Positions 1 through 64,000 of a stretch of DNA of 64,000 bases are shown piece by piece. How positions within the stretch are numbered: the first letter of the stretch is position 1; the number at the start of each line of letters is the position of its first letter. The translations under genes and the position numbers were made by a program. The notes beneath the pieces were generated by a model, which saw only the letters and a list, made by a program, of their open reading frames with translations, searched no databases and was not told where the DNA came from. Source of the stretch: Solibacillus sp. FSL H8-0538 (lineage in GTDB: Bacteria > Bacillota > Bacilli > Bacillales_A > Planococcaceae); NCBI RefSeq assembly GCF_038003525.1, contig NZ_JBBOPI010000001.1:1355001-1419000 (forward strand), written 5' to 3'.

Positions 1-405
1 TTGCATCTTTACGGATTTCATATGTGTTACTTGGTGTAAATGGATGTTTTTCAAAGGAAATGCCGTTTTACTTTCGGTTTCTTTCGCTTCAAAGTCAATA
101 TAGTAGCCGTTCCATACACCGTTGTAATCCGTCGTAGAAGGCGTTCGGAAATAGGCTTCTCGAATGACCGCCGCACTTCGTGATGGATACTCTACTTTGA
201 CGATTTGCACAGGAACAGGTTTCTTATGAATGTTTGCCAAATTTTTCTGTAAATAAAATGCATTTGTTTCATTTAAATCATCTTCTAGGCTTTTACCACG
301 ATTACTATACGAAAAATCCTTGTCTTTTTTCTTTGATTTTGATGCGGCAGGCGTTTCGGTCGGTGTCGCTTTATACAGTTTGCCATTTGGATAACGAATC
401 GCCAT
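1..405 (-). CDS. recU: Holliday junction resolvase RecU (3' part cut by window edge)
   Basis: RecU cleaves and resolves Holliday junctions in recombination and chromosome segregation. The 135 codons present read [13 protein letters not shown] at the start, then a RecU-typical [11 protein letters not shown] segment, the EYPSR segment and the catalytic IDFEAKET region (Asp, Glu and Lys of the nuclease core). The frame is still open at base 1; RecU is usually about 200 aa, so roughly 65 C-terminal residues lie outside. The ATG at 405 has an AGGAGGGTG ribosome binding site six bases upstream. In B. subtilis recU precedes the penicillin-binding protein gene ponA and lies divergent from the yppE-mrfA side, which matches the order here. 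Confidence 0.95.
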
Positions 406-561
406 GAAATCACCCTCCTAAATATGTGTGTAGCTCGTTACTAGTTTATCACAAAAAAATCGCGTTTTTTCAGTCCTTTTATCATTCTTTGACTAGTTTT
501 GACGACCGTAAAGGAATTTCTACTTTTCTACTGAATAGTACCGAAGAAAAGGAGGAATGAA

Positions 562-759
562 ATGACTAGGATTGCTGCATTAATTAATCAGCTTGACGTT
601 GCCACGGAGTTGCTTCACTTACAAATACAAACTGAACAGGCGAGGCTAACACATCGCTACCAATCACAACTTGTGAGAGCGCATCAGAAAGTAAGCTTAG
701 CAGAAAAGTGTTTTCAAGTAAAGAATAGGTGTTCGCCTATTGGTAGTGAAAAGTGCTAG
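562..759 (+). CDS. small hypothetical protein, 65 aa
   Basis: I do not recognise this protein. It has a strong ribosome binding site (AAAGGAGG, six bases before the ATG), lies divergent from recU and runs with the yppE-mrfA genes. The product is basic, mostly helical in appearance (MTRIAALINQLDVATELLHL at the N-terminus, rich in Gln, Leu and His), with no signal peptide or membrane segment, and two Cys near its C-terminus. Its place matches a spot where Bacillus genomes carry small uncharacterised genes. It is more likely a gene than chance because of the ribosome binding site and correct orientation, but the function is unknown. Confidence 0.55.
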   Translation: MTRIAALINQLDVATELLHLQIQTEQARLTHRYQSQLVRAHQKVSLAEKCFQVKNRCSPIGSEKC

Positions 760-808
760 AGTTTGGTACACTAAACTGTACTATTGAAATTATTTAGGGG
801 TGCCATGT

Positions 809-1177
809 ATGCAATTAACTGAACAGACAACAATACTATTAACAGAATGCGATGAAGCGATAAATCGTTTTTATAAAATGCGTGAGCTAGATGCAGTGCC
901 AGATTTTTTCGGACAAGTAAAGCCGTACGCGGATACAGTACATGGCATGCTACATGAATGGCAACAGCAAGCGCATGCTTGGATTCGTGACAACCAGCCG
1001 AAATATATGCATATTCCGCAAATAGATCATGCAGTGGATGCAATGGAGCAGTTTACGGTACAGTCCTTTTATAAGGAAACGAGTAAAAAACGCTTCATTC
1101 AATCCGTGCAATCGGTCCATTATACATTGTCGACATTTCTACGTTATTTAAAGGAAGGTGAAGGCGATGCTCAGTAA
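809..1177 (+). CDS. yppE: YppE-like protein (DUF1798)
   Basis: The 122-aa product matches the size and pattern of B. subtilis YppE (about 123 aa), a small all-helical cytoplasmic protein of unknown role. The conserved centre PKYMHIPQIDHAVDAMEQF and the following KKRF...SVHYTL stretch are recognisable. The frame is open from a GTG at 800, but the ATG at 809 sits eight bases after TTAGGGG and is the better start. The stop overlaps the start of the mrfA helicase by 11 bases, so the two are probably translationally coupled. Confidence 0.85.
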   Translation: MQLTEQTTILLTECDEAINRFYKMRELDAVPDFFGQVKPYADTVHGMLHEWQQQAHAWIRDNQPKYMHIPQIDHAVDAMEQFTVQSFYKETSKKRFIQSVQSVHYTLSTFLRYLKEGEGDAQ

Positions 1178-3443
1178 AAAGCGTTCAATTCAGGAATTGT
1201 TGCGTGAGTGGCAGTACGATGAAGAACTAAAGCAAAATATCGTCCACTGGCATACACTTAACGCTCAGCCTGCGCGTTATGCGGCATTGCCTGACAACCT
1301 TCATCCTTCTATTAAAAGGGCTCTGACGTTTCGCGGAATTGATCAATTGTATACACATCAGCGCGCGGCATTTGATTATGCCGTGTCAGGACATTCCTTT
1401 ACAGCGGTGACACCTACTGCTTCAGGAAAGTCGTATTGCTATCATTTACCTGTTTTACAGCAAATACTTGAAGACCCTTCTAGCCGTGCGATTTATTTAT
1501 TTCCGACGAAGGCTTTGGCGCAAGACCAAAAAACGGATTTAAATGAATTAATTGTAAGTATGGAAGAAGATATTTTAAGTTATACATATGATGGTGATAC
1601 AGCGCCTGGAATTCGGCAAAAAATTCGAAAAGCGGGCCATATTGTTATGACAAATCCGGATATGCTACATTCAGGCATTTTACCGCATCATACCAAGTGG
1701 GTTTCTTTATTTGAAAACCTAAAATATATTGTTATAGATGAATTGCATACGTATAAAGGAGTGTTCGGTTCCCATGTTGCCCATGTTATTCGCAGACTAA
1801 AGCGAATTTGTGCGTTTTATGGTAGCAACCCTACATTTATTTGTACGTCGGCTACAATAAAAAATCCACTAGAGTTAGCGGAAAGCTTAACGAATACGAA
1901 GCACGCGCTCATAACCCAATCTGGCGCGCCGATTGGTAAGAAGACGTTTCTTTTTTACAACCCTCCGATTGTCCACCCGACTTTTGGAGTCCGTCGTAGT
2001 GCAGTGTTAGAGGTCCGCGATTTATCGAAGCGTTTATTTGAAGCGGGTATTCAGACGATTGTTTTTGCAAAATCGCGTGTACGTGTGGAGATGCTCGTGA
2101 CGTACTTAAAAACGTTAACGGCGAAAAAAATACAGGATGAATCCATTCAAGGCTATCGCGGTGGTTATTTGCCGAGCGAACGTCGAGAAATTGAAAAGGG
2201 TTTACGAGACGGCACGATTCAGATTGTCGTTAGTACGAATGCACTGGAGCTTGGCGTAGATATTGGCCAGTTGCAAGCTTGCATAATGACAGGGTATCCG
2301 GGAAATATTGCAAGTGCTTGGCAACAAGCTGGTCGGGCAGGTCGTCGTCAGGACGAAGCGCTCATTATTTATGTCGCACAGTCGATAGCGCTCGATCAAT
2401 ATGTCGTTCAGCATCCGACGTATTTACTCGGCAGTAAGCCAGAAGAAGCACGAATTAATCCAGAGAATATATTAATTTTGATGGACCATTTAAAATGCGC
2501 TGCGTTTGAACTGCCTTTTTCCATGAGGGATGATTACAGTGAATACGAAATTCAAGAGCTGCTTCAATATTTAGAGGAAGAAGGCGTGCTCGTGAAAACC
2601 AGTACACAGTGGCACTGGATGAGTGACCGCTTCCCAGCACATGAAATTAGCCTACGCTCAGCTGCTCAAGAAAATGTCGTCATCATAGATATTTCTGTTC
2701 CAGCCCATACGAAGGTGATTGGAGAAATGGATACGTACAGTGCGATGACGCTGCTACATGAGGAAGCTATCTATTTACACCAGGGCACTCAGTTCCAAGT
2801 AGAAAAACTCGACTGGGAGGAAAAAAAAGCTTTCGTTCGTGAAGTGGATGTTGATTACTTTACGGATGCTAATTTAGCGGTGGAGCTAAAGGTACTAAGT
2901 GAGGATAAGCATGCTGACTATGAATCAGCAACAGTAAGCTACGGTGATGTAAGTCTGCTTGCCATTCCAACGATTTTCAAAAAGATTCGTTTTAATACAC
3001 ATGATAATATTGGCTCAGGTCCTATTAACCTTCCGCCGATGGAAATGCATACGAATGCAACATGGATGAGTTTTACATTACCAGATAACTGGTCAGAGGA
3101 AATGTTGACGGATGCATTATCAGGAGCCGCATATGCGATGGAAAGTTTTATCCCGTTGTTTATTCATTGTGACCGCAGCGATGTGTCCGTGGTCCCACAA
3201 GTAAAGGCTGTGCATAATGAAAAACCGACTCTTTTCATTTATGATAGTTATCCTGGTGGTATCGGCTTAAGTGAGCGAGTCTATGATATTTTATTATCTT
3301 TACTTGAGCGTACAATCGAGCATGTGAATGCTTGTCCGTGTCCAAATGGTTGCCCGTCTTGTATCGGGGCCCAAGATAGCCTGAATAATGGAAAAAAACA
3401 AGTGCTGAATGTGCTGTCGATATTAAAAAATGAAATGATGTGA
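1167..3443 (+). CDS. mrfA: MrfA/YprA superfamily 2 DNA helicase with C-terminal Cys cluster
   Basis: MrfA is the helicase of the MrfAB pathway, known in B. subtilis to repair mitomycin C damage independently of UvrABC. The 758-aa product has a Walker A motif TPTASGKS near residue 81, a DELH box near residue 191, the SAT motif (CTSAT), and helicase C-domain motifs ending in QQAGRAGRR. A four-Cys cluster, CPCPNGCPSC near residues 722-733, is the zinc or metal-binding signature of this family. A GTG at 1158 is also in frame, but AAGGAAGGTG is correctly spaced for ATG 1167. The gene overlaps yppE and is followed after four bases by its partner nuclease mrfB, a conserved arrangement. Confidence 0.95.
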   Translation: MLSKKRSIQELLREWQYDEELKQNIVHWHTLNAQPARYAALPDNLHPSIKRALTFRGIDQLYTHQRAAFDYAVSGHSFTAVTPTASGKSYCYHLPVLQQILEDPSSRAIYLFPTKALAQDQKTDLNELIVSMEEDILSYTYDGDTAPGIRQKIRKAGHIVMTNPDMLHSGILPHHTKWVSLFENLKYIVIDELHTYKGVFGSHVAHVIRRLKRICAFYGSNPTFICTSATIKNPLELAESLTNTKHALITQSGAPIGKKTFLFYNPPIVHPTFGVRRSAVLEVRDLSKRLFEAGIQTIVFAKSRVRVEMLVTYLKTLTAKKIQDESIQGYRGGYLPSERREIEKGLRDGTIQIVVSTNALELGVDIGQLQACIMTGYPGNIASAWQQAGRAGRRQDEALIIYVAQSIALDQYVVQHPTYLLGSKPEEARINPENILILMDHLKCAAFELPFSMRDDYSEYEIQELLQYLEEEGVLVKTSTQWHWMSDRFPAHEISLRSAAQENVVIIDISVPAHTKVIGEMDTYSAMTLLHEEAIYLHQGTQFQVEKLDWEEKKAFVREVDVDYFTDANLAVELKVLSEDKHADYESATVSYGDVSLLAIPTIFKKIRFNTHDNIGSGPINLPPMEMHTNATWMSFTLPDNWSEEMLTDALSGAAYAMESFIPLFIHCDRSDVSVVPQVKAVHNEKPTLFIYDSYPGGIGLSERVYDILLSLLERTIEHVNACPCPNGCPSCIGAQDSLNNGKKQVLNVLSILKNEMM

Positions 3444-3447
3444 TGAA

Positions 3448-4710
3448 ATGTCATATGAAAATAAAATTTTACAAATGAAAAAGATGCTTGGCAAGAAGTC
3501 GGAAAAGGTAGAGGAAAAGCAAACCTTTCAAAAACCTACTAAGCCGTCGTACTGTGAGAAGTGGCAGCAGGCAGGTTTAGAACTTGTGGAGAATGATTTT
3601 GGTGTGCTTTTTAAGCGCGTTGTACACTATCCGCTTAATTTTAAACATGGCCATTATGAGATTAGTCAATTTTATGAAGCAATTGAACGATGGGCACTTC
3701 TAGAAGATGGGCACCCGTACGCCTTGGATTCTAACGAAACGCTTGTGTTTTTTGATACGGAAACGACTGGCTTAAAAGGTGTAGGGACCCATATTTTTTT
3801 ACTCGGCTTACTGGAAGCATTTGATGATGAGTTTGTGTTAACTCAGTATGTTCTCGCGGATCCATCAAACGAGGCGGCGATGTTATTTGAGTCTAAATTT
3901 TGGCAGCGTATTATGACGATTATTACCTATAATGGTAAAAGCTTTGATTGGCCGATGCTTGAAACGCGTTGGACATTAAATCAGCAGTTAATCCCAAAGC
4001 TGCGTCAGCAGCGTCAAGTTGATTTATTACATAGTACGAAGCGTTTGTGGAAGGATGATTTAGAGCGTATGAAGCTGACGCAAGTGGAAGAGAGAAAACT
4101 TGGCTTCTACCGAGACGGTGATATACCGGGTCACTTAGCGCCAATTATTTATTTTGACGCGGTAAAAAGTGGCAATGCTGAAACTCTTATGAAGGTGCTG
4201 CAGCATAATGAATGGGATTTACTTTCACTTATTACGCTATATGTCCATTCAACGAATTTATTATTGGATGAGCTTGGTGAGGAATCGGCTGCAACGTATA
4301 CGAATATTGGGAAATGGTATGGGGATCTTAAACAAAAGCAGGTAAGTGCCCGCGTACTCGCGAATGTGACGGAGAAATTTGATGTTGAGGAAACAGGGCT
4401 TGCCCATTTTTTTTTAGCCTATGAACAAAAACGAGGCCGCGATTATTTGAATGCAGCTCAGTCTTTTGAAAACGCGTTACAGGGAATACCTTCGCGTAAG
4501 CAAGCTCAAGCGTATGAACAGCTAGCAATCATTTATGAGCATCAACTAAAGGATGTTGAAAAAGCGTATGAATATGCTTGTAAAGGACAAACTGTTACTA
4601 AGGGAATTAATTATGTGAAACAACAGCATAAGCAGCGTCAGCTAAATTGTTGGGAAAAACGCATGAAACGAATTGAAAATAAAATTCATTTCCCAGGCAA
4701 GCGCAAATAA
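3448..4710 (+). CDS. mrfB: MrfB/YprB DnaQ-like exonuclease with TPR-like C-terminus
   Basis: MrfB is the 3'-5' exonuclease partner of the MrfA helicase. The DEDD nuclease fold starts with FFDTETTGLKG near residue 100 (catalytic Asp and Glu), followed by ITYNGKSFDWPML and the later YFDAVKSG/NEWDLLSLITLY segments. Residues from about 285 on look like tetratricopeptide-type helical repeats. The 420-aa length agrees with B. subtilis YprB (413 aa). No strong ribosome binding site precedes the ATG, which lies four bases after the mrfA stop, so translation is probably coupled. Confidence 0.93.
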   Translation: MSYENKILQMKKMLGKKSEKVEEKQTFQKPTKPSYCEKWQQAGLELVENDFGVLFKRVVHYPLNFKHGHYEISQFYEAIERWALLEDGHPYALDSNETLVFFDTETTGLKGVGTHIFLLGLLEAFDDEFVLTQYVLADPSNEAAMLFESKFWQRIMTIITYNGKSFDWPMLETRWTLNQQLIPKLRQQRQVDLLHSTKRLWKDDLERMKLTQVEERKLGFYRDGDIPGHLAPIIYFDAVKSGNAETLMKVLQHNEWDLLSLITLYVHSTNLLLDELGEESAATYTNIGKWYGDLKQKQVSARVLANVTEKFDVEETGLAHFFLAYEQKRGRDYLNAAQSFENALQGIPSRKQAQAYEQLAIIYEHQLKDVEKAYEYACKGQTVTKGINYVKQQHKQRQLNCWEKRMKRIENKIHFPGKRK

Positions 4711-4737
4711 CGACAAATTTTTAAAAAGCAGGTGTTC

Positions 4738-4772
4738 TTGTTACACGATTCAAGCCTGTCCTATGCTATAAT
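4738..4772 (+). promoter_or_regulatory. candidate sigma-A promoter of gpsB
   Basis: An extended -10 element, TGCTATAAT, has its TATAAT at 4767-4772, about 30 bases before the gpsB start. The upstream TTGTTA/TTACAC stretch at 4738-4746 is too far for a normal -35, so the extended -10 probably carries the activity. Confidence 0.5.
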
Positions 4773-4803
4773 GAGAGCACTTATGTAGTGGAATGGAAGG
4801 GCG

Positions 4804-5103
4804 ATGAACATGAATACTAAATTAACAGCTGACTATATTTTAGAAAAAGAGTTCAAAAAGAGCATGAAGGGCTATAATGTAGATGAGGTTGATCAGTTTT
4901 TAGATTTAATTCGAGAGGACTATGATCAATTCGAATCAAAGTTGGCAGCACTTCAAGAAGAGAATGAACGCTTAAAGGCAGAGCTCGGAAACAGTTCTAG
5001 AAGGTCTTCGGCACCACCTGTAACAAATAATACAAACTTTGATATCTTAAAACGTTTATCAAATCTAGAAAAACATGTATTTGGCAACAAGCTTTATGAA
5101 TAA
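4804..5103 (+). CDS. gpsB: cell-division protein GpsB
   Basis: GpsB is a small coiled-coil DivIVA relative that links penicillin-binding proteins to the divisome and elongation machinery. The sequence has the DivIVA-type membrane-binding N-terminus (KLTADYILEKEFKKSMKGYN), the VDEVDQFLDLI helix, a coiled coil, a Ser-rich linker and the family C-terminal domain NFDILKRLSNLEKHVFG. Its 99 aa match the usual 98. ATG 4804 is only three bases after GGAAGG, and the ATG at 4810 is better spaced (nine bases), so the true start may be two codons later. It lies between mrfB and rnpB as in Bacillus. Confidence 0.95.
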   Translation: MNMNTKLTADYILEKEFKKSMKGYNVDEVDQFLDLIREDYDQFESKLAALQEENERLKAELGNSSRRSSAPPVTNNTNFDILKRLSNLEKHVFGNKLYE

Positions 5104-5120
5104 GTAAAGCGAACATGTTA

Positions 5121-5149
5121 TTGTAATTTTATTATATTTTTAGTATAAT
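5121..5149 (+). promoter_or_regulatory. rnpB promoter
   Basis: TTGTAA at 5121-5126 and TATAAT at 5144-5149 are separated by 17 bases, a near-consensus sigma-A promoter whose predicted start falls at about 5156, the first base of the RNase P P1 helix. Confidence 0.85.
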
Positions 5150-5155
5150 AGCTAT

Positions 5156-5553
5156 ACCATCAAAAATTCGAGTAATCGCTGCAACGCTAGACGTTGTAGA
5201 GGAAAGTCCATGCTCACACGGCTCTGAGATGACCGTAGTGTTCGTGCTTACTGAAAAAATAAGGTAAGGCAGCCTTGAGCTGACGGCGGAAGGAATACCT
5301 AAGTCCTTGTGATATGGTAGAAACTTCCTGAAAGTGCCACAGTGACGATGCTTGCTTGGAAACATGCAAGGTGGAACGAGGTAAACCCCACGAGTGAGAA
5401 ACCCAAATTATGGTAGGGGCACTCTCCTGAAGGAATTAAACGGATGGAGGGACGGGAATTTTTTTCCGTAGATAGATGATTACTGCCTGGTCGTACGAGG
5501 CGCAAGCCGTTTGAGTACTCAGGAACAAAACATGGCTTACTGAATTTATTGGT
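5156..5553 (+). ncRNA. rnpB: RNase P RNA, type B
   Basis: This is the catalytic RNA of RNase P, which removes 5' leaders from tRNA precursors. The conserved segments are all present in order: GAGGAAAGTCCATGCTC, GAAAGTGCCACAGTGACG, GAGGTAAACCCC..GAGAAACCCAAAT, GTAGATAGATGATTACTGCC and ACAAAACATGGCTTA. ACCA at 5156-5159 and AATTC just after pair with GAATT..TGGT at 5542-5553 to form helix P1, which sets both ends. The insert pattern is that of the Bacillus-type (B) RNA. Confidence 0.97.
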
Positions 5554-5570
5554 GCTTTTTTTACACATAA

Positions 5571-5607
5571 AAAGGCTCTCCATTTCTTGTGGAGAGCCTT
5601 TCTTTTA
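5571..5607 (+). terminator. rho-independent terminator after rnpB
   Basis: AAAGGCTCTCC at 5571-5581 pairs perfectly with GGAGAGCCTTT at 5591-5601, followed by CTTTT. It separates rnpB from the next gene. Confidence 0.85.
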
Positions 5608-5625
5608 GAGATAAGGGTGAAAACG

Positions 5626-7374
5626 TTGAGCGGAAAACTTGCTAGTTTGCATTTAGATAAGTACGAGTCGCTATCACATTATCCAGACAATTTAATTGTT
5701 AAAATCTTCGAAAACGTTACAGAAGGCATCATGATAACCGATAAACAAAAGAAGATAATTGGAGTAAATCCAGCCTTTGAATTTGTAACTGGTTATAAAC
5801 GCGAAGAAGTTGTGGGGAAAGACCCATCGATCTTGCAATCTGGAGTGCATGATTTGAATTTTTATTTAGGAATGTGGAAAGGTCTACATGAGCACGGGAT
5901 CTGGCAAGGGGAAATCTGGAACCGTCGTAAAACAGGAGATCTTTATCCGGAATGGTTAACGATTATGGCTGTGAAAGATAATGAAGAAAATATTACGAAT
6001 TACTGTGGTATTTTTTCGGACCTATCCGAACGTAAAATCGTAGAGGACGAGCTGGAGAAGCGAGCACTGCGTGATTCATTAACCGATGTGTGTAATCGTT
6101 TTGCATTTTTAGAACGAATGAACGCATTATTAGAGTCAAGCGTAGGCATGTCAAAGCCTGTTTACCATGCTGTGTTTTTCTTAGATTTAGACCGCTTTAA
6201 ACATGTAAATGATATGTTAGGTCATTCAACTGGTGATTTATTGCTTGTGGAAATAGCGAAACGTATTAAGTCGCTATTGAAAAATAAAGATATTTTAGCG
6301 CGTTACGGCGGGGATGAATTCGTTATTACGTTAACGAATATTGTGCATCCACGCGAGGCAGCGAAATTTGCCGAGCAGGTCATTCGTATCATTGAAAAAC
6401 CAATTAAAATTAATGAGCAGGAAATTTTTGTGTCAACGAGTATGGGCATTAGTATTTATCCAAACGACGGACATACGACAGAGGAACTTGTGAATCGTGC
6501 AGATAAAGCGATGACATTTTCTAAAGAGAATGGTCGTAATGGCTTTGCTTTTTATTTTGATGATTTAAATACGGATACGAAGCGCGTATTATTATTAGAT
6601 ACAGAAATCCGTAAAGCAATTGATAATAGGGATTTCACACTATATTACCAACCAAAAATATGTGTTAAAACGAACACGATTATTGGTGTAGAGGCGTTAG
6701 TACGTTGGACAAATGACAAGCTAGGCTTTGTATCGCCTGCAGAATTCATTCCATATGCTGAAGAAACAGGGTTAATAATTCCGCTGAGCGAAATTATTTT
6801 TCAACTTGCTTGTGATGGACATACTGTACTGGCGAGCGAAGGGTATAATAAATTACCAATCGCTATTAACGTATCGAGTATTCACTTCCAACAGCAAAGC
6901 TTCTTAGAATCAATTCAGAAAATACTTGAAAAAAATAATGCTTCAGCTCAAAACTTTGAAATTGAAGTAACGGAGCGCACTGTAATGAACAGCGCTTCCG
7001 AAACAATTAGTAAGCTTGTAAAATTAAAACAACTAGGATTCAAATTATCAATTGACGACTTTGGGACAGGCTATTCGTCACTAAGCTATTTAGTGCGTTT
7101 CCCGCTCGATGTTTTAAAAATTGACCGCAGCTTCATTCAACATATTTGTTCGCTTGATGACAAGCAAGCAATTGTTGATGCAATCATTCAAATGGCGCAT
7201 CGCTTGAAAATGAAAGTTGTTGCGGAAGGTGCAGAAAGTGCACAGCAAGTAGAACTTTTACGTACAATGGGCTGTGATTATATTCAAGGCTACTACTATA
7301 GTAAGCCGTTACCGATGAACGAGTTGCTCGAGTTTATACAGTTTTGGGAAATCGAACATCAAGGAAGGGTTTAA
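5626..7374 (+). CDS. PAS-GGDEF-EAL cyclic-di-GMP turnover protein
   Basis: A soluble 582-aa c-di-GMP signalling protein. Residues about 25-135 form a PAS domain with PAC tail; a GGDEF domain carries the intact motif RYGGDEF near residue 228; an EAL domain carries GVEALVRW near residue 355, DDFGTGYSSLSYL and a KIDRSFI segment. Both catalytic signatures appear intact, so it could both make and degrade c-di-GMP. The inhibitory RxxD site before GGDEF reads KNKD, so product inhibition may be weak. The frame is open further upstream, but that part overlaps the rnpB terminator; TTG 5626, six bases after AAGGGTG, is the most likely start. No membrane segment is seen. Confidence 0.9.
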   Translation: MSGKLASLHLDKYESLSHYPDNLIVKIFENVTEGIMITDKQKKIIGVNPAFEFVTGYKREEVVGKDPSILQSGVHDLNFYLGMWKGLHEHGIWQGEIWNRRKTGDLYPEWLTIMAVKDNEENITNYCGIFSDLSERKIVEDELEKRALRDSLTDVCNRFAFLERMNALLESSVGMSKPVYHAVFFLDLDRFKHVNDMLGHSTGDLLLVEIAKRIKSLLKNKDILARYGGDEFVITLTNIVHPREAAKFAEQVIRIIEKPIKINEQEIFVSTSMGISIYPNDGHTTEELVNRADKAMTFSKENGRNGFAFYFDDLNTDTKRVLLLDTEIRKAIDNRDFTLYYQPKICVKTNTIIGVEALVRWTNDKLGFVSPAEFIPYAEETGLIIPLSEIIFQLACDGHTVLASEGYNKLPIAINVSSIHFQQQSFLESIQKILEKNNASAQNFEIEVTERTVMNSASETISKLVKLKQLGFKLSIDDFGTGYSSLSYLVRFPLDVLKIDRSFIQHICSLDDKQAIVDAIIQMAHRLKMKVVAEGAESAQQVELLRTMGCDYIQGYYYSKPLPMNELLEFIQFWEIEHQGRV

Positions 7375-7377
7375 ACT

Positions 7378-8517
7378 ATGACAAAATTTCAACTAGTAGC
7401 AACAGCTGCAATGGGCTTAGAGGCAATTGTTGCAGAAGAAGTACAGGCATTAGGCTATGAAACACGCGTCGATAACGGCAAAGTGTATTTTGAGGGAGAC
7501 GAAATGGCGATCGCGCGCTGTAACTTATGGTTACGTGTAGCTGACCGTGTAAAAATTGTGGTCGCACAATTCCCAGCACATACATTCGACCAATTATTCG
7601 AAAGTGTAAAAGCGATTGAATGGGAACGTTATTTACAGGTAGATGCAGCATTCCCTGTGTCAGGTAAATCGGTAAAATCAAAACTATTCAGTGTTCCAGA
7701 CTGCCAAGCGATTACAAAGAAAGCAATTGTGGAGCGCATGAAGTTCCACTATAAACGTCTAGGCTTCTTAGATGAGTCTGGTGCAACATATAAAATTGAA
7801 ATATCTATTTTAAAAGATGTTGCGACATTAACGATAGATACATCAGGTGTAGGACTTCATAAACGAGGGTATCGTCAAGTACAAGGGGATGCACCGCTAA
7901 AAGAAACATTAGCAGCGGCACTTGTTAAAATCTCTAAATGGAATCCGAATCGTCCATTTGTAGATCCTTTCTGTGGTTCAGGTACTATTGCACTTGAAGC
8001 AGCAATGATTGGGCAAAATATCGCACCTGGCTATAACCGTGAGTTCATCTCTGAAGAGTGGCCATGGATGAAACAAGCTATTTGGGAGCAAGCGCGTAAC
8101 GAAGCAGATGAAGCAGCAGATTATGATCAAGAGTTAACAATAATTGGTTCTGATATTGACCATCGCATGGTGAGCATTGCACAGGAAAATGCACTTGAAG
8201 CAGGTTTCGGTGACATAATTACATTCAAACAAATGCAAGCAAGAGACTTTACAACAACGTTAACAGACGGTGTAGTTGTCACGAACCCTCCATACGGTGA
8301 ACGTATCGGTGAAGTAGAAGTAATTGAACAAGTGATCCGTGACTTTGGTCAGGTAATGAACAATTATCCAACCTGGTCCGTATATATGCTATCTTCAATG
8401 GAAAACTTCGAAGAATTATACGGTAGAAAAACGACGAAAAAGCGTAAGCTATTCAACGGCTTTATCCGTACAGACCTTTATCAATACTGGGGTCAAAAAT
8501 CGAGAAGAGAAGATTAA
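7378..8517 (+). CDS. ypsC: THUMP-domain 23S rRNA-type methyltransferase YpsC
   Basis: A 379-aa S-adenosylmethionine-dependent RNA methyltransferase of the RlmL/RlmK N2-guanine family. The N-terminal THUMP region (RNA binding) spans roughly residues 45-155, followed by the Rossmann fold with DPFCGSGTIALEAA near residue 195 and the catalytic NPPYGER motif near residue 303, typical of amino-group methylation. The ATG follows the previous stop by three bases with GGAAGGG upstream. The gene sits in its usual Bacillus place after gpsB and rnpB. The exact modified base is not readable from sequence. Confidence 0.92.
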   Translation: MTKFQLVATAAMGLEAIVAEEVQALGYETRVDNGKVYFEGDEMAIARCNLWLRVADRVKIVVAQFPAHTFDQLFESVKAIEWERYLQVDAAFPVSGKSVKSKLFSVPDCQAITKKAIVERMKFHYKRLGFLDESGATYKIEISILKDVATLTIDTSGVGLHKRGYRQVQGDAPLKETLAAALVKISKWNPNRPFVDPFCGSGTIALEAAMIGQNIAPGYNREFISEEWPWMKQAIWEQARNEADEAADYDQELTIIGSDIDHRMVSIAQENALEAGFGDIITFKQMQARDFTTTLTDGVVVTNPPYGERIGEVEVIEQVIRDFGQVMNNYPTWSVYMLSSMENFEELYGRKTTKKRKLFNGFIRTDLYQYWGQKSRRED

Positions 8518-9204
8518 TTTTTAAAAAGGCTGTTCTAAAAATGATAATTTATCATATTTAGTGCAGTCTTTTTCAACATTTTCTTAATTATTTCCATTTA
8601 TTATTTCGACTTTTTGTATATAAGAATAAGATGGAAAGTATGTAACAACTAGGACTAACTATGTTTTTACTCCATTTTGCAAAATGACGTAAATGGTGTA
8701 TTTTAAATATACTGGATAAGGATGTTTTAATACATATGTTTGAACTGCAAAAGAAAAATTGCCGCAAACCTGAGGCGTCTGTTAAATCAATGCGAAGTAG
8801 AAGTGAGTTCTAAAACGCAGTCGAACTTCCATTAAATGATTTTTTCTAGAGTGTTGTCAATAAAGTGGTTAATATTTTGATTTTACAAGCGTATAATCAT
8901 TTGAAAAGTGAAATTTCAGCTGATAAAGCACTAGGGAAGTGTCAACTATTTACAGAAACCTACTATCCAGATTATGTGTAAAAGGCTCCTAGAGATGATT
9001 AATTTACGTAAGCGATGGATATCCTATTATCAATTTGGGTATACAATAGGTAGCAATAATTATGCTACAGTGAAATTAATTATGTGAAATGGACAAATTA
9101 GTAGGTTTTGTGGGAATTTCATAGTATACTGATAGGTACGAATAAAATAAAATTTTGAAAAAGATGAAACGTTTTAAATGGGTGGCTATCTTTTTATTAA
9201 GTGA
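8518..9204. other. 687-bp intergenic stretch with decayed coding remnant
   Basis: There is no intact gene here. A 43-codon open frame at 8853-8981 (ending ALGKCQLFTETYYPDYV) looks protein-like but is closed upstream by a stop at 8847 and has no ribosome binding site, so I read it as the tail of a lost gene. The rest is AT-rich. A possible -10 (TATACT, 9126-9131) lies before the helicase leader, but no matching -35 is visible. Confidence 0.4.
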
Positions 9205-9231
9205 TGGAAGGAGTAAGCTACTCCTTCCTTT
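9205..9231 (+). terminator. terminator-like hairpin in the leader of the helicase gene
   Basis: GGAAGGAGTA at 9205-9214 pairs with TACTCCTTCC at 9218-9227 around a tiny AGC loop and is followed by TTTTC. It lies just upstream of the helicase ribosome binding site, so it either ends a short upstream transcript or acts as an attenuator. Confidence 0.6.
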
Positions 9232-9251
9232 TCATTGCGGGGGGAACGAAT

Positions 9252-11156
9252 TTGAGACAATCTTTACCATTTGAGTTATCAAAGGATCGTTCATTTTTCG
9301 AGTCATTAGGTGACTGGATGGGCGACGTTTTATATGATGAATTACCTGAAAAGGGCTTTGAATGCCGCGATGAACAAATTTTCATGGCGTACCAAATTGA
9401 ACAAGCATTAAAAGAAAAAAATGTGCTGTTTGCAGAAGCGGGTGTAGGGACAGGGAAAACAATCGCCTACTTATTACCAGCCGTATCATTTGCTCGTTAT
9501 ACCGGCAAACCCGCGTTAATTGCATGTGCCGATGAAACTTTAATCGATCAGCTCGTAAAAGAGGGCGGCGATGTGCATAAATTACGTGATCACTTAGGTC
9601 TGAATATTGACGTACGTTTAGCCAAATCACGTGATCAATATCTTTGCTTAAAACGCTTTGAAGAAGCAGAAAAAACAGAAACAGAAGAGTGGATTGACGA
9701 TATCGCCTTCTCAATTCCGGATGGCGTATACGCGCAAGGCTCAATGATTGTGGTGAAGCCTTACGGAGATCGTTCAGACTATTCAACTGTAAGAGATGAA
9801 GACTGGCAAAAAGTAAATTACAACGCCGTTATGCAATGTGCAGTTTGTGACTTACGTAACCGTTGTGGTCAAACATTGCACCGCGCGCATTACCGTAAAT
9901 CAACAGACTTGATTATTTGCTCTCAGGACTTTTTAATGGAGCATTTAGCTACAAAAGAATCACGGGAACGTGAAGGGCAATTGCCGCTTTTACCTGAAGT
10001 TTCAATGGTTGTACTTGATGAAGGTCACTTACTAGAATACGCGGCGCAAAAGGCACTCACTTACAAAGTTCAAAGTTACACAATTGTAAAGTTGCTTGAA
10101 CGTTTAATGGTTGATGGTGTGCGCGAGCGTACATTATATGCTATGGAACGTCTGCAAGACCATCACGAGCTGTTTTTTGACCAGTTACGGGATGATGTCG
10201 TTGCGTCAGAGGATGATCGCAAGCGAATTAATAAGTCAGACAGGTTAATTACGATTGGCAAGCAACTAGTTATCGATGTGGAGCAGTTGCTCGAAGAATT
10301 CGTATTTGAATCGGAACTTTATATGATTCCGGAATATGAATTAAATATGGCTGAAGAATTTTTAGAGCATTATGTAGCATCAATTCGCATCTTTACTGCG
10401 CAAGGTGATGCAGTGGACTGGCTTGAGGAAACGGACGGAGAAGAAACACTAGTTATCATGCCGCGCCTTATTACAGACGTACTAGCGGAAACATTATTTG
10501 CGAAAAAGATGCCAACTGTATTCTCATCTGCCACTTTATCAGTAAATAAGGATTTCTCTTATATCGCGTATAGCCTAGGTATTAAAAATTACCAAAGCTT
10601 TAGCGTTCCTTCACCGTTTGATTATGATGAAGTAATGAAAATTTACTTGCATGAATTACCGCAAGAAGAGAAAGCTGCGAAAGTAGAGCAGTTGTTACGT
10701 GATAATAAAAAGACATTAATATTATTTAAATCGAAGCAAGCGATGAACCAGTTCAAATCGCATCTTAGCATGATGGCACGTATAAAAGTTGCCTTTGAAG
10801 GAGACCGCGAATTGTCAGCAATCGTGCGTGATTTCCAAGATGATACTGTGCAAACATTGTGCTCGTATCATTTATGGGAAGGATTAGACTTACCAGAGGA
10901 AGCATTAACGCGCGTAATCATTTATGATCTACCATTCCCTCCACATGACCCACTATTTGATGCGAAGCGTGCCTTTGCAGAAGATGCGTTTGAAGAGGTA
11001 GAATTACCGTTCATGCAACTGCGTTTACAGCAAGGTATGGGCCGTTTAATCCGTACTTCAAATGACTACGGTGATATTCATATTTTATTAAATGAAGAGG
11101 AAGCTCGTGTGAAATCTGAATTCGAAGCGATTTTACCAGTACAGCCTCAAGCATAA
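9252..11156 (+). CDS. ypvA: DinG/XPD-type ATP-dependent helicase (YpvA-like)
   Basis: A 634-aa superfamily 2 helicase of the DinG/XPD group. Walker A AGVGTGKT is near residue 64 and the DEAH-type box is LDEGHLL. Four Cys, one in YLCLKRF and three in the CAVCDLRNRC group, match the iron-sulphur cluster that stabilises XPD/DinG helicases. C-terminal motifs include SSATLS, LILFKS and the QGMGRLIRT arginine-finger motif. TTG 9252 with GGGGGGA just upstream is preferred over the open frame starting at 9201, because the earlier codons are inside a hairpin. The family unwinds DNA with 5'-3' polarity; the substrate in this organism is not known. Confidence 0.9.
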   Translation: MRQSLPFELSKDRSFFESLGDWMGDVLYDELPEKGFECRDEQIFMAYQIEQALKEKNVLFAEAGVGTGKTIAYLLPAVSFARYTGKPALIACADETLIDQLVKEGGDVHKLRDHLGLNIDVRLAKSRDQYLCLKRFEEAEKTETEEWIDDIAFSIPDGVYAQGSMIVVKPYGDRSDYSTVRDEDWQKVNYNAVMQCAVCDLRNRCGQTLHRAHYRKSTDLIICSQDFLMEHLATKESREREGQLPLLPEVSMVVLDEGHLLEYAAQKALTYKVQSYTIVKLLERLMVDGVRERTLYAMERLQDHHELFFDQLRDDVVASEDDRKRINKSDRLITIGKQLVIDVEQLLEEFVFESELYMIPEYELNMAEEFLEHYVASIRIFTAQGDAVDWLEETDGEETLVIMPRLITDVLAETLFAKKMPTVFSSATLSVNKDFSYIAYSLGIKNYQSFSVPSPFDYDEVMKIYLHELPQEEKAAKVEQLLRDNKKTLILFKSKQAMNQFKSHLSMMARIKVAFEGDRELSAIVRDFQDDTVQTLCSYHLWEGLDLPEEALTRVIIYDLPFPPHDPLFDAKRAFAEDAFEEVELPFMQLRLQQGMGRLIRTSNDYGDIHILLNEEEARVKSEFEAILPVQPQA

Positions 11157-11159
11157 CGA

Positions 11160-11190
11160 AGGGCGCTCGCAATTTGCGGGCGCTTTTTGT
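11160..11190 (+). terminator. terminator after the helicase gene
   Basis: GCGCTCGC and GCGGGCGC flank an AATTT loop at 11163-11183 and are followed by five T. Confidence 0.8.
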
Positions 11191-11329
11191 ATTGGATAGA
11201 TAACGCGGGGAATTAGATAGATATAATGGCAAATTTAATAGATAAATTTCCTATTTAAATAGATAAAACCGTAGTTAAGATAGTTAACATCTCAGACTAA
11301 CAAAAATAATGAGATTTTTTTCGCAATAA

Positions 11330-11356
11330 TTGAGTCAAATGGCAAACTTATCCGTC
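11330..11356 (+). promoter_or_regulatory. possible ECF-type autoregulatory promoter
   Basis: TGAGTC (11330-11335) and CGTC (11353-11356) are 17 bases apart, near the TGAAAC/CGTC pattern of Bacillus ECF sigma factors, 23 bases before the sigma gene. The -35 has two mismatches, so this is only a candidate. Confidence 0.35.
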
Positions 11357-11378
11357 TATATCATTAAGGAGGTGCAGC

Positions 11379-11888
11379 ATGGCGTTTCAATTCGAACGAA
11401 ACTTTATATTACATAATAAAGCAATATTCCACTATATTTATTTTCTTGTTGGGAACAAGGAGACAGCAGAGGATTTGACGCAGGAAACCTTTTTAAAGGC
11501 GATACAAGGGGGGAAGTCATTTCGCGGGGATGCAGAAATGAAGACATGGCTCACGAAAATTGCGCGCAATACGGTGTATGACCACTTTCGCCGTAGAAAG
11601 GTTATTCGATTTATACCATTTCTAAAAAGCCATGAGGAAATTGACCATACCTACGAACCGGAAAGCTGGCTTTTACATAAGGCGGAGGACTACAGACTTT
11701 ACGCGGCACTTGGCCAATTGAAATTTGAGTTCCGGGATGCAATTGTACTACGCAAAATTGAAGGGTACTCTATTAAAGAAACGGCAAAAATCCTCGAGTA
11801 CAGTGAAGCAAAAGTGAAAAACTGTACCGAGCGCGGCATGAAGGCACTTCGCGAATTATTAGGGGGTGAATCCGATGAATTTAGATGA
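11379..11888 (+). CDS. ECF RNA polymerase sigma factor
   Basis: A 169-aa extracytoplasmic-function sigma factor. Region 2 includes ETAEDLTQETFLKA (core binding and -10 recognition) and FRGDAEMKTWLTKIARN; region 4 contains the helix-turn-helix around DAIVLRKIEGYSIKETAKIL and SEAKVKNCTERGMKAL. ATG 11379 has a strong AAGGAGGTG. Its stop overlaps the next gene, a membrane protein with a short cytoplasmic N-terminus, the usual sigma/anti-sigma arrangement. It resembles the SigX/SigV/SigM group, but the specific orthologue cannot be named from sequence alone. Confidence 0.92.
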   Translation: MAFQFERNFILHNKAIFHYIYFLVGNKETAEDLTQETFLKAIQGGKSFRGDAEMKTWLTKIARNTVYDHFRRRKVIRFIPFLKSHEEIDHTYEPESWLLHKAEDYRLYAALGQLKFEFRDAIVLRKIEGYSIKETAKILEYSEAKVKNCTERGMKALRELLGGESDEFR

Positions 11889-12798
11889 GCGATTAGCGAA
11901 AATTTCCCGCATTGAACGAACAACAAGGGAAGAACAACTACTGTATGGCAACTTAGCACATAGCGAAAACCGTAAAAAACGCACTCAGCTGTGGACATAT
12001 CGAATCGTACTCGCAGCTGCAATGGTTGTTATTTTATTTTTCATTAAGGACCTATATACACAAACGAGTCAGTCGGAGCAATCTGCATCAGCAACGAGTG
12101 AAATCGAAAAAATGACTGTTCTATATAATTTGAAGCCAAATAATCACTTGAATTTACAATCTGTTTTTTACACTGCAAAGCGTTCGACAACTGAAGAGGG
12201 CTATATAAAAGCGATTACGAGTGTCCTTGCTAAGGCGGATGTAGAGCCTTGGAATGAACCGCTCGTCGATAGCTATGGCGTATATGATATTTTAGCCAAT
12301 TATGAAAACGGGCAAACGAGTTATTTAAAGCTTTCTACTGCGGGCTCCACGGCATATTTACTTGATGTAGACGCGAACGTACGTTATCCATTAACTAATA
12401 AGCAAACTCTAAAAATGAATAAAATAATTTTAGATATTAGTCACTTAAAAAAAGATCAATCGTGGAAATTAACAGCGTTTATTATACTTGGCATTATTTT
12501 AGTACTTAACTACTTTTTCATTGAACGCAAGCAGGTTGTGCGAGATGAACAGGGGAACAAGTATACACGTCCTTTTTTAACCAATTTATTTTTCACGTCA
12601 ATTTTTATTGTGCCACTTGTTTGGATGGATAGTATTATTGGAGCAAAACATTTAGGGATTATTGTATTAGTTTTAATTATTAGCCTAACGCTTGGCGAAC
12701 ATTATGACATACAATCAGGAGTCAAAACCGCAAGTTGGCGAAGGTTCAGTATTACTATAGTTACCGTTGTCGTAGCATTCGTCATTATGATTATCTGA
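11875..12798 (+). CDS. polytopic membrane protein, probable anti-sigma factor
   Basis: A 307-aa protein coupled to the sigma gene (start 11875, GGGGGTG seven bases upstream; 14-base overlap). A charged N-terminus of about 45 residues (LDERLAKISRIERTTREEQ) could bind the sigma factor. One membrane helix follows (IVLAAAMVVILFFI), then an extracytoplasmic domain of about 150 residues, then four helices near the C-terminus. The role as anti-sigma is inferred from position and topology; the sequence itself is not a canonical RsiW or RsgI family member I recognise. A start at GTG 11866 is less likely. Confidence 0.75.
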   Translation: MNLDERLAKISRIERTTREEQLLYGNLAHSENRKKRTQLWTYRIVLAAAMVVILFFIKDLYTQTSQSEQSASATSEIEKMTVLYNLKPNNHLNLQSVFYTAKRSTTEEGYIKAITSVLAKADVEPWNEPLVDSYGVYDILANYENGQTSYLKLSTAGSTAYLLDVDANVRYPLTNKQTLKMNKIILDISHLKKDQSWKLTAFIILGIILVLNYFFIERKQVVRDEQGNKYTRPFLTNLFFTSIFIVPLVWMDSIIGAKHLGIIVLVLIISLTLGEHYDIQSGVKTASWRRFSITIVTVVVAFVIMII

Positions 12799-12820
12799 TT
12801 ACCACATGGATTTCAAAATG

Positions 12821-12860
12821 AAACGGACTCCTGGATTAGGGAGTCCGTTTCGTTTTGGAT
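12821..12860 (+). terminator. terminator of the sigma operon
   Basis: AAACGGACTCC (12822-12832) pairs with GGGAGTCCGTTT (12840-12851), then CGTTTTGG. Confidence 0.8.
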
Positions 12861-12909
12861 GGAGATTTTTAAATCGATGTCCTAAATTATTAAATACTAC
12901 GAAAAAGAC

Positions 12910-12943
12910 AAAAAACCTCCCCGTCTCTAATAAGAGAGGGGAG
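12910..12943 (-). terminator. terminator of the cytochrome oxidase operon
   Basis: On the minus strand CCTCCCCTCTC pairs with GAGACGGGGAGG, followed by a T run (the A run at 12910-12915 on the plus strand), directly after the subunit I stop. Confidence 0.85.
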
Positions 12944-12953
12944 GATGATTATA

Positions 12954-14690
12954 TTACCAAGGACTATAGCCTTTTGAACCAAGTGGAGAATTTGAAATAA
13001 TATCAATTAAAGGCATTGAGTAAGCGAATAAAATTAATGCTACTAAAATAACGCCCCATACTTTAAAGTTTTCTAAAATCGCAGGTGTTTTTTCTGCGCC
13101 AGGAGCAAGCTCTGCTACTGGGAATTCTTCTTCACCTTTTGGCGCAAAGAATGCTAATTGAATAATCATATACGTAATGAGGATAATCGCTAAGAATAAG
13201 ATTGTACCACCAACTGCTTGAGCGATTTGGTAAGAGATCCAGTCATACGCTTGTTCAGAGCCGCCGTAAGTTGAGAAGTCAGAACGACGTGGCGCGCCAA
13301 GTAATCCGGCAATATGCATCGACCCAGACATGATTAACATACCAGTTGTCCAGAGTACCCCAATATAAATCCCTAATTTATTTAATACTGGCGTTAATAC
13401 ACGACCAGTTAAGTGTGGTATTAACCAGAATGCTACACCGAAGAATGTTAATACGACTGTTGTTGCCACTGTTAAATGGAAGTGACCTGTTACCCAAATG
13501 GTATTGTGTATTAATTGGTTCATTTGATAAGAAGCATTGACGATACCGCCTGCACCACCAGGAATGAACGTTACCATCCCGATAAATGGAAGTAAGAAGC
13601 GAGAATCACCCCATGGTAATTTTTTAAACCAACCAAGAACGCCTTTTCCACCTAGTTCACGTCCACGTAATTCAAATGTTGCGAACAAGGAGAATGCCGT
13701 CATTAACGATGGAATGATTACAAAGAATGTTAAAACAACTTGGGTAAACTTCCAGAAACCATCAATACCTGGCTCTGTTAATTGGTGATGAATCCCAACT
13801 GGTACAGAGAAAATTAAGAATAGCATAAATGATAAGCGTGCAAGTGAATCTGAGAAAATTTTTGCACCGATAATTTTTGGTACGATTGCATACCATGCCA
13901 TATATGCAGGTAATAACCAGAAGTATACAAGGGCATGTCCGAAATACCAGAACAATGTACGAGAAAGTAATACATCGACACGTTCGATTAACCCTAGAGA
14001 CCAAGGAAGTAATTGGACTAATACTTCAACAGCTACCCCAAGTGTGGCAGTAATCCATAACACACTGTTTACAACGGCCATGAATGTAAGAAGTGGAGAT
14101 GTCTCACCTTTATTCGCTTTACGCCACTCTACAAATTTCATAATTTGCGGTGCACATAATAACCAAGAGCCAACTACGACTAATGTTAAACCTAAATAAA
14201 AAATCCAGTGAGCCTTTAAAGGCGCATAGAATGTATAAAGAACAGTTGCTTTATTTAATAAAACCATTGTTGCAGCTGCTGCCGTACCGATTGTCATTAA
14301 CCAGAAACCAATCCAGCCCATTAATCGTTGTTTATCTGTAAGAGGACCAGCTGTGCGGCTTACTGCTGCAATTTGGAACCCCATAATAAAGAATGTAGTT
14401 AATATAAGACCAAGTAACACACCATGTACCGTTAAAACTTGATAATAACCAATTTTAATGCCGCCTGGGATTGTAAATTCACCCGAACGAACTAAAACCT
14501 GTAATAAACCTGCGAGACCACCGAGTAAAAGAGCAATGAATGCGACATACATATTGGCCATAGCGAGCTTTGCATCTTTTGGAGCTACCTTTTTAATAAC
14601 TGCTGTCGGTTGCATTTTTGTCTTGGTAGTACCTAGTTTGACCTCTTTAGGAGCTTCATTTTTAACGATTGTCGACGATTGCATTTTCAT
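12954..14690 (-). CDS. cbaA: ba3-type cytochrome c oxidase subunit I
   Basis: The catalytic subunit of a B-type haem-copper oxidase, reducing oxygen at the membrane. The 578-aa protein has about 13 hydrophobic segments. Haem and copper ligands are visible: TVHGVLLG (low-spin haem His), WYFGHALVYFW (Cu-B His and nearby Tyr), VGIHHQ (Cu-B His pair) and VTGHFHLT (haem His). This ligand spacing is that of ba3 enzymes, not aa3. The N-terminus carries a tandem duplication of about 22 residues (KMQSSTIVKNEAPKEVKL, then KMQPTAVIKKVAPKDAKL) ahead of the first helix. ATG 14690 and ATG 14684 both fit AGGTGG. It overlaps subunit II by 29 bases. Confidence 0.93.
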   Translation of the reverse strand: MKMQSSTIVKNEAPKEVKLGTTKTKMQPTAVIKKVAPKDAKLAMANMYVAFIALLLGGLAGLLQVLVRSGEFTIPGGIKIGYYQVLTVHGVLLGLILTTFFIMGFQIAAVSRTAGPLTDKQRLMGWIGFWLMTIGTAAAATMVLLNKATVLYTFYAPLKAHWIFYLGLTLVVVGSWLLCAPQIMKFVEWRKANKGETSPLLTFMAVVNSVLWITATLGVAVEVLVQLLPWSLGLIERVDVLLSRTLFWYFGHALVYFWLLPAYMAWYAIVPKIIGAKIFSDSLARLSFMLFLIFSVPVGIHHQLTEPGIDGFWKFTQVVLTFFVIIPSLMTAFSLFATFELRGRELGGKGVLGWFKKLPWGDSRFLLPFIGMVTFIPGGAGGIVNASYQMNQLIHNTIWVTGHFHLTVATTVVLTFFGVAFWLIPHLTGRVLTPVLNKLGIYIGVLWTTGMLIMSGSMHIAGLLGAPRRSDFSTYGGSEQAYDWISYQIAQAVGGTILFLAIILITYMIIQLAFFAPKGEEEFPVAELAPGAEKTPAILENFKVWGVILVALILFAYSMPLIDIISNSPLGSKGYSPW

Positions 14691-15162
14691 CCACCACCTT
14701 TAACATAGAGTGCATCATTGAATGTCCAGTACCGCAATATTCATTACATACAACTAAATATTCACCGGCTTGGTTGACGACTGTTACATATTCAGAAATA
14801 TAGCCTGGCTCCAACATAAGATTAATATTTGTACCTGCAACCTGGAAACCATGAATTGCGTCTTTTGTTGTAGCAATAAATTTTACTTTTGAGCCAAGTG
14901 GAACTTCAATTACAGCGGGGTTGTAGTTGAACATAGAAGCTACTAAGACAACCTCGTAATCCCACTCTTTCCCTTCTACTTTGTGAACACCTGGATTATC
15001 AAAAGGTGCAATTTCATCCACTTTTTCATAATTAATCGTTTGTTTCGATTCGTTTGGGTGTGCGCCGTTATGGAATGCGCCAATTCCTAAAATAATTAGG
15101 AATGCTACTAAAGTTCCACAACCAAATACAAGCCACCATTTCTCATATTTATGTATGTGCAT
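14662..15162 (-). CDS. cbaB: ba3-type cytochrome c oxidase subunit II (Cu-A)
   Basis: The electron-entry subunit of the ba3 oxidase. The 166-aa protein has one N-terminal membrane anchor (residues about 10-32) and a cupredoxin domain exposed outside. The Cu-A site is complete: His in DAIHGFQ and the CNEYCGTGHSMMHSM motif with two Cys, His and Met. The short length is typical of ba3-type subunit II. The start has AGAAGGGAGAG upstream. The gene lies between subunit IIa and subunit I. Confidence 0.93.
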   Translation of the reverse strand: MHIHKYEKWWLVFGCGTLVAFLIILGIGAFHNGAHPNESKQTINYEKVDEIAPFDNPGVHKVEGKEWDYEVVLVASMFNYNPAVIEVPLGSKVKFIATTKDAIHGFQVAGTNINLMLEPGYISEYVTVVNQAGEYLVVCNEYCGTGHSMMHSMLKVVDENAIVDNR

Positions 15163-15193
15163 TGTTGTCTCTCCCTTCTACAATCCTTGTTTT

Positions 15194-15316
15194 TTAAAAA
15201 CGATCCATAAATAGGCTGAAGCAATAAGCCCAAACTAAAATAATAATCGCGCCTATAGCAAAAGTCATATAAAGAGTGCCTTTCAAATTTTCTTCAGCTT
15301 TCTTCTTTTTTGCCAT
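15194..15316 (-). CDS. cytochrome c oxidase subunit IIa-like membrane peptide, 40 aa
   Basis: A 40-aa single-helix protein: a basic start (MAKKKKAEENLKG) followed by a membrane helix (about YMTFAIGAIIILVWAYCFSL) and MDRF. It has an excellent ribosome binding site (AGGAGGGAG) and is the first gene of the ba3 oxidase operon, 31 bases before subunit II. Size, topology and place fit subunit IIa, the third subunit of ba3 oxidases, which supplies the helix missing from the short subunit II. Identification rests on context more than on conserved residues. Confidence 0.85.
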   Translation of the reverse strand: MAKKKKAEENLKGTLYMTFAIGAIIILVWAYCFSLFMDRF

Positions 15317-15366
15317 ATTTCTCCCTCCTATTTGTAGATATTTCGTGTTTCATATTTCTTATTTTA

Positions 15367-15409
15367 ATCATATAAAAAAATGTTTTGATAGGATGTGATA
15401 AAACTCACA
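15367..15409 (-). promoter_or_regulatory. ba3 oxidase promoter with FNR/CRP-type palindrome at about -41.5
   Basis: TGTGA-N6-TCACA at 15394-15409 is a perfect 16-bp site for a CRP/FNR-family regulator. On the minus strand a TATGAT -10 lies at 15372-15367, giving a predicted start near 15360, so the palindrome centre is about 41.5 bases upstream, the class II activator position. No good -35 is present, as expected for an activated promoter. Confidence 0.7.
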
Positions 15410-15460
15410 GTTATTTCTGATTTTGTGAAATAAATGTGAAGAAATTTTTTTTAATATAGC

Positions 15461-15494
15461 AAAAAAAGCACGTAATCGAATATGATTACGTGCT
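15461..15494 (-). terminator. terminator of the CheX-like gene
   Basis: AAGCACGTAATC pairs with GATTACGTGCTT around a six-base loop at 15466-15494, with a seven-T run on the minus strand. Confidence 0.85.
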
Positions 15495-15507
15495 TAAAAC
15501 TTATTAG

Positions 15508-15966
15508 TTATTCTTCTTCATCAATTGTCAATAAAATCGTAATAGATCCAGCGCCCTCAATTGTTGCTGGTAAACGGAATGCCTTATGAAATCCATATAA
15601 TTTTGTATTACCTACCATTACTGTTGGAGGTGTGATATCAAGATTAAGTTCATTTTGCCCTGCGTGGGTACATAGGTTGCCGGCAATCATATTACCGAAC
15701 TCACCCGTAAATGACTCTAGCATCTCGCCTTCTAGTGGCATACCAAACATGGCTGAACCTACTGCTCCAAATGTTTCAGGAGTACCATCGATAATAATAC
15801 GACCTTTTAGATCGCCAACAATACCGATAAGGACACCTATTTGCTGTTGAATGTAAGGCTCTGAAGTAATAGAAGGAGACTGTACATCAATATTCATAGG
15901 CAAAATTGTTTTTAATGCATAAATAGTTCCATTTAATATAGTTTGTATATGTTTTGAAGTACTCAT
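15508..15966 (-). CDS. CheX/CheC-like chemotaxis phosphatase
   Basis: A 152-aa cytoplasmic protein of the CheX fold, whose members dephosphorylate CheY-P. It has the N-terminal helix and IGVLIGIVGDLKGRIIID strand pair of the family and one ExxN-type motif in GEFGNMIAGN, which matches the acidic and amide residues used in catalysis. It is a single gene with its own terminator; no other chemotaxis gene is nearby, so its partner response regulator is not visible here. AAAGGATG precedes the ATG. Confidence 0.8.
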   Translation of the reverse strand: MSTSKHIQTILNGTIYALKTILPMNIDVQSPSITSEPYIQQQIGVLIGIVGDLKGRIIIDGTPETFGAVGSAMFGMPLEGEMLESFTGEFGNMIAGNLCTHAGQNELNLDITPPTVMVGNTKLYGFHKAFRLPATIEGAGSITILLTIDEEE

Positions 15967-16047
15967 CTATAACGCATCCTTTTTTCGACTTTTTTTCCAT
16001 CTTACCATGTGCCAACTAAGTGTGTACATAGAAAATGAGGATGTATA

Positions 16048-16097
16048 TTGACGATTGGTGTGTTGATTCGCTATAATGAAAGTGATAATTGTTATCA
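16048..16097 (+). promoter_or_regulatory. sigma-A promoter overlapped by a Fur-type box
   Basis: TTGACG (16048-16053) and TATAAT (16072-16077) are 18 bases apart. TGATAATTGTTATCA at 16083-16097 is a 7-1-7 inverted repeat one base away from the Bacillus Fur consensus and covers the expected transcription start, a classic repressor position. Confidence 0.8.
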
Positions 16098-16119
16098 ATG
16101 AAAATAGGTGGTGCTAATA

Positions 16120-16200
16120 ATGGTTTATGTATTTGTTGGTCTGACAGTTATTTTATACGTAACAGTTGGTTCATACGTAATGAAAAATACGGTGAAATAA
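16120..16200 (+). CDS. 26-aa single-span membrane peptide under Fur-type control
   Basis: A short frame MVYVFVGLTVILYVTVGSYV followed by MKNTVK, with AGGTGGTG six bases before the ATG. Almost the whole peptide is one membrane helix with a basic C-terminal tail, which would lie in the cytoplasm by the positive-inside rule. A strong promoter with a Fur-type operator is placed directly upstream, which makes a real, iron-regulated gene likely. I do not recognise the family; it could be a small regulator or a subunit of a membrane enzyme. Confidence 0.65.
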   Translation: MVYVFVGLTVILYVTVGSYVMKNTVK

Positions 16201-16338
16201 TATAATAAATATGAAGTTTGCAGAAAACTCCAACGGTAAACACTTAGGCATCATACAATATTACTGTGTGTTTTTAATGAGGAAAGCGCTATTTTCATTG
16301 TTAATAAGTTAAATGAACTAGTATATAGTACAACCATT

Positions 16339-16525
16339 TTATAAACCCTCTTCTAAAAAAAGTTGAGCTATTCTTATTCGATTCCCCATTAAGACTTTAC
16401 TTGGGCTAAGTGTCCTCATTAAGTTCGCTAGCCCCATTCCAATATAATGACTAAACACCTCAAACATTTGGCAAAAGACATTAAGTTGTTGCTCTGCTAT
16501 GCCTTCAAGATTAAATTTCCAACTC
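16339..16525 (-). pseudogene. remnant of a ROK-family C-terminus
   Basis: The minus strand reads FNLEGIAEQQLNVFCQMFEV, then a segment like IGMGLANLMRTLSPSKVLMGNRI, then a stop at 16339-16341. The pattern resembles the end of ROK-family sugar kinases and repressors (GLANLINxxxPExxxxGG). The frame is blocked upstream by a stop near 16526 and there is no start, so it is a decayed fragment. The rest of 16201-16690 holds no other gene I can support. Confidence 0.5.
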
Positions 16526-16699
16526 TAGTACACTAAATAATTGTATCAACTCCCTCAAGTACAGCTACTAATACAAATTCCTATTCGACGTCCACAAGCA
16601 CATAATAGCTGCTTAGATTGAAGCATATAGCTTATGTTTCTTGCATAACTAGTCAAATTCGGGTAATATTTACCCATTATTGACTAGGGGTGAATTTAT

Positions 16700-18058
16700 T
16701 TGGGATCAACACAGCAGAGTCTTGTTTTTTTAGAGCATTTGCTAAAATATTCGTTTGACGAAATTTTTATCGCTGATGCAGAAGGAACTATTTTGTATAC
16801 AAGTGAAAATACGAAAGATTTTTTTGGGATGAGATCTGAAGAAATCGTCCAACAAAACGCTTTTGTACTCGAAGAAAAAGGGATTCTATCTCCCTCGGTT
16901 ATTTGCAAAGTATTGAGAACGAAAAAAGTAGAAATGGTCATTCAAAATTCAGTGATGGGGCGAAAGCTCGTTGTTACTGGCTTTCCAATTATCGAACAGG
17001 GGTCAATCATTGGAGTCATCAGCTTTACAAGGGATATTACTGAGTTGGAATATTTAAAGAGAACGAATGAAAATGTCGCTACGCAAATGCGATTTTATGA
17101 ACAAGAAATTGAGATGCTTAAAAAGGAACAAGATGGGAAGGGCTTAAATTTATCAGGGAAAATGCGAGATATCTTCGTCATCATAGAAAAGATTTGCGAT
17201 TTGGACGTCTCGGTCTTATTGGAAGGTGAATCTGGCGTAGGTAAAAACTATGTAGCTCGTAAAATTCATCAGCTTTCCAATCGAAAACAAGAGCCTTTTA
17301 TCGAAGTAAACTGTGGTGCGATTCCAGAAGCATTGATTGAATCAGAGCTTTTTGGTTACGAGGATGGAGCATTTACCGGTGCCAAAAAAGGTGGTAGGCA
17401 AGGACATTTTGAGGCGGCAGGCAAGGGAACGATTTTGTTGGACGAAATTGCAGAGCTACCGCTAAATTTGCAAGTAAAATTGTTATCGGTTTTGCAAAAT
17501 AGAACGATTCAACGGGTAGGCAGCAACGAGCCAATCAACATGAAATGCCGAGTTATTTGTGCGACAAATAAAGATTTGCAACAACTCGTTGTAGAGAAAA
17601 AATTTCGTGAGGATCTATTTTACCGCATTAACGTTATTAAAATCGAAGTACCTCCTTTACGTGAAAGACGCGAGGAAATACCGGTGTTAGCAACAGAAAT
17701 TACAGAGGAATTAAATTTGAAGCATCATCTTCAAAAAGAGTTATCAGCCAACTTAATTTCATGGATGTATTTACAAGACTGGCCAGGAAATATTCGTGAA
17801 TTGCGTAATTATATCGAAAGAATCTTAATTACCTCCAATGAAGATCTCGTTGATATACAAGCTGCTGATAATCCAGTGTCATCAATTGAAGAGCTTACAC
17901 TCGCCGACTTTTTAGCGAAAGTTGAAGGCGCTTATATTATGAAGATGTTTAAAAAATATCCGAGTAGTGTCAAGCTTGCAAAAAAATTGGGTATAAGCCA
18001 ATCGACAGCAAATAGAAAAATAAATCAATTCGTAACTAAAGACTATAGTCGAACATGA
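16700..18058 (+). CDS. sigma-54-dependent activator (PAS-AAA-Fis; RocR-like)
   Basis: A 452-aa enhancer-binding protein. A PAS-type sensor covers about residues 8-110; the AAA+ domain has Walker A GESGVGKN, the sigma-54 contact loop GAFTGA, Walker B (ILLDEIAELP) and the arginine finger region; the C-terminus has a Fis-type helix-turn-helix (VKLAKKLGISQSTANRKI). The start is TTG 16700, seven bases after GGGGTG. The next gene, an agmatinase homologue, carries a textbook -24/-12 promoter, so this protein very probably activates it in response to a small molecule, as RocR does for arginine catabolism. Confidence 0.92.
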   Translation: MGSTQQSLVFLEHLLKYSFDEIFIADAEGTILYTSENTKDFFGMRSEEIVQQNAFVLEEKGILSPSVICKVLRTKKVEMVIQNSVMGRKLVVTGFPIIEQGSIIGVISFTRDITELEYLKRTNENVATQMRFYEQEIEMLKKEQDGKGLNLSGKMRDIFVIIEKICDLDVSVLLEGESGVGKNYVARKIHQLSNRKQEPFIEVNCGAIPEALIESELFGYEDGAFTGAKKGGRQGHFEAAGKGTILLDEIAELPLNLQVKLLSVLQNRTIQRVGSNEPINMKCRVICATNKDLQQLVVEKKFREDLFYRINVIKIEVPPLRERREEIPVLATEITEELNLKHHLQKELSANLISWMYLQDWPGNIRELRNYIERILITSNEDLVDIQAADNPVSSIEELTLADFLAKVEGAYIMKMFKKYPSSVKLAKKLGISQSTANRKINQFVTKDYSRT

Positions 18059-18071
18059 CTATAGTTTTTTT
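18042..18071 (+). terminator. terminator of the activator gene
   Basis: ACTATAGTC pairs with GACTATAGT across the stop codon, followed by seven T. Confidence 0.85.
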
Positions 18072-18214
18072 GCATTTTCTACAAAATCCTAACAAATTTA
18101 AAATAATTAGTGGTGCTACCAAAAATAAATTTACTTGAGAAGTTGGTATATTTCGCCTGTTTATGTGGATTTCATTTTTATACATAGTTTATATTTTAGA
18201 ATATTTAGAAAATA

Positions 18215-18230
18215 TGGCACGTTTTTTGCT
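18215..18230 (+). promoter_or_regulatory. sigma-54 (-24/-12) promoter of the agmatinase gene
   Basis: TGGCACGTTTTTTGCT matches TGGCACG-N4-TTGCW exactly, with GG and GC 12 bases apart. The predicted start is near 18241, about 65 bases before the ATG. Confidence 0.88.
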
Positions 18231-18307
18231 AGTAGTAAGCAGAGTAGTTAAAGCACGTTCAAGAGCAATTACTACGCTTACATTATTAACAAAGGGGAGA
18301 ATACAAA

Positions 18308-19264
18308 ATGAAAAATCCAGAAGAAAAACAATTTTTAAATTTACCTTACACAGGAATTTGTTCTTTCGGGAAATATCCAATTTGTACAGACTTAGAACAA
18401 TTGGATGCAGACGTAGCTGTAATTGGCGTTCCTTATGATATGGGAGCTCAGTGGAAATCCGGTGCGAGAATGGGGCCGCGTGGTATTCGTGAAGGTTCTA
18501 CATTATATAGCTTCGGTTTAGGTGGGGCGTACGATATTGAAAAAGATATTATGTATTTAGGTCCTGATTATAAAGTGTATGACTGTGGCGATGTGGATAT
18601 GGTTCATGGAGATTTAGAACAAAGCTTTGATAATGTTGAAGTGGCAATCCGCAAAATAGTTGAAAAAGGGGCAATTCCAGTTGTCATGGGTGGAGACCAC
18701 TCTATTTCCATTCCAGTTGGCCGTGCATTAGATAACATTGGCAAATTCCACGTTATTCAAATTGACGCGCATTTAGACTGGGCAGATCACCGCTCAGGAC
18801 AACGGTTTGGTCACGGAAGTGCACTTCGTCGTTTAGCAGAAATGGATCATGTTGATCAAATGTTCCAGTTTGGAATTCGTGGCATTAGTAGCAGTAAAAA
18901 AGAAGATGTTGATGCAGCAAAAGAATATGGCAGTGTCATTTTATCTCCAAGACAAATACGTAAAATGGGTATCGAAGAAGTGATTGCTTTAATTCCAGAA
19001 GGAGAAAACTATTATGTAACAATTGATATTGATGGTTTGGATCCTTCCATTGCTCCGGGAACTGGAACTCCTTCACCAGGTGGATTTTTATATGATGAAG
19101 TAAATGAGCTGTTGGATGGGATTGCGAAACGAGGAAATGTCATCGGCTTCGACTTAGTAGAAGTTTCACCTCCTTACGATTTAAGCGGAATTACAAGTCA
19201 AGTTGGTGCGCGTTTAATGCTCGACTTTATCAGCTTTATTTTAAAAGAACGCGATGAAAAGTAA
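18308..19264 (+). CDS. agmatinase-family ureohydrolase
   Basis: A 318-aa dinuclear manganese hydrolase that releases urea from a guanidino substrate. The metal-binding motifs are complete: GGDHS, IDAHLDWAD and the ITxDID-type DIDGLDPSIAPGTGTPSPGG loop, which is the agmatinase rather than arginase version. Substrates in the family include agmatine, guanidinobutyrate and similar compounds; which one applies is not decided by sequence. AAAGGGGAG precedes the ATG. It has its own sigma-54 promoter and terminator and a cognate activator upstream, so it is probably induced by its substrate as a nitrogen source. Confidence 0.92.
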   Translation: MKNPEEKQFLNLPYTGICSFGKYPICTDLEQLDADVAVIGVPYDMGAQWKSGARMGPRGIREGSTLYSFGLGGAYDIEKDIMYLGPDYKVYDCGDVDMVHGDLEQSFDNVEVAIRKIVEKGAIPVVMGGDHSISIPVGRALDNIGKFHVIQIDAHLDWADHRSGQRFGHGSALRRLAEMDHVDQMFQFGIRGISSSKKEDVDAAKEYGSVILSPRQIRKMGIEEVIALIPEGENYYVTIDIDGLDPSIAPGTGTPSPGGFLYDEVNELLDGIAKRGNVIGFDLVEVSPPYDLSGITSQVGARLMLDFISFILKERDEK

Positions 19265-19269
19265 TAAGT

Positions 19270-19303
19270 AAATAAAGGGAGGGTTTCTTCCCTTTATTTC
19301 TTT
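19270..19303 (+). terminator. terminator of the agmatinase gene
   Basis: AAATAAAGGGA and TCCCTTTATTT form a stem around GGGTTTCT, ending in TCTTT. Confidence 0.75.
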
Positions 19304-19623
19304 AAGTGACACTATAATATTTGGTGAGTTTTTACACAATTTGCTACGTTTTGAAGAGATTTCTGATATATTAAAATTACGTAAGAATTAATAGAGTTCT
19401 ATATTAATGGGTTACACGATACGAAGACGGTTACGAATACGACAATGGTAAACAAGCGGAGATTTCAGTGTTATTATAAGCCATTCATACCGTTCAAACA
19501 GATTGATGAGATGAACAAAAGGGCAACCTATAATATTTCATTCAGAACCTGAACGATATGATATTTTTAGTTAATAAAGTCAGAAAATTCTTTTAAAAGA
19601 AGGTGTCGAAGGGGGGAAAAGCT
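19304..19623. other. 320-bp intergenic stretch
   Basis: No gene is seen. A TATAAT-like hexamer at about 19531-19536 could belong to the promoter of the following transporter, but its nearest -35-like hexamer is 20 bases away. The stretch holds no clear palindrome. Confidence 0.3.
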
Positions 19624-21036
19624 ATGCAAGCTAAAACAGCTGGTGCGAATAGGATGATTATTGGAATCGTTTTAGCTGTATTAACATTTTGGTTGTTTGC
19701 TCAATCAATGGTTAATATTATTCCTGCTGTTCAAGAGGATTTAGGTGTTTCGTTAGGAACATTAAATATTGCAATTAGTTTAACATCATTATTTTCAGGG
19801 CTTTTTATTGTTGCCGCTGGAGGAATTTCAGATAAAATAGGGCGAAAAAAATCAACTTATATTGGTTTGATTTTTAGTATCGTTGGCTGCTTGCTTATTA
19901 TCGTTTCTCAAAATGCAACTTTGCTAATTATTGGGCGTATTGTGCAAGGGCTTTCGGCTGCATGTATTATGCCGGCAACCATCGCCCTTGTAAAATCTTC
20001 ATTTAAAGATGAAGATCGTCAGCGCGCACTCAGTTATTGGTCGTTTGGTTCTTGGGGTGGCGGTGGTTCTACTGCACTTATTGGAGGTGCGATCGCTACA
20101 TATTTTGGATGGAGATGGATTTTTGTTGTCTCTATTGGAGTTGCACTTCTAGCGATGTATCTACTAAAAGAAATTCCAGAAAGTAAGGCAGAAGAAGCAT
20201 CGAAACAAAAGTTTGATTTCGTAGGATTCGTATTATTCGTCTTTATCATGCTTGTGATTAATATGATTGTAACGCGCGGACAAGATTTTGGTTGGACAAG
20301 TCCATTAACGTTAGGCTTAATTGGAGGAGCAATTGCCTTGATTATTACGTTCTTTCTTGTCGAACGTCGCAAAACGAATCAATTTATCGATTTTTCATTG
20401 TTTAAAACACAAGCATATTCCGGTGCAGTAGTTTCAAACTTTATGCAAAATGGAATTGCAGCAACTGTTGTCGTTGCAAATACGTATGTTCAGTTAGCTC
20501 GTGGTTTTACGTCATTCCAAACAGGTTTGCTAACGGTCGGAAACGTCATTGCTGTCGTCGTCATGATTCGTGTAGGGGAAAAAATGTTGCAAAAGATGGG
20601 TGCTCGCAAGCCGATGATTGCATCCGTATTCATTTCAACAATTGGGATAAGTATGACGGCGCTTACCTTCTTACCAGATGTCGCATACATTATCGTTGTA
20701 TTTGTCGGTTTCTTAATTGCGGGAATTGGGATTGGAATGTATGCAACACCTTCAACAGATACGGCGGTTGTTAATATAGCAGATGACAAAGTAGGCGTCG
20801 CATCTGGAATTTATAAAATGTCGAGCTCTCTCGGATTTTCATTCGGTATTGCGATTTCAACAGCAGTTTATGGTGTCATGGTTTCAGTTACAAACATGCA
20901 TATTGCTGCTACAGCAGGAATAATGATCAACTTATTATTTGCGATTCCAGCATTGCTCTATATTCATAAAACAATCAAACCAGAAGAAGGACTTGTACAT
21001 GAGCCAACTTCGTCAAAAGTAGTACATGCACAGTAA
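19624..21036 (+). CDS. MFS transporter of the DHA2 type
   Basis: A 470-aa major facilitator protein with about 14 hydrophobic segments, the size and layout of the drug:H+ antiporter-2 group. The loop 2-3 motif GGISDKIGRKKSTYIG (motif A) and the helix 5-type motif GGALIGGAIA region are recognisable. An upstream GTG at 19603 is in frame, but GGGGGG eight bases before ATG 19624 sets the start there. It follows the agmatinase gene but has its own transcription unit; a link to guanidino compound transport is possible but unproven. Confidence 0.85.
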   Translation: MQAKTAGANRMIIGIVLAVLTFWLFAQSMVNIIPAVQEDLGVSLGTLNIAISLTSLFSGLFIVAAGGISDKIGRKKSTYIGLIFSIVGCLLIIVSQNATLLIIGRIVQGLSAACIMPATIALVKSSFKDEDRQRALSYWSFGSWGGGGSTALIGGAIATYFGWRWIFVVSIGVALLAMYLLKEIPESKAEEASKQKFDFVGFVLFVFIMLVINMIVTRGQDFGWTSPLTLGLIGGAIALIITFFLVERRKTNQFIDFSLFKTQAYSGAVVSNFMQNGIAATVVVANTYVQLARGFTSFQTGLLTVGNVIAVVVMIRVGEKMLQKMGARKPMIASVFISTIGISMTALTFLPDVAYIIVVFVGFLIAGIGIGMYATPSTDTAVVNIADDKVGVASGIYKMSSSLGFSFGIAISTAVYGVMVSVTNMHIAATAGIMINLLFAIPALLYIHKTIKPEEGLVHEPTSSKVVHAQ

Positions 21037-21244
21037 ACAATCGATTAGGTTTTTTTTAAAATTACTGGTCAGTTGATTTTGAGCGTAATTTTATCGGTTG
21101 TTCGAGTAAAATATTAACAAATACGTAAGATGTGAAGAAGGATTTATCCAATTTTATCTTTGAACATAAAAAAACAAGAGGTCGTTATTAAGAACTACGC
21201 TCAATTTTTTGGCAGTTCATAAGAAAACGGTTGTGTTACGATGA

Positions 21245-21280
21245 GATGGTTCCGGTAGTATGCCGGAGCCATCTTTTTTA
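21245..21280 (+). terminator. orphan strong terminator hairpin
   Basis: GATGGTTCCGG at 21245-21255 pairs with CCGGAGCCATC at 21262-21273 and is followed by TTTTTT. It lies about 200 bases after the MFS stop, beyond any visible gene. Confidence 0.7.
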
Positions 21281-21340
21281 AATCTCTTTGCCTACTTTCT
21301 AATTCGCAAAGATTATTACATACGGTTTTTCAGTTATTAA

Positions 21341-21389
21341 AATTCTAAACCCCGAATAGGTTTAGAGTCCACTATTCGGAGGCGGTTCA
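21341..21389 (-). mobile_element. terminal fragment of an IS3-family (IS150-like) element
   Basis: The minus strand from 21389 reads TGAACCGCCTCCGAATAGTG then GAC, the same type of end as the remnant at 48659, and folds back on CCCCGAATAGG. No transposase frame remains. The rest of 21037-21703 shows no gene. Confidence 0.45.
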
Positions 21390-21703
21390 CTTTAAATGCC
21401 ATTTTCATTTAATAGGTGTTAGTGAACAATGTTTTTATAAAGTAGACGCTCGCTATTGTATTTTCATTATGCATAGTTTTTTATGTTCGACTACGACTAA
21501 CATTAATCGTAGTAAGAACAGTATTTGAATTTATGCAGATGAATGGAGTCTTGTTTAGATGCCCACTTGAATTTCGTTTACTAAGGAGAAACCGTCAGCA
21601 ACTCAAATAACTTTTGTAGTGTAATTTATCTCAGTATCATTAGCTGTAACATTTTCTTTTGTAGCCGTTGTAGGGAGATTTCCTATAAAGACAAAAGTTA
21701 ATA

Positions 21704-22621
21704 CTACATGGGTTTATCATAGCGAGGCATATCCTGTCTTCGTATAAATTTGCATGGCTTATACTGCTTGCATTTGTCTTTGCAAGGCTCAGGCTTTTTA
21801 CACTTATCGTTGCAAGGCTCAGGCTTTTTGCACTTATCGTTGCTAGGCTCAGGCTTTTTGCACTTATCGTTGCAAGGCTCAGGTTGTTTGCATTTATCGT
21901 TGCACGGACAGTGATGTTTGCATTTGTCGTTGCACGGACAGTGATGTTTGCATTTATCGTTGCACGGACAGTGATGTTTGCATTTATCGTTGCACGGACA
22001 GTGATGTTTGCATTTGTCGTTGCACGGACAGTGATGTTTGCATTTGTCGTTGCACGGACAGTGATGTTTGCATTTATCGTTGCACGGACAGTGATGTTTG
22101 CATTTGTCGTTGCACGGACAGTGATGTTTGCATATATCATTGCACGGACAGTGATGTTTGCATTTATCGTTGCACGGACAAGGTTGTTTGCATTTGTCGT
22201 TGCACGGACAGTGATGTTTGCATTTATCGTTGCACGGACAGTGATGTTTGCATTTGTCGTAGCACGGATCAGCGTGTTTACATTTATCGTTGCATGGACA
22301 AGGCTGCTTGCATGTGTCTTTGCAAGGCTCAGGTTGTTTGCATTTGTCATTGCACGGACAATGGTGTGTGCATTTCTCGTGGCACGGACAGTGATGTTTG
22401 CATTTATCTTTGTAAAGCTCATGGTGCTCACATTTATTACAACATGATCTCTCGTGTTGACAGTTATCATGGCAAGATTCATGATAATAGTATTTATGAG
22501 ACTCCTTATCTTCAAGATGCTCTATTAGTTCTGAGAATGTTTGTGGTTCCATCCCGAATGAATCAGTAGATTTTTTCTGCTTTTTATATTCATTCTGGTT
22601 TTGTTGGTATTTAAAATTCAT
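21704..22621 (-). CDS. Cys/His-rich decapeptide-repeat protein, probable spore-coat or metal-binding protein
   Basis: A 305-aa protein with a short non-repeated N-terminus (about 45 residues, ending SHKYYYHESCHDN) followed by roughly two dozen ten-residue units of the form HCPCNDKCKH, with variants KQPEPCNDKC near the C-terminal end. Nearly every third residue is Cys, His or Lys, so metal binding or dense disulphide cross-linking is likely. AGGGAGGTG seven bases before the ATG marks a real gene. The repeats are 30-bp DNA units with very little divergence, which leaves two other frames open as well. No signal peptide is seen. Spore-coat location is inferred from composition and from nearby coat-like genes. 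Confidence 0.75.
   Translation of the reverse strand: MNFKYQQNQNEYKKQKKSTDSFGMEPQTFSELIEHLEDKESHKYYYHESCHDNCQHERSCCNKCEHHELYKDKCKHHCPCHEKCTHHCPCNDKCKQPEPCKDTCKQPCPCNDKCKHADPCYDKCKHHCPCNDKCKHHCPCNDKCKQPCPCNDKCKHHCPCNDICKHHCPCNDKCKHHCPCNDKCKHHCPCNDKCKHHCPCNDKCKHHCPCNDKCKHHCPCNDKCKHHCPCNDKCKHHCPCNDKCKQPEPCNDKCKKPEPSNDKCKKPEPCNDKCKKPEPCKDKCKQYKPCKFIRRQDMPRYDKPM
21780..22440. repeat. 30-bp tandem repeat array inside the Cys/His-rich gene
   Basis: Units such as TTGCACGGACAGTGATGTTT plus GCATTTATCG recur every 30 bases without spacers. Middle units differ at one or two positions (T/C in the ATTTRTCGT part), pointing to recent expansion by slippage or unequal crossing-over. Confidence 0.92.
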
Positions 22622-22958
22622 CTTCTCACCTCCCTCTACAACATATTATTCTCTCGACAGATTGAGAGGATGGACAAATAGCCAATTGACTATTAAATGT
22701 TTAACTATTTATAAGGAAGAATGAGAGCCCAATTATCAATTCGCCTATAAATGATAGGGGGTAGAAAATAAAAAAAGCTACACTTAAAGTAATTTTTTCT
22801 GCATGGGGAAATTTAAATGCTCAATGACTATCGGAAGTGAGCTACCTTTATAAAGCAACTAAAAAAATCGCCTAAAATTGGGTATGAGTATATATGAAAA
22901 TAATTGGCGTATGTACAGAATTGTATATTGCTACATTATTAAAAAGGGAGTGATAAAT

Positions 22959-23204
22959 GTGACAAAAAAACAACCGGATAACATTGTAGGTACAGGCCGT
23001 AGATTAGACAACCCCGATTTGGTGGATACAGAAAATGAAAGTCTTTTTGATATGCATGAGGATATGCAAACAGTCGATGCAATTCCTATAGAAGAACTTA
23101 ATGAAAAAGTTAAAGACGAGAAAAATAAAGACCATACAAAATCAACTTCAGCAACGGATAAACTATATCCGAATAGTCTTGCATATAAAAACGAAGAGTT
23201 GTAG
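22959..23204 (+). CDS. small acidic hydrophilic protein, 81 aa
   Basis: I do not recognise this protein. It starts at GTG 22959 (AAAGGGAGTG just upstream; the open frame before it is not protein-like) and reads MTKKQPDNIVGTGRRLDNPD, then an acidic middle and a Lys/Asp/Glu-rich tail ending in YKNEEL. There is no Cys, signal or membrane helix. The composition resembles small, disordered spore or stress proteins, which is only an impression. A hairpin at 23269-23340 probably ends its transcript. Confidence 0.6.
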   Translation: MTKKQPDNIVGTGRRLDNPDLVDTENESLFDMHEDMQTVDAIPIEELNEKVKDEKNKDHTKSTSATDKLYPNSLAYKNEEL

Positions 23205-23268
23205 TATACAAAGACACAAAAAAAACACAGACAAAAATGAAATTAAATGTATTTCATTGTATAAATTG

Positions 23269-23342
23269 AGCTCTCAGATGAATCCAAGTGGGTAAGTACC
23301 CATATTATCGATTGGAATGGCCTCTGAAAGCTCTTTTTATTT
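23269..23342 (+). terminator. structured terminator after the 81-aa gene
   Basis: GAGCTCTCAGA (23269-23279) pairs with TCTGAAAGCTC (about 23324-23334) and is followed by TTTTTATTTT. The 45-base loop contains its own small hairpin GGGTAAGTACCC. Confidence 0.65.
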
Positions 23343-23587
23343 TGGTTAAAAAAAATATGGCCGTATCTAATTAGTTAAATTAAACCCCAGTAGGTTCAAT
23401 ATCACTTTCGCTCTGAATAGCTAGCGTGCGTCCGACGTAGGAGCAAATGAATAATCTAAATATATTCTGATGCTGTAATGAATTGTTTGCTGGGTGCAAT
23501 TCTTTATGTTTTCTATAACATCCCAGTTCGCACATTTTTTCGGATGTAAGAACAGTAAATTCAACTTGAAAGAATAAATAATAAGCA

Positions 23588-23624
23588 ACTGGTTTCCATG
23601 AGGAGCCAGTTTTTTGTTTTTATG
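23588..23624 (+). terminator. orphan terminator hairpin
   Basis: ACTGG and CCAGT with inner GTTTCC/GGAG pairing, followed by TTTTTTGTTTTT. No intact gene lies upstream between 23343 and 23587; this part may be the tail of a lost gene. Confidence 0.55.
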
Positions 23625-23652
23625 CAATGGAACATAGGTAGTGACAACTTAC

Positions 23653-23690
23653 TGCTACCGTGTCAGCCGCTTGGCACGGTTGCGGTAGCA
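23653..23690. repeat. 38-bp imperfect palindrome
   Basis: TGCTACCG at 23653-23660 pairs with CGGTAGCA at 23683-23690, and an inner CCGTGTC/GGCACGG stem can form. There is no T run on either strand, so it is not a simple terminator. The rest of 23691-23870 shows no gene. Confidence 0.6.
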
Positions 23691-23870
23691 AATAAAACAA
23701 CGTAGCGTTTAACAGCGCTTTTATTTTTTGGAGAAATCTCATTTTGCAAAAACGTCGTCATATTCCTTAGTCCTACATATTATAGCGAGAAAGGTGTCGA
23801 ATATAGATTTTTGTAATTGTTCTAGTGTTAACAAATTACTTAATCGGACTATGGAGGAGTTGGAAGGACG

Positions 23871-24293
23871 TTGAGCGGGAGTAAGCAATTTTTATGCGAA
23901 TCGCTATGTGAAATAAAAGAACTCCAGGATTTGATAATTAATTTCCATTCTAAATATTATGGACAATTACTCGTCAAAATAGTTGGTACTGATACCATTC
24001 CTTTTTTCTTATTAACGAACAACGGTGTTCACTTAAGTTTAATCGATCCAGTACAGCAGTTTGAAACAAAATATTTTCGAATTGAATCTATTGATAGAGA
24101 ACTTTGTCGAGTGACAGTTTCATTGTTACGCTCCTTTGATTTTGAAGGGAATGATACGACTTCGATTGCTGATGTTGTGAGATTAGAAAGAACGTCGACT
24201 ATAAAAACCGTTGAATTGACCAGTATTTTAGCCATACAGCTTTTAAATCCTAACTTGTTAAAAAGGAAAATTATCATTGAGCCCAAATGGTAA
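23871..24293 (+). CDS. CotZ/CotY/ExsY-related spore-surface protein, Cys-poor
   Basis: A 140-aa protein whose pattern follows the CotY/CotZ/ExsY family of self-assembling crust and exosporium proteins: DTIPFFLLTNNG, then an FETKYFRIESID segment, VSLLRSFDFEG, and a tail like LERTSTIKTVELTSILAIQL. In the family these segments are packed with Cys (for example VDLSCFCAIQCL); here only Cys 9, Cys 13 and one internal Cys remain. The start is TTG 23871 with GGAGGAG/GGAAGG upstream. The match is by eye and distant, but the order of segments agrees along the whole length. It opens the amide-ligase cluster. Confidence 0.65.
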   Translation: MSGSKQFLCESLCEIKELQDLIINFHSKYYGQLLVKIVGTDTIPFFLLTNNGVHLSLIDPVQQFETKYFRIESIDRELCRVTVSLLRSFDFEGNDTTSIADVVRLERTSTIKTVELTSILAIQLLNPNLLKRKIIIEPKW

Positions 24294-24403
24294 TGAAAGA
24301 CCAGAAAAACTATTAAAATAATTTATACTTAGAGCGTCTGTCCATATGCTAGTTGCACTATCTGAATTTAATAGAGAGAGAATCAAAAAAAGGGAGATTA
24401 AAT

Positions 24404-26572
24404 ATGACAATTATTGGTATGTTGCATCATCGTTTAGACCCTAAAACCGTTATTAAGTCATATGCATATGCAGCAGTTGCAAGGGCAGAAGGGGTTCAAT
24501 TTTTTTACTTTACACCTAAGAGCGTTAACTTTGATGATCGTACTATAAAGGGCAAGGTGTATGAAGATGGGCAATGGCAAGAAAGAGTGATGCCCTTTCC
24601 AGATGTTATTTACAATGCAGGGAGTCCAGAAAAACTAGCAGTATCTAAAGAAATTATAGCGAAATTGAAAGAGGAAATACCGTTTACAACAAATTCTATA
24701 GGGAATAAGTGGAATGTAGTGAATCGCCTAAATGAAGCAAAGGAATTTGCCAACTATTTAATCCCTTCAGAAATAGTAAAAAATGTTGAAGTATTTCATA
24801 AGTACATCGCCACTTTTAATAAAGTAGTGTTTAAACCGATTGATGGTAGAAAGGGAAAGGGAATCTATTTCATTTCGAAAAGTGGAAGTTCTTTTGAGGT
24901 GAGGAAGGATACTCACAATAGTATTTATTCAAAGCTACAGTTAAATGAATTATTAAATGAGCAGCTTTCTACCGGCACATTTATTATGCAACCATATATT
25001 CAATCGATAATGAAATCCGGCCAAGTTTATGATTTTCGTCTTCATGCGCAAAAAAATGGAGAGGGAAAATGGGTTGTGACGACCATCTATCCACGCATTG
25101 CGCCAATAGGATCGATTATACCCAATATTAACAATGGTGGTTATACCAATTATTTAGATCCATTTTTGGAGCAGGAATTTAAGGATGAAGCCTATAATAT
25201 TCGGCGCATGTTAGAGCATTTTACATTATCATTAGCGCAGCATCTAGATGAAATTCAGATGGTACAGTTCGGGGAGGTCATTGACGAAATTGGCATTGAT
25301 GTAGGATTAGATGAGCATCAAAAGATTTGGGTGTACGAAGTAAACTGGCGTCCGGGTTGTCCTCCAGCATTTTATTTAGAATTAGATGTTGTTGTTCATT
25401 CGATTCAATATGCGAAATATTTAGCAGAAAACCAAGGACGTATTAAAAATGAAATTATGGCACGAAAGTACAAAAAACAAAACGGGAAATTAGGTTTACC
25501 TATTATCGCCATTACTGGAAGTGCGGGGAAAACGACATCTAAGGCGTTCCTTGCCTCTATTTTATCGAAAAAATGGAATATTTTTGAATCAAAAGACTAT
25601 TGGAATACGACCGAGCATACTAAAAAACATGCTGCAGAGATTAATGCCTCACATGAAGCAGTTGTCCTCGAATACGGAATGGCCTATCCAGGTATCATTA
25701 CAAATCACTGTAGCATCATCCAACCGAACATCAGTATCGTAACAAATATCGGTCTCGCTCATGTTGGGAATTTTGATGGGGATATAAAAAAAGTGGCAGA
25801 AGCAAAATCAGAGTTAATACATGGAATGAACCAAAAGGGGTTACTCGTAATTAACAAGGATGACGAAAATTCGAAGTATTTATCAACGCAACAATTTAAG
25901 GGGGAAACTCTCACAGTCGGTATCCATTCTGTAGCCAACTATAGGGCCTATGATATTCATTATAAAGACAATGGTATGTCCTTTAAGATGAAGCTACAAG
26001 GACAGGAAATCGCACTGTTTATTCCCATCTTAGGTGAACATCATGTATACAATGCGCTCAATGCAATTGCTGTTGCCGATTATTTAGGCTTCACTCCACA
26101 AGAAATTAAAGCGGGACTAAATTTTAAAAAACCACCAAGAAGGCTCACGTTATATAATTGCCGAGATCAAATTACCGTCATTGATGACACGGTTCACTCG
26201 CACCCTCAAGGCGTACGGGCTGCTATAGATGTGCTCACTAACATTGGAAAAAAACGAAAAATAGCTATTATTGGGCAGATGCGAGAGTTAGGGGACTTAC
26301 GAGAAGAAGAATATCGTAAAGTTGGCGCATACATTTATGAACAAGGGATCGATCTCTTAATTACCTATGGATTTCGGACAGAAGAAATAGGTGCAGAAGC
26401 AATGGCAAAAGGGTTAAACCAATCCAATATTTATCATTTTATCAATAAGGAAGAAATGCATGCACTACTAGGGGAAATCGTGAAGCAAGGCGACACAATC
26501 CTAGTAAAGGGAGCAAGTAAAACGAATATGTTTGAAACAATTAAATTTCTTGATCAAACATTTAAAGCATAA
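24404..26572 (+). CDS. YheC/YheD ATP-grasp domain fused to a MurF-like ligase
   Basis: A 722-aa two-enzyme fusion. Residues 1-350 are a YheC/YheD-type ATP-grasp domain (KPIDGRKGKGIYFI near 143, DFRLHAQ near 210, WVYEVNWRPGCP near 312). Residues 365-722 are a Mur ligase: P-loop TGSAGKTTSK near 371, NIGLAHVGNF near 448, GEHHVYNALNA near 544 and DDTVHSHPQGVRAA near 592. Both domains activate a carboxylate with ATP and couple it to an amine, the combination also found in cyanophycin synthetase. YheC/D proteins are known as endospore-coat-associated. ATG 24404 has AGGGAG seven bases upstream; the TTG at 24353 lacks one. Substrates are unknown. Confidence 0.88.
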   Translation: MTIIGMLHHRLDPKTVIKSYAYAAVARAEGVQFFYFTPKSVNFDDRTIKGKVYEDGQWQERVMPFPDVIYNAGSPEKLAVSKEIIAKLKEEIPFTTNSIGNKWNVVNRLNEAKEFANYLIPSEIVKNVEVFHKYIATFNKVVFKPIDGRKGKGIYFISKSGSSFEVRKDTHNSIYSKLQLNELLNEQLSTGTFIMQPYIQSIMKSGQVYDFRLHAQKNGEGKWVVTTIYPRIAPIGSIIPNINNGGYTNYLDPFLEQEFKDEAYNIRRMLEHFTLSLAQHLDEIQMVQFGEVIDEIGIDVGLDEHQKIWVYEVNWRPGCPPAFYLELDVVVHSIQYAKYLAENQGRIKNEIMARKYKKQNGKLGLPIIAITGSAGKTTSKAFLASILSKKWNIFESKDYWNTTEHTKKHAAEINASHEAVVLEYGMAYPGIITNHCSIIQPNISIVTNIGLAHVGNFDGDIKKVAEAKSELIHGMNQKGLLVINKDDENSKYLSTQQFKGETLTVGIHSVANYRAYDIHYKDNGMSFKMKLQGQEIALFIPILGEHHVYNALNAIAVADYLGFTPQEIKAGLNFKKPPRRLTLYNCRDQITVIDDTVHSHPQGVRAAIDVLTNIGKKRKIAIIGQMRELGDLREEEYRKVGAYIYEQGIDLLITYGFRTEEIGAEAMAKGLNQSNIYHFINKEEMHALLGEIVKQGDTILVKGASKTNMFETIKFLDQTFKA

Positions 26573-26576
26573 CAAA

Positions 26577-26628
26577 AATCCGAGTAACTGCCCATTGAAT
26601 AAGGGCAATTACTCGGATTTTTTATTAT
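26577..26628 (+). terminator. terminator of the fusion gene
   Basis: AAATCCGAGTAA-TGCCC pairs with GGGCA-TTACTCGGATTT, followed by TTTTA. Confidence 0.9.
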
Positions 26629-26701
26629 CATTAAGTTACGTCTTTTCTTGAAGAAAGGGTATTTTCTTCAATTTAGAGAGTATGCAATAACGTCGGTCAC
26701 A

Positions 26702-26746
26702 AAAAATATTCCATAAGTATTGAAGTAACTACTTTTGGAATATGCA
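26702..26746 (-). terminator. terminator of the minus-strand ATP-grasp gene
   Basis: ATATTCC and GGAATAT with inner AGTA/TACT pairing; on the minus strand a TTTTTT run follows. Confidence 0.65.
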
Positions 26747-26761
26747 TTAACTTCAGCTAGA

Positions 26762-27967
26762 TTATTCGACCTTTAAATGGAACTGTATTTCCTTTACAGC
26801 GATATTGGCGTTGTTTTTGGCTTCTGCTAATGTGGCTCCTTCTGCAATGACATATGCATAGCGATGGCCCATAGATAATGGCGGGGTGAGCAAGGTTCCT
26901 CTTTTTGGCTTCACATATACATCCACAACACCTTCAGAATTAGTAGCTCTGTTTTTTCCAATCACCTTTTCCAAAATCCCTTTTCTATTTACAATAGCGT
27001 ATTTTGTAAAGACGAACTTTCTGTGCCTAGGCTCAACATTTGGTTGTTCACCTAAAAATAATTTCAGCGTTTCTTCCACTAAACTGAATCCGAATGCAGC
27101 GAGAATCATACTATTCATGGCACCTCCAGAGATTCTAGGATTGATCTCAATGAGCTTCCAACCTTGTTTTGTCAAACGAAGCTCTAGATGCAGCGTACCA
27201 TTTTCGATGCCAAATGCGCTGACGATCGAATTGAGCACTGCCTCAATACTTGTTTGAATATCCATTGGGACTTCCGCAAGCACACCATAACCGGTAATAA
27301 TAAAACGTTTACCCTTCGTAATTTCTTGTTCAATAATGCCGATAATATGTGGCTGCTGTTTATAGACAAGTGCTTCTACTAAGTATTGTGGACCTTCAAT
27401 ATACTCCTCAATCATAATTGTTTCACCGGGGCTTTTGCTTTGGAGAAATCTGAGATGCTTTTCTAGCTGCATTTTATTTGTAGCTAATAGTACGTCTTTA
27501 GAACCGGTTGATTTTGGAGATTTTACAATGAGTGGAAATACCTTGTTAAAAGTAACTAATTCGTTTGGCTTGATGAGGTAGAATTTCGGCGAATAAGGTT
27601 GATCCTTTAGGAAATTCCTTGTTTCCTCTTTATCCTCCATCATTTCAATGGCTTTTGATGACGAATAGTTTTGACAAAATTCATCACATAAAATGGAGGC
27701 AATATGAACAAAGGGATCTACAAAACTAACAATGGTTTTAATCACTAATCCGTTTCCGCATAAACTACGAATCTCCGCTTTCATTGCTTCTATATTCGAA
27801 GTGTCAATCAAAATCATTTTATGAATATCTGGATATGCTTTTCTCTGCTGTAATTGCTTTTCGTTGTTTGTGAAAAGCACTGTCAAGTAGCCCAATTTTT
27901 CAGCTGCTCTTGTTGCTTCACGGCTTGACCCCGATTTGTTAGTACCGATAAATATAATTGCTTTCAA
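26762..27967 (-). CDS. ATP-grasp ligase of the L-amino-acid ligase type
   Basis: A 401-aa carboxylate-amine ligase. The N-terminal Rossmann-like part starts KAIIFIGTNKSGSS; the ATP-grasp core has VKSPKSTGSKDV, IMIEEYIEGPQYLVEALV, a metal-binding LHLELRL and EINPRISGG; the C-terminal segment HRYAYVIAEGATLAEA resembles the LAL_C2 domain of L-amino-acid (dipeptide) ligases such as BacD. The start is TTG 27967 with GAGGAGTG upstream. It is transcribed away from the neighbouring Mur-type ligase and lies between two such genes, so it may supply a dipeptide or modify an end of the cluster's product. The amino-acid specificity cannot be read from the sequence. Confidence 0.85.
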   Translation of the reverse strand: MKAIIFIGTNKSGSSREATRAAEKLGYLTVLFTNNEKQLQQRKAYPDIHKMILIDTSNIEAMKAEIRSLCGNGLVIKTIVSFVDPFVHIASILCDEFCQNYSSSKAIEMMEDKEETRNFLKDQPYSPKFYLIKPNELVTFNKVFPLIVKSPKSTGSKDVLLATNKMQLEKHLRFLQSKSPGETIMIEEYIEGPQYLVEALVYKQQPHIIGIIEQEITKGKRFIITGYGVLAEVPMDIQTSIEAVLNSIVSAFGIENGTLHLELRLTKQGWKLIEINPRISGGAMNSMILAAFGFSLVEETLKLFLGEQPNVEPRHRKFVFTKYAIVNRKGILEKVIGKNRATNSEGVVDVYVKPKRGTLLTPPLSMGHRYAYVIAEGATLAEAKNNANIAVKEIQFHLKVE

Positions 27968-28112
27968 CTATGTCACTCCTCTAATTGATACTTCCGTTCT
28001 TACTACATATTCTATAGGTATGATAATAAATAGTTTTCATCTGGTTATGTATCACGTCTTTATCCAATCATCTTTTGTCAAGGTACATATGATAGATAAT
28101 GAAGGAGTGTGA

Positions 28113-29510
28113 ATTGAAATTAAGCCTATCACGGTAAAAAATTTAGCAGTTATTGTTTCAGGTGAATGGATGCAAGGTTCAGATAATGAAATGATCCAGT
28201 ACGGCGCCTATCGTCTAAAACAGGTTAAAAATTCAAATACAGCTCTTTTTACAAGTAAGCGAATAATTAACTGGAAAAAGCTTGAACCATTTACTCCTCT
28301 CGTGCTTGTAACAGACTGGCCTTATAGACAAAAAGAGATTCCTAAAGGTGTAATCACCATTAAAGTAGCTAATGTAGAAGAAGCGTACTGGAAATTTGTG
28401 CACTTCTACCGTTATCAATTTCAAATACCCGTTGTGGCCATCACAGGAACTTCTGGAAAAACGACGACGAAAGAGATGATTAAACATATTCTATCTTTTG
28501 AAAAAAAAGTGACGGCAACAATTCTTAGCAGTAATTCTAGAACGGCTTTTTTGCAATATTTACTCAGCATAGAAGATGATACTGAAGTAGCCATTTTCGA
28601 AACAGCTGTCGGCTCACCTGGGGATATAAGTAATGCAGGTAATTACTTCAAACCGACAATCGGGATTATCACAAATATCGGGGCACACCATTTAAATTAT
28701 TGCAAAACTCTAGACGGTTATATCCAGGCAAAGGGCGAGATGGTGCAAGCTATTGATCCTAAAGGTACATTAATAATCAATATAGAGGACGTCAACACAA
28801 GTAAAGTAGATATGACGAGTTTTCGCGGGCGCATTATTAAAATTGGTAAGGATGCGTCTTGTGATTTTAGAGCAAGTCATATTCGCTACACTCAAGACGG
28901 CATGCAATTTATTCTGCATCACAAGATGAAAAGTTATGACATATTCATACCAGGATTTGGTGAGCATCAAGTGTATAACGCACTTGCTTCCATTGCGGCG
29001 GTTTATGAAATGGGTGTAACAATTCCAGAGGCTGCTGTTCAGTTACAATCATTCCGACAGTTGAATAAACATCTACAACTGTTTGAAGGTATCAATGACT
29101 CAATACTGATAGATGATACATGGAGTATTACAACGACTTCCTTAAGCGCTGCATTAGAAGTATTAAATGCACTTGGAAAAAGCAAAAAAAAGGTGGCAGT
29201 CATTGGCACGATTACGGATTTAGGGTCAAGTGGATATATTATTCATGAGCAGGCAGGGGAATTGATTCATGACATTGGTGTAGATGTGCTGATCACCATT
29301 GGGGATCATGCTAAAATCATTGCTGACCATGCTGTGAAATTAGGAATTGGCGTCCCAGTCTATTCGTTTAAAAATAATGTCCTTGGTTACCAATTATTAC
29401 ATGATATTGTGGATGCCAATACGATTGTACTAATAAAAGGGGATATGTACAGCAAATCAATACATGAGTTAGCCTCAAAAATGAAGAAATCATCTTTACC
29501 CACTGAATAG
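28113..29510 (+). CDS. MurF-like ligase, start probably at a rare ATT codon
   Basis: A Mur-family ligase of about 465 aa: MurF-like N-terminal domain, P-loop TGTSGKTTTKEM near 111, NIGAHHLNYCKTLDGYIQAK, GEHQVYNALASIA and DDTWSITTTSLSAALEVL near 333. Its closest visible relative is the gene at 31580. No ATG, GTG or TTG exists in frame before 28170, yet the 19 codons upstream (EIKPITVKNLAVIVSGEW) align with the N-terminus of the 31580 protein, and AAGGAGTG lies just before ATT 28113. Initiation at ATT is therefore likely; otherwise the protein begins at ATG 28170 and lacks its first strand. Its substrate is unknown. Confidence 0.8.
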   Translation: MEIKPITVKNLAVIVSGEWMQGSDNEMIQYGAYRLKQVKNSNTALFTSKRIINWKKLEPFTPLVLVTDWPYRQKEIPKGVITIKVANVEEAYWKFVHFYRYQFQIPVVAITGTSGKTTTKEMIKHILSFEKKVTATILSSNSRTAFLQYLLSIEDDTEVAIFETAVGSPGDISNAGNYFKPTIGIITNIGAHHLNYCKTLDGYIQAKGEMVQAIDPKGTLIINIEDVNTSKVDMTSFRGRIIKIGKDASCDFRASHIRYTQDGMQFILHHKMKSYDIFIPGFGEHQVYNALASIAAVYEMGVTIPEAAVQLQSFRQLNKHLQLFEGINDSILIDDTWSITTTSLSAALEVLNALGKSKKKVAVIGTITDLGSSGYIIHEQAGELIHDIGVDVLITIGDHAKIIADHAVKLGIGVPVYSFKNNVLGYQLLHDIVDANTIVLIKGDMYSKSIHELASKMKKSSLPTE

Positions 29511-29536
29511 AGTTATTATTCAGTGGGAATTTTTTA
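29499..29536 (+). terminator. terminator of the MurF-like gene
   Basis: CCCACTGAATA and TATTCAGTGGG form a perfect stem over the stop codon, then AATTTTTT. Confidence 0.9.
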
Positions 29537-29538
29537 GT

Positions 29539-29616
29539 GGATAAGAAAGTACAACTTACCCATCCACAGTGATAAGGACATCAACTCGCTCTATTTTGGA
29601 CGAGTTTTGTTTTTCA
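29539..29616 (+). repeat. dispersed two-hairpin repeat, copy 1
   Basis: GATAAGAAAGTACAACTT, then AAGGACATCAACTCG..CGAGTTTTG. The same element recurs near 40800 and 52202. The second hairpin with its T run can end transcription. Confidence 0.7.
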
Positions 29617-29726
29617 AATGCTAGATAGAAAAGTAAATCTTCTCTACTACTACGTGACAAATACTGTGCCTTCGAAGTCCCCACGATAATATATTGTAAT
29701 AATCTAATAAGAAGGGAGAGAAATAT

Positions 29727-30167
29727 ATGGGTGTAATTTGTCCTTGTGGGGTAATTGTTAATGCAACTAAACAAAGAGAAAACGTCAAATTTGACGGGGT
29801 GCGGGGTACGATTACTGGGAATTTGACGTATCTAGCAGATGTTTGTGTGACGACACTTGCTTCTTCTACACTTTCATTAGCATTTGATGATACAGAGACG
29901 CCAAATCAATTTAGCTTCTTGTTTACGGCCAATGCCATCACTAGTGTTACATGTGTAAGGGAAGGGCAGAACTGTGTTGTTACAGTAAAAGGTACAGGAA
30001 CGATTGGAATGCAGGAGTTTTCTTTTGAAGCAACTTTTAGGGATCAAGTTGCTCAAGCGGCGAATGATATTGTTCAAAGCTTTGTAATTAACGGTTTCTT
30101 TAATCAAAATGGTGCAGTGCCTGTTGCGCAAGGTTCTATTGTTGCATTAGGCTGTCAGACTTTGTAA
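29727..30167 (+). CDS. unrecognised 146-aa protein, possibly a spore-surface beta-fold protein
   Basis: I do not recognise the family. The protein begins MGVICPCGVIVNATKQREN and continues as alternating short hydrophobic and Thr/Val/Gly-rich segments typical of a beta sandwich (GVRGTITGNLTYL, VVTVKGTGTIG), ending ALGCQTL. It has a few Cys at the N-terminus (CPCG) and no signal peptide or long hydrophobic helix. GAAGGGAG precedes the ATG, and a strong terminator follows. It sits between two ligase genes of the cluster, so it is a candidate acceptor or structural protein for their product; this is inference only. Confidence 0.75.
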   Translation: MGVICPCGVIVNATKQRENVKFDGVRGTITGNLTYLADVCVTTLASSTLSLAFDDTETPNQFSFLFTANAITSVTCVREGQNCVVTVKGTGTIGMQEFSFEATFRDQVAQAANDIVQSFVINGFFNQNGAVPVAQGSIVALGCQTL

Positions 30168-30176
30168 TAGTAGTGA

Positions 30177-30209
30177 AACTCTCAGTTGAAATTGACTGAG
30201 GGTTTTTTA
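30177..30209 (+). terminator. terminator of the 146-aa gene
   Basis: AACTCTCAGT pairs with ACTGAGGGTT around TGAAATTG, followed by TTTT. Confidence 0.85.
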
Positions 30210-30229
30210 AAACGAGGAGGAGTTAGGAA

Positions 30230-31522
30230 ATGAAGGCTAGTAGAGGGAGGATTAGCCAATACAAAATATTAAGAGCTGATGAACAATTAAGAAAGCATCT
30301 CGTTAAAACGGAACTATTATCAAAGCAATCCTTATTAACAATGTTGGGTGTAAATGAGTCAATTGTCATCAAACCTGTTTATGGTTCAGAGGCAATCTGT
30401 ATATTTCAAAAAAATAATCTATACCATATTCAAACAAATGACTTGGTGTCAACAGTGCAGGGCAAAGAAGCATTATTTATAGCAATACAAAATGGAATGA
30501 CACAACAATACTATATTATTCAAAAGTCACCATCTACTAATAAATTATTTCGACAGTTTGTGACAATGCACAGAAACACGCCGTTATCTGAATGGTACGT
30601 AGCATCGAAAACGAAGCAGGCACATTCGATCTTCAATCCGCTACTTGCTAGAATCTATTTTAAGAGAATACAGCAGGTAGTCACTCGTACAGCTAAAAGG
30701 CTAGGGAAATCGTTTTCAGGTTGCCATACGATTGTGCTAGACATAGCATTCGATTGGCGTGGGAATATATGGATTTTTGATACGGTCCTTCATTTTCCGA
30801 ACAGTAAGTGGAGCCAGTATCATGTATTAAATAGAAAGCGAAAAATTCGTAAATATTTGCCTAATACAGATTTACTGACGCAAGAAACGTTTCACCAATA
30901 TTTACAACATTATAAAGCCATCATTCTGAAACCATGCATCGGTCAAAATGGAAAAGGAGTCATTCAAATTAGTCAAAAAAGTGACTTGACCTATGAAATT
31001 CATGTAGGAATAAAAAAGGTAGTGAAACCGAGCTTGGATGAAGCGTTTCATTTTATAAAAAAGACCTATTTATTCAAAAGCGATTACATTGTACAACAAA
31101 AAATTACATTAGCTACGATTAACAACTGTCCAATTGATGTACGTGTAGTAACGCAAAAGGTGAGTGCAGCGTGGAAAGTAACAGGAAAGATTGTAAAAGT
31201 CGCGGGCGAACAGTTTATTATAACGAATGCAGCGCAGAAATTACTAACGTTAGATCAGGCAATACAGGATGCAAAAATCCCACAAATTCATGCCAAAAAT
31301 CTCGATGCTCGGCTGAACAAGATTAGTTTGCTTGCTTCAGAGCTGTTGGAAGAAAACAATGGAGAGCTTTCTATTATTGGCTTTGACATCGGCATGACAA
31401 AAAGGGGGACCTTGTGGATTATTGAAGGCAATATGGTTCCTGACGTCAAGATGTTTAATAAATTGGAAGATAAAACAATGTATAAAACGATAGTGGATGT
31501 TAGAAATGCGAAAAAAAAGTGA
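30230..31522 (+). CDS. tandem YheC/YheD-type ATP-grasp protein
   Basis: A 430-aa protein made of two similar halves. The second half (about 206-430) is a good YheC/D ATP-grasp: an ILKPCIGQNGKGVIQI loop, YIVQQKI, DVRVVTQ, then GFDIGMTKRGTLWIIEGN. The first half (1-205) repeats the order (RKHLVKTELLSKQSLL; VIKPVYGSEAICIF; YYIIQKSP; LDIAFDWRGNIWIFDTV) but has lost the glycine-rich loop and the acidic E-x-N end, so it is probably inactive. GAGGAGG precedes the ATG; the next gene, a MurF-like ligase, starts 57 bases later and is probably co-transcribed. Confidence 0.82.
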   Translation: MKASRGRISQYKILRADEQLRKHLVKTELLSKQSLLTMLGVNESIVIKPVYGSEAICIFQKNNLYHIQTNDLVSTVQGKEALFIAIQNGMTQQYYIIQKSPSTNKLFRQFVTMHRNTPLSEWYVASKTKQAHSIFNPLLARIYFKRIQQVVTRTAKRLGKSFSGCHTIVLDIAFDWRGNIWIFDTVLHFPNSKWSQYHVLNRKRKIRKYLPNTDLLTQETFHQYLQHYKAIILKPCIGQNGKGVIQISQKSDLTYEIHVGIKKVVKPSLDEAFHFIKKTYLFKSDYIVQQKITLATINNCPIDVRVVTQKVSAAWKVTGKIVKVAGEQFIITNAAQKLLTLDQAIQDAKIPQIHAKNLDARLNKISLLASELLEENNGELSIIGFDIGMTKRGTLWIIEGNMVPDVKMFNKLEDKTMYKTIVDVRNAKKK

Positions 31523-31579
31523 GTTTATATCCAATCATCAAAAAAAGCTGTTCATACTATACTAGGTGGAGGTGTTATC

Positions 31580-32962
31580 TTGAAACAGTTACTCGTGAAG
31601 GATATTCAGAAATTACTGCAAGGAGAATTACTAAATGGTTCAGTGGATTGGCATGTCAGGCATGCGATTTATTATGAACGGCATGATTTGACACATTCCA
31701 ATACACTTATATTTGTAAATAAAAATGATTCAATCAACTGGCAAGCCATCAATAATAAAGGGCCTTCTCTTGTCATTTCCGATAAACCTATTAATGAGCT
31801 AAAGAATGCGCTTGGTAATACTACCGTTATTAGAGTGAGGAGTATTATGCAGGCATACTGGACATTTATCGATTATTACCGAGGCCTTTTTCAAATACCC
31901 GTTGTTGCATTAACCGGAACATGTGGGAAAACAACGACGAAAGAAATGATTAAATACATCGTAAGTAAGGAATGGCCGGTGCAGGCATCTGTAAGCAGTA
32001 AAAATGAGCCCCGTCAATCATTGCCTTATTTAACTGGTATCGAGAAGGATACAAAAGCAGCTGTGTTCGAGCTAGGTCTAGGAAACACAGGGAATATTAA
32101 ACATCAATGTATGATATACAAACCTACAATTGGCATCATTACAAATATCGGTGTGCATCATTTAGATGGATGCAAAAATCTAGAAGGTTATATAAAGGCA
32201 AAGTCAGAAATTGTAGAAGGATTATCCAATGAAGGTACATTAATAATCAATGCAGATGATGAAAATACGAAAAAAATTCCATTGCACAGCTTTAAAGGTA
32301 AGGTTATTACGTTTGGTGTACAAGGACAGGCAGATTTCAAAGCCGCCAATATTCAATTCACAAATAACGGTATGAAATTTCAACTCCATGTGTCCAATAA
32401 AACCTATTCTGTGTCTGTTCCTGGATTCGGTGAACACCAAGTTTATAATGCACTAGCTGCCATGGCGGCTGTAAAAGAAATGGGATTGACGATCGAAAAA
32501 GCCATCGCTCATTTAAGATCATTTAAACAAATGGCAAGACACTTAGAGTTTTCAAGTGGCATAGAAGGAAGTACCATTATTGACGATACATGGACAAATA
32601 ACCCTACATCTGTTGAAGCAGCATTGAAAGTTTTGGATACGATAGGAAAAGATAAAAAGGTAATCCTCTTACTTGGCGATATTAACCGACTAGGTAACTT
32701 CGAAAAAAAGTATCACCGTGAAATTGGCACGATGGTTGCAAAAAGAAATATTCATATGCTTATTACAATTGGAACAAAGGCAGAAGAAATAGCCAATCAA
32801 GCGATAAAAGAGAGAACAAAGGCAGAGGTTCATATTTTTAAAGATGTCACAGGGGTACTCGATGTACTAAAGTCAAAGATCGATAGTGATACGATTGTGC
32901 TCATAAAGGGCCCTATGTCTAGTAAGTCCATGATTGAATTTGCAAATAGCTTAAAAAAATAG
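31580..32962 (+). CDS. MurF-like ligase
   Basis: A 460-aa Mur-family ligase related to the 28113 product. N-terminal MurF-like domain, P-loop TGTCGKTTTKEM near 111, NIGVHHLDGCKNLEGYIKAKSE, GEHQVYNALAAMA and DDTWTNNPTSVEAALKVL. True MurF joins D-Ala-D-Ala to the UDP-MurNAc tripeptide, but a second and third MurF-like copy beside ATP-grasp genes and away from the division and wall cluster speaks for another substrate. The start is TTG 31580 with GGAGGTG upstream. It ends at a strong bidirectional terminator. Confidence 0.88.
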   Translation: MKQLLVKDIQKLLQGELLNGSVDWHVRHAIYYERHDLTHSNTLIFVNKNDSINWQAINNKGPSLVISDKPINELKNALGNTTVIRVRSIMQAYWTFIDYYRGLFQIPVVALTGTCGKTTTKEMIKYIVSKEWPVQASVSSKNEPRQSLPYLTGIEKDTKAAVFELGLGNTGNIKHQCMIYKPTIGIITNIGVHHLDGCKNLEGYIKAKSEIVEGLSNEGTLIINADDENTKKIPLHSFKGKVITFGVQGQADFKAANIQFTNNGMKFQLHVSNKTYSVSVPGFGEHQVYNALAAMAAVKEMGLTIEKAIAHLRSFKQMARHLEFSSGIEGSTIIDDTWTNNPTSVEAALKVLDTIGKDKKVILLLGDINRLGNFEKKYHREIGTMVAKRNIHMLITIGTKAEEIANQAIKERTKAEVHIFKDVTGVLDVLKSKIDSDTIVLIKGPMSSKSMIEFANSLKK

Positions 32963-32975
32963 CTTAGAACAAGAA

Positions 32976-33016
32976 AAAGAAGCATCCACTTTAACGTTAT
33001 GGAATGCTTCTTTTAT
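32976..33016. terminator. bidirectional terminator
   Basis: AAAGAAGCAT..CCA and TGG..ATGCTTCTTTT form a stem between the convergent MurF-like and NlpC/P60 genes; a T run follows on the plus strand and AAAGAAAAAG gives one on the minus strand. Confidence 0.8.
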
Positions 33017-33438
33017 TTGTATATGTTCTTGATAACGCGGCGTGCAGTTACGTAGTTTTGTTGCACCAAAGTGGTACTTAAGTTTTTCTTCCCTACATTG
33101 CCTGATGTCATACTAATATATTGATTGTTTCCAAGATAAATGCCTGTTTCCGTAATCGTCTTCCCGCCATTATTTGTTGAGAAGAAAATATGTTCGCCTT
33201 TTTGCAGTTGTGATATTAATACGGCTTTCCCAGCTAATGCTTGTTTACTTGCTAATTTATCCTTTAAATCAATTCTATGCTGTTTAAAGACACAGTACGT
33301 AAAGCTAGCACTCGTAAATGTGAGTGAAATTTCGTTTTATGAATAGCTGAATTTTGCTTTTCCAATAAGGCTTGATGTAGTATTGATAAATTTATCTGAA
33401 GTTCCAGATGGTAAGCTGACAGTCGGAACTGAGCTTTC
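33013..33438 (-). pseudogene. third NlpC/P60 repeat, cut off by in-frame stops
   Basis: Directly downstream of the NlpC/P60 stop (33441-33439) the same frame continues as protein: SSVPTVSLPSGTSDKFINTT, SSLIGKAKFSYS, a second stop at 33339-33337, then NEISLTFTSASFTYCVF, KLASKQALAG, LQKGEHIFFST, GIYLGNNQYISM and YVTARRVIKNIYK. It aligns with repeats 1 and 2 of the same protein. The catalytic Cys and His positions are replaced (TSASF; ISM). Two nonsense codons therefore removed the last repeat from an originally three-repeat protein. Confidence 0.8.
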
Positions 33439-34371
33439 TTAAAAAACTCGTTTTGCTGTAATATAATGCTCATTGTAATAGTCAACTAACAGTACTCTTG
33501 TAATAACACCATCAGAATTTGGAATAATCAGACGATGGTTACCCGCATAGATAGCTACAAGAGAAGGAGTTTTAGAACCTTTTACACTATTAAAGAACAC
33601 TAAATCCCCCTTCTTTAAATTGGCGCGTGAAACAGTCTTTCCAAGGTTCATTTGCGCTTTTAAGTTCGTAGTACCCAAATTTACGCCACTTTTTTGATAG
33701 ACGTACTCTACAAATCCAGGGGCTGTAAAGCGTAGGTATTTTTCATTATTCGTTGTGCTAATTTTTACTTTGTTTTTTAAATCATAAGCGTTTTGAACAA
33801 TCTTGTCACCTTTAGTTGCTGGATTAGCTGACATTAAAGTAGGTAATACTCTTCGGGCAGATACATAATTTTCTGTATAATATGGTTTGCTATTTAAGTC
33901 AGAAATGACGATATTTTGCTTAGAGTCAGCCATGTGTATCATTTTGTTGTTACCAATATACATACCAACGTGATCAGGATCTGTTCCTGTCTTTTTACTC
34001 TTAAAGAAGAGTAAATCCCCTTTTTGTAATTGATTTCGCGTAACATACGTACCTTGTTGGATCATATAATTTTCGTTATATGTCGCAAGATCTACGCCGT
34101 TTTTTTCGAAAATGTACATTAGAAATGTAGCACAAGAGAATTTGTATGGAGCAGTAGGCTTGTACACTGTATTACTATACGTTGACTTACCTATTAAGCT
34201 TTTACCTGTTTGAATTAGCTGGTCCGCTTTCGCTGCAACGGCTTGATTGTTATTTTGTGTATTTGTGGTTGCAGCCTCTACTTCTATTGGTTGACTTGTT
34301 CCTGGTAACATTCCCAACGAACTAAAACCAATTGTAAGTGCAAGTGTCGTCTTTAAAAAATATTTATTCAT
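33439..34371 (-). CDS. secreted NlpC/P60 endopeptidase, one active and one degenerate repeat
   Basis: A 310-aa exported cell-wall hydrolase. Residues 1-34 form a signal peptide (KYFLKTTLALTIGFSSLGML, cleavage near VEA). Repeat 1 (about 45-160) has the catalytic set: Cys in KFSCATF, His in DPDHVGMYIG and His in MIHM. Repeat 2 (about 185-310) keeps the fold but has lost all three (FTAPGF; SLVAIYAG; LIIPN), so it is probably a binding module. NlpC/P60 enzymes cut D-Glu-diaminoacid bonds in peptidoglycan peptides. The reading frame ends at KRVF with a TAA that interrupts a once longer gene. Confidence 0.88.
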   Translation of the reverse strand: MNKYFLKTTLALTIGFSSLGMLPGTSQPIEVEAATTNTQNNNQAVAAKADQLIQTGKSLIGKSTYSNTVYKPTAPYKFSCATFLMYIFEKNGVDLATYNENYMIQQGTYVTRNQLQKGDLLFFKSKKTGTDPDHVGMYIGNNKMIHMADSKQNIVISDLNSKPYYTENYVSARRVLPTLMSANPATKGDKIVQNAYDLKNKVKISTTNNEKYLRFTAPGFVEYVYQKSGVNLGTTNLKAQMNLGKTVSRANLKKGDLVFFNSVKGSKTPSLVAIYAGNHRLIIPNSDGVITRVLLVDYYNEHYITAKRVF

Positions 34372-34761
34372 GCTGTGTAATTCCTCCTAGAAGTTTTCGT
34401 AGAACTAATAAAATCATAGCATGCAAAAGTGTTGTTTCAGGAGGTAAATGTTTCCATGGTTGTTTTGGAGGGCCTGTAAACCTTGATATGAAGGGCTTTG
34501 TTGATGGAGTTTACAGTTTGATTAAAAATATTACAAATTAACATATTAAGGACTAGAACCATAGATTATGGAGTACGTGAGTGAATAGTACTTCTATTAA
34601 TTTATGTCCGATAAATAGGGTTTAGTTCATCTGAGATGATGTAAAGTAACTTGGAAAAAAAGCTCTATGAATATATTTAGCAAGGGTGGGGAAGCGTTTC
34701 GTTTATTGCGAGAAATGTGAGATAATTCTTTTAAATAATGATTTCAACTGGGGGAAGAAAA
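34372..34761. other. 390-bp divergent intergenic stretch
   Basis: It separates the NlpC/P60 gene from the DnaQ-BRCT gene and must hold both promoters. I see no convincing -35/-10 pair, no palindrome longer than 8 bases and no gene. Confidence 0.4.
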
Positions 34762-35676
34762 ATGGAATTTGTAGCAATCGATTTTGAAACAGCTAATAGT
34801 ATACGATCTAGTGTTTGCTCAATTGGAATCGTAAAAGTAAAAAATGGCAAGATTCAGGAAGAACTACACTCACTTATTAATCCATTGAGTGAATTTCACT
34901 ATTACAATACGAAAATTCACGGTATTACTGAGGAGATGGTATCTAGTGCACCTACATTTGAGGAGTTTTGGCCTGAATTTAAACATTTCGTCGAAAATCA
35001 AACAATTATTGCACACAATGCTAGCTTTGATATCGGTGTGCTTCGTGAATCTTTAAAACGCTGTCATGAAGTAACACCAAATTTTGACTACGGATGCTCC
35101 TACCAAATTGCTAAAAAGGTTTGGCCGGATTTATATAATCATAAGCTGTCTACAGTATCAAACTACTTAAATATTAGCTTAAGACACCATGATGCATTAG
35201 AGGATGCGCGTGCTGCTGCTTTGATAACATTAGAAGCATTGAAAAAAACGAAAACAAATTCTGTTCATGAATTAGCTAAGTTAAACAAACTAAAGATTGG
35301 GGCATCAAACGAGGTAGCTAAAAGGACAAGCCGTTCGAAACCTCGTTATTCAGATGCTCAAATTTACTCTCTTGTAAAGCCCTCCACTACACCGAGGAGT
35401 GGGCATCCGTTTAATGGAGCAATCATTGTGTTTACTGGGGAGATGGTTGCGATGACGAGAATACAAGCAGCTCAATACGCAGTGGATTGTGGCGCAAATT
35501 GTACAGGGACTGTAGATAATCAAACGAATTATTTAGTAGTAGGCGATCGTGCATTGGACAAGTATGTGCAAGGTATAAAGAGCACAAAAATGCAAAAAGT
35601 GGAACAGATGATTTTGCAAGGGTATAAAATTGAAATCATTGTCGAACAGGATTTTATAAAATTAGTCAAAATGTGA
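34762..35676 (+). CDS. DnaQ-like 3'-5' exonuclease with C-terminal BRCT domain
   Basis: A 304-aa protein. The DEDDh exonuclease domain (residues 1-165) begins AIDFETAN (catalytic Asp and Glu), continues with IIAHNASFDIGVL and ends with HHDALEDARAAA, giving the His and Asp of the active site. The C-terminal BRCT domain (about 215-300) contains IVFTGEMVAMTR, AVDCGAN and NYLVVGD. The same pairing is found in stand-alone exonucleases related to DNA polymerase III epsilon. ATG 34738 is in frame, but GGGGGAAG lies before ATG 34762, the likelier start. Confidence 0.9.
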   Translation: MEFVAIDFETANSIRSSVCSIGIVKVKNGKIQEELHSLINPLSEFHYYNTKIHGITEEMVSSAPTFEEFWPEFKHFVENQTIIAHNASFDIGVLRESLKRCHEVTPNFDYGCSYQIAKKVWPDLYNHKLSTVSNYLNISLRHHDALEDARAAALITLEALKKTKTNSVHELAKLNKLKIGASNEVAKRTSRSKPRYSDAQIYSLVKPSTTPRSGHPFNGAIIVFTGEMVAMTRIQAAQYAVDCGANCTGTVDNQTNYLVVGDRALDKYVQGIKSTKMQKVEQMILQGYKIEIIVEQDFIKLVKM

Positions 35677-35680
35677 ATGA

Positions 35681-35728
35681 AAGAGGTCGTATTTAACATT
35701 TTACATGTTAAATACGACCTCTTTTTGT
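35681..35728 (+). terminator. terminator of the DnaQ-BRCT gene
   Basis: A 19-bp perfect stem, AAGAGGTCGTATTTAACAT against its complement, with a TTTAC loop and a trailing T run. Confidence 0.92.
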
Positions 35729-35837
35729 TTTTTCACCTGAGAGTAAATGTCTGTTTTATTTTGAATGAATAATACTTATTAAGTTCGGTACGTTTCTTAT
35801 GCACTATATACTGTGTTGGAATTACTATTTTGCGCTT

Positions 35838-36100
35838 ATGATACGGTGAACCGTATCATAAGTAAATGAGGTTTTTAAAGTAACCGCCAAAACATTATAT
35901 TAATAGTGTTTTGGTGGTTTAATTTGTTAAATCATTCCGAGTTGTATGCGAAAATAGAAGAACAGACGTTTACTCCGATAAAAACCTTAATTTAATGAAC
36001 CACACTTAGACCATTCAAGGTGAATCGTATCATAAGAAAATACTGTTAAGAAAAGAACCACCTAGAACGTTGAATTAACAATGTTTTAGGTGGTTTTCGT
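35838..36100. repeat. tandem pair of intergenic palindrome-plus-hairpin units
   Basis: Unit A (35838-35919) has the palindrome TTATGATACGGT-GA-ACCGTATCATAA and a hairpin ACCGCCAAAACA/GTGTTTTGGTGGT. Unit B (36018-36100) has GGTGAATCGTATCATAAG and a hairpin ACCACCTA/TAGGTGGT. Further single copies of the palindrome lie at 40637, 48640 and 61028. Confidence 0.7.
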
Positions 36101-36129
36101 TTATCCAAATTCAAAAATGTCTGTTTTAA

Positions 36130-36199
36130 ATAAGTGCCTGTCACTGTTCGTTTTCTAATGAAAAATTCATTATTTATCGGGAAATGACAGGCACTATTG
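36130..36199. repeat. inverted repeat AGTGCCTGTCA
   Basis: AGTGCCTGTCA near 36131-36141 and TGACAGGCACT near 36185-36195 enclose about 43 AT-rich bases between the repeats above and rocB. Confidence 0.6.
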
Positions 36200-36211
36200 C
36201 CTGTCGATGAG

Positions 36212-37879
36212 CTACAGGCTTTTTTCTTCGTTGGTTAATAGATTTTGGATAACTTGGTTTGTTATATTTGGTACTATTTCTAATGAGTATTTCATTTCCA
36301 TTCTTTCAAGTTTCTTGTGAGCATCCAAACCATATGGACCGATATTAATAACAGGGACATTTATATCTCGGATATCTTGAAACTCGACATAGTGTTTTGT
36401 GCCCCAACCAGGGTTATTTGTCGAAACGGCGTTGATGCCATCTTCATCATCACTTAGAGCCATAAAGCTCATATCAGAGATATACGGGAAAAAGTTTCGA
36501 GTAACAATTGGATGTGGATATTCTGGCTGTATTGTCTCCACTGCTTTATCAAGCGCGCTAATTAAGTTAAGCTCATCAGTTGTTTTCCCTGTCACTTCAA
36601 TCCTTGGAGAGTATAGGGAAGAGTAAAATAAAATAATAGCCGGATCTTTATCCTTCATCCATTTCCAGGCTTCCTCGACAACTCGTGCAGCAAACATTCG
36701 CGTATCTAATACCGTATTTGTCAAGAGGACTTCTTTAAATTCATTCATGTGTACAATGTATGAATCACCGTTTTCTTTGATTAATAATTGTTCCATTTCT
36801 TCAAATGTAACAACTCTCGGCTTCCAAGGGGGCGAAACAAAAGGTTCGCCACTAATTTCACTGTATTTGTGATACCTCTCTTCAAAAGTAGCAAGCGCGT
36901 TGGCAAAAGCGATCATGGCTTGATCTTTAAGCTTGACCAGTACGTCTTTTGGAGACCAAGAGTGAATAAAGAAATTATAATAAACATAAGAGGATAGTGC
37001 TGTTTGAACGGTATAAGATGGTTTTAAGTCCGTTTGTTTTAATGATACGGGCGGAACTGTCGTTTCTCCATAAGCCTCGTTACAAAGCTCAGGATTATAG
37101 TTTATTTGCTTTGTCAGTTCGGCAGCGATAAAGTTAGGATCCAAACCTTCAAAAGCTGAACCAACATGTGTTTCTGCACCGGTTATAAAAAATGATGGCA
37201 GCAGTTTGCCAACTGTTCCTTTATAGATATAGCGATTTTCATCTCCTTCAAAGCGGGGTGAAACGAAATCAGAATTGATGGCTGCAATATATTTAAAACC
37301 ATGTTCCTCTTTCCATTTTTTCAACGTTTTTAAAGAGGAAAGAACTCCGTGTGAGCCGTCTTCCTCGTCACATTCTGCTAACAACAAAATGTTGCCGTCC
37401 AGTTCCTCAAGATGTTCGGAATAGTACTTTAAGAGATAGAGATTGCTAGCAACGCCGCTTTTCATATCAAGGACACCACGGCCAAACAACCAATCCCCGG
37501 ATTCTAAATGTTCTTTGGCTGAAGTAGGTAATTTTTCCTTTTTCAATGCTTCCATTAGGTCATCTGGAGAACAGGCATGTTCTTTCAACTGGTTGAAATC
37601 ATCGATCCCGACCGTATCTATATGGCCCATTAAAATAATTGTGTCGTTGCTATTTCCTTTTTTTCCTTTAACAAATGCCATAACATTATATCGTTCTTGA
37701 TCATCGTTTATAGTCTTCTCTAAAGTTACTGACCCAGGATTATGTAAAAAGTATGGTAATGAAGAGATGGTCTGGAATAAAGAATGGGCGATTGTCCCCT
37801 CGCCAGTTGTATTTACGATACTTTCTATGTTAACAAGCTGTTTCGTATAAGTAAGTATATCATCACGGCAATTCAACAT
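36212..37879 (-). CDS. rocB: RocB-like M20-family peptidase/deacylase
   Basis: A 555-aa member of the RocB branch of M20 zinc hydrolases; RocB belongs to the arginine-utilisation regulon in B. subtilis but its reaction is not established. Metal-binding motifs are visible: MGHIDTVG (His, Asp), GRGVLDMKSG, and ECDEEDGSHG with Glu pair, plus a late His (GTKHYVEF). AAGGAGG precedes the ATG. It lies alone, convergent with the DnaQ-BRCT gene and divergent from the lysine-riboswitch operon; with that operon and the agmatinase it gives the window several basic-amino-acid functions. Confidence 0.88.
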   Translation of the reverse strand: MLNCRDDILTYTKQLVNIESIVNTTGEGTIAHSLFQTISSLPYFLHNPGSVTLEKTINDDQERYNVMAFVKGKKGNSNDTIILMGHIDTVGIDDFNQLKEHACSPDDLMEALKKEKLPTSAKEHLESGDWLFGRGVLDMKSGVASNLYLLKYYSEHLEELDGNILLLAECDEEDGSHGVLSSLKTLKKWKEEHGFKYIAAINSDFVSPRFEGDENRYIYKGTVGKLLPSFFITGAETHVGSAFEGLDPNFIAAELTKQINYNPELCNEAYGETTVPPVSLKQTDLKPSYTVQTALSSYVYYNFFIHSWSPKDVLVKLKDQAMIAFANALATFEERYHKYSEISGEPFVSPPWKPRVVTFEEMEQLLIKENGDSYIVHMNEFKEVLLTNTVLDTRMFAARVVEEAWKWMKDKDPAIILFYSSLYSPRIEVTGKTTDELNLISALDKAVETIQPEYPHPIVTRNFFPYISDMSFMALSDDEDGINAVSTNNPGWGTKHYVEFQDIRDINVPVINIGPYGLDAHKKLERMEMKYSLEIVPNITNQVIQNLLTNEEKSL

Positions 37880-37965
37880 ATGACTTCCTCCTTTTTTTGC
37901 ATGTTATTTTATCAAAATGTAACTTAAGATATAAACCTCGTCAAGTGTACAGCCATAAATTTCTA

Positions 37966-37994
37966 TTGTACTATGCGAAATATTCTACTATAAT
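37966..37994 (+). promoter_or_regulatory. promoter of the lysine-riboswitch operon
   Basis: TTGTAC (37966-37971) and TATAAT (37989-37994) are 17 bases apart, placing the transcript start near 38001, about 40 bases before the aptamer. Confidence 0.8.
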
Positions 37995-38036
37995 GGACAA
38001 AGTTATTAAATTTCATATCAAATCCTCATCTTTAGC

Positions 38037-38286
38037 ATTAGGTGGGGTAGAGGTCGCGATTTATAAAAGTATCCTATTGGAGATTTAGTGAAATCTAGGA
38101 AAATGGGAAAAAGGATGAATCGCCGAAGCATTTTGAAATCACTATTTTCAATTTAGCTGGGGCTGCACTCGAATAGGGGCAGAACTGTCACAATTCCTTT
38201 GAATTGTGGAGAACTATCACAACAAATGCAAAGAGATGAGGGTGTATTTAAAACACTGTCAAATAAAAGCGACAGTGTTTTTTTTA
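38037..38286 (+). promoter_or_regulatory. lysine riboswitch (L box) with terminator
   Basis: The conserved lysine-aptamer blocks occur in order: GGGTAGAGGTCGCG (38044-38057), GAAAAAGGATGAATCGCCGAAGC (38106-38129, core CGCCGAAGC), AGCTGGGGCTGCACTCGAAT, GGCAGAACTGTCA, the CACAATTC/GAATTGTG arm, GGAGAACTATCAC and GATGAGGGTG. The pattern is that of the lysC leader of B. subtilis. A rho-independent hairpin AACACTGTC/GACAGTGTT with eight T follows at 38252-38286, just ahead of the ribosome binding site. High lysine should therefore stop transcription of the ABC importer. Confidence 0.93.
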
Positions 38287-38305
38287 TTTCAAAGGAGGAA
38301 CACAA

Positions 38306-39109
38306 ATGAAAAAGTTTTCAATTTTTTTAGTGGCGGCAATGTTGTTGGTTTTATCCGCATGTGGCACGCAGAAAAGTAATCAAGGAGAAAAGGAGACAAC
38401 AAGTGGATCTGAAAATGAGTTAGTCAAAGAAGGATCATTAACATTTGCGATGACAGGGCAGTATCCGCCATTGAACTTCAAAAAGGATGGTAAGTTGGCT
38501 GGATTCGATGTGGAAATTGGAACTGAAATTGCTAAACGAATGGGGCTTGAGGCGAATCCTGTAACAAATCCTTGGGAAACAATTATTCAAGGGCTAAAGG
38601 CAAATAAATATGATGCGATTATCGGAAGCATGACCGCAACACCTGAACGTGATAAGCAAATTGATTTTACTGAACCGTATTATCTGTCAGGTGCACAAAT
38701 CTTTGTTGCAGAAAACAATACGGATATCCAGTCAAAAGAAGATTTAAAAGGTAAAACAATCGGAGTTATTCAAGCAAGTACTTGGAAAAGTATAGCTGAA
38801 ACATTAACATCCCCTAATAATGTAAAGGGCTATCCAGTTGACGTTAATGCACTTCAAGATTTGGCACTTGGACGCTTGGATGCGGTTATCACCGATAAAA
38901 TTGTTGGTGTAAGTGCAAAAAATGAAAAAGGCTTAAAAATCAAACCTATTGGCGATTTGTTAAATGAGGACCGCGTGAGTATAGGGATCACTGAAGGAAA
39001 TAAAGATCTCGCAAACAAAATCAACGATGCACTTCAATCCATGATTGATGATGGCACATACGAAAAAATTAGTATGAAGTGGTTTAATACAAACATTATG
39101 GAAAGATAG
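38306..39109 (+). CDS. amino-acid ABC transporter substrate-binding lipoprotein, probably for lysine
   Basis: A 267-aa family-3 solute-binding protein. The lipoprotein signal ends in LVLSACGT, placing the acylated Cys at residue 19 or so. The mature part follows the polar-amino-acid binding fold (LTFAMTGQYPPLNF, AGFDVEIGTEIAKRMG, YDAIIGSMTATPERD, DFTEPYYLSG). Control by a lysine riboswitch makes lysine the likely substrate, since such riboswitches govern lysine synthesis and uptake. AAAGGAGG precedes the ATG. Confidence 0.92.
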   Translation: MKKFSIFLVAAMLLVLSACGTQKSNQGEKETTSGSENELVKEGSLTFAMTGQYPPLNFKKDGKLAGFDVEIGTEIAKRMGLEANPVTNPWETIIQGLKANKYDAIIGSMTATPERDKQIDFTEPYYLSGAQIFVAENNTDIQSKEDLKGKTIGVIQASTWKSIAETLTSPNNVKGYPVDVNALQDLALGRLDAVITDKIVGVSAKNEKGLKIKPIGDLLNEDRVSIGITEGNKDLANKINDALQSMIDDGTYEKISMKWFNTNIMER

Positions 39110-39175
39110 CTATTAGTATTTCAAGCAAGCACCTTTTACTAGGCGCTTGTAATATAAAGGAAGGAGGCTGGTCTC

Positions 39176-39859
39176 ATGGATTTTTTACAAAATATCGTGG
39201 ATATTTTTAGTGAACATGGAGTTGCCTTTTTAAAAGCTTCTTGGATGACGATCTCGATAACGGCTATTTCCTTGCTGTTTGCGATGATTATTGGACTTGT
39301 TTTTGCTTGTTTTAAAATTTCTTCAAAGAGGATCCTAAATTGGATTGCCGATATTTATATTGGAATTATCAGGGGAACGCCTCTCATTGTTCAGCTTATG
39401 TTTTTGTATTATGGGTTGGCCAATATAATTAATTTAGACAATTTCACAGCAGGTGCATTGGCATTGGGTATTCATACCGGTGCTTATATTGCAGAAATCT
39501 TTAGAGGATCCGTACAATCAATTGATCGCGGACAGATGGAAGCAGCAAGGTCTTTAGGAATGTCTTCCTCTCTTGCAATGAGAAGAATTATCTTTCCACA
39601 AGCTTTCAAAAGATCCATCCCTCCTTTGGCCAATCAGTTCATTATTGGCTTAAAGGATTCTTCCCTTGTCGCTTATATTTCGGTAATAGATTTATATAAC
39701 ACAGCCCTAGGAGTCCAGGGAGAAAACTATATGCCATTTGAAACCTATTTTGTCGTCGGAATTTATTATTTAGTAATTGTGCTTGTTTTCACTTGGATTG
39801 CTAAACGAATTGAGCAGAAAATGGATGTTAGCAAACCTAAGGAGGTTAATATAGCATGA
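39176..39859 (+). CDS. amino-acid ABC transporter permease
   Basis: A 227-aa HisM/GlnP-type permease with about five membrane helices. The family segment [17 protein letters not shown] and the EAA loop ([20 protein letters not shown]) that contacts the ATPase are present. AAGGAGG lies ahead of the ATG. It overlaps the ATPase gene by four bases (ATGA). Confidence 0.95.
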
Positions 39860-40578
39860 TTGCAATTCATAATCTTTCAAAGTCCTTTGGAAAGCTTGAA
39901 GTTTTAAAGAATATCAACTTAAGTATAAATGAGCAAGAGGTAGTTGTTTTAATCGGTGCAAGTGGTTCAGGTAAAAGTACACTACTTCGATGCCTAAACT
40001 TTTTAGAAGTGGCACAAAGCGGTGAAATTTTCATTGATTCAGAAAAAATAGATATAGCAAAAACGGATTTAAATAAAGTAAGAGAAAAAGTAGGAATGGT
40101 GTTCCAACACTTTAATCTTTTCCCTCATAAAACCGTACTTGAAAACATTATTGAAGCACCGATTTTTGTTAGAAAAAAGGCGAAAAGTGAAGTTATTGTA
40201 AAAGCAAAGAAACTCCTTCAAAAGGTAGGGTTAGAGGATAAGGCAAACTATTACCCCGAACAGTTATCAGGAGGACAAAAGCAGCGTGTAGCGATTGCAA
40301 GAGCATTGGCGATGGAACCGAAAGTTATGCTTTTTGATGAGCCGACTTCCGCCTTGGACCCTGAGCTAGTCGGTGAAGTCCTTCAGGTTATGAAAGATCT
40401 CGCAAGTGAAGGGATGACGATGGTGATTGTGACCCATGAAATGGGCTTTGCAAAAGAAGTAGCAGACCGGGTCATCATGCTTGCAGACGGCAATATTATT
40501 GAAGAAGGACATCCAAGCGATATTTTTGCTCAGCCAAAACATGAGCGAACACAAAGGTTTTTGAATCAAATATTATAA
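39856..40578 (+). CDS. amino-acid ABC transporter ATP-binding protein
   Basis: A 240-aa GlnQ-type ATPase: Walker [11 protein letters not shown]-loop [10 protein letters not shown], signature LSGGQKQR, Walker [12 protein letters not shown] and switch His in VTHEMGF. It completes a binding-protein, permease and ATPase operon under the lysine riboswitch. Confidence 0.96.
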
Positions 40579-40587
40579 AAATGGAAA

Positions 40588-40623
40588 ATCTACCTTCTGC
40601 TTTATCGGAAGGTAGGTTTTTTC
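40588..40623 (+). terminator. terminator of the ABC importer operon
   Basis: TCTACCTTC pairs with GAAGGTAGG around a TGCTTTATCG loop, then six T. Confidence 0.88.
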
Positions 40624-40636
40624 GCTATTAGACATG

Positions 40637-40674
40637 TTGCGGAGAACCGTACCACAAATAAATGAGGTTTTTTC
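40637..40674. repeat. dispersed GGAGAACCGTA repeat, single copy
   Basis: GCGGAGAACCGTACCACAAA then TAAATGAGGTTTTTT, matching 35838 and 61028. Confidence 0.6.
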
Positions 40675-40799
40675 TTTTTATAATAATCCCATTAATAAAA
40701 AGTATAGCTTTAAGAAATAAAAATGAAATAGGTGGAGTATTTAGAATATAAAAACGGTCTCATTCGTAAACTAGTCATTTTATGACCTACTTTTTATGC

Positions 40800-40880
40800 A
40801 GATAAGAAAGTATAACTTTCTTATCTGCATAAGTAAGGACATCATCTCTCCCTAAATTGGGCGAGATGTGTCTTTCTAAT
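40800..40880 (+). repeat. dispersed two-hairpin repeat, copy 2
   Basis: Palindrome GATAAGAAAGT/ACTTTCTTATC, then AAGGACATCATCTC..GGGCGAGATG and a T-rich tail; same element as at 29539 and 52176. Confidence 0.7.
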
Positions 40881-40883
40881 CTT

Positions 40884-42116
40884 CTACATTACCGAACCGG
40901 CTAAATACATTAACATGTGGAACTTTTCATCCTTAACATGATAATCAAAAAAAGGTCCAGGATCTGTACAATAACCGATATTTTCGCTTTGTATTATTTG
41001 AAATCCATTAACTAATAAATTCTCCTCTATGTAATTTGGAAATAAAATGTGTTGGTGAGAATCTGGATATATGGATGAAATATTTCTCAATGATTTGGAC
41101 GAACTATCATAATAAGAGTACCCCCCAACGATGATTGAATCGCTGTGGAAACGGTTTTTTAGAATACGTATAGGAAACTGTGGATTGAGTAATGAAAAAT
41201 CATTTGTTGTTAAACTGTCCACAAAAACATCGATACTAAGGGGTTTCAATGGCAGGTTTAAATCGGAATTCAAAATATAAAGTACGTTAAGTAAAGGATT
41301 GATACCTTCAATCCTTTTTCTAACCTTCTTGAGCATCGCAAGTGAGTAGCCGCTGAATACATAGGATGCACACAAGTCGAAATTGTCAATGTATTTGGGT
41401 AGTGTCACAAAGGCATCAATGTTGGTTTCCACAATTAATTTGTTTTTCAAATCTATTTTTTGCAGTGCTTTTTGAAACCAAAAGTTACTTTTTTCAAACA
41501 AATTTATCATTCCGTGATTCATCTCTTTAATTGTTTGTATGTCGTAAAAATAGGACGGATATGGAGAAGTCTCATACAAGTTCGCGGTGATGATAATACC
41601 TTCTTCAATAACTGCTTCGTAACCACAAGTACAAGTTAAACATCCTTTTTGAATGGAATTATTATTAATCGACACATCTTTCATTTCAAGTGGGATGTGG
41701 CACTTTGGACAATAGAGAATATTTACAAAGGCTAGCGGGACTCCTGTTAAATTTTCCCTTTCGGATACAGGATAACTGGTATGAACCGATTTTTCAATTA
41801 ATTGGATTGCCCTTGATAATTCATTTTTTTTCTGGATTAGCTGGTTTTTTTTATCAATTAGCAAGGTGTTGTAGTAGTCGATATCTTCATGGTCCATGAA
41901 ATTTGTAACACGCTGATACGATAGAATTTGTTGTATTTCTTGAAGTGAAAAATGGAGTTTTTTTAGCTTAGCAATAAAAGCCATATCATCGTGGCTCGAT
42001 TGATTCATTTGATACTGGGTGTTTTTTTTGTCCGGAAGTAACAAACCAAGCTCGATGTAATAACGAACAGTATCGTTTGATACATCGAAAATCTTTGCAA
42101 ATGTACCGATTTTCAT
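40884..42116 (-). CDS. MerR-type regulator fused to a Zn ribbon and methyltransferase-like domain
   Basis: A 410-aa protein. Residues 1-70 are a MerR winged helix (MKIGTFAKIFDVSNDTVRYY), followed by a coiled coil to about 120. Residues about 138-170 hold a Zn ribbon CPKCHIPL...CLTCTCGYE. The C-terminal 240 residues look like a Rossmann methyltransferase, as in RlmA, which also has a Zn ribbon before its methyltransferase fold, but the SAM loop is missing (KLIVETNIDAF in place of a GxGxG) so it is probably a ligand sensor. GGGGGG precedes the ATG. It is divergent from the FAD oxidase operon, whose promoter has the 19-base spacer expected for MerR control. Confidence 0.82.
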   Translation of the reverse strand: MKIGTFAKIFDVSNDTVRYYIELGLLLPDKKNTQYQMNQSSHDDMAFIAKLKKLHFSLQEIQQILSYQRVTNFMDHEDIDYYNTLLIDKKNQLIQKKNELSRAIQLIEKSVHTSYPVSERENLTGVPLAFVNILYCPKCHIPLEMKDVSINNNSIQKGCLTCTCGYEAVIEEGIIITANLYETSPYPSYFYDIQTIKEMNHGMINLFEKSNFWFQKALQKIDLKNKLIVETNIDAFVTLPKYIDNFDLCASYVFSGYSLAMLKKVRKRIEGINPLLNVLYILNSDLNLPLKPLSIDVFVDSLTTNDFSLLNPQFPIRILKNRFHSDSIIVGGYSYYDSSSKSLRNISSIYPDSHQHILFPNYIEENLLVNGFQIIQSENIGYCTDPGPFFDYHVKDEKFHMLMYLAGSVM

Positions 42117-42194
42117 AGATTTCCCCCCTAATAAAAAAAGTGGAGTTACTCCATTTTTTTTTGGAAATATGTCTAAAAAATGAACAAAAGACTA

Positions 42195-42225
42195 TTGACT
42201 TTGAGTCAGCACCAAATATTATGAT
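42195..42225 (+). promoter_or_regulatory. MerR-type promoter with 19-bp spacer and dyad
   Basis: TTGACT (42195-42200) and TATGAT (42220-42225) are 19 bases apart. A dyad TGACTTTGAGTCA (42196-42208) overlaps the -35. Overlong spacers with a dyad are the hallmark of MerR-activated promoters. Confidence 0.65.
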
Positions 42226-42304
42226 AGCTCTATTAAGTCTGAATAGTCAGAAAAGTTTTGGGATTATTGTAACATATCAGTCAACAAAGGAGAAGAAATA
42301 CTAT

Positions 42305-43591
42305 ATGGATAATATGGATCGAATGGATACGCTTTCATTGTGGAAAGCGACTGAAAACAGCTATAAAAAAGAAAAGTCTCTTGAAGGAAATGTAGAGGCA
42401 GATGTTGTCATTATTGGTGCAGGATTTACAGGCCTTTCTTCTGCGTACCATTTACAGAAATTAGGTCGAAGCGTTATTGTGCTTGAACAAGAATCGATTG
42501 GATATGGTGCCAGCGGTCGTAACGGTGGAATGGTATTACCAGGCTATAAACCAACAATGCAGGAGCTTTCTAAAAAATATGGACCTGTCGAAGCGAAACA
42601 ACTAAATGATCTTTCATTGCTTAGTGTTGAACTAGTAAAAGAAATTATAGAAGAGCATCAAATTAACTGTGATTTTAGAAGGACGGGTCATATTGTAACA
42701 GCTTTCAAGGCGAAACATTTTGAAGGATTGAAAGCTGAAAGCGAATATTTAAATAAAAATTTCGGTTATGAATCAAGTGTACTTGATAAAAGTCAGTTAC
42801 ATAAAGAGATTGATTCTCCAATTTATCATGGTTGCTTAGTTGACAATTCAAGCTACTCATTCCATCCGCTGAACTATGCAATTGGTTTGGCAGAAGCCGC
42901 TAAATCAGTTGGCGCGAAAATCTTTGAGTTTTCGAAAGCATTATCAATTGAATATGGTCAATCAAGTGTGAAAGTTGTAACAGAAAATGGGGTTGTTACT
43001 GCGAGGGATATTATCGTGGCTACAGATGGCTACTCCGGAAAAATCATAAATGAGTTAAACAAAGGTGTACTCCCTGTTTCAGCACGTATGATTGCTACAG
43101 AACAGCTTCCGGAATCACTGTTGAATACCATCATCCCTAAAGATCGTATGGTTTTCGATACAAGTAACTTCCTATACTATTTCCGTCGTACACCTGATAA
43201 TCGAATGATTTTTGGAGGGGGGGATATCCGACCAAACTTAGGAGATAGCGTCTACCAAAGTGTTTATGATGCTATGGTGACAACTATGCCAAAATTGGCT
43301 GGAAGCAAGATCGATTACCAATGGGGTGGCTTTATTGGAGTAACTATGGACACTTTTCCAGTGGTAGGTAGGTCTAAAGAAGGTGCCTATTTCGCAACAG
43401 GTTATTCTGGACATGGAGCATCGCTTACTACGTTGTTCGGTAAGTTATTGGCTCAATGGATTGTTACGGGAGATGCAGGAGGATATCGTTTTGAAAAGGA
43501 ACGTCTAAAAACAATCCCATTTTATAATCAAAAAACGATGTTGGTAAACCTTGCACATATTGGATTCAAAGTGCTAGATAAAATTAGATAA
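42305..43591 (+). CDS. FAD-dependent amine oxidase (PuuB/DadA-like)
   Basis: A 428-aa flavoprotein of the D-amino-acid/glycine oxidase fold. The FAD-binding motif VIIGAGFTGLSSAYHLQ is near residue 33, followed by ERYGASGRNGG-type SIGYGASGRNGGM, which is typical of gamma-glutamylputrescine oxidase and related amine oxidases, and a late GGGDIRPN and FATGYSGHGASLT that close the FAD site. The frame extends upstream but AAGGAGAAG before ATG 42305 fixes the start. It is first in an operon with an aldehyde dehydrogenase, so it probably oxidises an amine to an aldehyde. Confidence 0.88.
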   Translation: MDNMDRMDTLSLWKATENSYKKEKSLEGNVEADVVIIGAGFTGLSSAYHLQKLGRSVIVLEQESIGYGASGRNGGMVLPGYKPTMQELSKKYGPVEAKQLNDLSLLSVELVKEIIEEHQINCDFRRTGHIVTAFKAKHFEGLKAESEYLNKNFGYESSVLDKSQLHKEIDSPIYHGCLVDNSSYSFHPLNYAIGLAEAAKSVGAKIFEFSKALSIEYGQSSVKVVTENGVVTARDIIVATDGYSGKIINELNKGVLPVSARMIATEQLPESLLNTIIPKDRMVFDTSNFLYYFRRTPDNRMIFGGGDIRPNLGDSVYQSVYDAMVTTMPKLAGSKIDYQWGGFIGVTMDTFPVVGRSKEGAYFATGYSGHGASLTTLFGKLLAQWIVTGDAGGYRFEKERLKTIPFYNQKTMLVNLAHIGFKVLDKIR

Positions 43592-43604
43592 AGGAGAGAT
43601 ACTA

Positions 43605-45077
43605 ATGAACATTAACATGTTTATTGATGGAGAATGGAGAGAATCGTTATCAGGTGGAAGAAAAGACATTTTAAATCCAGCAACTGGAGAGGTGATTGCG
43701 TCGGCTGCTAGTGGAACCGTAGAAGATACAAAATTAGCAATCAAGGCAGCTCGTGGAGCGTTTGATAGCGGCATCTGGTCAAATTTATCAGTAGATGAAA
43801 GAGCTGATTATCTTTATAAGATAGCAGATCGTCTTGAAGAAAAGGCGGCAGAAATAGCACTCTTGGAAACAGAAAATAACGGTAAGGTTATTCGTGCTAC
43901 TACAAATGTGGATATTCCTGTTACCATTCAAACCTTCCGCTATTATGCAGACCAGATCAAACTTATGGAGCAGGAATCCTATACCCGCGCTGACTCTTCG
44001 GAAACGATTATTATTCAGGAACCGGTAGGTGTTTGTGGTTTGATTGTACCATGGAACTTTCCACTTATGATAGCTGCTTGGTCTATTGCTCCGGCCCTTG
44101 CCGCAGGAAATACAGTTGTCCTTAAGCCTGCTGAAGTCACACCTGTAAGCGTATACAAATTATTTGGAATTTTTGAAGAAGTCGGTCTTCCAGCAGGTGT
44201 GGCCAACTTGATTTTAGGACCTGGGTCCAAAATGGGGAACGAGCTTGCTGAGAGTTTTGAAGTTGACAAGGTGGCCTTTACCGGCGGAACACAAGCGGGA
44301 CAAAGCATTTTGCGAGCTGCTGCTGGCAATATGAAAAAAGTCACGCTTGAGCTAGGGGGGAAATCACCACTAATTATATTTGACGATGTGGATTTTGAAA
44401 CGGCAGTCGAAAATGCCATGTTTGGCATTTTCCACAATGCGGGTCAAGTTTGTACAGCCGCATCTCGTTTACTAGTACATGAGACTATTTACGATAGGTT
44501 TGTAGAGAGATTGGCAGAACGTGCAAACAAAATTGTAGTTGGCAATGGGGAAAGTGAGACCATTGAAATGGGGCCACTTACAAATGAATCCCATATGATT
44601 GAGGTTTTACATTACATTAAATCTGGAATTGAAGAAGGCGCAAGATTAGTATGCGGTGGTAATCGCATAACAGAAAATGGGCTCGATCAAGGATTTTTTA
44701 TTGCTCCAACGATCTTTGCAGATGTAAATCCGAACATGCGTATTGTAAAGGAAGAAATTTTTGGTCCAGTTCTTGTTGTAGAGAAATTTAAAGATGAGGA
44801 AGATGCAGTCCGAAAAGCGAATGATTCCATTTATGGATTAGCGGGTGCTGTATTTACTGAAGATATAGATCGCGCAAGACGTGTGGTTAGTAAATTGCGA
44901 GCGGGAATTACTTGGATTAATAGTTATCACCTAGCTTATGTTGATAGCCCTTGGGGAGGGTATAAGCAAAGTGGAATTGGAAGATCATTGGGTGCTATTG
45001 GGCTGGAATACTTTATGGAATTGAAGCAAATTAATATTCATCAGAAAGCTAACCCTGTAGGCTGGTATGCGAATTAA
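43605..45077 (+). CDS. NAD(P)-dependent aldehyde dehydrogenase
   Basis: A 490-aa aldehyde dehydrogenase: NAD-binding PWNFPLMIAAW, the FTGGTQAGQSI loop, catalytic Glu in VTLELGGKSP and catalytic Cys in AGQVCTAASR. It ends with the GGYKQSGIGRSLG segment. It lies 13 bases after the FAD oxidase, so it most likely oxidises the aldehyde made by that enzyme, as PuuC follows PuuB in putrescine breakdown. AAAGGAGAG precedes the ATG. Confidence 0.94.
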   Translation: MNINMFIDGEWRESLSGGRKDILNPATGEVIASAASGTVEDTKLAIKAARGAFDSGIWSNLSVDERADYLYKIADRLEEKAAEIALLETENNGKVIRATTNVDIPVTIQTFRYYADQIKLMEQESYTRADSSETIIIQEPVGVCGLIVPWNFPLMIAAWSIAPALAAGNTVVLKPAEVTPVSVYKLFGIFEEVGLPAGVANLILGPGSKMGNELAESFEVDKVAFTGGTQAGQSILRAAAGNMKKVTLELGGKSPLIIFDDVDFETAVENAMFGIFHNAGQVCTAASRLLVHETIYDRFVERLAERANKIVVGNGESETIEMGPLTNESHMIEVLHYIKSGIEEGARLVCGGNRITENGLDQGFFIAPTIFADVNPNMRIVKEEIFGPVLVVEKFKDEEDAVRKANDSIYGLAGAVFTEDIDRARRVVSKLRAGITWINSYHLAYVDSPWGGYKQSGIGRSLGAIGLEYFMELKQINIHQKANPVGWYAN

Positions 45078-45122
45078 CGGTTTAACTTGCTAATAAAATT
45101 GAATATATAGGAGGATATATCT

Positions 45123-46577
45123 ATGGGAAGAGAAGGGAATCGTCCCTCGGTAAAGAGAGATCAAGCAGAGGCAATAAATAACGTGGAGTATGATTCAATA
45201 CTAGGAACAAAAAGTATTCCTTCACTGTATTTTCGGTTTGCTTTAGCAGGAATTATGGCTAATTTGATTCTTGGGGTTGTAGCTGTTATTGATGGCCATT
45301 TCGTCAGTTATTTTTCGGTATTAGAAGTTGAAGGGATCGGTATTGGTTTCACAGTTATGGTTATTACTCGTATGGTCGGGGTTCTTTTTGGAATAGGAGC
45401 TGGAGCAGTTATTTCTCTCCGACTAGGAAAAGGGAAGATTGAAGAAGGTAGATCAATAATGGGTCAAACTCTGTGGTTCACCCTATTCTTTTCTATTTTG
45501 CTAGCTGTAATAGGATTGGTCTATGAAAAAGAATTGATGATATTATTTGGGGCAAGCAGTGAGTCTCTCTCTTATGCGGTGGAATACAGCCGTCTTTTAT
45601 GGATTACACTGCCCATAACGATATTAGCTGTCGTACTTAGTATATTAACTACTATCGACGAAAAACCTTTATTATCCATGAACAGTTGGTTGTTGGCTGC
45701 TCTTGTTGCCGGAGCTACAGAATGGGTGTTGGTCACGAAATTTGATATGGGAATGATGGGTTCCTCATGGGCCAATACAATTGCGCAATCGGTTCCTGCT
45801 CTACTAATATTTTATTTCTGGTTTGGTAAAACAAAACTGAAGCCAAAAATGAAAGATATTAAGATTAAACTTAAAAAAATCGGTGAAGTAGTTTGGACGG
45901 GATTTGCCTCTTTCTCAGGTCAACTTATGATGTTTTTTGCCATAATTTTCATGAATAATTTACTTCAAGAATACGGTGGTGGGCTACATGTAGCCGCTTT
46001 CACCATTCAAAATGGATATGTTACAAACCTGCTTGCCTTAGCAGCGCTCGGTGGAATGACAGGACTTCAACCAATCATTAGTTATAATTACGGTGCTGGT
46101 AATTATGATCGTGTTAGAGATGCAATCAAGTTCGGACTAATTTTTACGACAGCATTCTTTGTAATAACTACAGCTATGCTCATCATTTTTGCGGATCCAA
46201 TAGTGACATTTTTCGCTGGCGGAGATCCAGAATTACATCAACTAGGCGTCTGGACAACTATCATTTTTAATTCATTGTTTACATTTAATGCAATTAGTAT
46301 GCTTATCTCCGGCTATTACGAAGCACAGGAGAGAAACTGGACAGCAACATTTATTAATGTAAGTAAAATGGTATTGTTTGCGTTCCCGTTCATGTTTATC
46401 TTTCCGAAATTCTGGGGTGTGGATGGTATCTGGTACTCATTTCCCGCAGCAGAAATTCCTGGCGTTCTCATCGCCCTTTATTTTATAAAAAAGGAATTCA
46501 AATATTTAAATGAGATGAGTGCGAATAAGGAATTCAAGTATTTAAATGAAATGACTACGAAGAAGCTAAGTTTATAG
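45123..46577 (+). CDS. MATE-family efflux transporter
   Basis: A 484-aa multidrug and toxin extrusion protein with about 12 hydrophobic helices; the family features SIPSLYFRFALAGIM at the N-terminus and PIISYNYGAGNYDRV in the second half are clear. The hydrophilic C-terminus contains a direct duplication KEFKYLNEM...KEFKYLNEM, also visible in the DNA. TAGGAGG precedes the ATG. It is the third gene of the amine operon and may export a toxic substrate or intermediate. Confidence 0.9.
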   Translation: MGREGNRPSVKRDQAEAINNVEYDSILGTKSIPSLYFRFALAGIMANLILGVVAVIDGHFVSYFSVLEVEGIGIGFTVMVITRMVGVLFGIGAGAVISLRLGKGKIEEGRSIMGQTLWFTLFFSILLAVIGLVYEKELMILFGASSESLSYAVEYSRLLWITLPITILAVVLSILTTIDEKPLLSMNSWLLAALVAGATEWVLVTKFDMGMMGSSWANTIAQSVPALLIFYFWFGKTKLKPKMKDIKIKLKKIGEVVWTGFASFSGQLMMFFAIIFMNNLLQEYGGGLHVAAFTIQNGYVTNLLALAALGGMTGLQPIISYNYGAGNYDRVRDAIKFGLIFTTAFFVITTAMLIIFADPIVTFFAGGDPELHQLGVWTTIIFNSLFTFNAISMLISGYYEAQERNWTATFINVSKMVLFAFPFMFIFPKFWGVDGIWYSFPAAEIPGVLIALYFIKKEFKYLNEMSANKEFKYLNEMTTKKLSL

Positions 46578-46607
46578 AACTCTGCTAATCTATCAAACGA
46601 AAGAGAG

Positions 46608-46898
46608 ATGTTAATAATGTTTTTTGCGAGAGAAGTAACAGATGAAGAAGCTAAACAACTAAGTGTTGATACGTGGGAACCATGGATAGGTGAAACGGAT
46701 AAAGGAATGTGGCACCTAGAAGAACAAGAGGTTTTCTATGTAACAGATGGAGAAGTGTTCATTACCGTTGACGAAAAAAAATATCATCTTACGAAGGGAT
46801 GGGTAGCTTCATTAGCTAAAGATCTTGTCTGTGAATGGGATTGTCCTGTCCTTGTAAAAAAGAATTTTATATTAAACACTGAAATCTATTTAAAATAA
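46608..46898 (+). CDS. small cupin (DUF861-type)
   Basis: A 96-aa single cupin barrel with the cupin-3 pattern: WEPWIGETDKGMWHLEEQEVF, then DGEVFITVDEKKYHLTKG and KDLVCEWDC. Only part of the usual metal-binding His set is present (His in MWHLEEQE). Members are usually accessory proteins or small metal enzymes in catabolic operons. ATG 46617 is better spaced from AAGAGAG than the first ATG, so the protein may be three residues shorter. Confidence 0.82.
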   Translation: MLIMFFAREVTDEEAKQLSVDTWEPWIGETDKGMWHLEEQEVFYVTDGEVFITVDEKKYHLTKGWVASLAKDLVCEWDCPVLVKKNFILNTEIYLK

Positions 46899-46914
46899 AT
46901 ATTGGAGGTTTACC

Positions 46915-48558
46915 ATGGAAGTAATAAAAGTGGAAGCTGAAATTGTATTTGTAAATGGAGAAGTTATCACAGTAGATCAAAAGAATACTGTAACAGAGGC
47001 TGTAGCTGTTAAAGATAATCGCATCGTCTTTGTTGGGTTAAATCATGAGGTTAGTAGTTTCATAGGAGGAAAAACGAATGTCATCGATTTGCAAGGAAAA
47101 ACACTTCTTCCAGGATTCATAGATTCTCATATTCACCTAACGTTTTATGGGTTGAATCAGCTGGCGATAAATTGTAAAGCTGAACATATCGATTCCATTG
47201 AGATTTTATTAGATGTTTTGAAAAAGAAATCCTTAGAAACGCCTAAGGGTGAATGGATACGGGCTGTTGGATTTAATGAAACTGTTGTAAAGGAAATGCG
47301 GTATCCAACAATCGCTGAACTGGATGCAATTTCAGTAGAACATCCTATTATGATATCACGCACTTGTAACCATATAAGTGTCTTAAATAGTAAAGGACTG
47401 GAACTAGCGCAAATAAACGAGAATACACCAGATCCTGCTGGTGGGATTATTGAAAGAGATCTAGAAGGAAGATTAACAGGAAGATTAATTGAAGCAGCAA
47501 ATATGGAAATGCACGAGGTTGCAAGTTATTCAGAAGATGAACAAAGACAGGCTGTAAAAATTGCATCAGATCATTTCATTGCTTCGGGCTTAACAAGTGT
47601 ACATGAGGCTGGAGGACAAGGTTCTGATAGTTTTCGCATACTGCAACTGGCTGTGAAAAGCAGGGATATTCGTGTCAGAGTATACGCAATGATATGTCAG
47701 ATAAATAACTCCCAAGAATTTGTTCATAAAATGGTAGAAGCTGGTGTGGTAACTGGTACAGGAGATGAAAGATTTAAAGTAGGACCGGCAAAAATGTTTA
47801 CAGATGGGAGTAGCACGGGACCTACCATTGCGACCCGTGAGCCATACGACAGTGACCCAAACAATTATGGCATTCTTTATAAAAGTGAGGAAGAAATTTA
47901 CCGAGTTTTAGGAGAAGCACATAAAAAAGGATATCAACTCACTGTACATGCACAAGGTGATAAAGCCATTGAAATGTATTTAAATTGTGTAGAAAAGGCG
48001 ATGGAGGAATCACCAAGAAAAAACCATCGACATCGGATTGAGCATGCGGGAATCTCATCGCCGGATTTACAAGAAAGAATGAAAAAACTTAATATTATAC
48101 CGATTCCAAATCCTCCATTTCCGTATGAATTCGGAGAGATTTATGTTAGGCATTACGGTGATCGCGTTCAACATATGTACGCTGTCCGTGATTTTATTGA
48201 TCAGGGGATCATAGCAGCAGGTGGATCCGATGCGCCAGTTACTGAAATTAACCCTTTATTAGGAATTCATGTTGCTGTTAATAGAAAAAGCCAGTCGGGT
48301 ATGGATATTGGTTCCAGTCAATCCGTAAGTGTTATGGAGGCTATTAAACTATACACATGGAACGGTGCTTATGCGAGTTTTGAAGAAGATATAAAAGGGA
48401 GCATAGAGGTTGGGAAGTTAGCTGATTTAGTTATCCTTAATAACAGCATTTTAAATGTCAGCCCAAACCAAATTAAAGATATAAAAGTAGAAACAACTAT
48501 GATCGATGGGGAAATTATCTATTATAAAGAAAATTTTGTGGAACTAAATCGAGTATAG
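46915..48558 (+). CDS. amidohydrolase of the YtcJ type
   Basis: A 547-aa metal-dependent hydrolase of the amidohydrolase superfamily 3. The N-terminal strand IVFVNGEVITVD and the GFIDSHIHL metal motif, the EAGG, TDGS, VHAQGDKA and RIEHAGI segments, and the late GGSDAPV (last metal Asp) are all present. YtcJ-like enzymes hydrolyse C-N bonds of unknown small compounds. TTGGAGG precedes the ATG. It is last in the amine operon and could release the amine that the FAD oxidase uses. Confidence 0.92.
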   Translation: MEVIKVEAEIVFVNGEVITVDQKNTVTEAVAVKDNRIVFVGLNHEVSSFIGGKTNVIDLQGKTLLPGFIDSHIHLTFYGLNQLAINCKAEHIDSIEILLDVLKKKSLETPKGEWIRAVGFNETVVKEMRYPTIAELDAISVEHPIMISRTCNHISVLNSKGLELAQINENTPDPAGGIIERDLEGRLTGRLIEAANMEMHEVASYSEDEQRQAVKIASDHFIASGLTSVHEAGGQGSDSFRILQLAVKSRDIRVRVYAMICQINNSQEFVHKMVEAGVVTGTGDERFKVGPAKMFTDGSSTGPTIATREPYDSDPNNYGILYKSEEEIYRVLGEAHKKGYQLTVHAQGDKAIEMYLNCVEKAMEESPRKNHRHRIEHAGISSPDLQERMKKLNIIPIPNPPFPYEFGEIYVRHYGDRVQHMYAVRDFIDQGIIAAGGSDAPVTEINPLLGIHVAVNRKSQSGMDIGSSQSVSVMEAIKLYTWNGAYASFEEDIKGSIEVGKLADLVILNNSILNVSPNQIKDIKVETTMIDGEIIYYKENFVELNRV

Positions 48559-48639
48559 ATTATTAAATTATGGCATGCGGAATACTCCTATACTCCAGTT
48601 TTTATGTACAAAAATTCCGTGATTTGTGCCTATTATATT

Positions 48640-48658
48640 ATCACGGTGAACCGTACTA
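48640..48658. repeat. dispersed GGTGAACCGTA repeat, single copy
   Basis: ATCACGGTGAACCGTACTAT directly abuts the IS remnant and matches the family at 35838. Confidence 0.5.
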
Positions 48659-49077
48659 TGAACTGAACCCCGAATAGTGGACACTTTAAAAAAAGTGGAC
48701 CTATTCGGGGATTTTTGTGTTTTTAAAAGGCAAAATCCCGTTATACTATCATTTAACAATTAGGAACTGATGATACTCAAGAGTAAAATTATCTTTAACG
48801 AACAACAGATTCGACAACTAGAATTAAATCCAAACGTGGCAACAGTGTCTGATCTTGCCATTCAATAGACAGCAGAATTTAAAATTAAAGCAGTCGAAGA
48901 AAATATAGCCGGGAAAGGCCCTGCACAAAGCTCTCATGAAAATGGAGTATTACAATACTTCACGCAAGCAATGGAATCTAAAAAGAGGGCTCCAGCAGAA
49001 TACAGGAACCATCTCATCGCAGCTTAGACCGCTAAATCGCTTTTTATTAAATTGTCCGTTAAATGGGGCGCAATTCA
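48659..49077 (+). mobile_element. internally deleted IS3-family (IS150-like) element
   Basis: The left end TGAACTGAACCCCGAATAGT (48659) and the right end, read on the other strand as TGAATTGCGCCCCATTTAAC (49077), are imperfect inverted repeats. Inside are an OrfA fragment (48788-48926: IIFNEQQIRQLELNPNVATV, an internal TAG, then AEFKIKAVEENIAGKGP) and the OrfB C-terminus (48942-49027: MEYYNTSRKQWNLK, a frameshift, then APAEYRNHLIAA). About two thirds of a normal element is missing, so it cannot transpose itself. The end hairpin CCCCGAATAG/CTATTCGGGG with ATTTTTGTG may act as terminator for the operon before it. Confidence 0.85.
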
Positions 49078-49218
49078 CCAAAAAGCGATGGATGAAATAG
49101 CTATCGGGGAAACTTCCTTTGTGATCGCACACCGTTTATCAACCAAAAAAATGCAAGTTTAGTCATTGTCATGAAAGGTGGCGATATTATTGCAACGGGT
49201 AACCGTTTCAATATGTAA
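49069..49218 (+). pseudogene. C-terminal remnant of an ABC exporter ATPase
   Basis: The plus strand reads AIHQKAMDEIAIGETSFVIA HRLST-like (residues around the H-loop), then after a frameshift at a run of A, NASLVIVMKGGDIIATGN and a stop. This is the end of an ABC exporter nucleotide-binding domain (switch-His and D-loop side). The IS3-family remnant lies directly upstream and probably caused or followed the loss of the rest. Confidence 0.8.
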
Positions 49219-49350
49219 ATAAAAACTATGATGATTCTAAATAAAAATAAGAATAACTTTGAAAGTAATAAAGAATATTAGTTAAAAATGTATATGATTG
49301 TAAATATGGATATAAAAGTGAAACCCAATCATAGTAAGCGGTATGTATTA

Positions 49351-49398
49351 AAGAAGTATCAAAGAACAACTAAACGTTCTTGATACTTCTTTTTTTCA
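49351..49398 (+). terminator. terminator, probably of the lost ABC exporter gene
   Basis: AAGAAGTATCAAAGAAC pairs with GTTCTTGATACTTCTT and is followed by a T run. No intact plus-strand gene precedes it. Confidence 0.85.
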
Positions 49399-49505
49399 AT
49401 TTCATATAAAGGGATTACTGAAATATGATTAATTATGGCATAGAAAGGTTTTGGTTCTCCTGGAAATACCATAGGGAAGCATGCCAAGCGTTTGTTGCTT
49501 CCCTC

Positions 49506-50696
49506 TTATGCTAATTTCTTTTGTTTTTGATCTAAAAAATGACTAAAGAAAGTTAGCAGAGCTGCACAGACTGCAACTATCCCACCGACCCATGTTACAT
49601 TTATTAAATTCTCTTGATGGTATACAATTCCGCCTAATGCAGAACCAAAAGCGATACCTACGTTGCTTGCCACTGGCATAAGTGAAGCAGCGAGCCCTGT
49701 TGCTTTTGGCTGATAAATTCCGGCGAGGTCTATTAAATAAAGCTGAGTAGATGTTGTTAATAGGATGGCCATTAACGACATCAGGCCAATGTTTACCAGT
49801 CCTAAAATAAAATGATTTGTAGTCCAAAACAGACTTGTCAGAACAACTGCCTGAACGAGAAAAACAAACCGGAGGCGACCGATAGCATTGTGGCTGGCAA
49901 TTTTACCGGCAAGGATGTTGCTGAAAATCGAGATAAATCCGTACCCAAATAAGACTAAACTAATCGAATGATTTGGTACTTCCATTCCCTTCAAGATAGG
50001 AACAAGGTACGTAAAGACGGTATAAGTTGCGCCAAATCCGAGAGCAGGAATGAAAAAAGCCATCAAAATTCTTGGATTGGTCATTAAAGAAAACTGATCA
50101 CGTATCGAACTGCGTATTTGGCTGAGTCTATTAGGCAAGACAAAAAAGGATGCCAAAAACGCCAATCCTCCTAGGAAAGTAGTTAACATGAAAGTGGCAT
50201 TCCAGCCGTACGATTCGGCGATGACAATACCAATTGGCACTCCAACGACATTTGCAAGTGTGAAACCACCGAAAACGAATGATATAGCAAGTCCGCGTTT
50301 TTTAATCGGCATGGTTTCACTTGCAACAATCATGGCTAGAGAGATTAATACTCCTGTTACTATCGCTGTCATAATTCGAAGTGCAAGGAACATGATGTAG
50401 CTCGTGGAGATTACACACAAAGCATTCAGTATGATGAAAGATCCTATCAAAAACAACATCCATTTACGCTTTGGAAAATGACTTGTTGCTGACATCACTA
50501 GTGGTGTGGCGATGGCAAACGTAAATGCAAACGCAGAAACGAGTGTGCCTGCTTTTGCATTTGTTATATGAAGGCTCGAGGAAATATCTGTTAAGATTCC
50601 GACAATAACAAATTCGCTTGTCCCGAGAACAAATGTTAATAAAGAGAGTGTTAAGATGAGCAACCAATGTTGCTTAGATAATTTTGTGGGGTCCAT
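49506..50696 (-). CDS. MFS transporter of the DHA1 (AraJ/YdhP-like) type
   Basis: A 396-aa, 12-helix major facilitator protein. The N-terminal half has LGTSEFVIVGILTDISSSL, characteristic of the AraJ/YdhP/Bcr-like sugar and drug exporters, and a short charged loop FPKRKW in place of a strict motif A. AGAGGT lies four bases before the ATG. It stands alone on the minus strand; the substrate cannot be inferred. Confidence 0.88.
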   Translation of the reverse strand: MDPTKLSKQHWLLILTLSLLTFVLGTSEFVIVGILTDISSSLHITNAKAGTLVSAFAFTFAIATPLVMSATSHFPKRKWMLFLIGSFIILNALCVISTSYIMFLALRIMTAIVTGVLISLAMIVASETMPIKKRGLAISFVFGGFTLANVVGVPIGIVIAESYGWNATFMLTTFLGGLAFLASFFVLPNRLSQIRSSIRDQFSLMTNPRILMAFFIPALGFGATYTVFTYLVPILKGMEVPNHSISLVLFGYGFISIFSNILAGKIASHNAIGRLRFVFLVQAVVLTSLFWTTNHFILGLVNIGLMSLMAILLTTSTQLYLIDLAGIYQPKATGLAASLMPVASNVGIAFGSALGGIVYHQENLINVTWVGGIVAVCAALLTFFSHFLDQKQKKLA

Positions 50697-50967
50697 AAAT
50701 ACCTCTATTCTAAGATGAATGTCAATGTATCACATTGTAGATAAACGACCTAAACATCATACCATAAAATATTTTTGCGAGAAAAATACTTTTTTATTAA
50801 ATAGAGGTTAATGGATTACCGGGATCAAAAATACAACAGGAATTAGCAGCAAACTATTTAAGAAAGCACATTTCTGTTGATAAGGCTATTTGTAGCGAAG
50901 GCACTGAAAAAGTTAATTTCTACTGAAAATTCTAATAAGTATTTGCTAAATAGTGAAAGATGATTAG

Positions 50968-51090
50968 TGCTCTGGCACTCGCTTTCCGCGGGCGGTGGCG
51001 AGCCTCCTCGTCGCTACGCTCCTGCGGGGTCTCACCTGTACCGCTTTTCCCGTAGGAGTCTCGCGCCGCCGCACCAATGCTTTCTGAAAA
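50968..51090. repeat. GC-rich extragenic repeat element
   Basis: CTCGCTTTCCGCGGGCGG, GCCTCCTCGTCGCTACGCTC, CTGCGGGGTCTCACCTGT, CCCGTAGGAGTCTCGCGCCG form a block far richer in G and C than its surroundings. Closely similar blocks are common between genes in many Bacillaceae and Planococcaceae genomes from my general knowledge. The rest of 50697-51463 shows no gene, apart from a start-less open frame near 50815-50925. Confidence 0.75.
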
Positions 51091-51463
51091 AATAAAGAAG
51101 AAGCATAAAATTATTATAAAAAAATAATGTTTCGGGGTTTTTCAGTGCCCTCTTTGTAGCAGTAGGTATTCTTAGATTTAGTGAAATGGGCATACGACTT
51201 ATCTGCAAATAACTGCAATCTTATGTCACTAAATAAAAATTATGTCGTATGTCAATTTCACCATTTTACATATAGGTCGCTTTTATAAACTATTGTGAAA
51301 AATGTGATTTAGATATGATATGCGGAACTATATTATAAGTAAGTACAATTTTTTTGAATTTGAAAGAGGAAGTTTTCATGCAATTCACATTTTAATGAGT
51401 TGTCGTGAGCTATCTTATAGTTATATAATTAATAACTGATTACATAGAGGAGTTGAAAAGAAT

Positions 51464-52138
51464 ATGTTCACGCGCAATAAAGTATTTTATTTTGTCTTTA
51501 GCCTGATGGCGGTAGCTTTTGTTTTGACGGGTTGTGGAACATCAAAAGAAATTGGGCAAACAGAGGATAAGACGGTAAAGGAATCGGACGAAAAAACGGA
51601 TTATTCATCAACTGTGAAAGAAAATCCAATTGTCACGATTACTATGAACAATGATGAAAAAATCGTCATTGAACTAGATCCTTCTATTGCTCCTAATACG
51701 GTAGCAAATTTTGTTTCCTTAGTCGAAGAAGGTTATTATGATGGCCTTATTTTTCATCGAGTTATCCCTGATTTTATGATCCAAGGGGGAGATCCTTCAG
51801 GAAATGGTTCAGGTGGACCAGGATATTCTATTGAAGGTGAATTTTCTAACAATGGTTTTGAAAATAATCTGAAACATGAACGCGGTGTCATTTCAATGGC
51901 ACGGACGCAAGATCCAAATTCTGCGGGATCACAATTTTTTATTATGGTAAAAGAAGCGCAAAATCTTGACGGAGATTATGCTGCTTTTGGAAAAGTAATT
52001 GAGGGTATGGAAACAGTAGATGCTATTGTTGCCGCTGAAAGAGACGGTGCAGATAAGCCGTTAGAAGATCAGCAAATGAAAAAGGTCGAAGTGGATACGA
52101 AGGGCTTTGACTATCCTGCTCCAGTAGTACAAAAATAG
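51464..52138 (+). CDS. cyclophilin-type peptidyl-prolyl isomerase lipoprotein
   Basis: A 224-aa membrane-anchored cyclophilin. The lipoprotein signal ends VLTGCGTS (acylated Cys near residue 24), then a charged linker, then the isomerase domain with FHRVIPDFMIQGGDP, the catalytic Arg in HRVI, and RTQDPNSAGSQFFIM. It should help fold exported proteins outside the membrane. GAGGAG precedes the ATG. Confidence 0.95.
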   Translation: MFTRNKVFYFVFSLMAVAFVLTGCGTSKEIGQTEDKTVKESDEKTDYSSTVKENPIVTITMNNDEKIVIELDPSIAPNTVANFVSLVEEGYYDGLIFHRVIPDFMIQGGDPSGNGSGGPGYSIEGEFSNNGFENNLKHERGVISMARTQDPNSAGSQFFIMVKEAQNLDGDYAAFGKVIEGMETVDAIVAAERDGADKPLEDQQMKKVEVDTKGFDYPAPVVQK

Positions 52139-52175
52139 AGGATGTAACAATCCAATAACTTGTTATAAGGGAATT

Positions 52176-52249
52176 GTTAAGGAATACAATTCCTTTCTAA
52201 GTAAGGACATCAACTCGCCCTATTTTGGGCGAGTTTTGTCTTTCTAATG
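52176..52249 (+). repeat. dispersed two-hairpin repeat, copy 3
   Basis: AAGGAATACAATTCCTT, then AAGGACATCAACTCGCCC..GGGCGAGTTTTGTCTTT. The second hairpin is a good terminator for the cyclophilin gene. The rest of 52250-52559 holds no gene I can support. Confidence 0.7.
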
Positions 52250-52559
52250 ACAGTACTGCTATGTAGCTCATTTCTGATGACTAATTGCTTGATGTTCATA
52301 TACAACAAACGAAATAAGCTTTTCCCAACAATGATGAAGGTGAATAGTTGAAATTAATTTTTAAGAAAAAACAGAGTGAAAAGGAATCTCATCATTATTA
52401 CGATAAAACGTTGGATTTCCTTTACGTCAAATGAAGTACTCTCTAGAGTTAGAAACAACAGCTAAACTCAACTGTACCCAATAAAGTTGTACCATTTTCA
52501 TGTACAATTCCGAATTCTTTTAGAACTAAGTATATCACTGATTCTTATTAGGAATTAAA

Positions 52560-52592
52560 AACATGCCACTGCAGTTTGCAGTGGCATGTTAA
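52560..52592 (-). terminator. terminator of the DUF2892-like gene
   Basis: AACATGCCACTGC pairs with GCAGTGGCATGTT; the minus strand continues TTTTAATT. Confidence 0.85.
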
Positions 52593-52596
52593 ATCG

Positions 52597-53553
52597 TTAT
52601 TGTAGAATATTGGGTGGAGATGCGTTGTTGTTTGTTGAAGATGCGTTTAATACCGATGCAGCTATATTAGATAAATGAGCATTATTAGGTGTACCGTCTA
52701 GAGGTGTTTTTGTTGCACCTGCATTTAAGCTGTTGTCACCATTCGTAGAAGAATCTTGCTTGTTCCCGCTATTTTTAGAAGCTGAAGTTGTTTTAGTACC
52801 CCCACTATTTGAAGAAGCTTTTTTCCCGCCACTTGAATTTCCATTTTTAGCATTATTCGCGTTAGCATTTACGTTCGTAGTGGAATTCTCATTTGATGCG
52901 CCACTCGATGCGGACGATTGCTTTCCACCATTATTCGTTCCAGTAGCATTTTGTGATCCGGTCATACTCGCCACGTCATTCATAATTTTACCAACCTGTG
53001 GTACTACGGTTTGTGCGATGTTACCAATAGTTTGAGCCGCATTTCCACCGGACATTTGTTGGGCCACCTTTTCAATCGTCTGAGCAATGTTGTTCCCCGC
53101 AGCATTTTGTCCAACCCCGCCATCACTCATGTTTTGTGTATCACTCGTACTTTGAGATGCATTTCCACCATTTACTATTTGCAAAATATTTTCTACCATC
53201 TGGAAAATGGTTCCTCCCGTTTGATTAGTGCTACTACTCGAAGCACTTTGTCCGGATTGATTTCCGCTTTTCATCGCTACTCCTGCACCAGCTAATGAAA
53301 CTAGAGAAGCGTTTCCGTTCATCACTTTTTGCAACAAGTTACTGCTCGACATCGCGGAACCCATCGCTTTTCTTGGACAATATCTTGTTGCGCCTTCCGC
53401 TGCTTTCATTGAACCATACAAGACGAGCATTTGACCACGTTTGCTTTTCGGATTCCGCATAAGTTGGATAGTACCGTATGCGGTCATCATTGAGCCCAGC
53501 ATGAAACGGGCGTATGCATTTCTGGAACTGATGTTTTGTTGATTATGTGTCAT
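52597..53553 (-). CDS. DUF2892-like protein with long Asn/Ser-rich tail
   Basis: A 318-aa protein. Residues 1-65 resemble DUF2892 small membrane domains (SSRNAYARFMLGSMMTAYGT, then a second hydrophobic segment and CPRKAMG). Residues about 95-318 are low-complexity, rich in Asn, Ser, Gly and Gln, with heptad-like QTIxxIAQ segments, and probably disordered or surface-exposed. There is no signal peptide. AGGAGGG precedes the ATG. The function is unknown; the composition is like that of some spore-surface proteins. Confidence 0.75.
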   Translation of the reverse strand: MTHNQQNISSRNAYARFMLGSMMTAYGTIQLMRNPKSKRGQMLVLYGSMKAAEGATRYCPRKAMGSAMSSSNLLQKVMNGNASLVSLAGAGVAMKSGNQSGQSASSSSTNQTGGTIFQMVENILQIVNGGNASQSTSDTQNMSDGGVGQNAAGNNIAQTIEKVAQQMSGGNAAQTIGNIAQTVVPQVGKIMNDVASMTGSQNATGTNNGGKQSSASSGASNENSTTNVNANANNAKNGNSSGGKKASSNSGGTKTTSASKNSGNKQDSSTNGDNSLNAGATKTPLDGTPNNAHLSNIAASVLNASSTNNNASPPNILQ

Positions 53554-54105
53554 CTGTGTGGACCCTCCTATTTGAGTTTTGGAAAGAGCGGTGCTATTCT
53601 TTTAAAATTTTTTCACCAGTAACGAAGTAGTGAGTTAACAAATACATGGAAAAGAGAATGGGTGACATGGCATTGCCGGTTTGGAAAATAGGGAAATGCG
53701 GGGTAAAATAATTAAAGTTGGAAAGAAGGTACCGGAACTACCGTTTACAAACCCCACGTAATAGCGCGGAATTTTAAATCTTGAGTATCAGGTAACATTT
53801 GGATTTTTGGTGATCATATAATTGATGCAGGAATGTAAAATCCCTAAGAAATAGAAGGCGCGGAAATCGTAGATAAAAGTTAAATGATTATTCGGGGCAA
53901 TATTGAGCCACATGTTCACCTATTTCAACTATATAATCCCCATTCAGTTGCTGATTATGCGTCTGAAATTTTTCTGTTTATTTTATAAGAGGCATCTTAA
54001 TAAAAATTAGTTTCTTCTAGATCGAGGTTTTTTTGTTAAAAATAAAAAACAAAGGATACAAAGTAAACTGCGTGTTCTAATAGTGAACTTTAGCATCCTT
54101 ACGTT
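53554..54105. other. 552-bp stretch without an intact gene
   Basis: Several interrupted protein-like segments occur on the plus strand around 53730-53990 (for example NIWIFGDHIIDAGM and GNIEPHVHLFQLYN), broken by stops, so a decayed gene is possible but I cannot name it. Confidence 0.35.
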
Positions 54106-54146
54106 AAAAAAGATGACTCAATTTGGTAGCAGTCATCTTTTTATAT
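54106..54146 (+). terminator. orphan terminator hairpin
   Basis: AAAAGATGACT pairs with AGTCATCTTTT around a 10-base loop, followed by TATA. It may be the end of the decayed segment before it. Confidence 0.65.
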
Positions 54147-54276
54147 ATTCCATAGAATTTTATCTTAGTTTTATAGAGAGTTTAGAAATACGAAAGAATA
54201 AATAATCTTCATAAACAATAGAGAGGACTTATTCGTAACACTAGGTTGCGAAATAAATCCCCAAAACATTGCATAA

Positions 54277-56118
54277 TCATGTCATATGCTTACTATCATA
54301 TTCTGGGAAGTGAAAAGCATAGATGAAGGTTAGAAATTCTTCGAAGGGAAGGGAAGATTCTCCTTCTAGTTCTCCATTTCCCGTAACGCTTGTTTGAATA
54401 GAGTTTCCCCAAGTTTGCAAACTGTCGTTATTTGGATTGTAAAAATAAACACGAATGGTACCAGATGGATCTGAATCGATTCTTTGTATAAGGACAGCGT
54501 GAGCACCAAGAACCTGGCCGGTACGATTGTAAATTGTAATGCCAGCAGGTTGAGGAAGCCCTGCATTAACGTTAGGGTTCATTGTTGGATGATAATAACG
54601 TCGGAAGCTTTCATGAAACGTTAAGTCATTATAGATATCAGAAAAACCTGACCAAATTCCTATCATATGAAAAGCTGGGTTAATCCACTTATGAGGGTCT
54701 TGCCCACGTCCTTCAGCTGCTTTTAACATTTCGAAATAAATCGCATCCAGATGAGCAACAAATAGTAAGGATATCCGATCGATATTAATTTCATCTTCAA
54801 GCGGAACAGGAGAAAGCATATCAGAAGAGATGACTCTATCTTCAAAAGGAATTGAGATGCTTCCTGTTCTCAAAAATTCATTAAACATTTTTAATAACAG
54901 CACCGGTTTTTTTTGTGACCAATAACTGATTGCCCTTGTGGATTGGCACGTAGGATTAAACCCTTGCCCGATCCCTAAAGGTGTTCCTAAAATATTTAAC
55001 ATTTCTGACACGATAAGAGCTCGTGGAGTAGGTGTATTGGTGTATTGTTGAAGAGTTGAAAGTCTGGTTTTAATCTGCTCATGGATAGGAACCTTCATCA
55101 GCTCTTCTAGTTCTTTTATCAGTTCACTCGTAAATATATCTCTTTGTAATAAACGAAGTAAACCATAAATACTTCTACGCGTTTTCACCATAATTGAAGA
55201 AGAAATAAAAGAAGAAATAAAAGGAAGGCTTAACTGTAGATTTCCTTTTGCTTTTTCGTCCACAGCAAGAATGTATTGGAGCAAGTTTGGTTTTTCTTTA
55301 TTGATATAATGCAAGAAGACTACATGAAAGGGTGAAACAAGCCCAGTTCTTTCCATAGATGAACGTAACTGCTCAGCTTCCTTCATTAAAATTGAGTCGC
55401 TTACGTTTTTTAGTTCGTATTCATAATCTCCCCCAGTACTTTTAGCCATATCTGATGGAGAAAAAACGGCATTTTCATAAAGCATCAGCTTCGAGTTCGA
55501 TTCTTCCAACCTACCAGCTAATTTTTTTGCACTCCCAATGAGCTTCATAATTTTATTCGTGACAATTGGCCTTTGAACAGCGAGGTTATCCACCTCTTGA
55601 TAGAGATTTTCATAAACACGTGACGAAAAACAGTGTTCAGAAATAAATCTTAAAATTTCAGAAGCCTGTTCATCCTTGTAAAGTAGGGTTACTCGATTTT
55701 CTTCGGTTTCCTTCATGATGAGCAAATCGATATTTAAAGCCAATACCATCGTCAAAAATTCTGTTGCTTCATAGGCATACATATTTGGATGTACATAGTG
55801 ACCTCTTGCAATGGCAAGAACTCTTAGATTGCTCAAGATTTCTGCTACTGCCTGCTTACCATCATGCAGTGTACCTCTAACAAGAGTAGGATTGAGTTTC
55901 TGTACATTTTCCCATGGTTTTCCTATAAACAATCCAGCCTGATCAAAGAGATGAGCATAGACATAAAGTTTTTCCAATCCATTCGGTTCTTTGAGAAGGG
56001 CGGATGCTGCATCAAATACAGTTTGTTGAAATAATTTTTTACTTTGTGAAGAAGCATGCCATAACTGTTGAAACGCTCTTTCAAATGAATTCTCTGTAGA
56101 TAATTGGAAAAGTCCCAT
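54277..56118 (-). CDS. large protein with Cys-His-Asn pattern, paralogue 1
   Basis: A 613-aa cytoplasmic protein of no family I recognise. Residues 1-380 are mostly helical (LPFISSFISSSIMVKTRRSI, MKVPIHEQIKTRLSTLQQ). The conserved C-terminal part starts at NPTCQSTRAISYWSQ (Cys 391) and continues to LGAHAVLIQRIDSDP (His 540) and YFYNPNNDS (Asn 561), ending GELEGESSLPFEEF. The Cys, then His, then Asn order with these local patterns is like papain-fold peptidases and transglutaminase-like enzymes. It is a paralogue of the 56873 product with its own ribosome binding site (GAAAGGAGG) and is separated from it by about 750 bases. Confidence 0.7.
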   Translation of the reverse strand: MGLFQLSTENSFERAFQQLWHASSQSKKLFQQTVFDAASALLKEPNGLEKLYVYAHLFDQAGLFIGKPWENVQKLNPTLVRGTLHDGKQAVAEILSNLRVLAIARGHYVHPNMYAYEATEFLTMVLALNIDLLIMKETEENRVTLLYKDEQASEILRFISEHCFSSRVYENLYQEVDNLAVQRPIVTNKIMKLIGSAKKLAGRLEESNSKLMLYENAVFSPSDMAKSTGGDYEYELKNVSDSILMKEAEQLRSSMERTGLVSPFHVVFLHYINKEKPNLLQYILAVDEKAKGNLQLSLPFISSFISSSIMVKTRRSIYGLLRLLQRDIFTSELIKELEELMKVPIHEQIKTRLSTLQQYTNTPTPRALIVSEMLNILGTPLGIGQGFNPTCQSTRAISYWSQKKPVLLLKMFNEFLRTGSISIPFEDRVISSDMLSPVPLEDEINIDRISLLFVAHLDAIYFEMLKAAEGRGQDPHKWINPAFHMIGIWSGFSDIYNDLTFHESFRRYYHPTMNPNVNAGLPQPAGITIYNRTGQVLGAHAVLIQRIDSDPSGTIRVYFYNPNNDSLQTWGNSIQTSVTGNGELEGESSLPFEEFLTFIYAFHFPEYDSKHMT

Positions 56119-56730
56119 ATTTTCGTCCTCCTTTCAGTTTTATAAATATAATTAACAAAAATGTTTCATTTTAAAACACCATCATCTAATCGGTGGTTAG
56201 GTTGTTATAGTTAGAATATTTAAAAACTTCAATAAAATTACCATTAAATAAATAAATTTAAAATTAATTGATTTTCTCGAATAGTAAAAAATTAATGAAT
56301 TATGGAACAAAGGCTAAGTACGCTACGTCCTATGGCAACGCCTTTGAGACCATCATCGTGTTGGCTTCATTCCAGGGACTCAAGTTGCTTGCTAATCCCC
56401 TAGAAGTTGACGCCTCCACTCGAATCAACTTGTAATTGCTGAGAATAAATGCGTCATTGGCATTTATTTACTGATAAGTTGTATCTAGAATTCGTCAATT
56501 CGCGTTTTTCAAAAAAATTAGTCGTTTATTAGAAAGGCAGCACAAGCCGAACAATCCCTTTTGCAAGAAATCGAAGTATAAAAAAAACACGTGAGAAATC
56601 ACTATAAAATTGAAATGAAAAATACTGACTAAACAATCACTGTAAATATGATACAGCTTCATTCGTGGCCAATCTGAAACGGATTGTGAAATTACTGACC
56701 GGAATAGTGAAAGAATAGAAAAAGAAAACC
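56119..56730. other. 612-bp stretch without an intact gene
   Basis: The left third is very AT-rich. A block at 56315-56440 (GTACGCTACGTCCTATGGCA.. to GCCTCCACTCGAATC) has a different composition and looks like an end fragment of a mobile or repeated element. Start-less protein-like pieces (for example DTASFVANLKRIVKLLTG near 56650) follow. No gene can be supported. Confidence 0.35.
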
Positions 56731-56777
56731 GACACTTCCTGTTCAATATCGAACAAAAAGTGCCGGATTTTTATTTT
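56731..56777 (-). terminator. terminator of the ATP-grasp operon
   Basis: CCGGCACTT pairs with AAGTGTCGG around a loop containing TTCGATATTGAA, followed on the minus strand by TTTTCTTTTTC. Confidence 0.75.
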
Positions 56778-56872
56778 GAAAAATCAATTTGTTTTATAAA
56801 CATAAGTTTTTCAATGCGCTCCGAATCAATTTGGTTCTTTTATATCGAATGCATTAAAATAGAACGACTTCG

Positions 56873-58915
56873 TTATGCCCAGACATAATTTTTTCCCCAG
56901 CTGTTCTTCGCCAATGCTTCCACTTTTTCAACAAGGCTGTCTTCCACCATATACGTGTCACCTTGTTCGTATGGATTATAGTGGTATGCATACATTCTTG
57001 ATACAAATTCATGAAACGGTAGGGAGGATTCGCCCTCTAATTCACCGAGGCCTGACACACTGGCTTTAATGCCTTGGCCCCAATTTTGAGTGCTGTCGTT
57101 ATTAGGATTGTAAAAATAAATTCTAGTAGCACCATTTGGATCTTTATCAATCCGATGAATCGAAACGGCATGAAGACCAAGGAGCTCTCCATGTACATTT
57201 GTTAGAAAAATACCGACTGGATTTGGATAAATTAACTCATATCCCTCATTAAAATCGGGATGGTGGGTTGCGTAAAATAGTTTCACGAAAGTGGAATAGT
57301 TGGTAACTTCCAATGAATATTGATCCAGTACATTGTTAAAACCACTTGGAATCCACTCACCATAAAATTCGCGGTTCACCCACTTATGACCATCCTCTCC
57401 TCGAAGAAGTGTTCGCATCATCATTTCGTTATAAATTTTATCTAGGTGGGGGACAAGAAGTATCGATACTGGATCTAAATCTTGTTTCATATCATCGGCA
57501 ACCCCACCTAAAAGAAGGCTGGAATGAATGATTTCATTTTCAAAAGTCATCACAATATCATGGTCGCGTGCGGCACGAATGATGAATTCCAACAGCTGAC
57601 TCATATTAAATTGTGCCCAAAGAGAAATGCCCCTCGCGGATTGACAAATTGGGTTTAGACCTTGCCCAACACCAAGTGGTTGCCCGAGAACACTTACGAC
57701 TCCAGCAATAAGAATGCCATTTATGCTTATTGCACTCTGTTCATTGACAAATAGTGAAAGTGATTTACGTACATGTGCATGAATCGGCAGCTCAAATAAC
57801 TGACGAAGGATAGGGACAACTGAATCTATTTTAAGTACGCCACGATTAAGCAACTTTGAAAGTCCATATATTGCTTGTCGTGTTTCAGGGTAGATAGCAA
57901 TCTGGATAATATCATGAATTAATTTTTGATTCGTATTAAAACTTGAAGTTCCCGTTTCTGTTAAAGCGAGTGATGTTGTAATAATATCGTAATTTTTCCG
58001 GTTAAGGAAACGAAGAAGAACGGCATGGAAAGGTGAAACAAGGCCGGTTTCCTTCATCGATTCTGCAAATATTTTTGCCTCAGCCAAAAGTTCTTCTTCA
58101 TTTGCCTGTTCTAATTTTAGTTTGTATTCTCTTTGATCAGCAGAATCTATGCTTAGTGGTGTTGGAGCATCTGTGGCACGTGCATACTTTTCAAGAGCTC
58201 CTGTTGTTTTTTCGTCAATCTCACTATTCAATAATTGTTGTGACATGTGAATCATATCTAGAATTCTACGAGTAATAATAGGGCGTTGAACCGTCAGTCT
58301 GTCAATCTCTTGAACCATTTGCTCAGCAACTGCTTTGAATGAAAGCTCCTGACCAAGGTACGTAAATAAATTTTGAGCACGGATGATATGATCTTCTAGA
58401 GGAGTCGTATTTTCCTCTGTTTCAACAGGGGACAACAAATCAAGATTCAGTGCTAGGACTTCATTTAGAAAGGCACTCGCATCTTCTTCAGTTAAACGCT
58501 CATGTTTAGCGGTTCCTTTTGCAATCGCAAGCATTCTCATTTCACTCAACAATTCGATAATGGAATAGATTCCTCTCACTCGTAAAGAAGCACCTACAAA
58601 TGGAGGTTGTAATTTTGATGGGTCTTCCCATTCTCCTCCGAGGAACACACCGGCTAGGTCAAATCGGTGTGCATATTTTTCAATAATGGCCATGCCTTCG
58701 TTTGTAGATGCTAACTCATTCGCAATTTGGTAAACATTTGTTTGATAAAGACTTTTTGCGAAAGGCTTTGCCTGTTCCAGTATATTTAAAGCTGGTTCAA
58801 ATTTTTCTTCTAATAGGGTAAATGGGTTATTGACCTTTTTTCTCCTAGAAGTCGTACTTGCTGTTTTTTTTCTAGGTGTAGTACTTGCTGCATTTTCTTT
58901 TGTTACAGTACTCAT
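56873..58915 (-). CDS. large protein with Cys-His-Asn pattern, paralogue 2
   Basis: A 680-aa paralogue of the 54277 product. It adds a basic N-terminus (TTPRKKTASTTSRRKKVNNP) and a longer C-terminus (MVEDSLVEKVEALAKNSWG). The helical body covers residues about 40-410; the conserved part has NPICQSARGISLWAQ (Cys 424), LGLHAVSIHRIDKDP (His 582), YFYNPNNDS (Asn 603) and GELEGESSLPFHEF. No signal peptide or membrane helix. It starts 15 bases after the ATP-grasp gene and must be co-transcribed with it. The pattern suggests a cysteine peptidase or acyl-transfer enzyme, possibly acting with the ligase; this is inference. Confidence 0.72.
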   Translation of the reverse strand: MSTVTKENAASTTPRKKTASTTSRRKKVNNPFTLLEEKFEPALNILEQAKPFAKSLYQTNVYQIANELASTNEGMAIIEKYAHRFDLAGVFLGGEWEDPSKLQPPFVGASLRVRGIYSIIELLSEMRMLAIAKGTAKHERLTEEDASAFLNEVLALNLDLLSPVETEENTTPLEDHIIRAQNLFTYLGQELSFKAVAEQMVQEIDRLTVQRPIITRRILDMIHMSQQLLNSEIDEKTTGALEKYARATDAPTPLSIDSADQREYKLKLEQANEEELLAEAKIFAESMKETGLVSPFHAVLLRFLNRKNYDIITTSLALTETGTSSFNTNQKLIHDIIQIAIYPETRQAIYGLSKLLNRGVLKIDSVVPILRQLFELPIHAHVRKSLSLFVNEQSAISINGILIAGVVSVLGQPLGVGQGLNPICQSARGISLWAQFNMSQLLEFIIRAARDHDIVMTFENEIIHSSLLLGGVADDMKQDLDPVSILLVPHLDKIYNEMMMRTLLRGEDGHKWVNREFYGEWIPSGFNNVLDQYSLEVTNYSTFVKLFYATHHPDFNEGYELIYPNPVGIFLTNVHGELLGLHAVSIHRIDKDPNGATRIYFYNPNNDSTQNWGQGIKASVSGLGELEGESSLPFHEFVSRMYAYHYNPYEQGDTYMVEDSLVEKVEALAKNSWGKNYVWA

Positions 58916-58930
58916 GCTTCAATTCACTCC

Positions 58931-60157
58931 TTATAAGTAGAAATTATGTTTTTCAAATTTTTCTAGCAGAATTCGCATTTCTTGACTATCTTCACCGAAG
59001 AATGTAATTGATCCATAATGGTTACCATATCCTACTCGTTCTGCGACTTTGGCTGTCATCGGGATGAACATATCATGTTTTAGGAAATATGGATGTTCTT
59101 TCAGTTCAGTCGGAATGTTTAATTTTGTTACAGATTTTACTTTTGGATAAACCATCAAGTTGCCGGAATGCCCTTTTGCTGAACCAATTTCGTCAGGGAA
59201 AAAGGCTTCTAGTTGTTCTTCTAGTGTATCTGGATCACTACAAAGAACTTGTGCTTGATATGGACTGAACCCATAAACTCTTTCAATATGCTCGAAAATA
59301 TGACCGCCTGGGATACGTGCAGCAACCTCACCGAAATATAAGATGCCATCAGTGCTAATGAAAAACTCAGGATGGATAATGCCGTATTGAATTTCAAAAG
59401 CATTCACAAGCGTTTCAATCGCTTCTCTAATTTGTGGTCTCCATTGTTCAAGTGATGGAGAGGCGGGAACAAAGTTAGAGTGCCCAAGCTTGACATATTC
59501 CGTGATATTCAAGAATTTTATTTTTCCATTATGGATAAAGGCCTCACATGAAAATTCTTGGCCTTCTAAGTGGCTTTCCATTAAAAGAGGGAATTCTGAA
59601 TCGTCAATTTCTACTATGTCATCTAGATTTGAAATCATTCGATGCCCAACTGTACCAGCTTTATCAAATGGCTTCACATGAATCGGTTCGTAAGTCTCAC
59701 CATCTAACTTTATTAATGATTGGTTCATTCGTTTGAAGAATCGGGCAATATCTTCTTTATTAAATGCTTCTTCAAAGACACCAACTCGAAGACCTGCTAA
59801 GTGTGCTCTACGTTTCATCAATCCTTTATCTCGTAACAGTAGGGATTTATTAAAAATTTTAGGGTTTTCCCAAAGTAATGAATTAATCATGCCAGCCCAT
59901 TCAACAGTTTCTTCATATATTGGGACAGTTAGTTTTGTATTTAGTTCTTTTAATTTTTCATAAAGCTCGATTGAGTTTTCGATTGGAACTTCGAAATTCC
60001 AAGGGATTAATTCGATTCCATTTTTTTCAGCAAACTCCTTAAAATCTGCTGGACCAACAACGACAAATGGACGCCCCATTTTATCAATTGCTTCAATTGC
60101 TTGTAGACTCCAGCCAAGTAATGCTGTAGTTTGGGTTTGATTCTCTTTCATCGCCAT
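58931..60157 (-). CDS. ATP-grasp carboxylate-amine ligase
   Basis: A 408-aa ATP-grasp protein: Rossmann-like N-terminus with TALLGWSLQAIEAIDKMG, central DKAGTVGHRMISN, LLMESHLEGQEFSCEAFI, and the metal-binding end IIHPEFFIS...GEVAARIPGGHIFE. The last motif is the ExxARxPGG variant found in amino-acid ligases of peptide antibiotic pathways. The start is probably ATG 60157 (AGGGAG just upstream), though GTG 60172 is in frame. An extended -10, TGGTATAAT, lies at 60270-60265 on the minus strand. It heads an operon with the 56873 gene. Confidence 0.82.
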   Translation of the reverse strand: MAMKENQTQTTALLGWSLQAIEAIDKMGRPFVVVGPADFKEFAEKNGIELIPWNFEVPIENSIELYEKLKELNTKLTVPIYEETVEWAGMINSLLWENPKIFNKSLLLRDKGLMKRRAHLAGLRVGVFEEAFNKEDIARFFKRMNQSLIKLDGETYEPIHVKPFDKAGTVGHRMISNLDDIVEIDDSEFPLLMESHLEGQEFSCEAFIHNGKIKFLNITEYVKLGHSNFVPASPSLEQWRPQIREAIETLVNAFEIQYGIIHPEFFISTDGILYFGEVAARIPGGHIFEHIERVYGFSPYQAQVLCSDPDTLEEQLEAFFPDEIGSAKGHSGNLMVYPKVKSVTKLNIPTELKEHPYFLKHDMFIPMTAKVAERVGYGNHYGSITFFGEDSQEMRILLEKFEKHNFYL

Positions 60158-60397
60158 GATTCTCCCTATCACTTGATTTATTTTATTTCTAGTAAAATGT
60201 TCTATTCGTATCTTATTTTACTAAAAAAAATAGCAAATGAAATGCTTTCGACAAATAATTCTGAATTATACCAAAAATAGAATAATTGCTACATTATATC
60301 CTATGTATTATTTAATAATCCCAATGATAAGATATGATTAACTCAAATTTCAGACTTATTAGATAAAATAAAAAATCAGTCAAAGGGGTAATTCAAT

Positions 60398-61000
60398 TTG
60401 GTAATCCAAAAAGAGAGTGTAATTGAAGAAGTATACGCGGTTAAAAACTGGTATGAACGATTGAAAGAATATTTTCCAGAGCGAGAAATGAAGTCTAAAA
60501 AGCATTTTGATGTTCTTTTTAAAGAAAAAAAGGGAACTTATAAAATGATGGAAGGTTTGGATTATCTAGTTGTTTACTTTGAGCAACAAGAGTATATATT
60601 CATAGATTATATTTTAGTTTCGGGGAATAGTCGGGGAAAAGGCGTAGGAACTGTGGTTTTGAATGAATTGAAAAGTAAAGGAAAAGCAATTGTATTAGAA
60701 GTTGAGCCCATTTCGGAGATTGATCCGGATTCTGAAAAAAGAATTCGCTTTTATCAACGACATGGTTTCTTAATTGTGGATAATATTGGTTATGAGAGAG
60801 TTCATTTAGTAACAAATGAGCTCAATAAAATGGATATACATTGCTGGTCGCCACAATGTGTAACGGAACAATGGGTATTAGATTGCATGAAAGAAATTTA
60901 TAGTGAAGTTCATGCATATAAAGTAAAAGAAATCTTTGGCCGTGACCCTCAGCCAGCATCAGAAGTGCTCTGGCTAAAAGAAAAAGTAAATGTCCAATAA
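60398..61000 (+). CDS. GNAT-family N-acetyltransferase
   Basis: A 200-aa acetyltransferase. The acetyl-CoA loop SRGKGVGTVVLNELKSKG (an RGxGxG-type pattern) follows the beta strand YIFIDYILV, and the later FYQRHGFLIV is the usual C-terminal GNAT strand. The start is TTG 60398 with AAAGGGG upstream. The C-terminal 50 residues (HCWSPQCVTEQWV) are unusual. It is divergent from the ATP-grasp gene, 240 bases away, so a shared control region is possible. Confidence 0.82.
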   Translation: MVIQKESVIEEVYAVKNWYERLKEYFPEREMKSKKHFDVLFKEKKGTYKMMEGLDYLVVYFEQQEYIFIDYILVSGNSRGKGVGTVVLNELKSKGKAIVLEVEPISEIDPDSEKRIRFYQRHGFLIVDNIGYERVHLVTNELNKMDIHCWSPQCVTEQWVLDCMKEIYSEVHAYKVKEIFGRDPQPASEVLWLKEKVNVQ

Positions 61001-61027
61001 GTGTCTAAATAAAGCCTTGTCTAGAGC

Positions 61028-61063
61028 CGCAACGGAGAACCGTATCATAAGTATTTGAGGTTT
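61028..61063. repeat. dispersed GGAGAACCGTA repeat, single copy
   Basis: GCAACGGAGAACCGTATCAT then AAGTATTTGAGGTTTGG, matching 35838 and 40637. Nothing else is seen in 61001-61257. Confidence 0.65.
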
Positions 61064-61257
61064 GGCTCTTAAGCATAAAACAGTCTGATGAACGAAGCTG
61101 TTAACTTAAAGGCAACTATGTTTTCGATATTTAATTAGTAAAAATGAGTGTATACAGAAATAATAGGTGATAACTGTGCTCCGACCTGTTTATCTCTTGT
61201 TTATTTTCACATTATCATAATTAATTCAGAAAACGGTTTAGTTGAAAACCTAAAGGA

Positions 61258-61302
61258 AAAATCACTATCCTTTCTATTTAGAAAGAATAGTGATTTTTTA
61301 AT
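61258..61302 (-). terminator. terminator of the ahpC-ahpF operon (bidirectional)
   Basis: AAATCACTAT..CTTTC pairs with GAAAG..ATAGTGATTT; a T run is present on both strands. Confidence 0.85.
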
Positions 61303-61320
61303 GCAATGATGTTGGAAAAA

Positions 61321-62850
61321 CTAATTTCGAATTAGATAATCAAATGCGCTTAATGCTGCAGTTGCACCGGATCCCATAGAAATAATGATTTGCTTATAAG
61401 CACTGTCTGAACAATCACCAGCAGCAAATACACCAGGAATTGTAGTAGCTCCACGCTTATCAACGGTGATTTCACCAATACCATTTCGTTCAAGCGTTCC
61501 TTCTAACCAATCCGTGTTTGGAACTAGTCCGATTTGGACAAATACACCAGCTAATGCGATCTGTTTTTCTTCGCCTGTCGCTCGATTTACGTAAGAAATA
61601 CCATTTACTTTGTCAGTACCAGTAATTTCTTTTGTTTGAGCGTTTGTTAAAACCGTGACATTTGGAAGGCTGTATAAACGTTTTTGTAGTACATCATCAG
61701 CTTTTAACTCAGAGTTATATTCAAGAACTGTTACATGATGCACAATCCCTGCAAGGTCAATCGCTGCCTCAATACCAGAGTTACCTCCACCAATTACCGC
61801 AACGTCTTTTCCTTCAAATAATGGACCATCACAGTGAGGACAATAAGCGACACCTTTATTTTTGAACTCTTGCTCACCAGGAACATTAATATTGCGCCAA
61901 CGAGCACCAGTTGAAATGATTACTGCTTTACTCTTAAGAACAGCACCACTTTCTAATTCAACCTCAATTAGCTCTTTCTTTTCTAAACGTTGCGCACGCT
62001 GTAGGTTCATAACGTCAATATTGTATTCTTTCACATGCTCTTCAAGAGCTTGAGCAAGTTTAGGACCTTCTGTAGAATTCACACTAATAAAGTTTTCTAT
62101 TGTAAGCGTGTCTAAAATTTGGCCACCAAAGCTTTCTGCTACAATTCCTGTGCGAATCCCTTTACGTGCTGAATAGATTGCAGCACTTGAACCAGCTGGA
62201 CCACCACCAATAACAAGAACATCGTAAGGCTCTTTTCTGGAAAGTTCTTCTACGTTAGGACCAGTACCTAATTTGACGAGAATCTCCTCAATTGTCATTC
62301 GACCATTTCCAAATGATTCACCATTTAGGTAAACAGCCGGTACTGCTAATATATCTTTGCTCTCCACTTCTTCTTTGTATGCTGCACCATCAATCATTGT
62401 GTGTGTAATGTTAGGGTTCAGTACACTCATGATATTAAGTGCTTGGACAACATCAGGACAGTTGTGGCAAGTTAAGCTAATATACGTTTCAAAGTGATAT
62501 TCACCGTCAATGTTTTTAATTTGATTGATTATACTTTGATCAACTTTTGGTGCTCGTCCACTCACCTGGAGTAGAGCTAAAACTAAAGAAGTAAATTCAT
62601 GCCCAAGTGGAACACCAGCAAAAGTAATCCCTGTTTCTTCACCAACACGGTTGACACTAAAGCTTGGTGTTCTTGCTAGTTCTACTTTTTCTACTGTAAT
62701 TTTAGATGAAAGGGAAGCTAGCTCATCTACTAAAGCTAGCATCTCACCTGAAACGTTGTCAGAACCTGCACTTACTTGAAGTACGATATCGTTTTCAAGC
62801 AGTTGAAGGTACTGATTTAATTGAGACTTAATTTCTGCATCAAGTGCCAT
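61321..62850 (-). CDS. ahpF: alkyl hydroperoxide reductase subunit F
   Basis: The 509-aa flavoprotein that passes electrons from NADH to AhpC. The N-terminal tandem thioredoxin fold has the redox CHNC pair (residues about 130), the FAD-binding [17 protein letters not shown], the second redox pair CPHC, the NAD-binding [17 protein letters not shown] and the C-terminal [10 protein letters not shown]. All catalytic Cys are in place. It starts 16 bases after ahpC with a GGAGAG ribosome binding site and is in the usual order ahpC-ahpF. Confidence 0.96.
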
Positions 62851-62865
62851 TTAATATCGCTCTCC

Positions 62866-63429
62866 TTAAATTTTACCAACAAGGTCAAGGCTTGGCTTAA
62901 GTGTTTCGCTACCTTCTTGCCATTTAGCTGGGCAAACTTCACCTGGATTGTTGCGAACATATTGTGCTGCTTTAATTTTATTTATTAGCGTACTTGCATC
63001 ACGACCAATACCATCTGCATTAATTTCAATCGCTTGAATAACGCCATCAGGGTCAATGATGAAAGTACCACGATCAGCAGCACCTTCTTCTTCAATAAAC
63101 ACATCAAAGTTGCGAGAAAGAACGTGTGCAGGGTCACCAATCATCGTGTAAGTAATTTTGCCGATCGCTTCTGATGAATCGTGCCATGCTTTATGTGTAA
63201 AATGAGAATCTCTTGAAGATGAGAAGACTTCAACACCTAAATCTTGCAGTGCAGGATATTGATCTTGAAGGTCTTCAAGTTCGGTTGGACAAACAAAAGT
63301 AAAGTCTGCTGGATAGAAGCAAACAACACTCCAATGACCTTTGAAATCTTGTTCTGTTACTTCGATAAATTCACCGTCTCTGTATGCTTGTGCTTTAAAT
63401 GGTAGCACTTCTTTTCCGATTAATGACAT
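62866..63429 (-). CDS. ahpC: alkyl hydroperoxide reductase subunit C (peroxiredoxin)
   Basis: A 187-aa typical 2-Cys peroxiredoxin that reduces hydrogen peroxide and organic peroxides. The peroxidatic Cys is in [13 protein letters not shown] (near residue 47) and the resolving Cys in GEVCPAKW near the C-terminus. ATGGAGG lies before the ATG. The region upstream contains an AT-rich GATAATAATAAC stretch, loosely like a PerR or Fur operator, but the match is too weak to call. Confidence 0.97.
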
Positions 63430-63768
63430 AATTAAAATACCTCCATAAATTTAGTTGATTGTTATTATTATCTAGAAAAAACTGTAATTTAAGTGTAGGA
63501 TACTGTTGACCATTAATATTCTGTATTAACTTTTAAAAAATATACATTTTAATTAAATGAGTATCTTTCTGGGTCCAGTAGGATAAAAGCAAATATAGGG
63601 ATTTGGGATAAAAGGGGAAAATGTTATAAAGTACTAAATAAAGATAATACTACCGATACAAAGTAAGACCGAATTCTTTTGGTTCGTGAGTAGACTATTT
63701 TTCTAGAATCTGTTACTAGTGTACTGTGGAATTAATGGGTATTGTCGTCTAGGATAGGAGGAATTTTG
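63430..63768. other. 339-bp divergent intergenic stretch
   Basis: It carries the promoters of ahpC and of the isochorismatase gene. No gene or strong palindrome is seen. Confidence 0.4.
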
Positions 63769-64000
63769 ATGATTGATCGAACAGCACTCGTGCTTATTGA
63801 TGTGCAAAAAGGTTTTGATGATCCGAAATGGGGAGAACGCAATAATGTAAATGCTGAGAAAGTAATGGAAGCGATGTTACATTTCGCTCGCACAAACGAA
63901 TGGGATGTAGTTCATGTGCAGCATGCGTCGGTCAATGAAACATCACCTTTACACCCCACAAAGGAAGGGTTTGAGTTAAAAGCGTGTGTAGCACCGTTAG
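63769..64000 (+). CDS. isochorismatase-family cysteine hydrolase (5' part)
   Basis: The first 77 codons read MIDRTALVLIDVQKGFDDPK with the LIDVQxxF signature (catalytic Asp), followed by WDVVHVQHAS and the segment SPLHPTKEGFELK that precedes the catalytic Lys region. This is the start of a cysteine hydrolase of the isochorismatase/nicotinamidase fold. AGGAGG lies upstream of the ATG. The catalytic Cys lies beyond the window. Confidence 0.9.
   Translation, partial: MIDRTALVLIDVQKGFDDPKWGERNNVNAEKVMEAMLHFARTNEWDVVHVQHASVNETSPLHPTKEGFELKACVAPL

Follow-up and report, generated by a model that had tools for sequence, protein, structure and literature searches.

Two paralogues with fixed Cys, His, and Asn residues are encoded beside an ATP-grasp ligase in the window (the whole stretch of 64,000 nucleotides that was analyzed), raising the question of what a ligase and a cysteine enzyme could make together. 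The original prediction was a peptide-processing system formed by a set of three genes, here called A, B, and G. The locus is laid out as follows:

54277..56118, minus strand: A, 613 aa, a paralogue of B with the tetrad Gln385, Cys391, His540, and Asn561; an optional member of the cassette
56729..56766, minus strand: terminator-like hairpin of 17 pairs between B and A, a consensus match only
56873..58915, minus strand: B, 680 aa; residues ~31-411 are all-helical and residues ~396-647 form the predicted papain-like domain
57107..57109, minus strand: codon of B Asn603, immediately past strand 597-602
57170..57172, minus strand: codon of B His582, inside strand 578-591
57644..57646, minus strand: codon of B Cys424, the predicted nucleophile, at the N-terminus of helix 424-436
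57662..57664, minus strand: codon of B Gln418, at the papain oxyanion-hole position six residues ahead of the Cys; invariant in 52 sequences
58931..60172, minus strand: G, ATP-grasp ligase, 413 aa, PF13535 (ATP-grasp_4), 15 bp upstream of B
60398..61000, plus strand: GNAT acetyltransferase, divergent from G; its GNAT clade was seen exclusively beside the cassette within the sample

According to the ORF call, G starts at 60172, and position 60157, given earlier, is an internal ATG. B directly adjoins the ligase gene, as predicted, with an AAGGAG-type ribosome site in the 15-bp gap. The hairpin between B and A points to separate transcription of A in this genome; judged from these signals, A and B probably belong to different transcription units in the window. 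No riboswitch or T-box was found at gathering threshold between 50 and 64 kb of the window or in 16 related loci.

A and B share 37% identity across 615 alignment columns (E 2e-138), and the similarity runs along their full length, beyond the C-terminal part. Cys391/His540/Asn561 of A and Cys424/His582/Asn603 of B were confirmed at the positions originally assigned to them, as were the flanking motifs CQS, LGxHAV, YFYNPNNDS, and GELEGESSLPF, which are present in all 110 full-length members. Gln418, Cys424, His582, and Asn603 are invariant in 52/52 aligned relatives. Neither A, B, nor distant members match a Pfam or NCBIfam family; for A and B this includes the HMMs of the named papain-superfamily families of Pfam, and a profile of the catalytic domain found no match among PDB sequences. 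An identity as an anti-phage defense system was rejected on the grounds that PADLOC returned only marginal matches (E 0.01 or worse) and that no relative was found in phages or viral contigs. A signal peptide is not obvious in B by inspection.

The C-terminal domain of B was modeled alone with AlphaFold2 (pLDDT 87, pTM 0.86) and the model compared with the PDB. The 50 best matches listed are all papain-superfamily structures, among them calpain-3 (Z 7.9, the best score; 4.6 Å over 201), ComA C39 (Z 7.7), staphopain (Z 6.3), and cathepsin B (Z 5.0); all of the Z-scores are below 8, a range flagged by the tool as possibly unspecific, yet one fold recurs throughout. The papain match came from the domain alone and VIA-align, and a Foldseek search with the whole B model gave nothing significant in the PDB or among viral structures. 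When order, spacing, and secondary structure were checked, the Cys (at the start of a helix), His (in a strand), and Asn (past a strand) of the B model were found to follow the papain order and spacing. To that extent the model agrees with the putative papain-like site for which structure prediction had been proposed as a check. By predicted fold, the C-terminal domain of B and A belongs to the papain superfamily, and the two proteins represent a papain-fold family without a name in Pfam or NCBIfam. The N-terminal two thirds of B are all-helical (~380 residues); searching with the whole model brought up no convincing relative of this part, which is not proof of a new fold. For an enzyme acting on small molecules, a helical domain of this size is large, and its ligand could be a protein.

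G lies immediately upstream of B in all 80 related loci for which neighborhoods were counted, a subset of the cassette-bearing genomes. Among 300 Bacilli genomes, the eight that contain G all contain B, and in a ninth B-bearing genome B is broken by a stop and G is absent. Co-occurrence with the ATP-grasp gene, on which the original prediction depended, is thus nearly perfect, and in Bacillales the genes for G and B are very tightly paired. A fixed set of all three genes, as anticipated, was ruled out because A is present in just 18 of the 80 loci; the third partner that recurs is an acetyltransferase. The cassette is patchily distributed (9/300 Bacilli), the trees resemble long-term inheritance within genera, and many carriers (Lysinibacillus, Ureibacillus, Neobacillus) are non-halophiles.

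The ligase assignment of G rests on a match to PF13535 of 36.7 bits against a cut-off of 27, and Lys116, Lys167, Glu269, Glu282, and Arg286 are invariant in 23 sequences. The ExxARxPGG motif reported earlier is indeed located at residue 282, and the nearest solved relative is the L-amino acid ligase 4wd3 (E 5e-8).

A GNAT gene is divergent from G in 34 of the 80 loci, and the cassette-linked GNATs form their own clade (support 100/100). In the other branch of the cassette, an AblB-like gene (TIGR03827, above cut-off) adjoins G-B, and some genomes have the three genes closely spaced in the order AblB-like/G/B, with gaps of 46 and 18 bp; the linked AblB-like proteins are again a clade of their own (support 100/99). 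Acetyltransferases recruited by lineage are the recurring third partner type: one branch of the cassette has a dedicated GNAT clade, the other an orphan AblB-like clade. Some genomes with the linked AblB-like gene lack lysine 2,3-aminomutase (AblA), an enzyme absent from 14 of the 27 cassette genomes tested. Synthesis of Ne-acetyl-beta-lysine by the linked AblB was set aside, given the lack of AblA in several such genomes and the separate clade; in those genomes the substrate is probably not beta-lysine. No AblB was found in the window's genome, the cassette of this window has no linked arg or AblB-like gene, and the linked acetyltransferase is missing at most loci of the Halobacillus/Rossellomorea group. 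Outside cassette genomes, AblB-like genes (L156, L157) adjoin metal-transport-type genes, which provide no substrate clue.

One lineage contains a complete second argC-argJ-argB-argD set (glutamate to ornithine) between B and A. Two ArgJ are present in 5/5 genomes with the linked arg set, as against one in 7/7 control carriers, and the linked arg copies share 85-88% mutual identity versus 55-63% to the main-operon copy. EctC (above cut-off) is located 51 bp after AblB-like/G/B in a halophile (genome G625) and betB-betA-proB downstream of B at locus L047, both single-lineage observations, and gbsA-gbsB lie upstream of G at locus L159. At another locus, L155, carboxynorspermidine synthase-like and NspC genes lie ~0.5 kb from the GNAT, the one locus with linked polyamine genes. 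Next to the cassette, no small substrate-protein gene is conserved, and its neighborhoods likewise lack any conserved gene for an exporter, warhead, or regulator. This context (argCJBD, AblB-like, EctC) points to amino-acid-derived small-molecule metabolism, of diamino acids or osmolytes, over ribosomal-peptide modification. The original pairing of a ligase with a predicted cysteine enzyme stands; peptide processing is putative and only partly supported.

The gene partners in other bacteria suggest an acetylated, ornithine-type product, perhaps salt-protective, and from them we infer the following chemistry. Our preferred reading, offered tentatively, is a biosynthetic cassette of Bacillales, located in the cytoplasm, in which G, B, an acetyltransferase, and optionally A convert a diamino acid (most likely ornithine) into a small amide or short peptide that is N-acetylated; the product would probably be a compatible solute, at least in halophilic carriers. 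Ornithine would come from primary metabolism or, in one lineage, from the dedicated argCJBD set. In the manner of L-amino-acid ligases, G would use ATP to activate a carboxylate and couple it to an amine. The free terminal amine would be acetylated, in this window by the GNAT and in halophiles by the AblB-like enzyme. B, together with A where present, would then attack the same amide through a Cys acyl-enzyme, and the acyl group may be moved to another amine or hydrolyzed for remodeling or turnover. Several observations weigh against this reading: the lack of arg and AblB-like linkage in this window, the Halobacillus/Rossellomorea loci without a linked acetyltransferase, the restriction of the EctC and betB-betA-proB findings to single lineages, the size of the helical domain, the structural Z-scores below 8, and the many non-halophilic carriers. 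A more specific version is possible but doubtful: a compatible-solute pathway not described before, in which the ligase works with a novel transferase/amidase family of the papain superfamily to yield an N-acetylated ornithine-containing dipeptide or amide osmolyte (possibly EctC-cyclized), while ornithine comes from a dedicated source and the acetyltransferases are interchangeable.

Other functions would account for parts of the same evidence. Like the fused glutathionylspermidine synthetase/amidase, G could conjugate a di- or polyamine with a peptide or an amino acid and B hydrolyze that bond; the GNAT would acetylate the polyamine. The constant association of ligase and papain-fold enzyme and the polyamine genes at L155 are consistent with this, as is the fact that ornithine, the argCJBD product, is usually the precursor of putrescine too. 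It is nevertheless unlikely, as polyamine genes are linked at a single locus, the AblB-like and EctC partners indicate diamino acids rather than polyamines, and glutathionylspermidine-type family matches are absent. Similarly improbable is a protecting-group scheme: G would block one amine of ornithine or lysine by attaching an amino acid, the second amine would be acetylated by the GNAT or the AblB-like enzyme, and B would remove the block to give Nd-acetylornithine or Ne-acetyllysine. Both compounds accumulate in Halobacillus halophilus (PMC2412884), and solutes of this type in Halobacillus and Planococcus (PMC2412884; PMC4685198), although the strains studied are not necessarily cassette carriers. 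The scheme shares the gene context of the preferred reading and explains why ligase, acetyltransferase, and hydrolase would be combined in one cassette, but one N-acetyltransferase would suffice for such compounds without a ligase. Some ATP-grasp ligases modify proteins, and the large all-helical domain fused to the papain-like domain would fit tagging of a protein by G with an amino acid or short peptide that B/A remove or transfer, using the helical domain to recognize the target; with small-molecule genes as partners (the ornithine-making set, acetyltransferases, EctC) and no conserved substrate-protein gene, we give this still less credence. Least probable is a peptide antibiotic or signal, a dipeptide made by G as by bacilysin- or rhizocticin-type ligases, matured by B/A, and countered by the GNAT as self-protection, for which the kinship of G with an L-amino-acid ligase and the patchy occurrence speak, but against which stand the lack of a conserved exporter, warhead, or regulator and the apparent long-term inheritance within genera.

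The gene context offers a substrate class that can be tested, namely ornithine and acetylated diamino acids. Should the product be an osmolyte, the cassette may bear on the synthesis of acetylated ornithine-/lysine-type solutes by halophilic Bacillales; should B prove to be an acyltransferase, it would represent a peptide-bond enzyme of papain fold acting intracellularly on small molecules.

Several known systems resemble the cassette in part. An ATP-grasp ligase and a GNAT make the acetylated dipeptide osmolyte N-acetylglutaminylglutamine amide (NAGGN), an idea common to both systems. The NAGGN system consists of an ATP-grasp/GNAT fusion plus an asparagine-synthetase-type amidotransferase, whereas G and the GNAT are separate and accompanied by papain-fold B/A; the usual cassette lacks an amidotransferase, and the asparagine-synthetase-like gene of the one fetched locus that has such a gene scores 361 bits against the NAGGN-model cut-off of 570. 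Identity with this system was rejected. NAGGN itself has been named as an osmolyte (PMC1224877). The acetyltransferase linked in halophiles scores above the cut-off of the model for AblB of the Ne-acetyl-beta-lysine pathway, but its separate clade, the genomes devoid of AblA, and the lack of AblB in the window's genome set the cassette apart from AblA/AblB. Glutathionylspermidine synthetase/amidase likewise couples an ATP-grasp-type ligase to a papain-like Cys amidase; here, however, two separate genes occur in an ornithine and acetyl-diamino acid context, not one of glutathione or spermidine, and CHAP amidase and GSP_synth domains are unmatched in A, B, and G. G shares its Pfam domain, ATP-grasp residues, and ExxARxPGG-type motif with ATP-grasp_4 L-amino-acid ligases (4wd3) but is distant in sequence and always accompanied by a papain-fold protein. 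B and A, finally, resemble calpain, staphopain, C39, and cathepsin B in predicted fold and in the order Gln-x5-Cys, His, and Asn, and differ from papain-superfamily peptidases in matching no family, in their ~380-residue helical N-terminal domain without an obvious signal peptide, and in their pairing with a ligase, their genes never having been seen alone as protease genes.

The original prediction read proteins A and B as Cys-His-Asn paralogues which, with the ATP-grasp ligase G, might form a peptide-processing system. Open reading frames for all three were found where it had placed them, together with an acetyltransferase (GNAT) gene:

54277-56118, minus strand: A (613 aa), paralogue of B
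56873-58915, minus strand: B (680 aa), predicted papain-like fold
58931-60172, minus strand: G (413 aa), ATP-grasp protein, PF13535
60398-61000, plus strand: GNAT gene, divergent from G

A and B are 37% identical across 615 columns (sequence comparison, E 2e-138), and G matches PF13535 at 36.7 bits (cut-off 27). The residues and motifs named for A and B also proved to be at the predicted positions. Gln418, Cys424, His582 and Asn603 (B numbering) are invariant across B-like and A-like proteins in an alignment of 52 relatives, and the Cys and His/Asn motifs are present in all 110 full-length family members found. Papain likewise has a glutamine six residues ahead of its catalytic cysteine; Gln418 and Cys424 have the same spacing, which makes the pattern a full papain tetrad, beyond a triad. 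No signal peptide was apparent in B on inspection, and B is therefore probably cytoplasmic. A terminator-like hairpin lies between B and A. The B-A interval also contains a Bacillaceae-1 RNA (RF01690, 62.3 bits; 56298-56364, plus strand, opposite to B and A), a second copy of which occurs at another cassette locus (L047, 2023-2090). The protein encoded at 52597-53553 (minus strand; 318 aa) combines a membrane segment resembling YgaP with a long tail rich in Ser, Asn and Gly.

B was modelled with AlphaFold2 from the 52-row alignment (pLDDT 85), and residues 396-680 were also modelled alone (pLDDT 87, pTM 0.86). In the full model residues 31-411 are wholly helical and the C-terminal part combines helix and sheet. 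When this domain was compared with solved structures by VIA-align, all 50 matches listed belonged to the papain superfamily, so the structure prediction called for originally yields a papain-like C-terminal domain. Matches included:

calpains: Z 7.9, 4.6 Å, 201 residues
ComA peptidase domain: Z 7.7
PCAT1 peptidase domain: Z 7.4
staphopains: Z 6.3
cathepsin B: Z 5.0
IdeS/Mac-1 type: Z 4.9

Every individual Z is modest, yet rival folds are absent among the matches listed. The modelled domain aligns with cathepsin B (15..251 on 14..248) and staphopain (15..252 on 10..173), consistent with superposition of its Cys on theirs. Since sequence-family libraries gave no match for A or B, these proteins look like an undescribed papain-superfamily family bearing a large helical extension.

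A genome-contig scan confirmed 523 pattern-matching stretches as B relatives, and the best 80 loci, nearly all from Bacillales, were retained; a more distant relative came from a large Halomonas plasmid record. G lies immediately upstream of B in 80/80 of these loci and in the Halomonas record, usually with a gap of 12-75 bp in loci with an assignable ribosome site. Among 300 sampled Bacilli, nine genomes carry B and eight carry G, all eight among the B carriers; in the ninth, B is stop-interrupted and G is absent. Locus L006 (G025:C10:22045-23406), where a TAG stop breaks B in a genome lacking G, is a cassette in decay, which fits joint action of G and B. The proposed co-occurrence was thus borne out for the pair (80/80 loci; 8/8 G genomes), but conservation of a three-gene set did not extend to A, an old paralogue (main clade support 99%) found in 18/80 loci, usually downstream of B. 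One genome (L170) has two convergent B-type genes (7126-9075, plus; 9345-11390, minus), one behind G, and, upstream of G, a gene for an SpxR-like regulator with a CBS domain. The Bacillus-like cassette (63-70% identity) in a record titled Chryseobacterium sp. ISL-80 (L021) probably reflects mislabelling or contamination of that record.

The GNAT gene is divergent from G in 34/80 loci, as in the window, and cassette-linked GNATs form a single clade (100/100) separate from the unlinked homologues common across Bacilli. The B tree has a sister branch in which the cassette is adjoined instead by an acetyltransferase scoring above the NCBIfam cut-off for AblB; some of these genomes have the AblB-like gene, G and B closely packed in that order (gaps of 46 and 18 bp). 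These AblB-like proteins also form their own clade (100/99); in the 300-Bacilli sample, 3/9 B-bearing genomes and two others encode AblB-like proteins at this level of similarity (about 230 bits or more). Lysine 2,3-aminomutase was not found in several genomes with the linked AblB-like gene, which makes beta-lysine an unlikely substrate in them. Recruitment of two different acetyltransferases by two cassette branches argues that acetylation is part of the pathway. Orphan AblB-like genes of the cassette-linked clade lie away from the cassette at L102 (8233-9057) and L103 (8620-9462), in genomes with G-B and without lysine 2,3-aminomutase. Two Pontibacillus genomes have, in the slot divergent from G, a gene for a C45/AAT autoproteolytic acyltransferase (L070, 5317-6369; L085, 5111-6163; both minus).

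Neighbouring genes offer clues to the substrate. In Neobacillus/Ectobacillus relatives (L011, L013, L014, the L016 genome and L017), ArgC, ArgJ, ArgB and ArgD genes follow B codirectionally, then A. The linked set is complete in L011 and L154, lacks argD in L014, comprises argJ only in L013 and runs to the contig edge in L017; it contains no later arginine genes. It represents an extra set, since two ArgJ were present in 5/5 linked-arg genomes versus one in 7/7 control carriers. Linked ArgJ proteins share 85-88% identity with the L011 copy, and the other copies, which lie in an ordinary argCJBD(-carAB)-argF operon in the two genomes inspected, share only 55-63% with it. The argCJBD products convert glutamate to ornithine through acetylated intermediates. 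At L155 (1218-3600), from a single Bacillus genome bin, genes for a carboxynorspermidine synthase-like protein and for NspC lie ~0.5 kb from the cassette GNAT.

The substrate of ectoine synthase is an N-acetylated diamino acid. In a halophile-family genome (G625, locus L171) the ectoine synthase gene (6056-6442, minus; 188 bits, cut-off 128) lies 51 bp after B in the order AblB-like, G, B, and an asparagine-synthetase-type gene (11448-13349, plus) diverges from the AblB-like gene on the other side. Elsewhere betB, betA and proB follow B (L047), and G is preceded by gbsA and gbsB (L159). Nδ-acetylornithine and Nε-acetyllysine accumulate in Halobacillus halophilus (PMC2412884) and Nε-acetyllysine in a Planococcus (PMC4685198), genera that both include cassette carriers. 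From these neighbours in the halophile branch we infer that the cassette product may be an osmolyte; the case is weaker for the Lysinibacillus/Ureibacillus-like lineage of the window, where GNAT is the only linked partner.

G retains the ATP-grasp lysines, glutamates and arginine, and its closest solved relative is an L-amino-acid ligase; amide formation by G is proposed on these grounds. G would join an ornithine-type unit in an amide bond, the GNAT or AblB-like enzyme would acetylate the terminal amine, and B (and A) would act on the same amide via Cys424, as transferase or amidase. G and B might alternatively make and break an amide, as do glutathionylspermidine synthetase/amidase, or the cassette could lead to acetylornithine or acetyllysine by way of a protecting group. 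Protein tagging, or production of a small secreted peptide, are further candidate roles.

A literature search found no published description of this G-B pair, although an earlier mention is possible, for example in amidoligase reviews. Related operons combine ATP-grasp, GNAT and papain-fold members (PMC2922099), and an ATP-grasp ligase with GNAT and papain-like partners is a known kind of predicted pathway.
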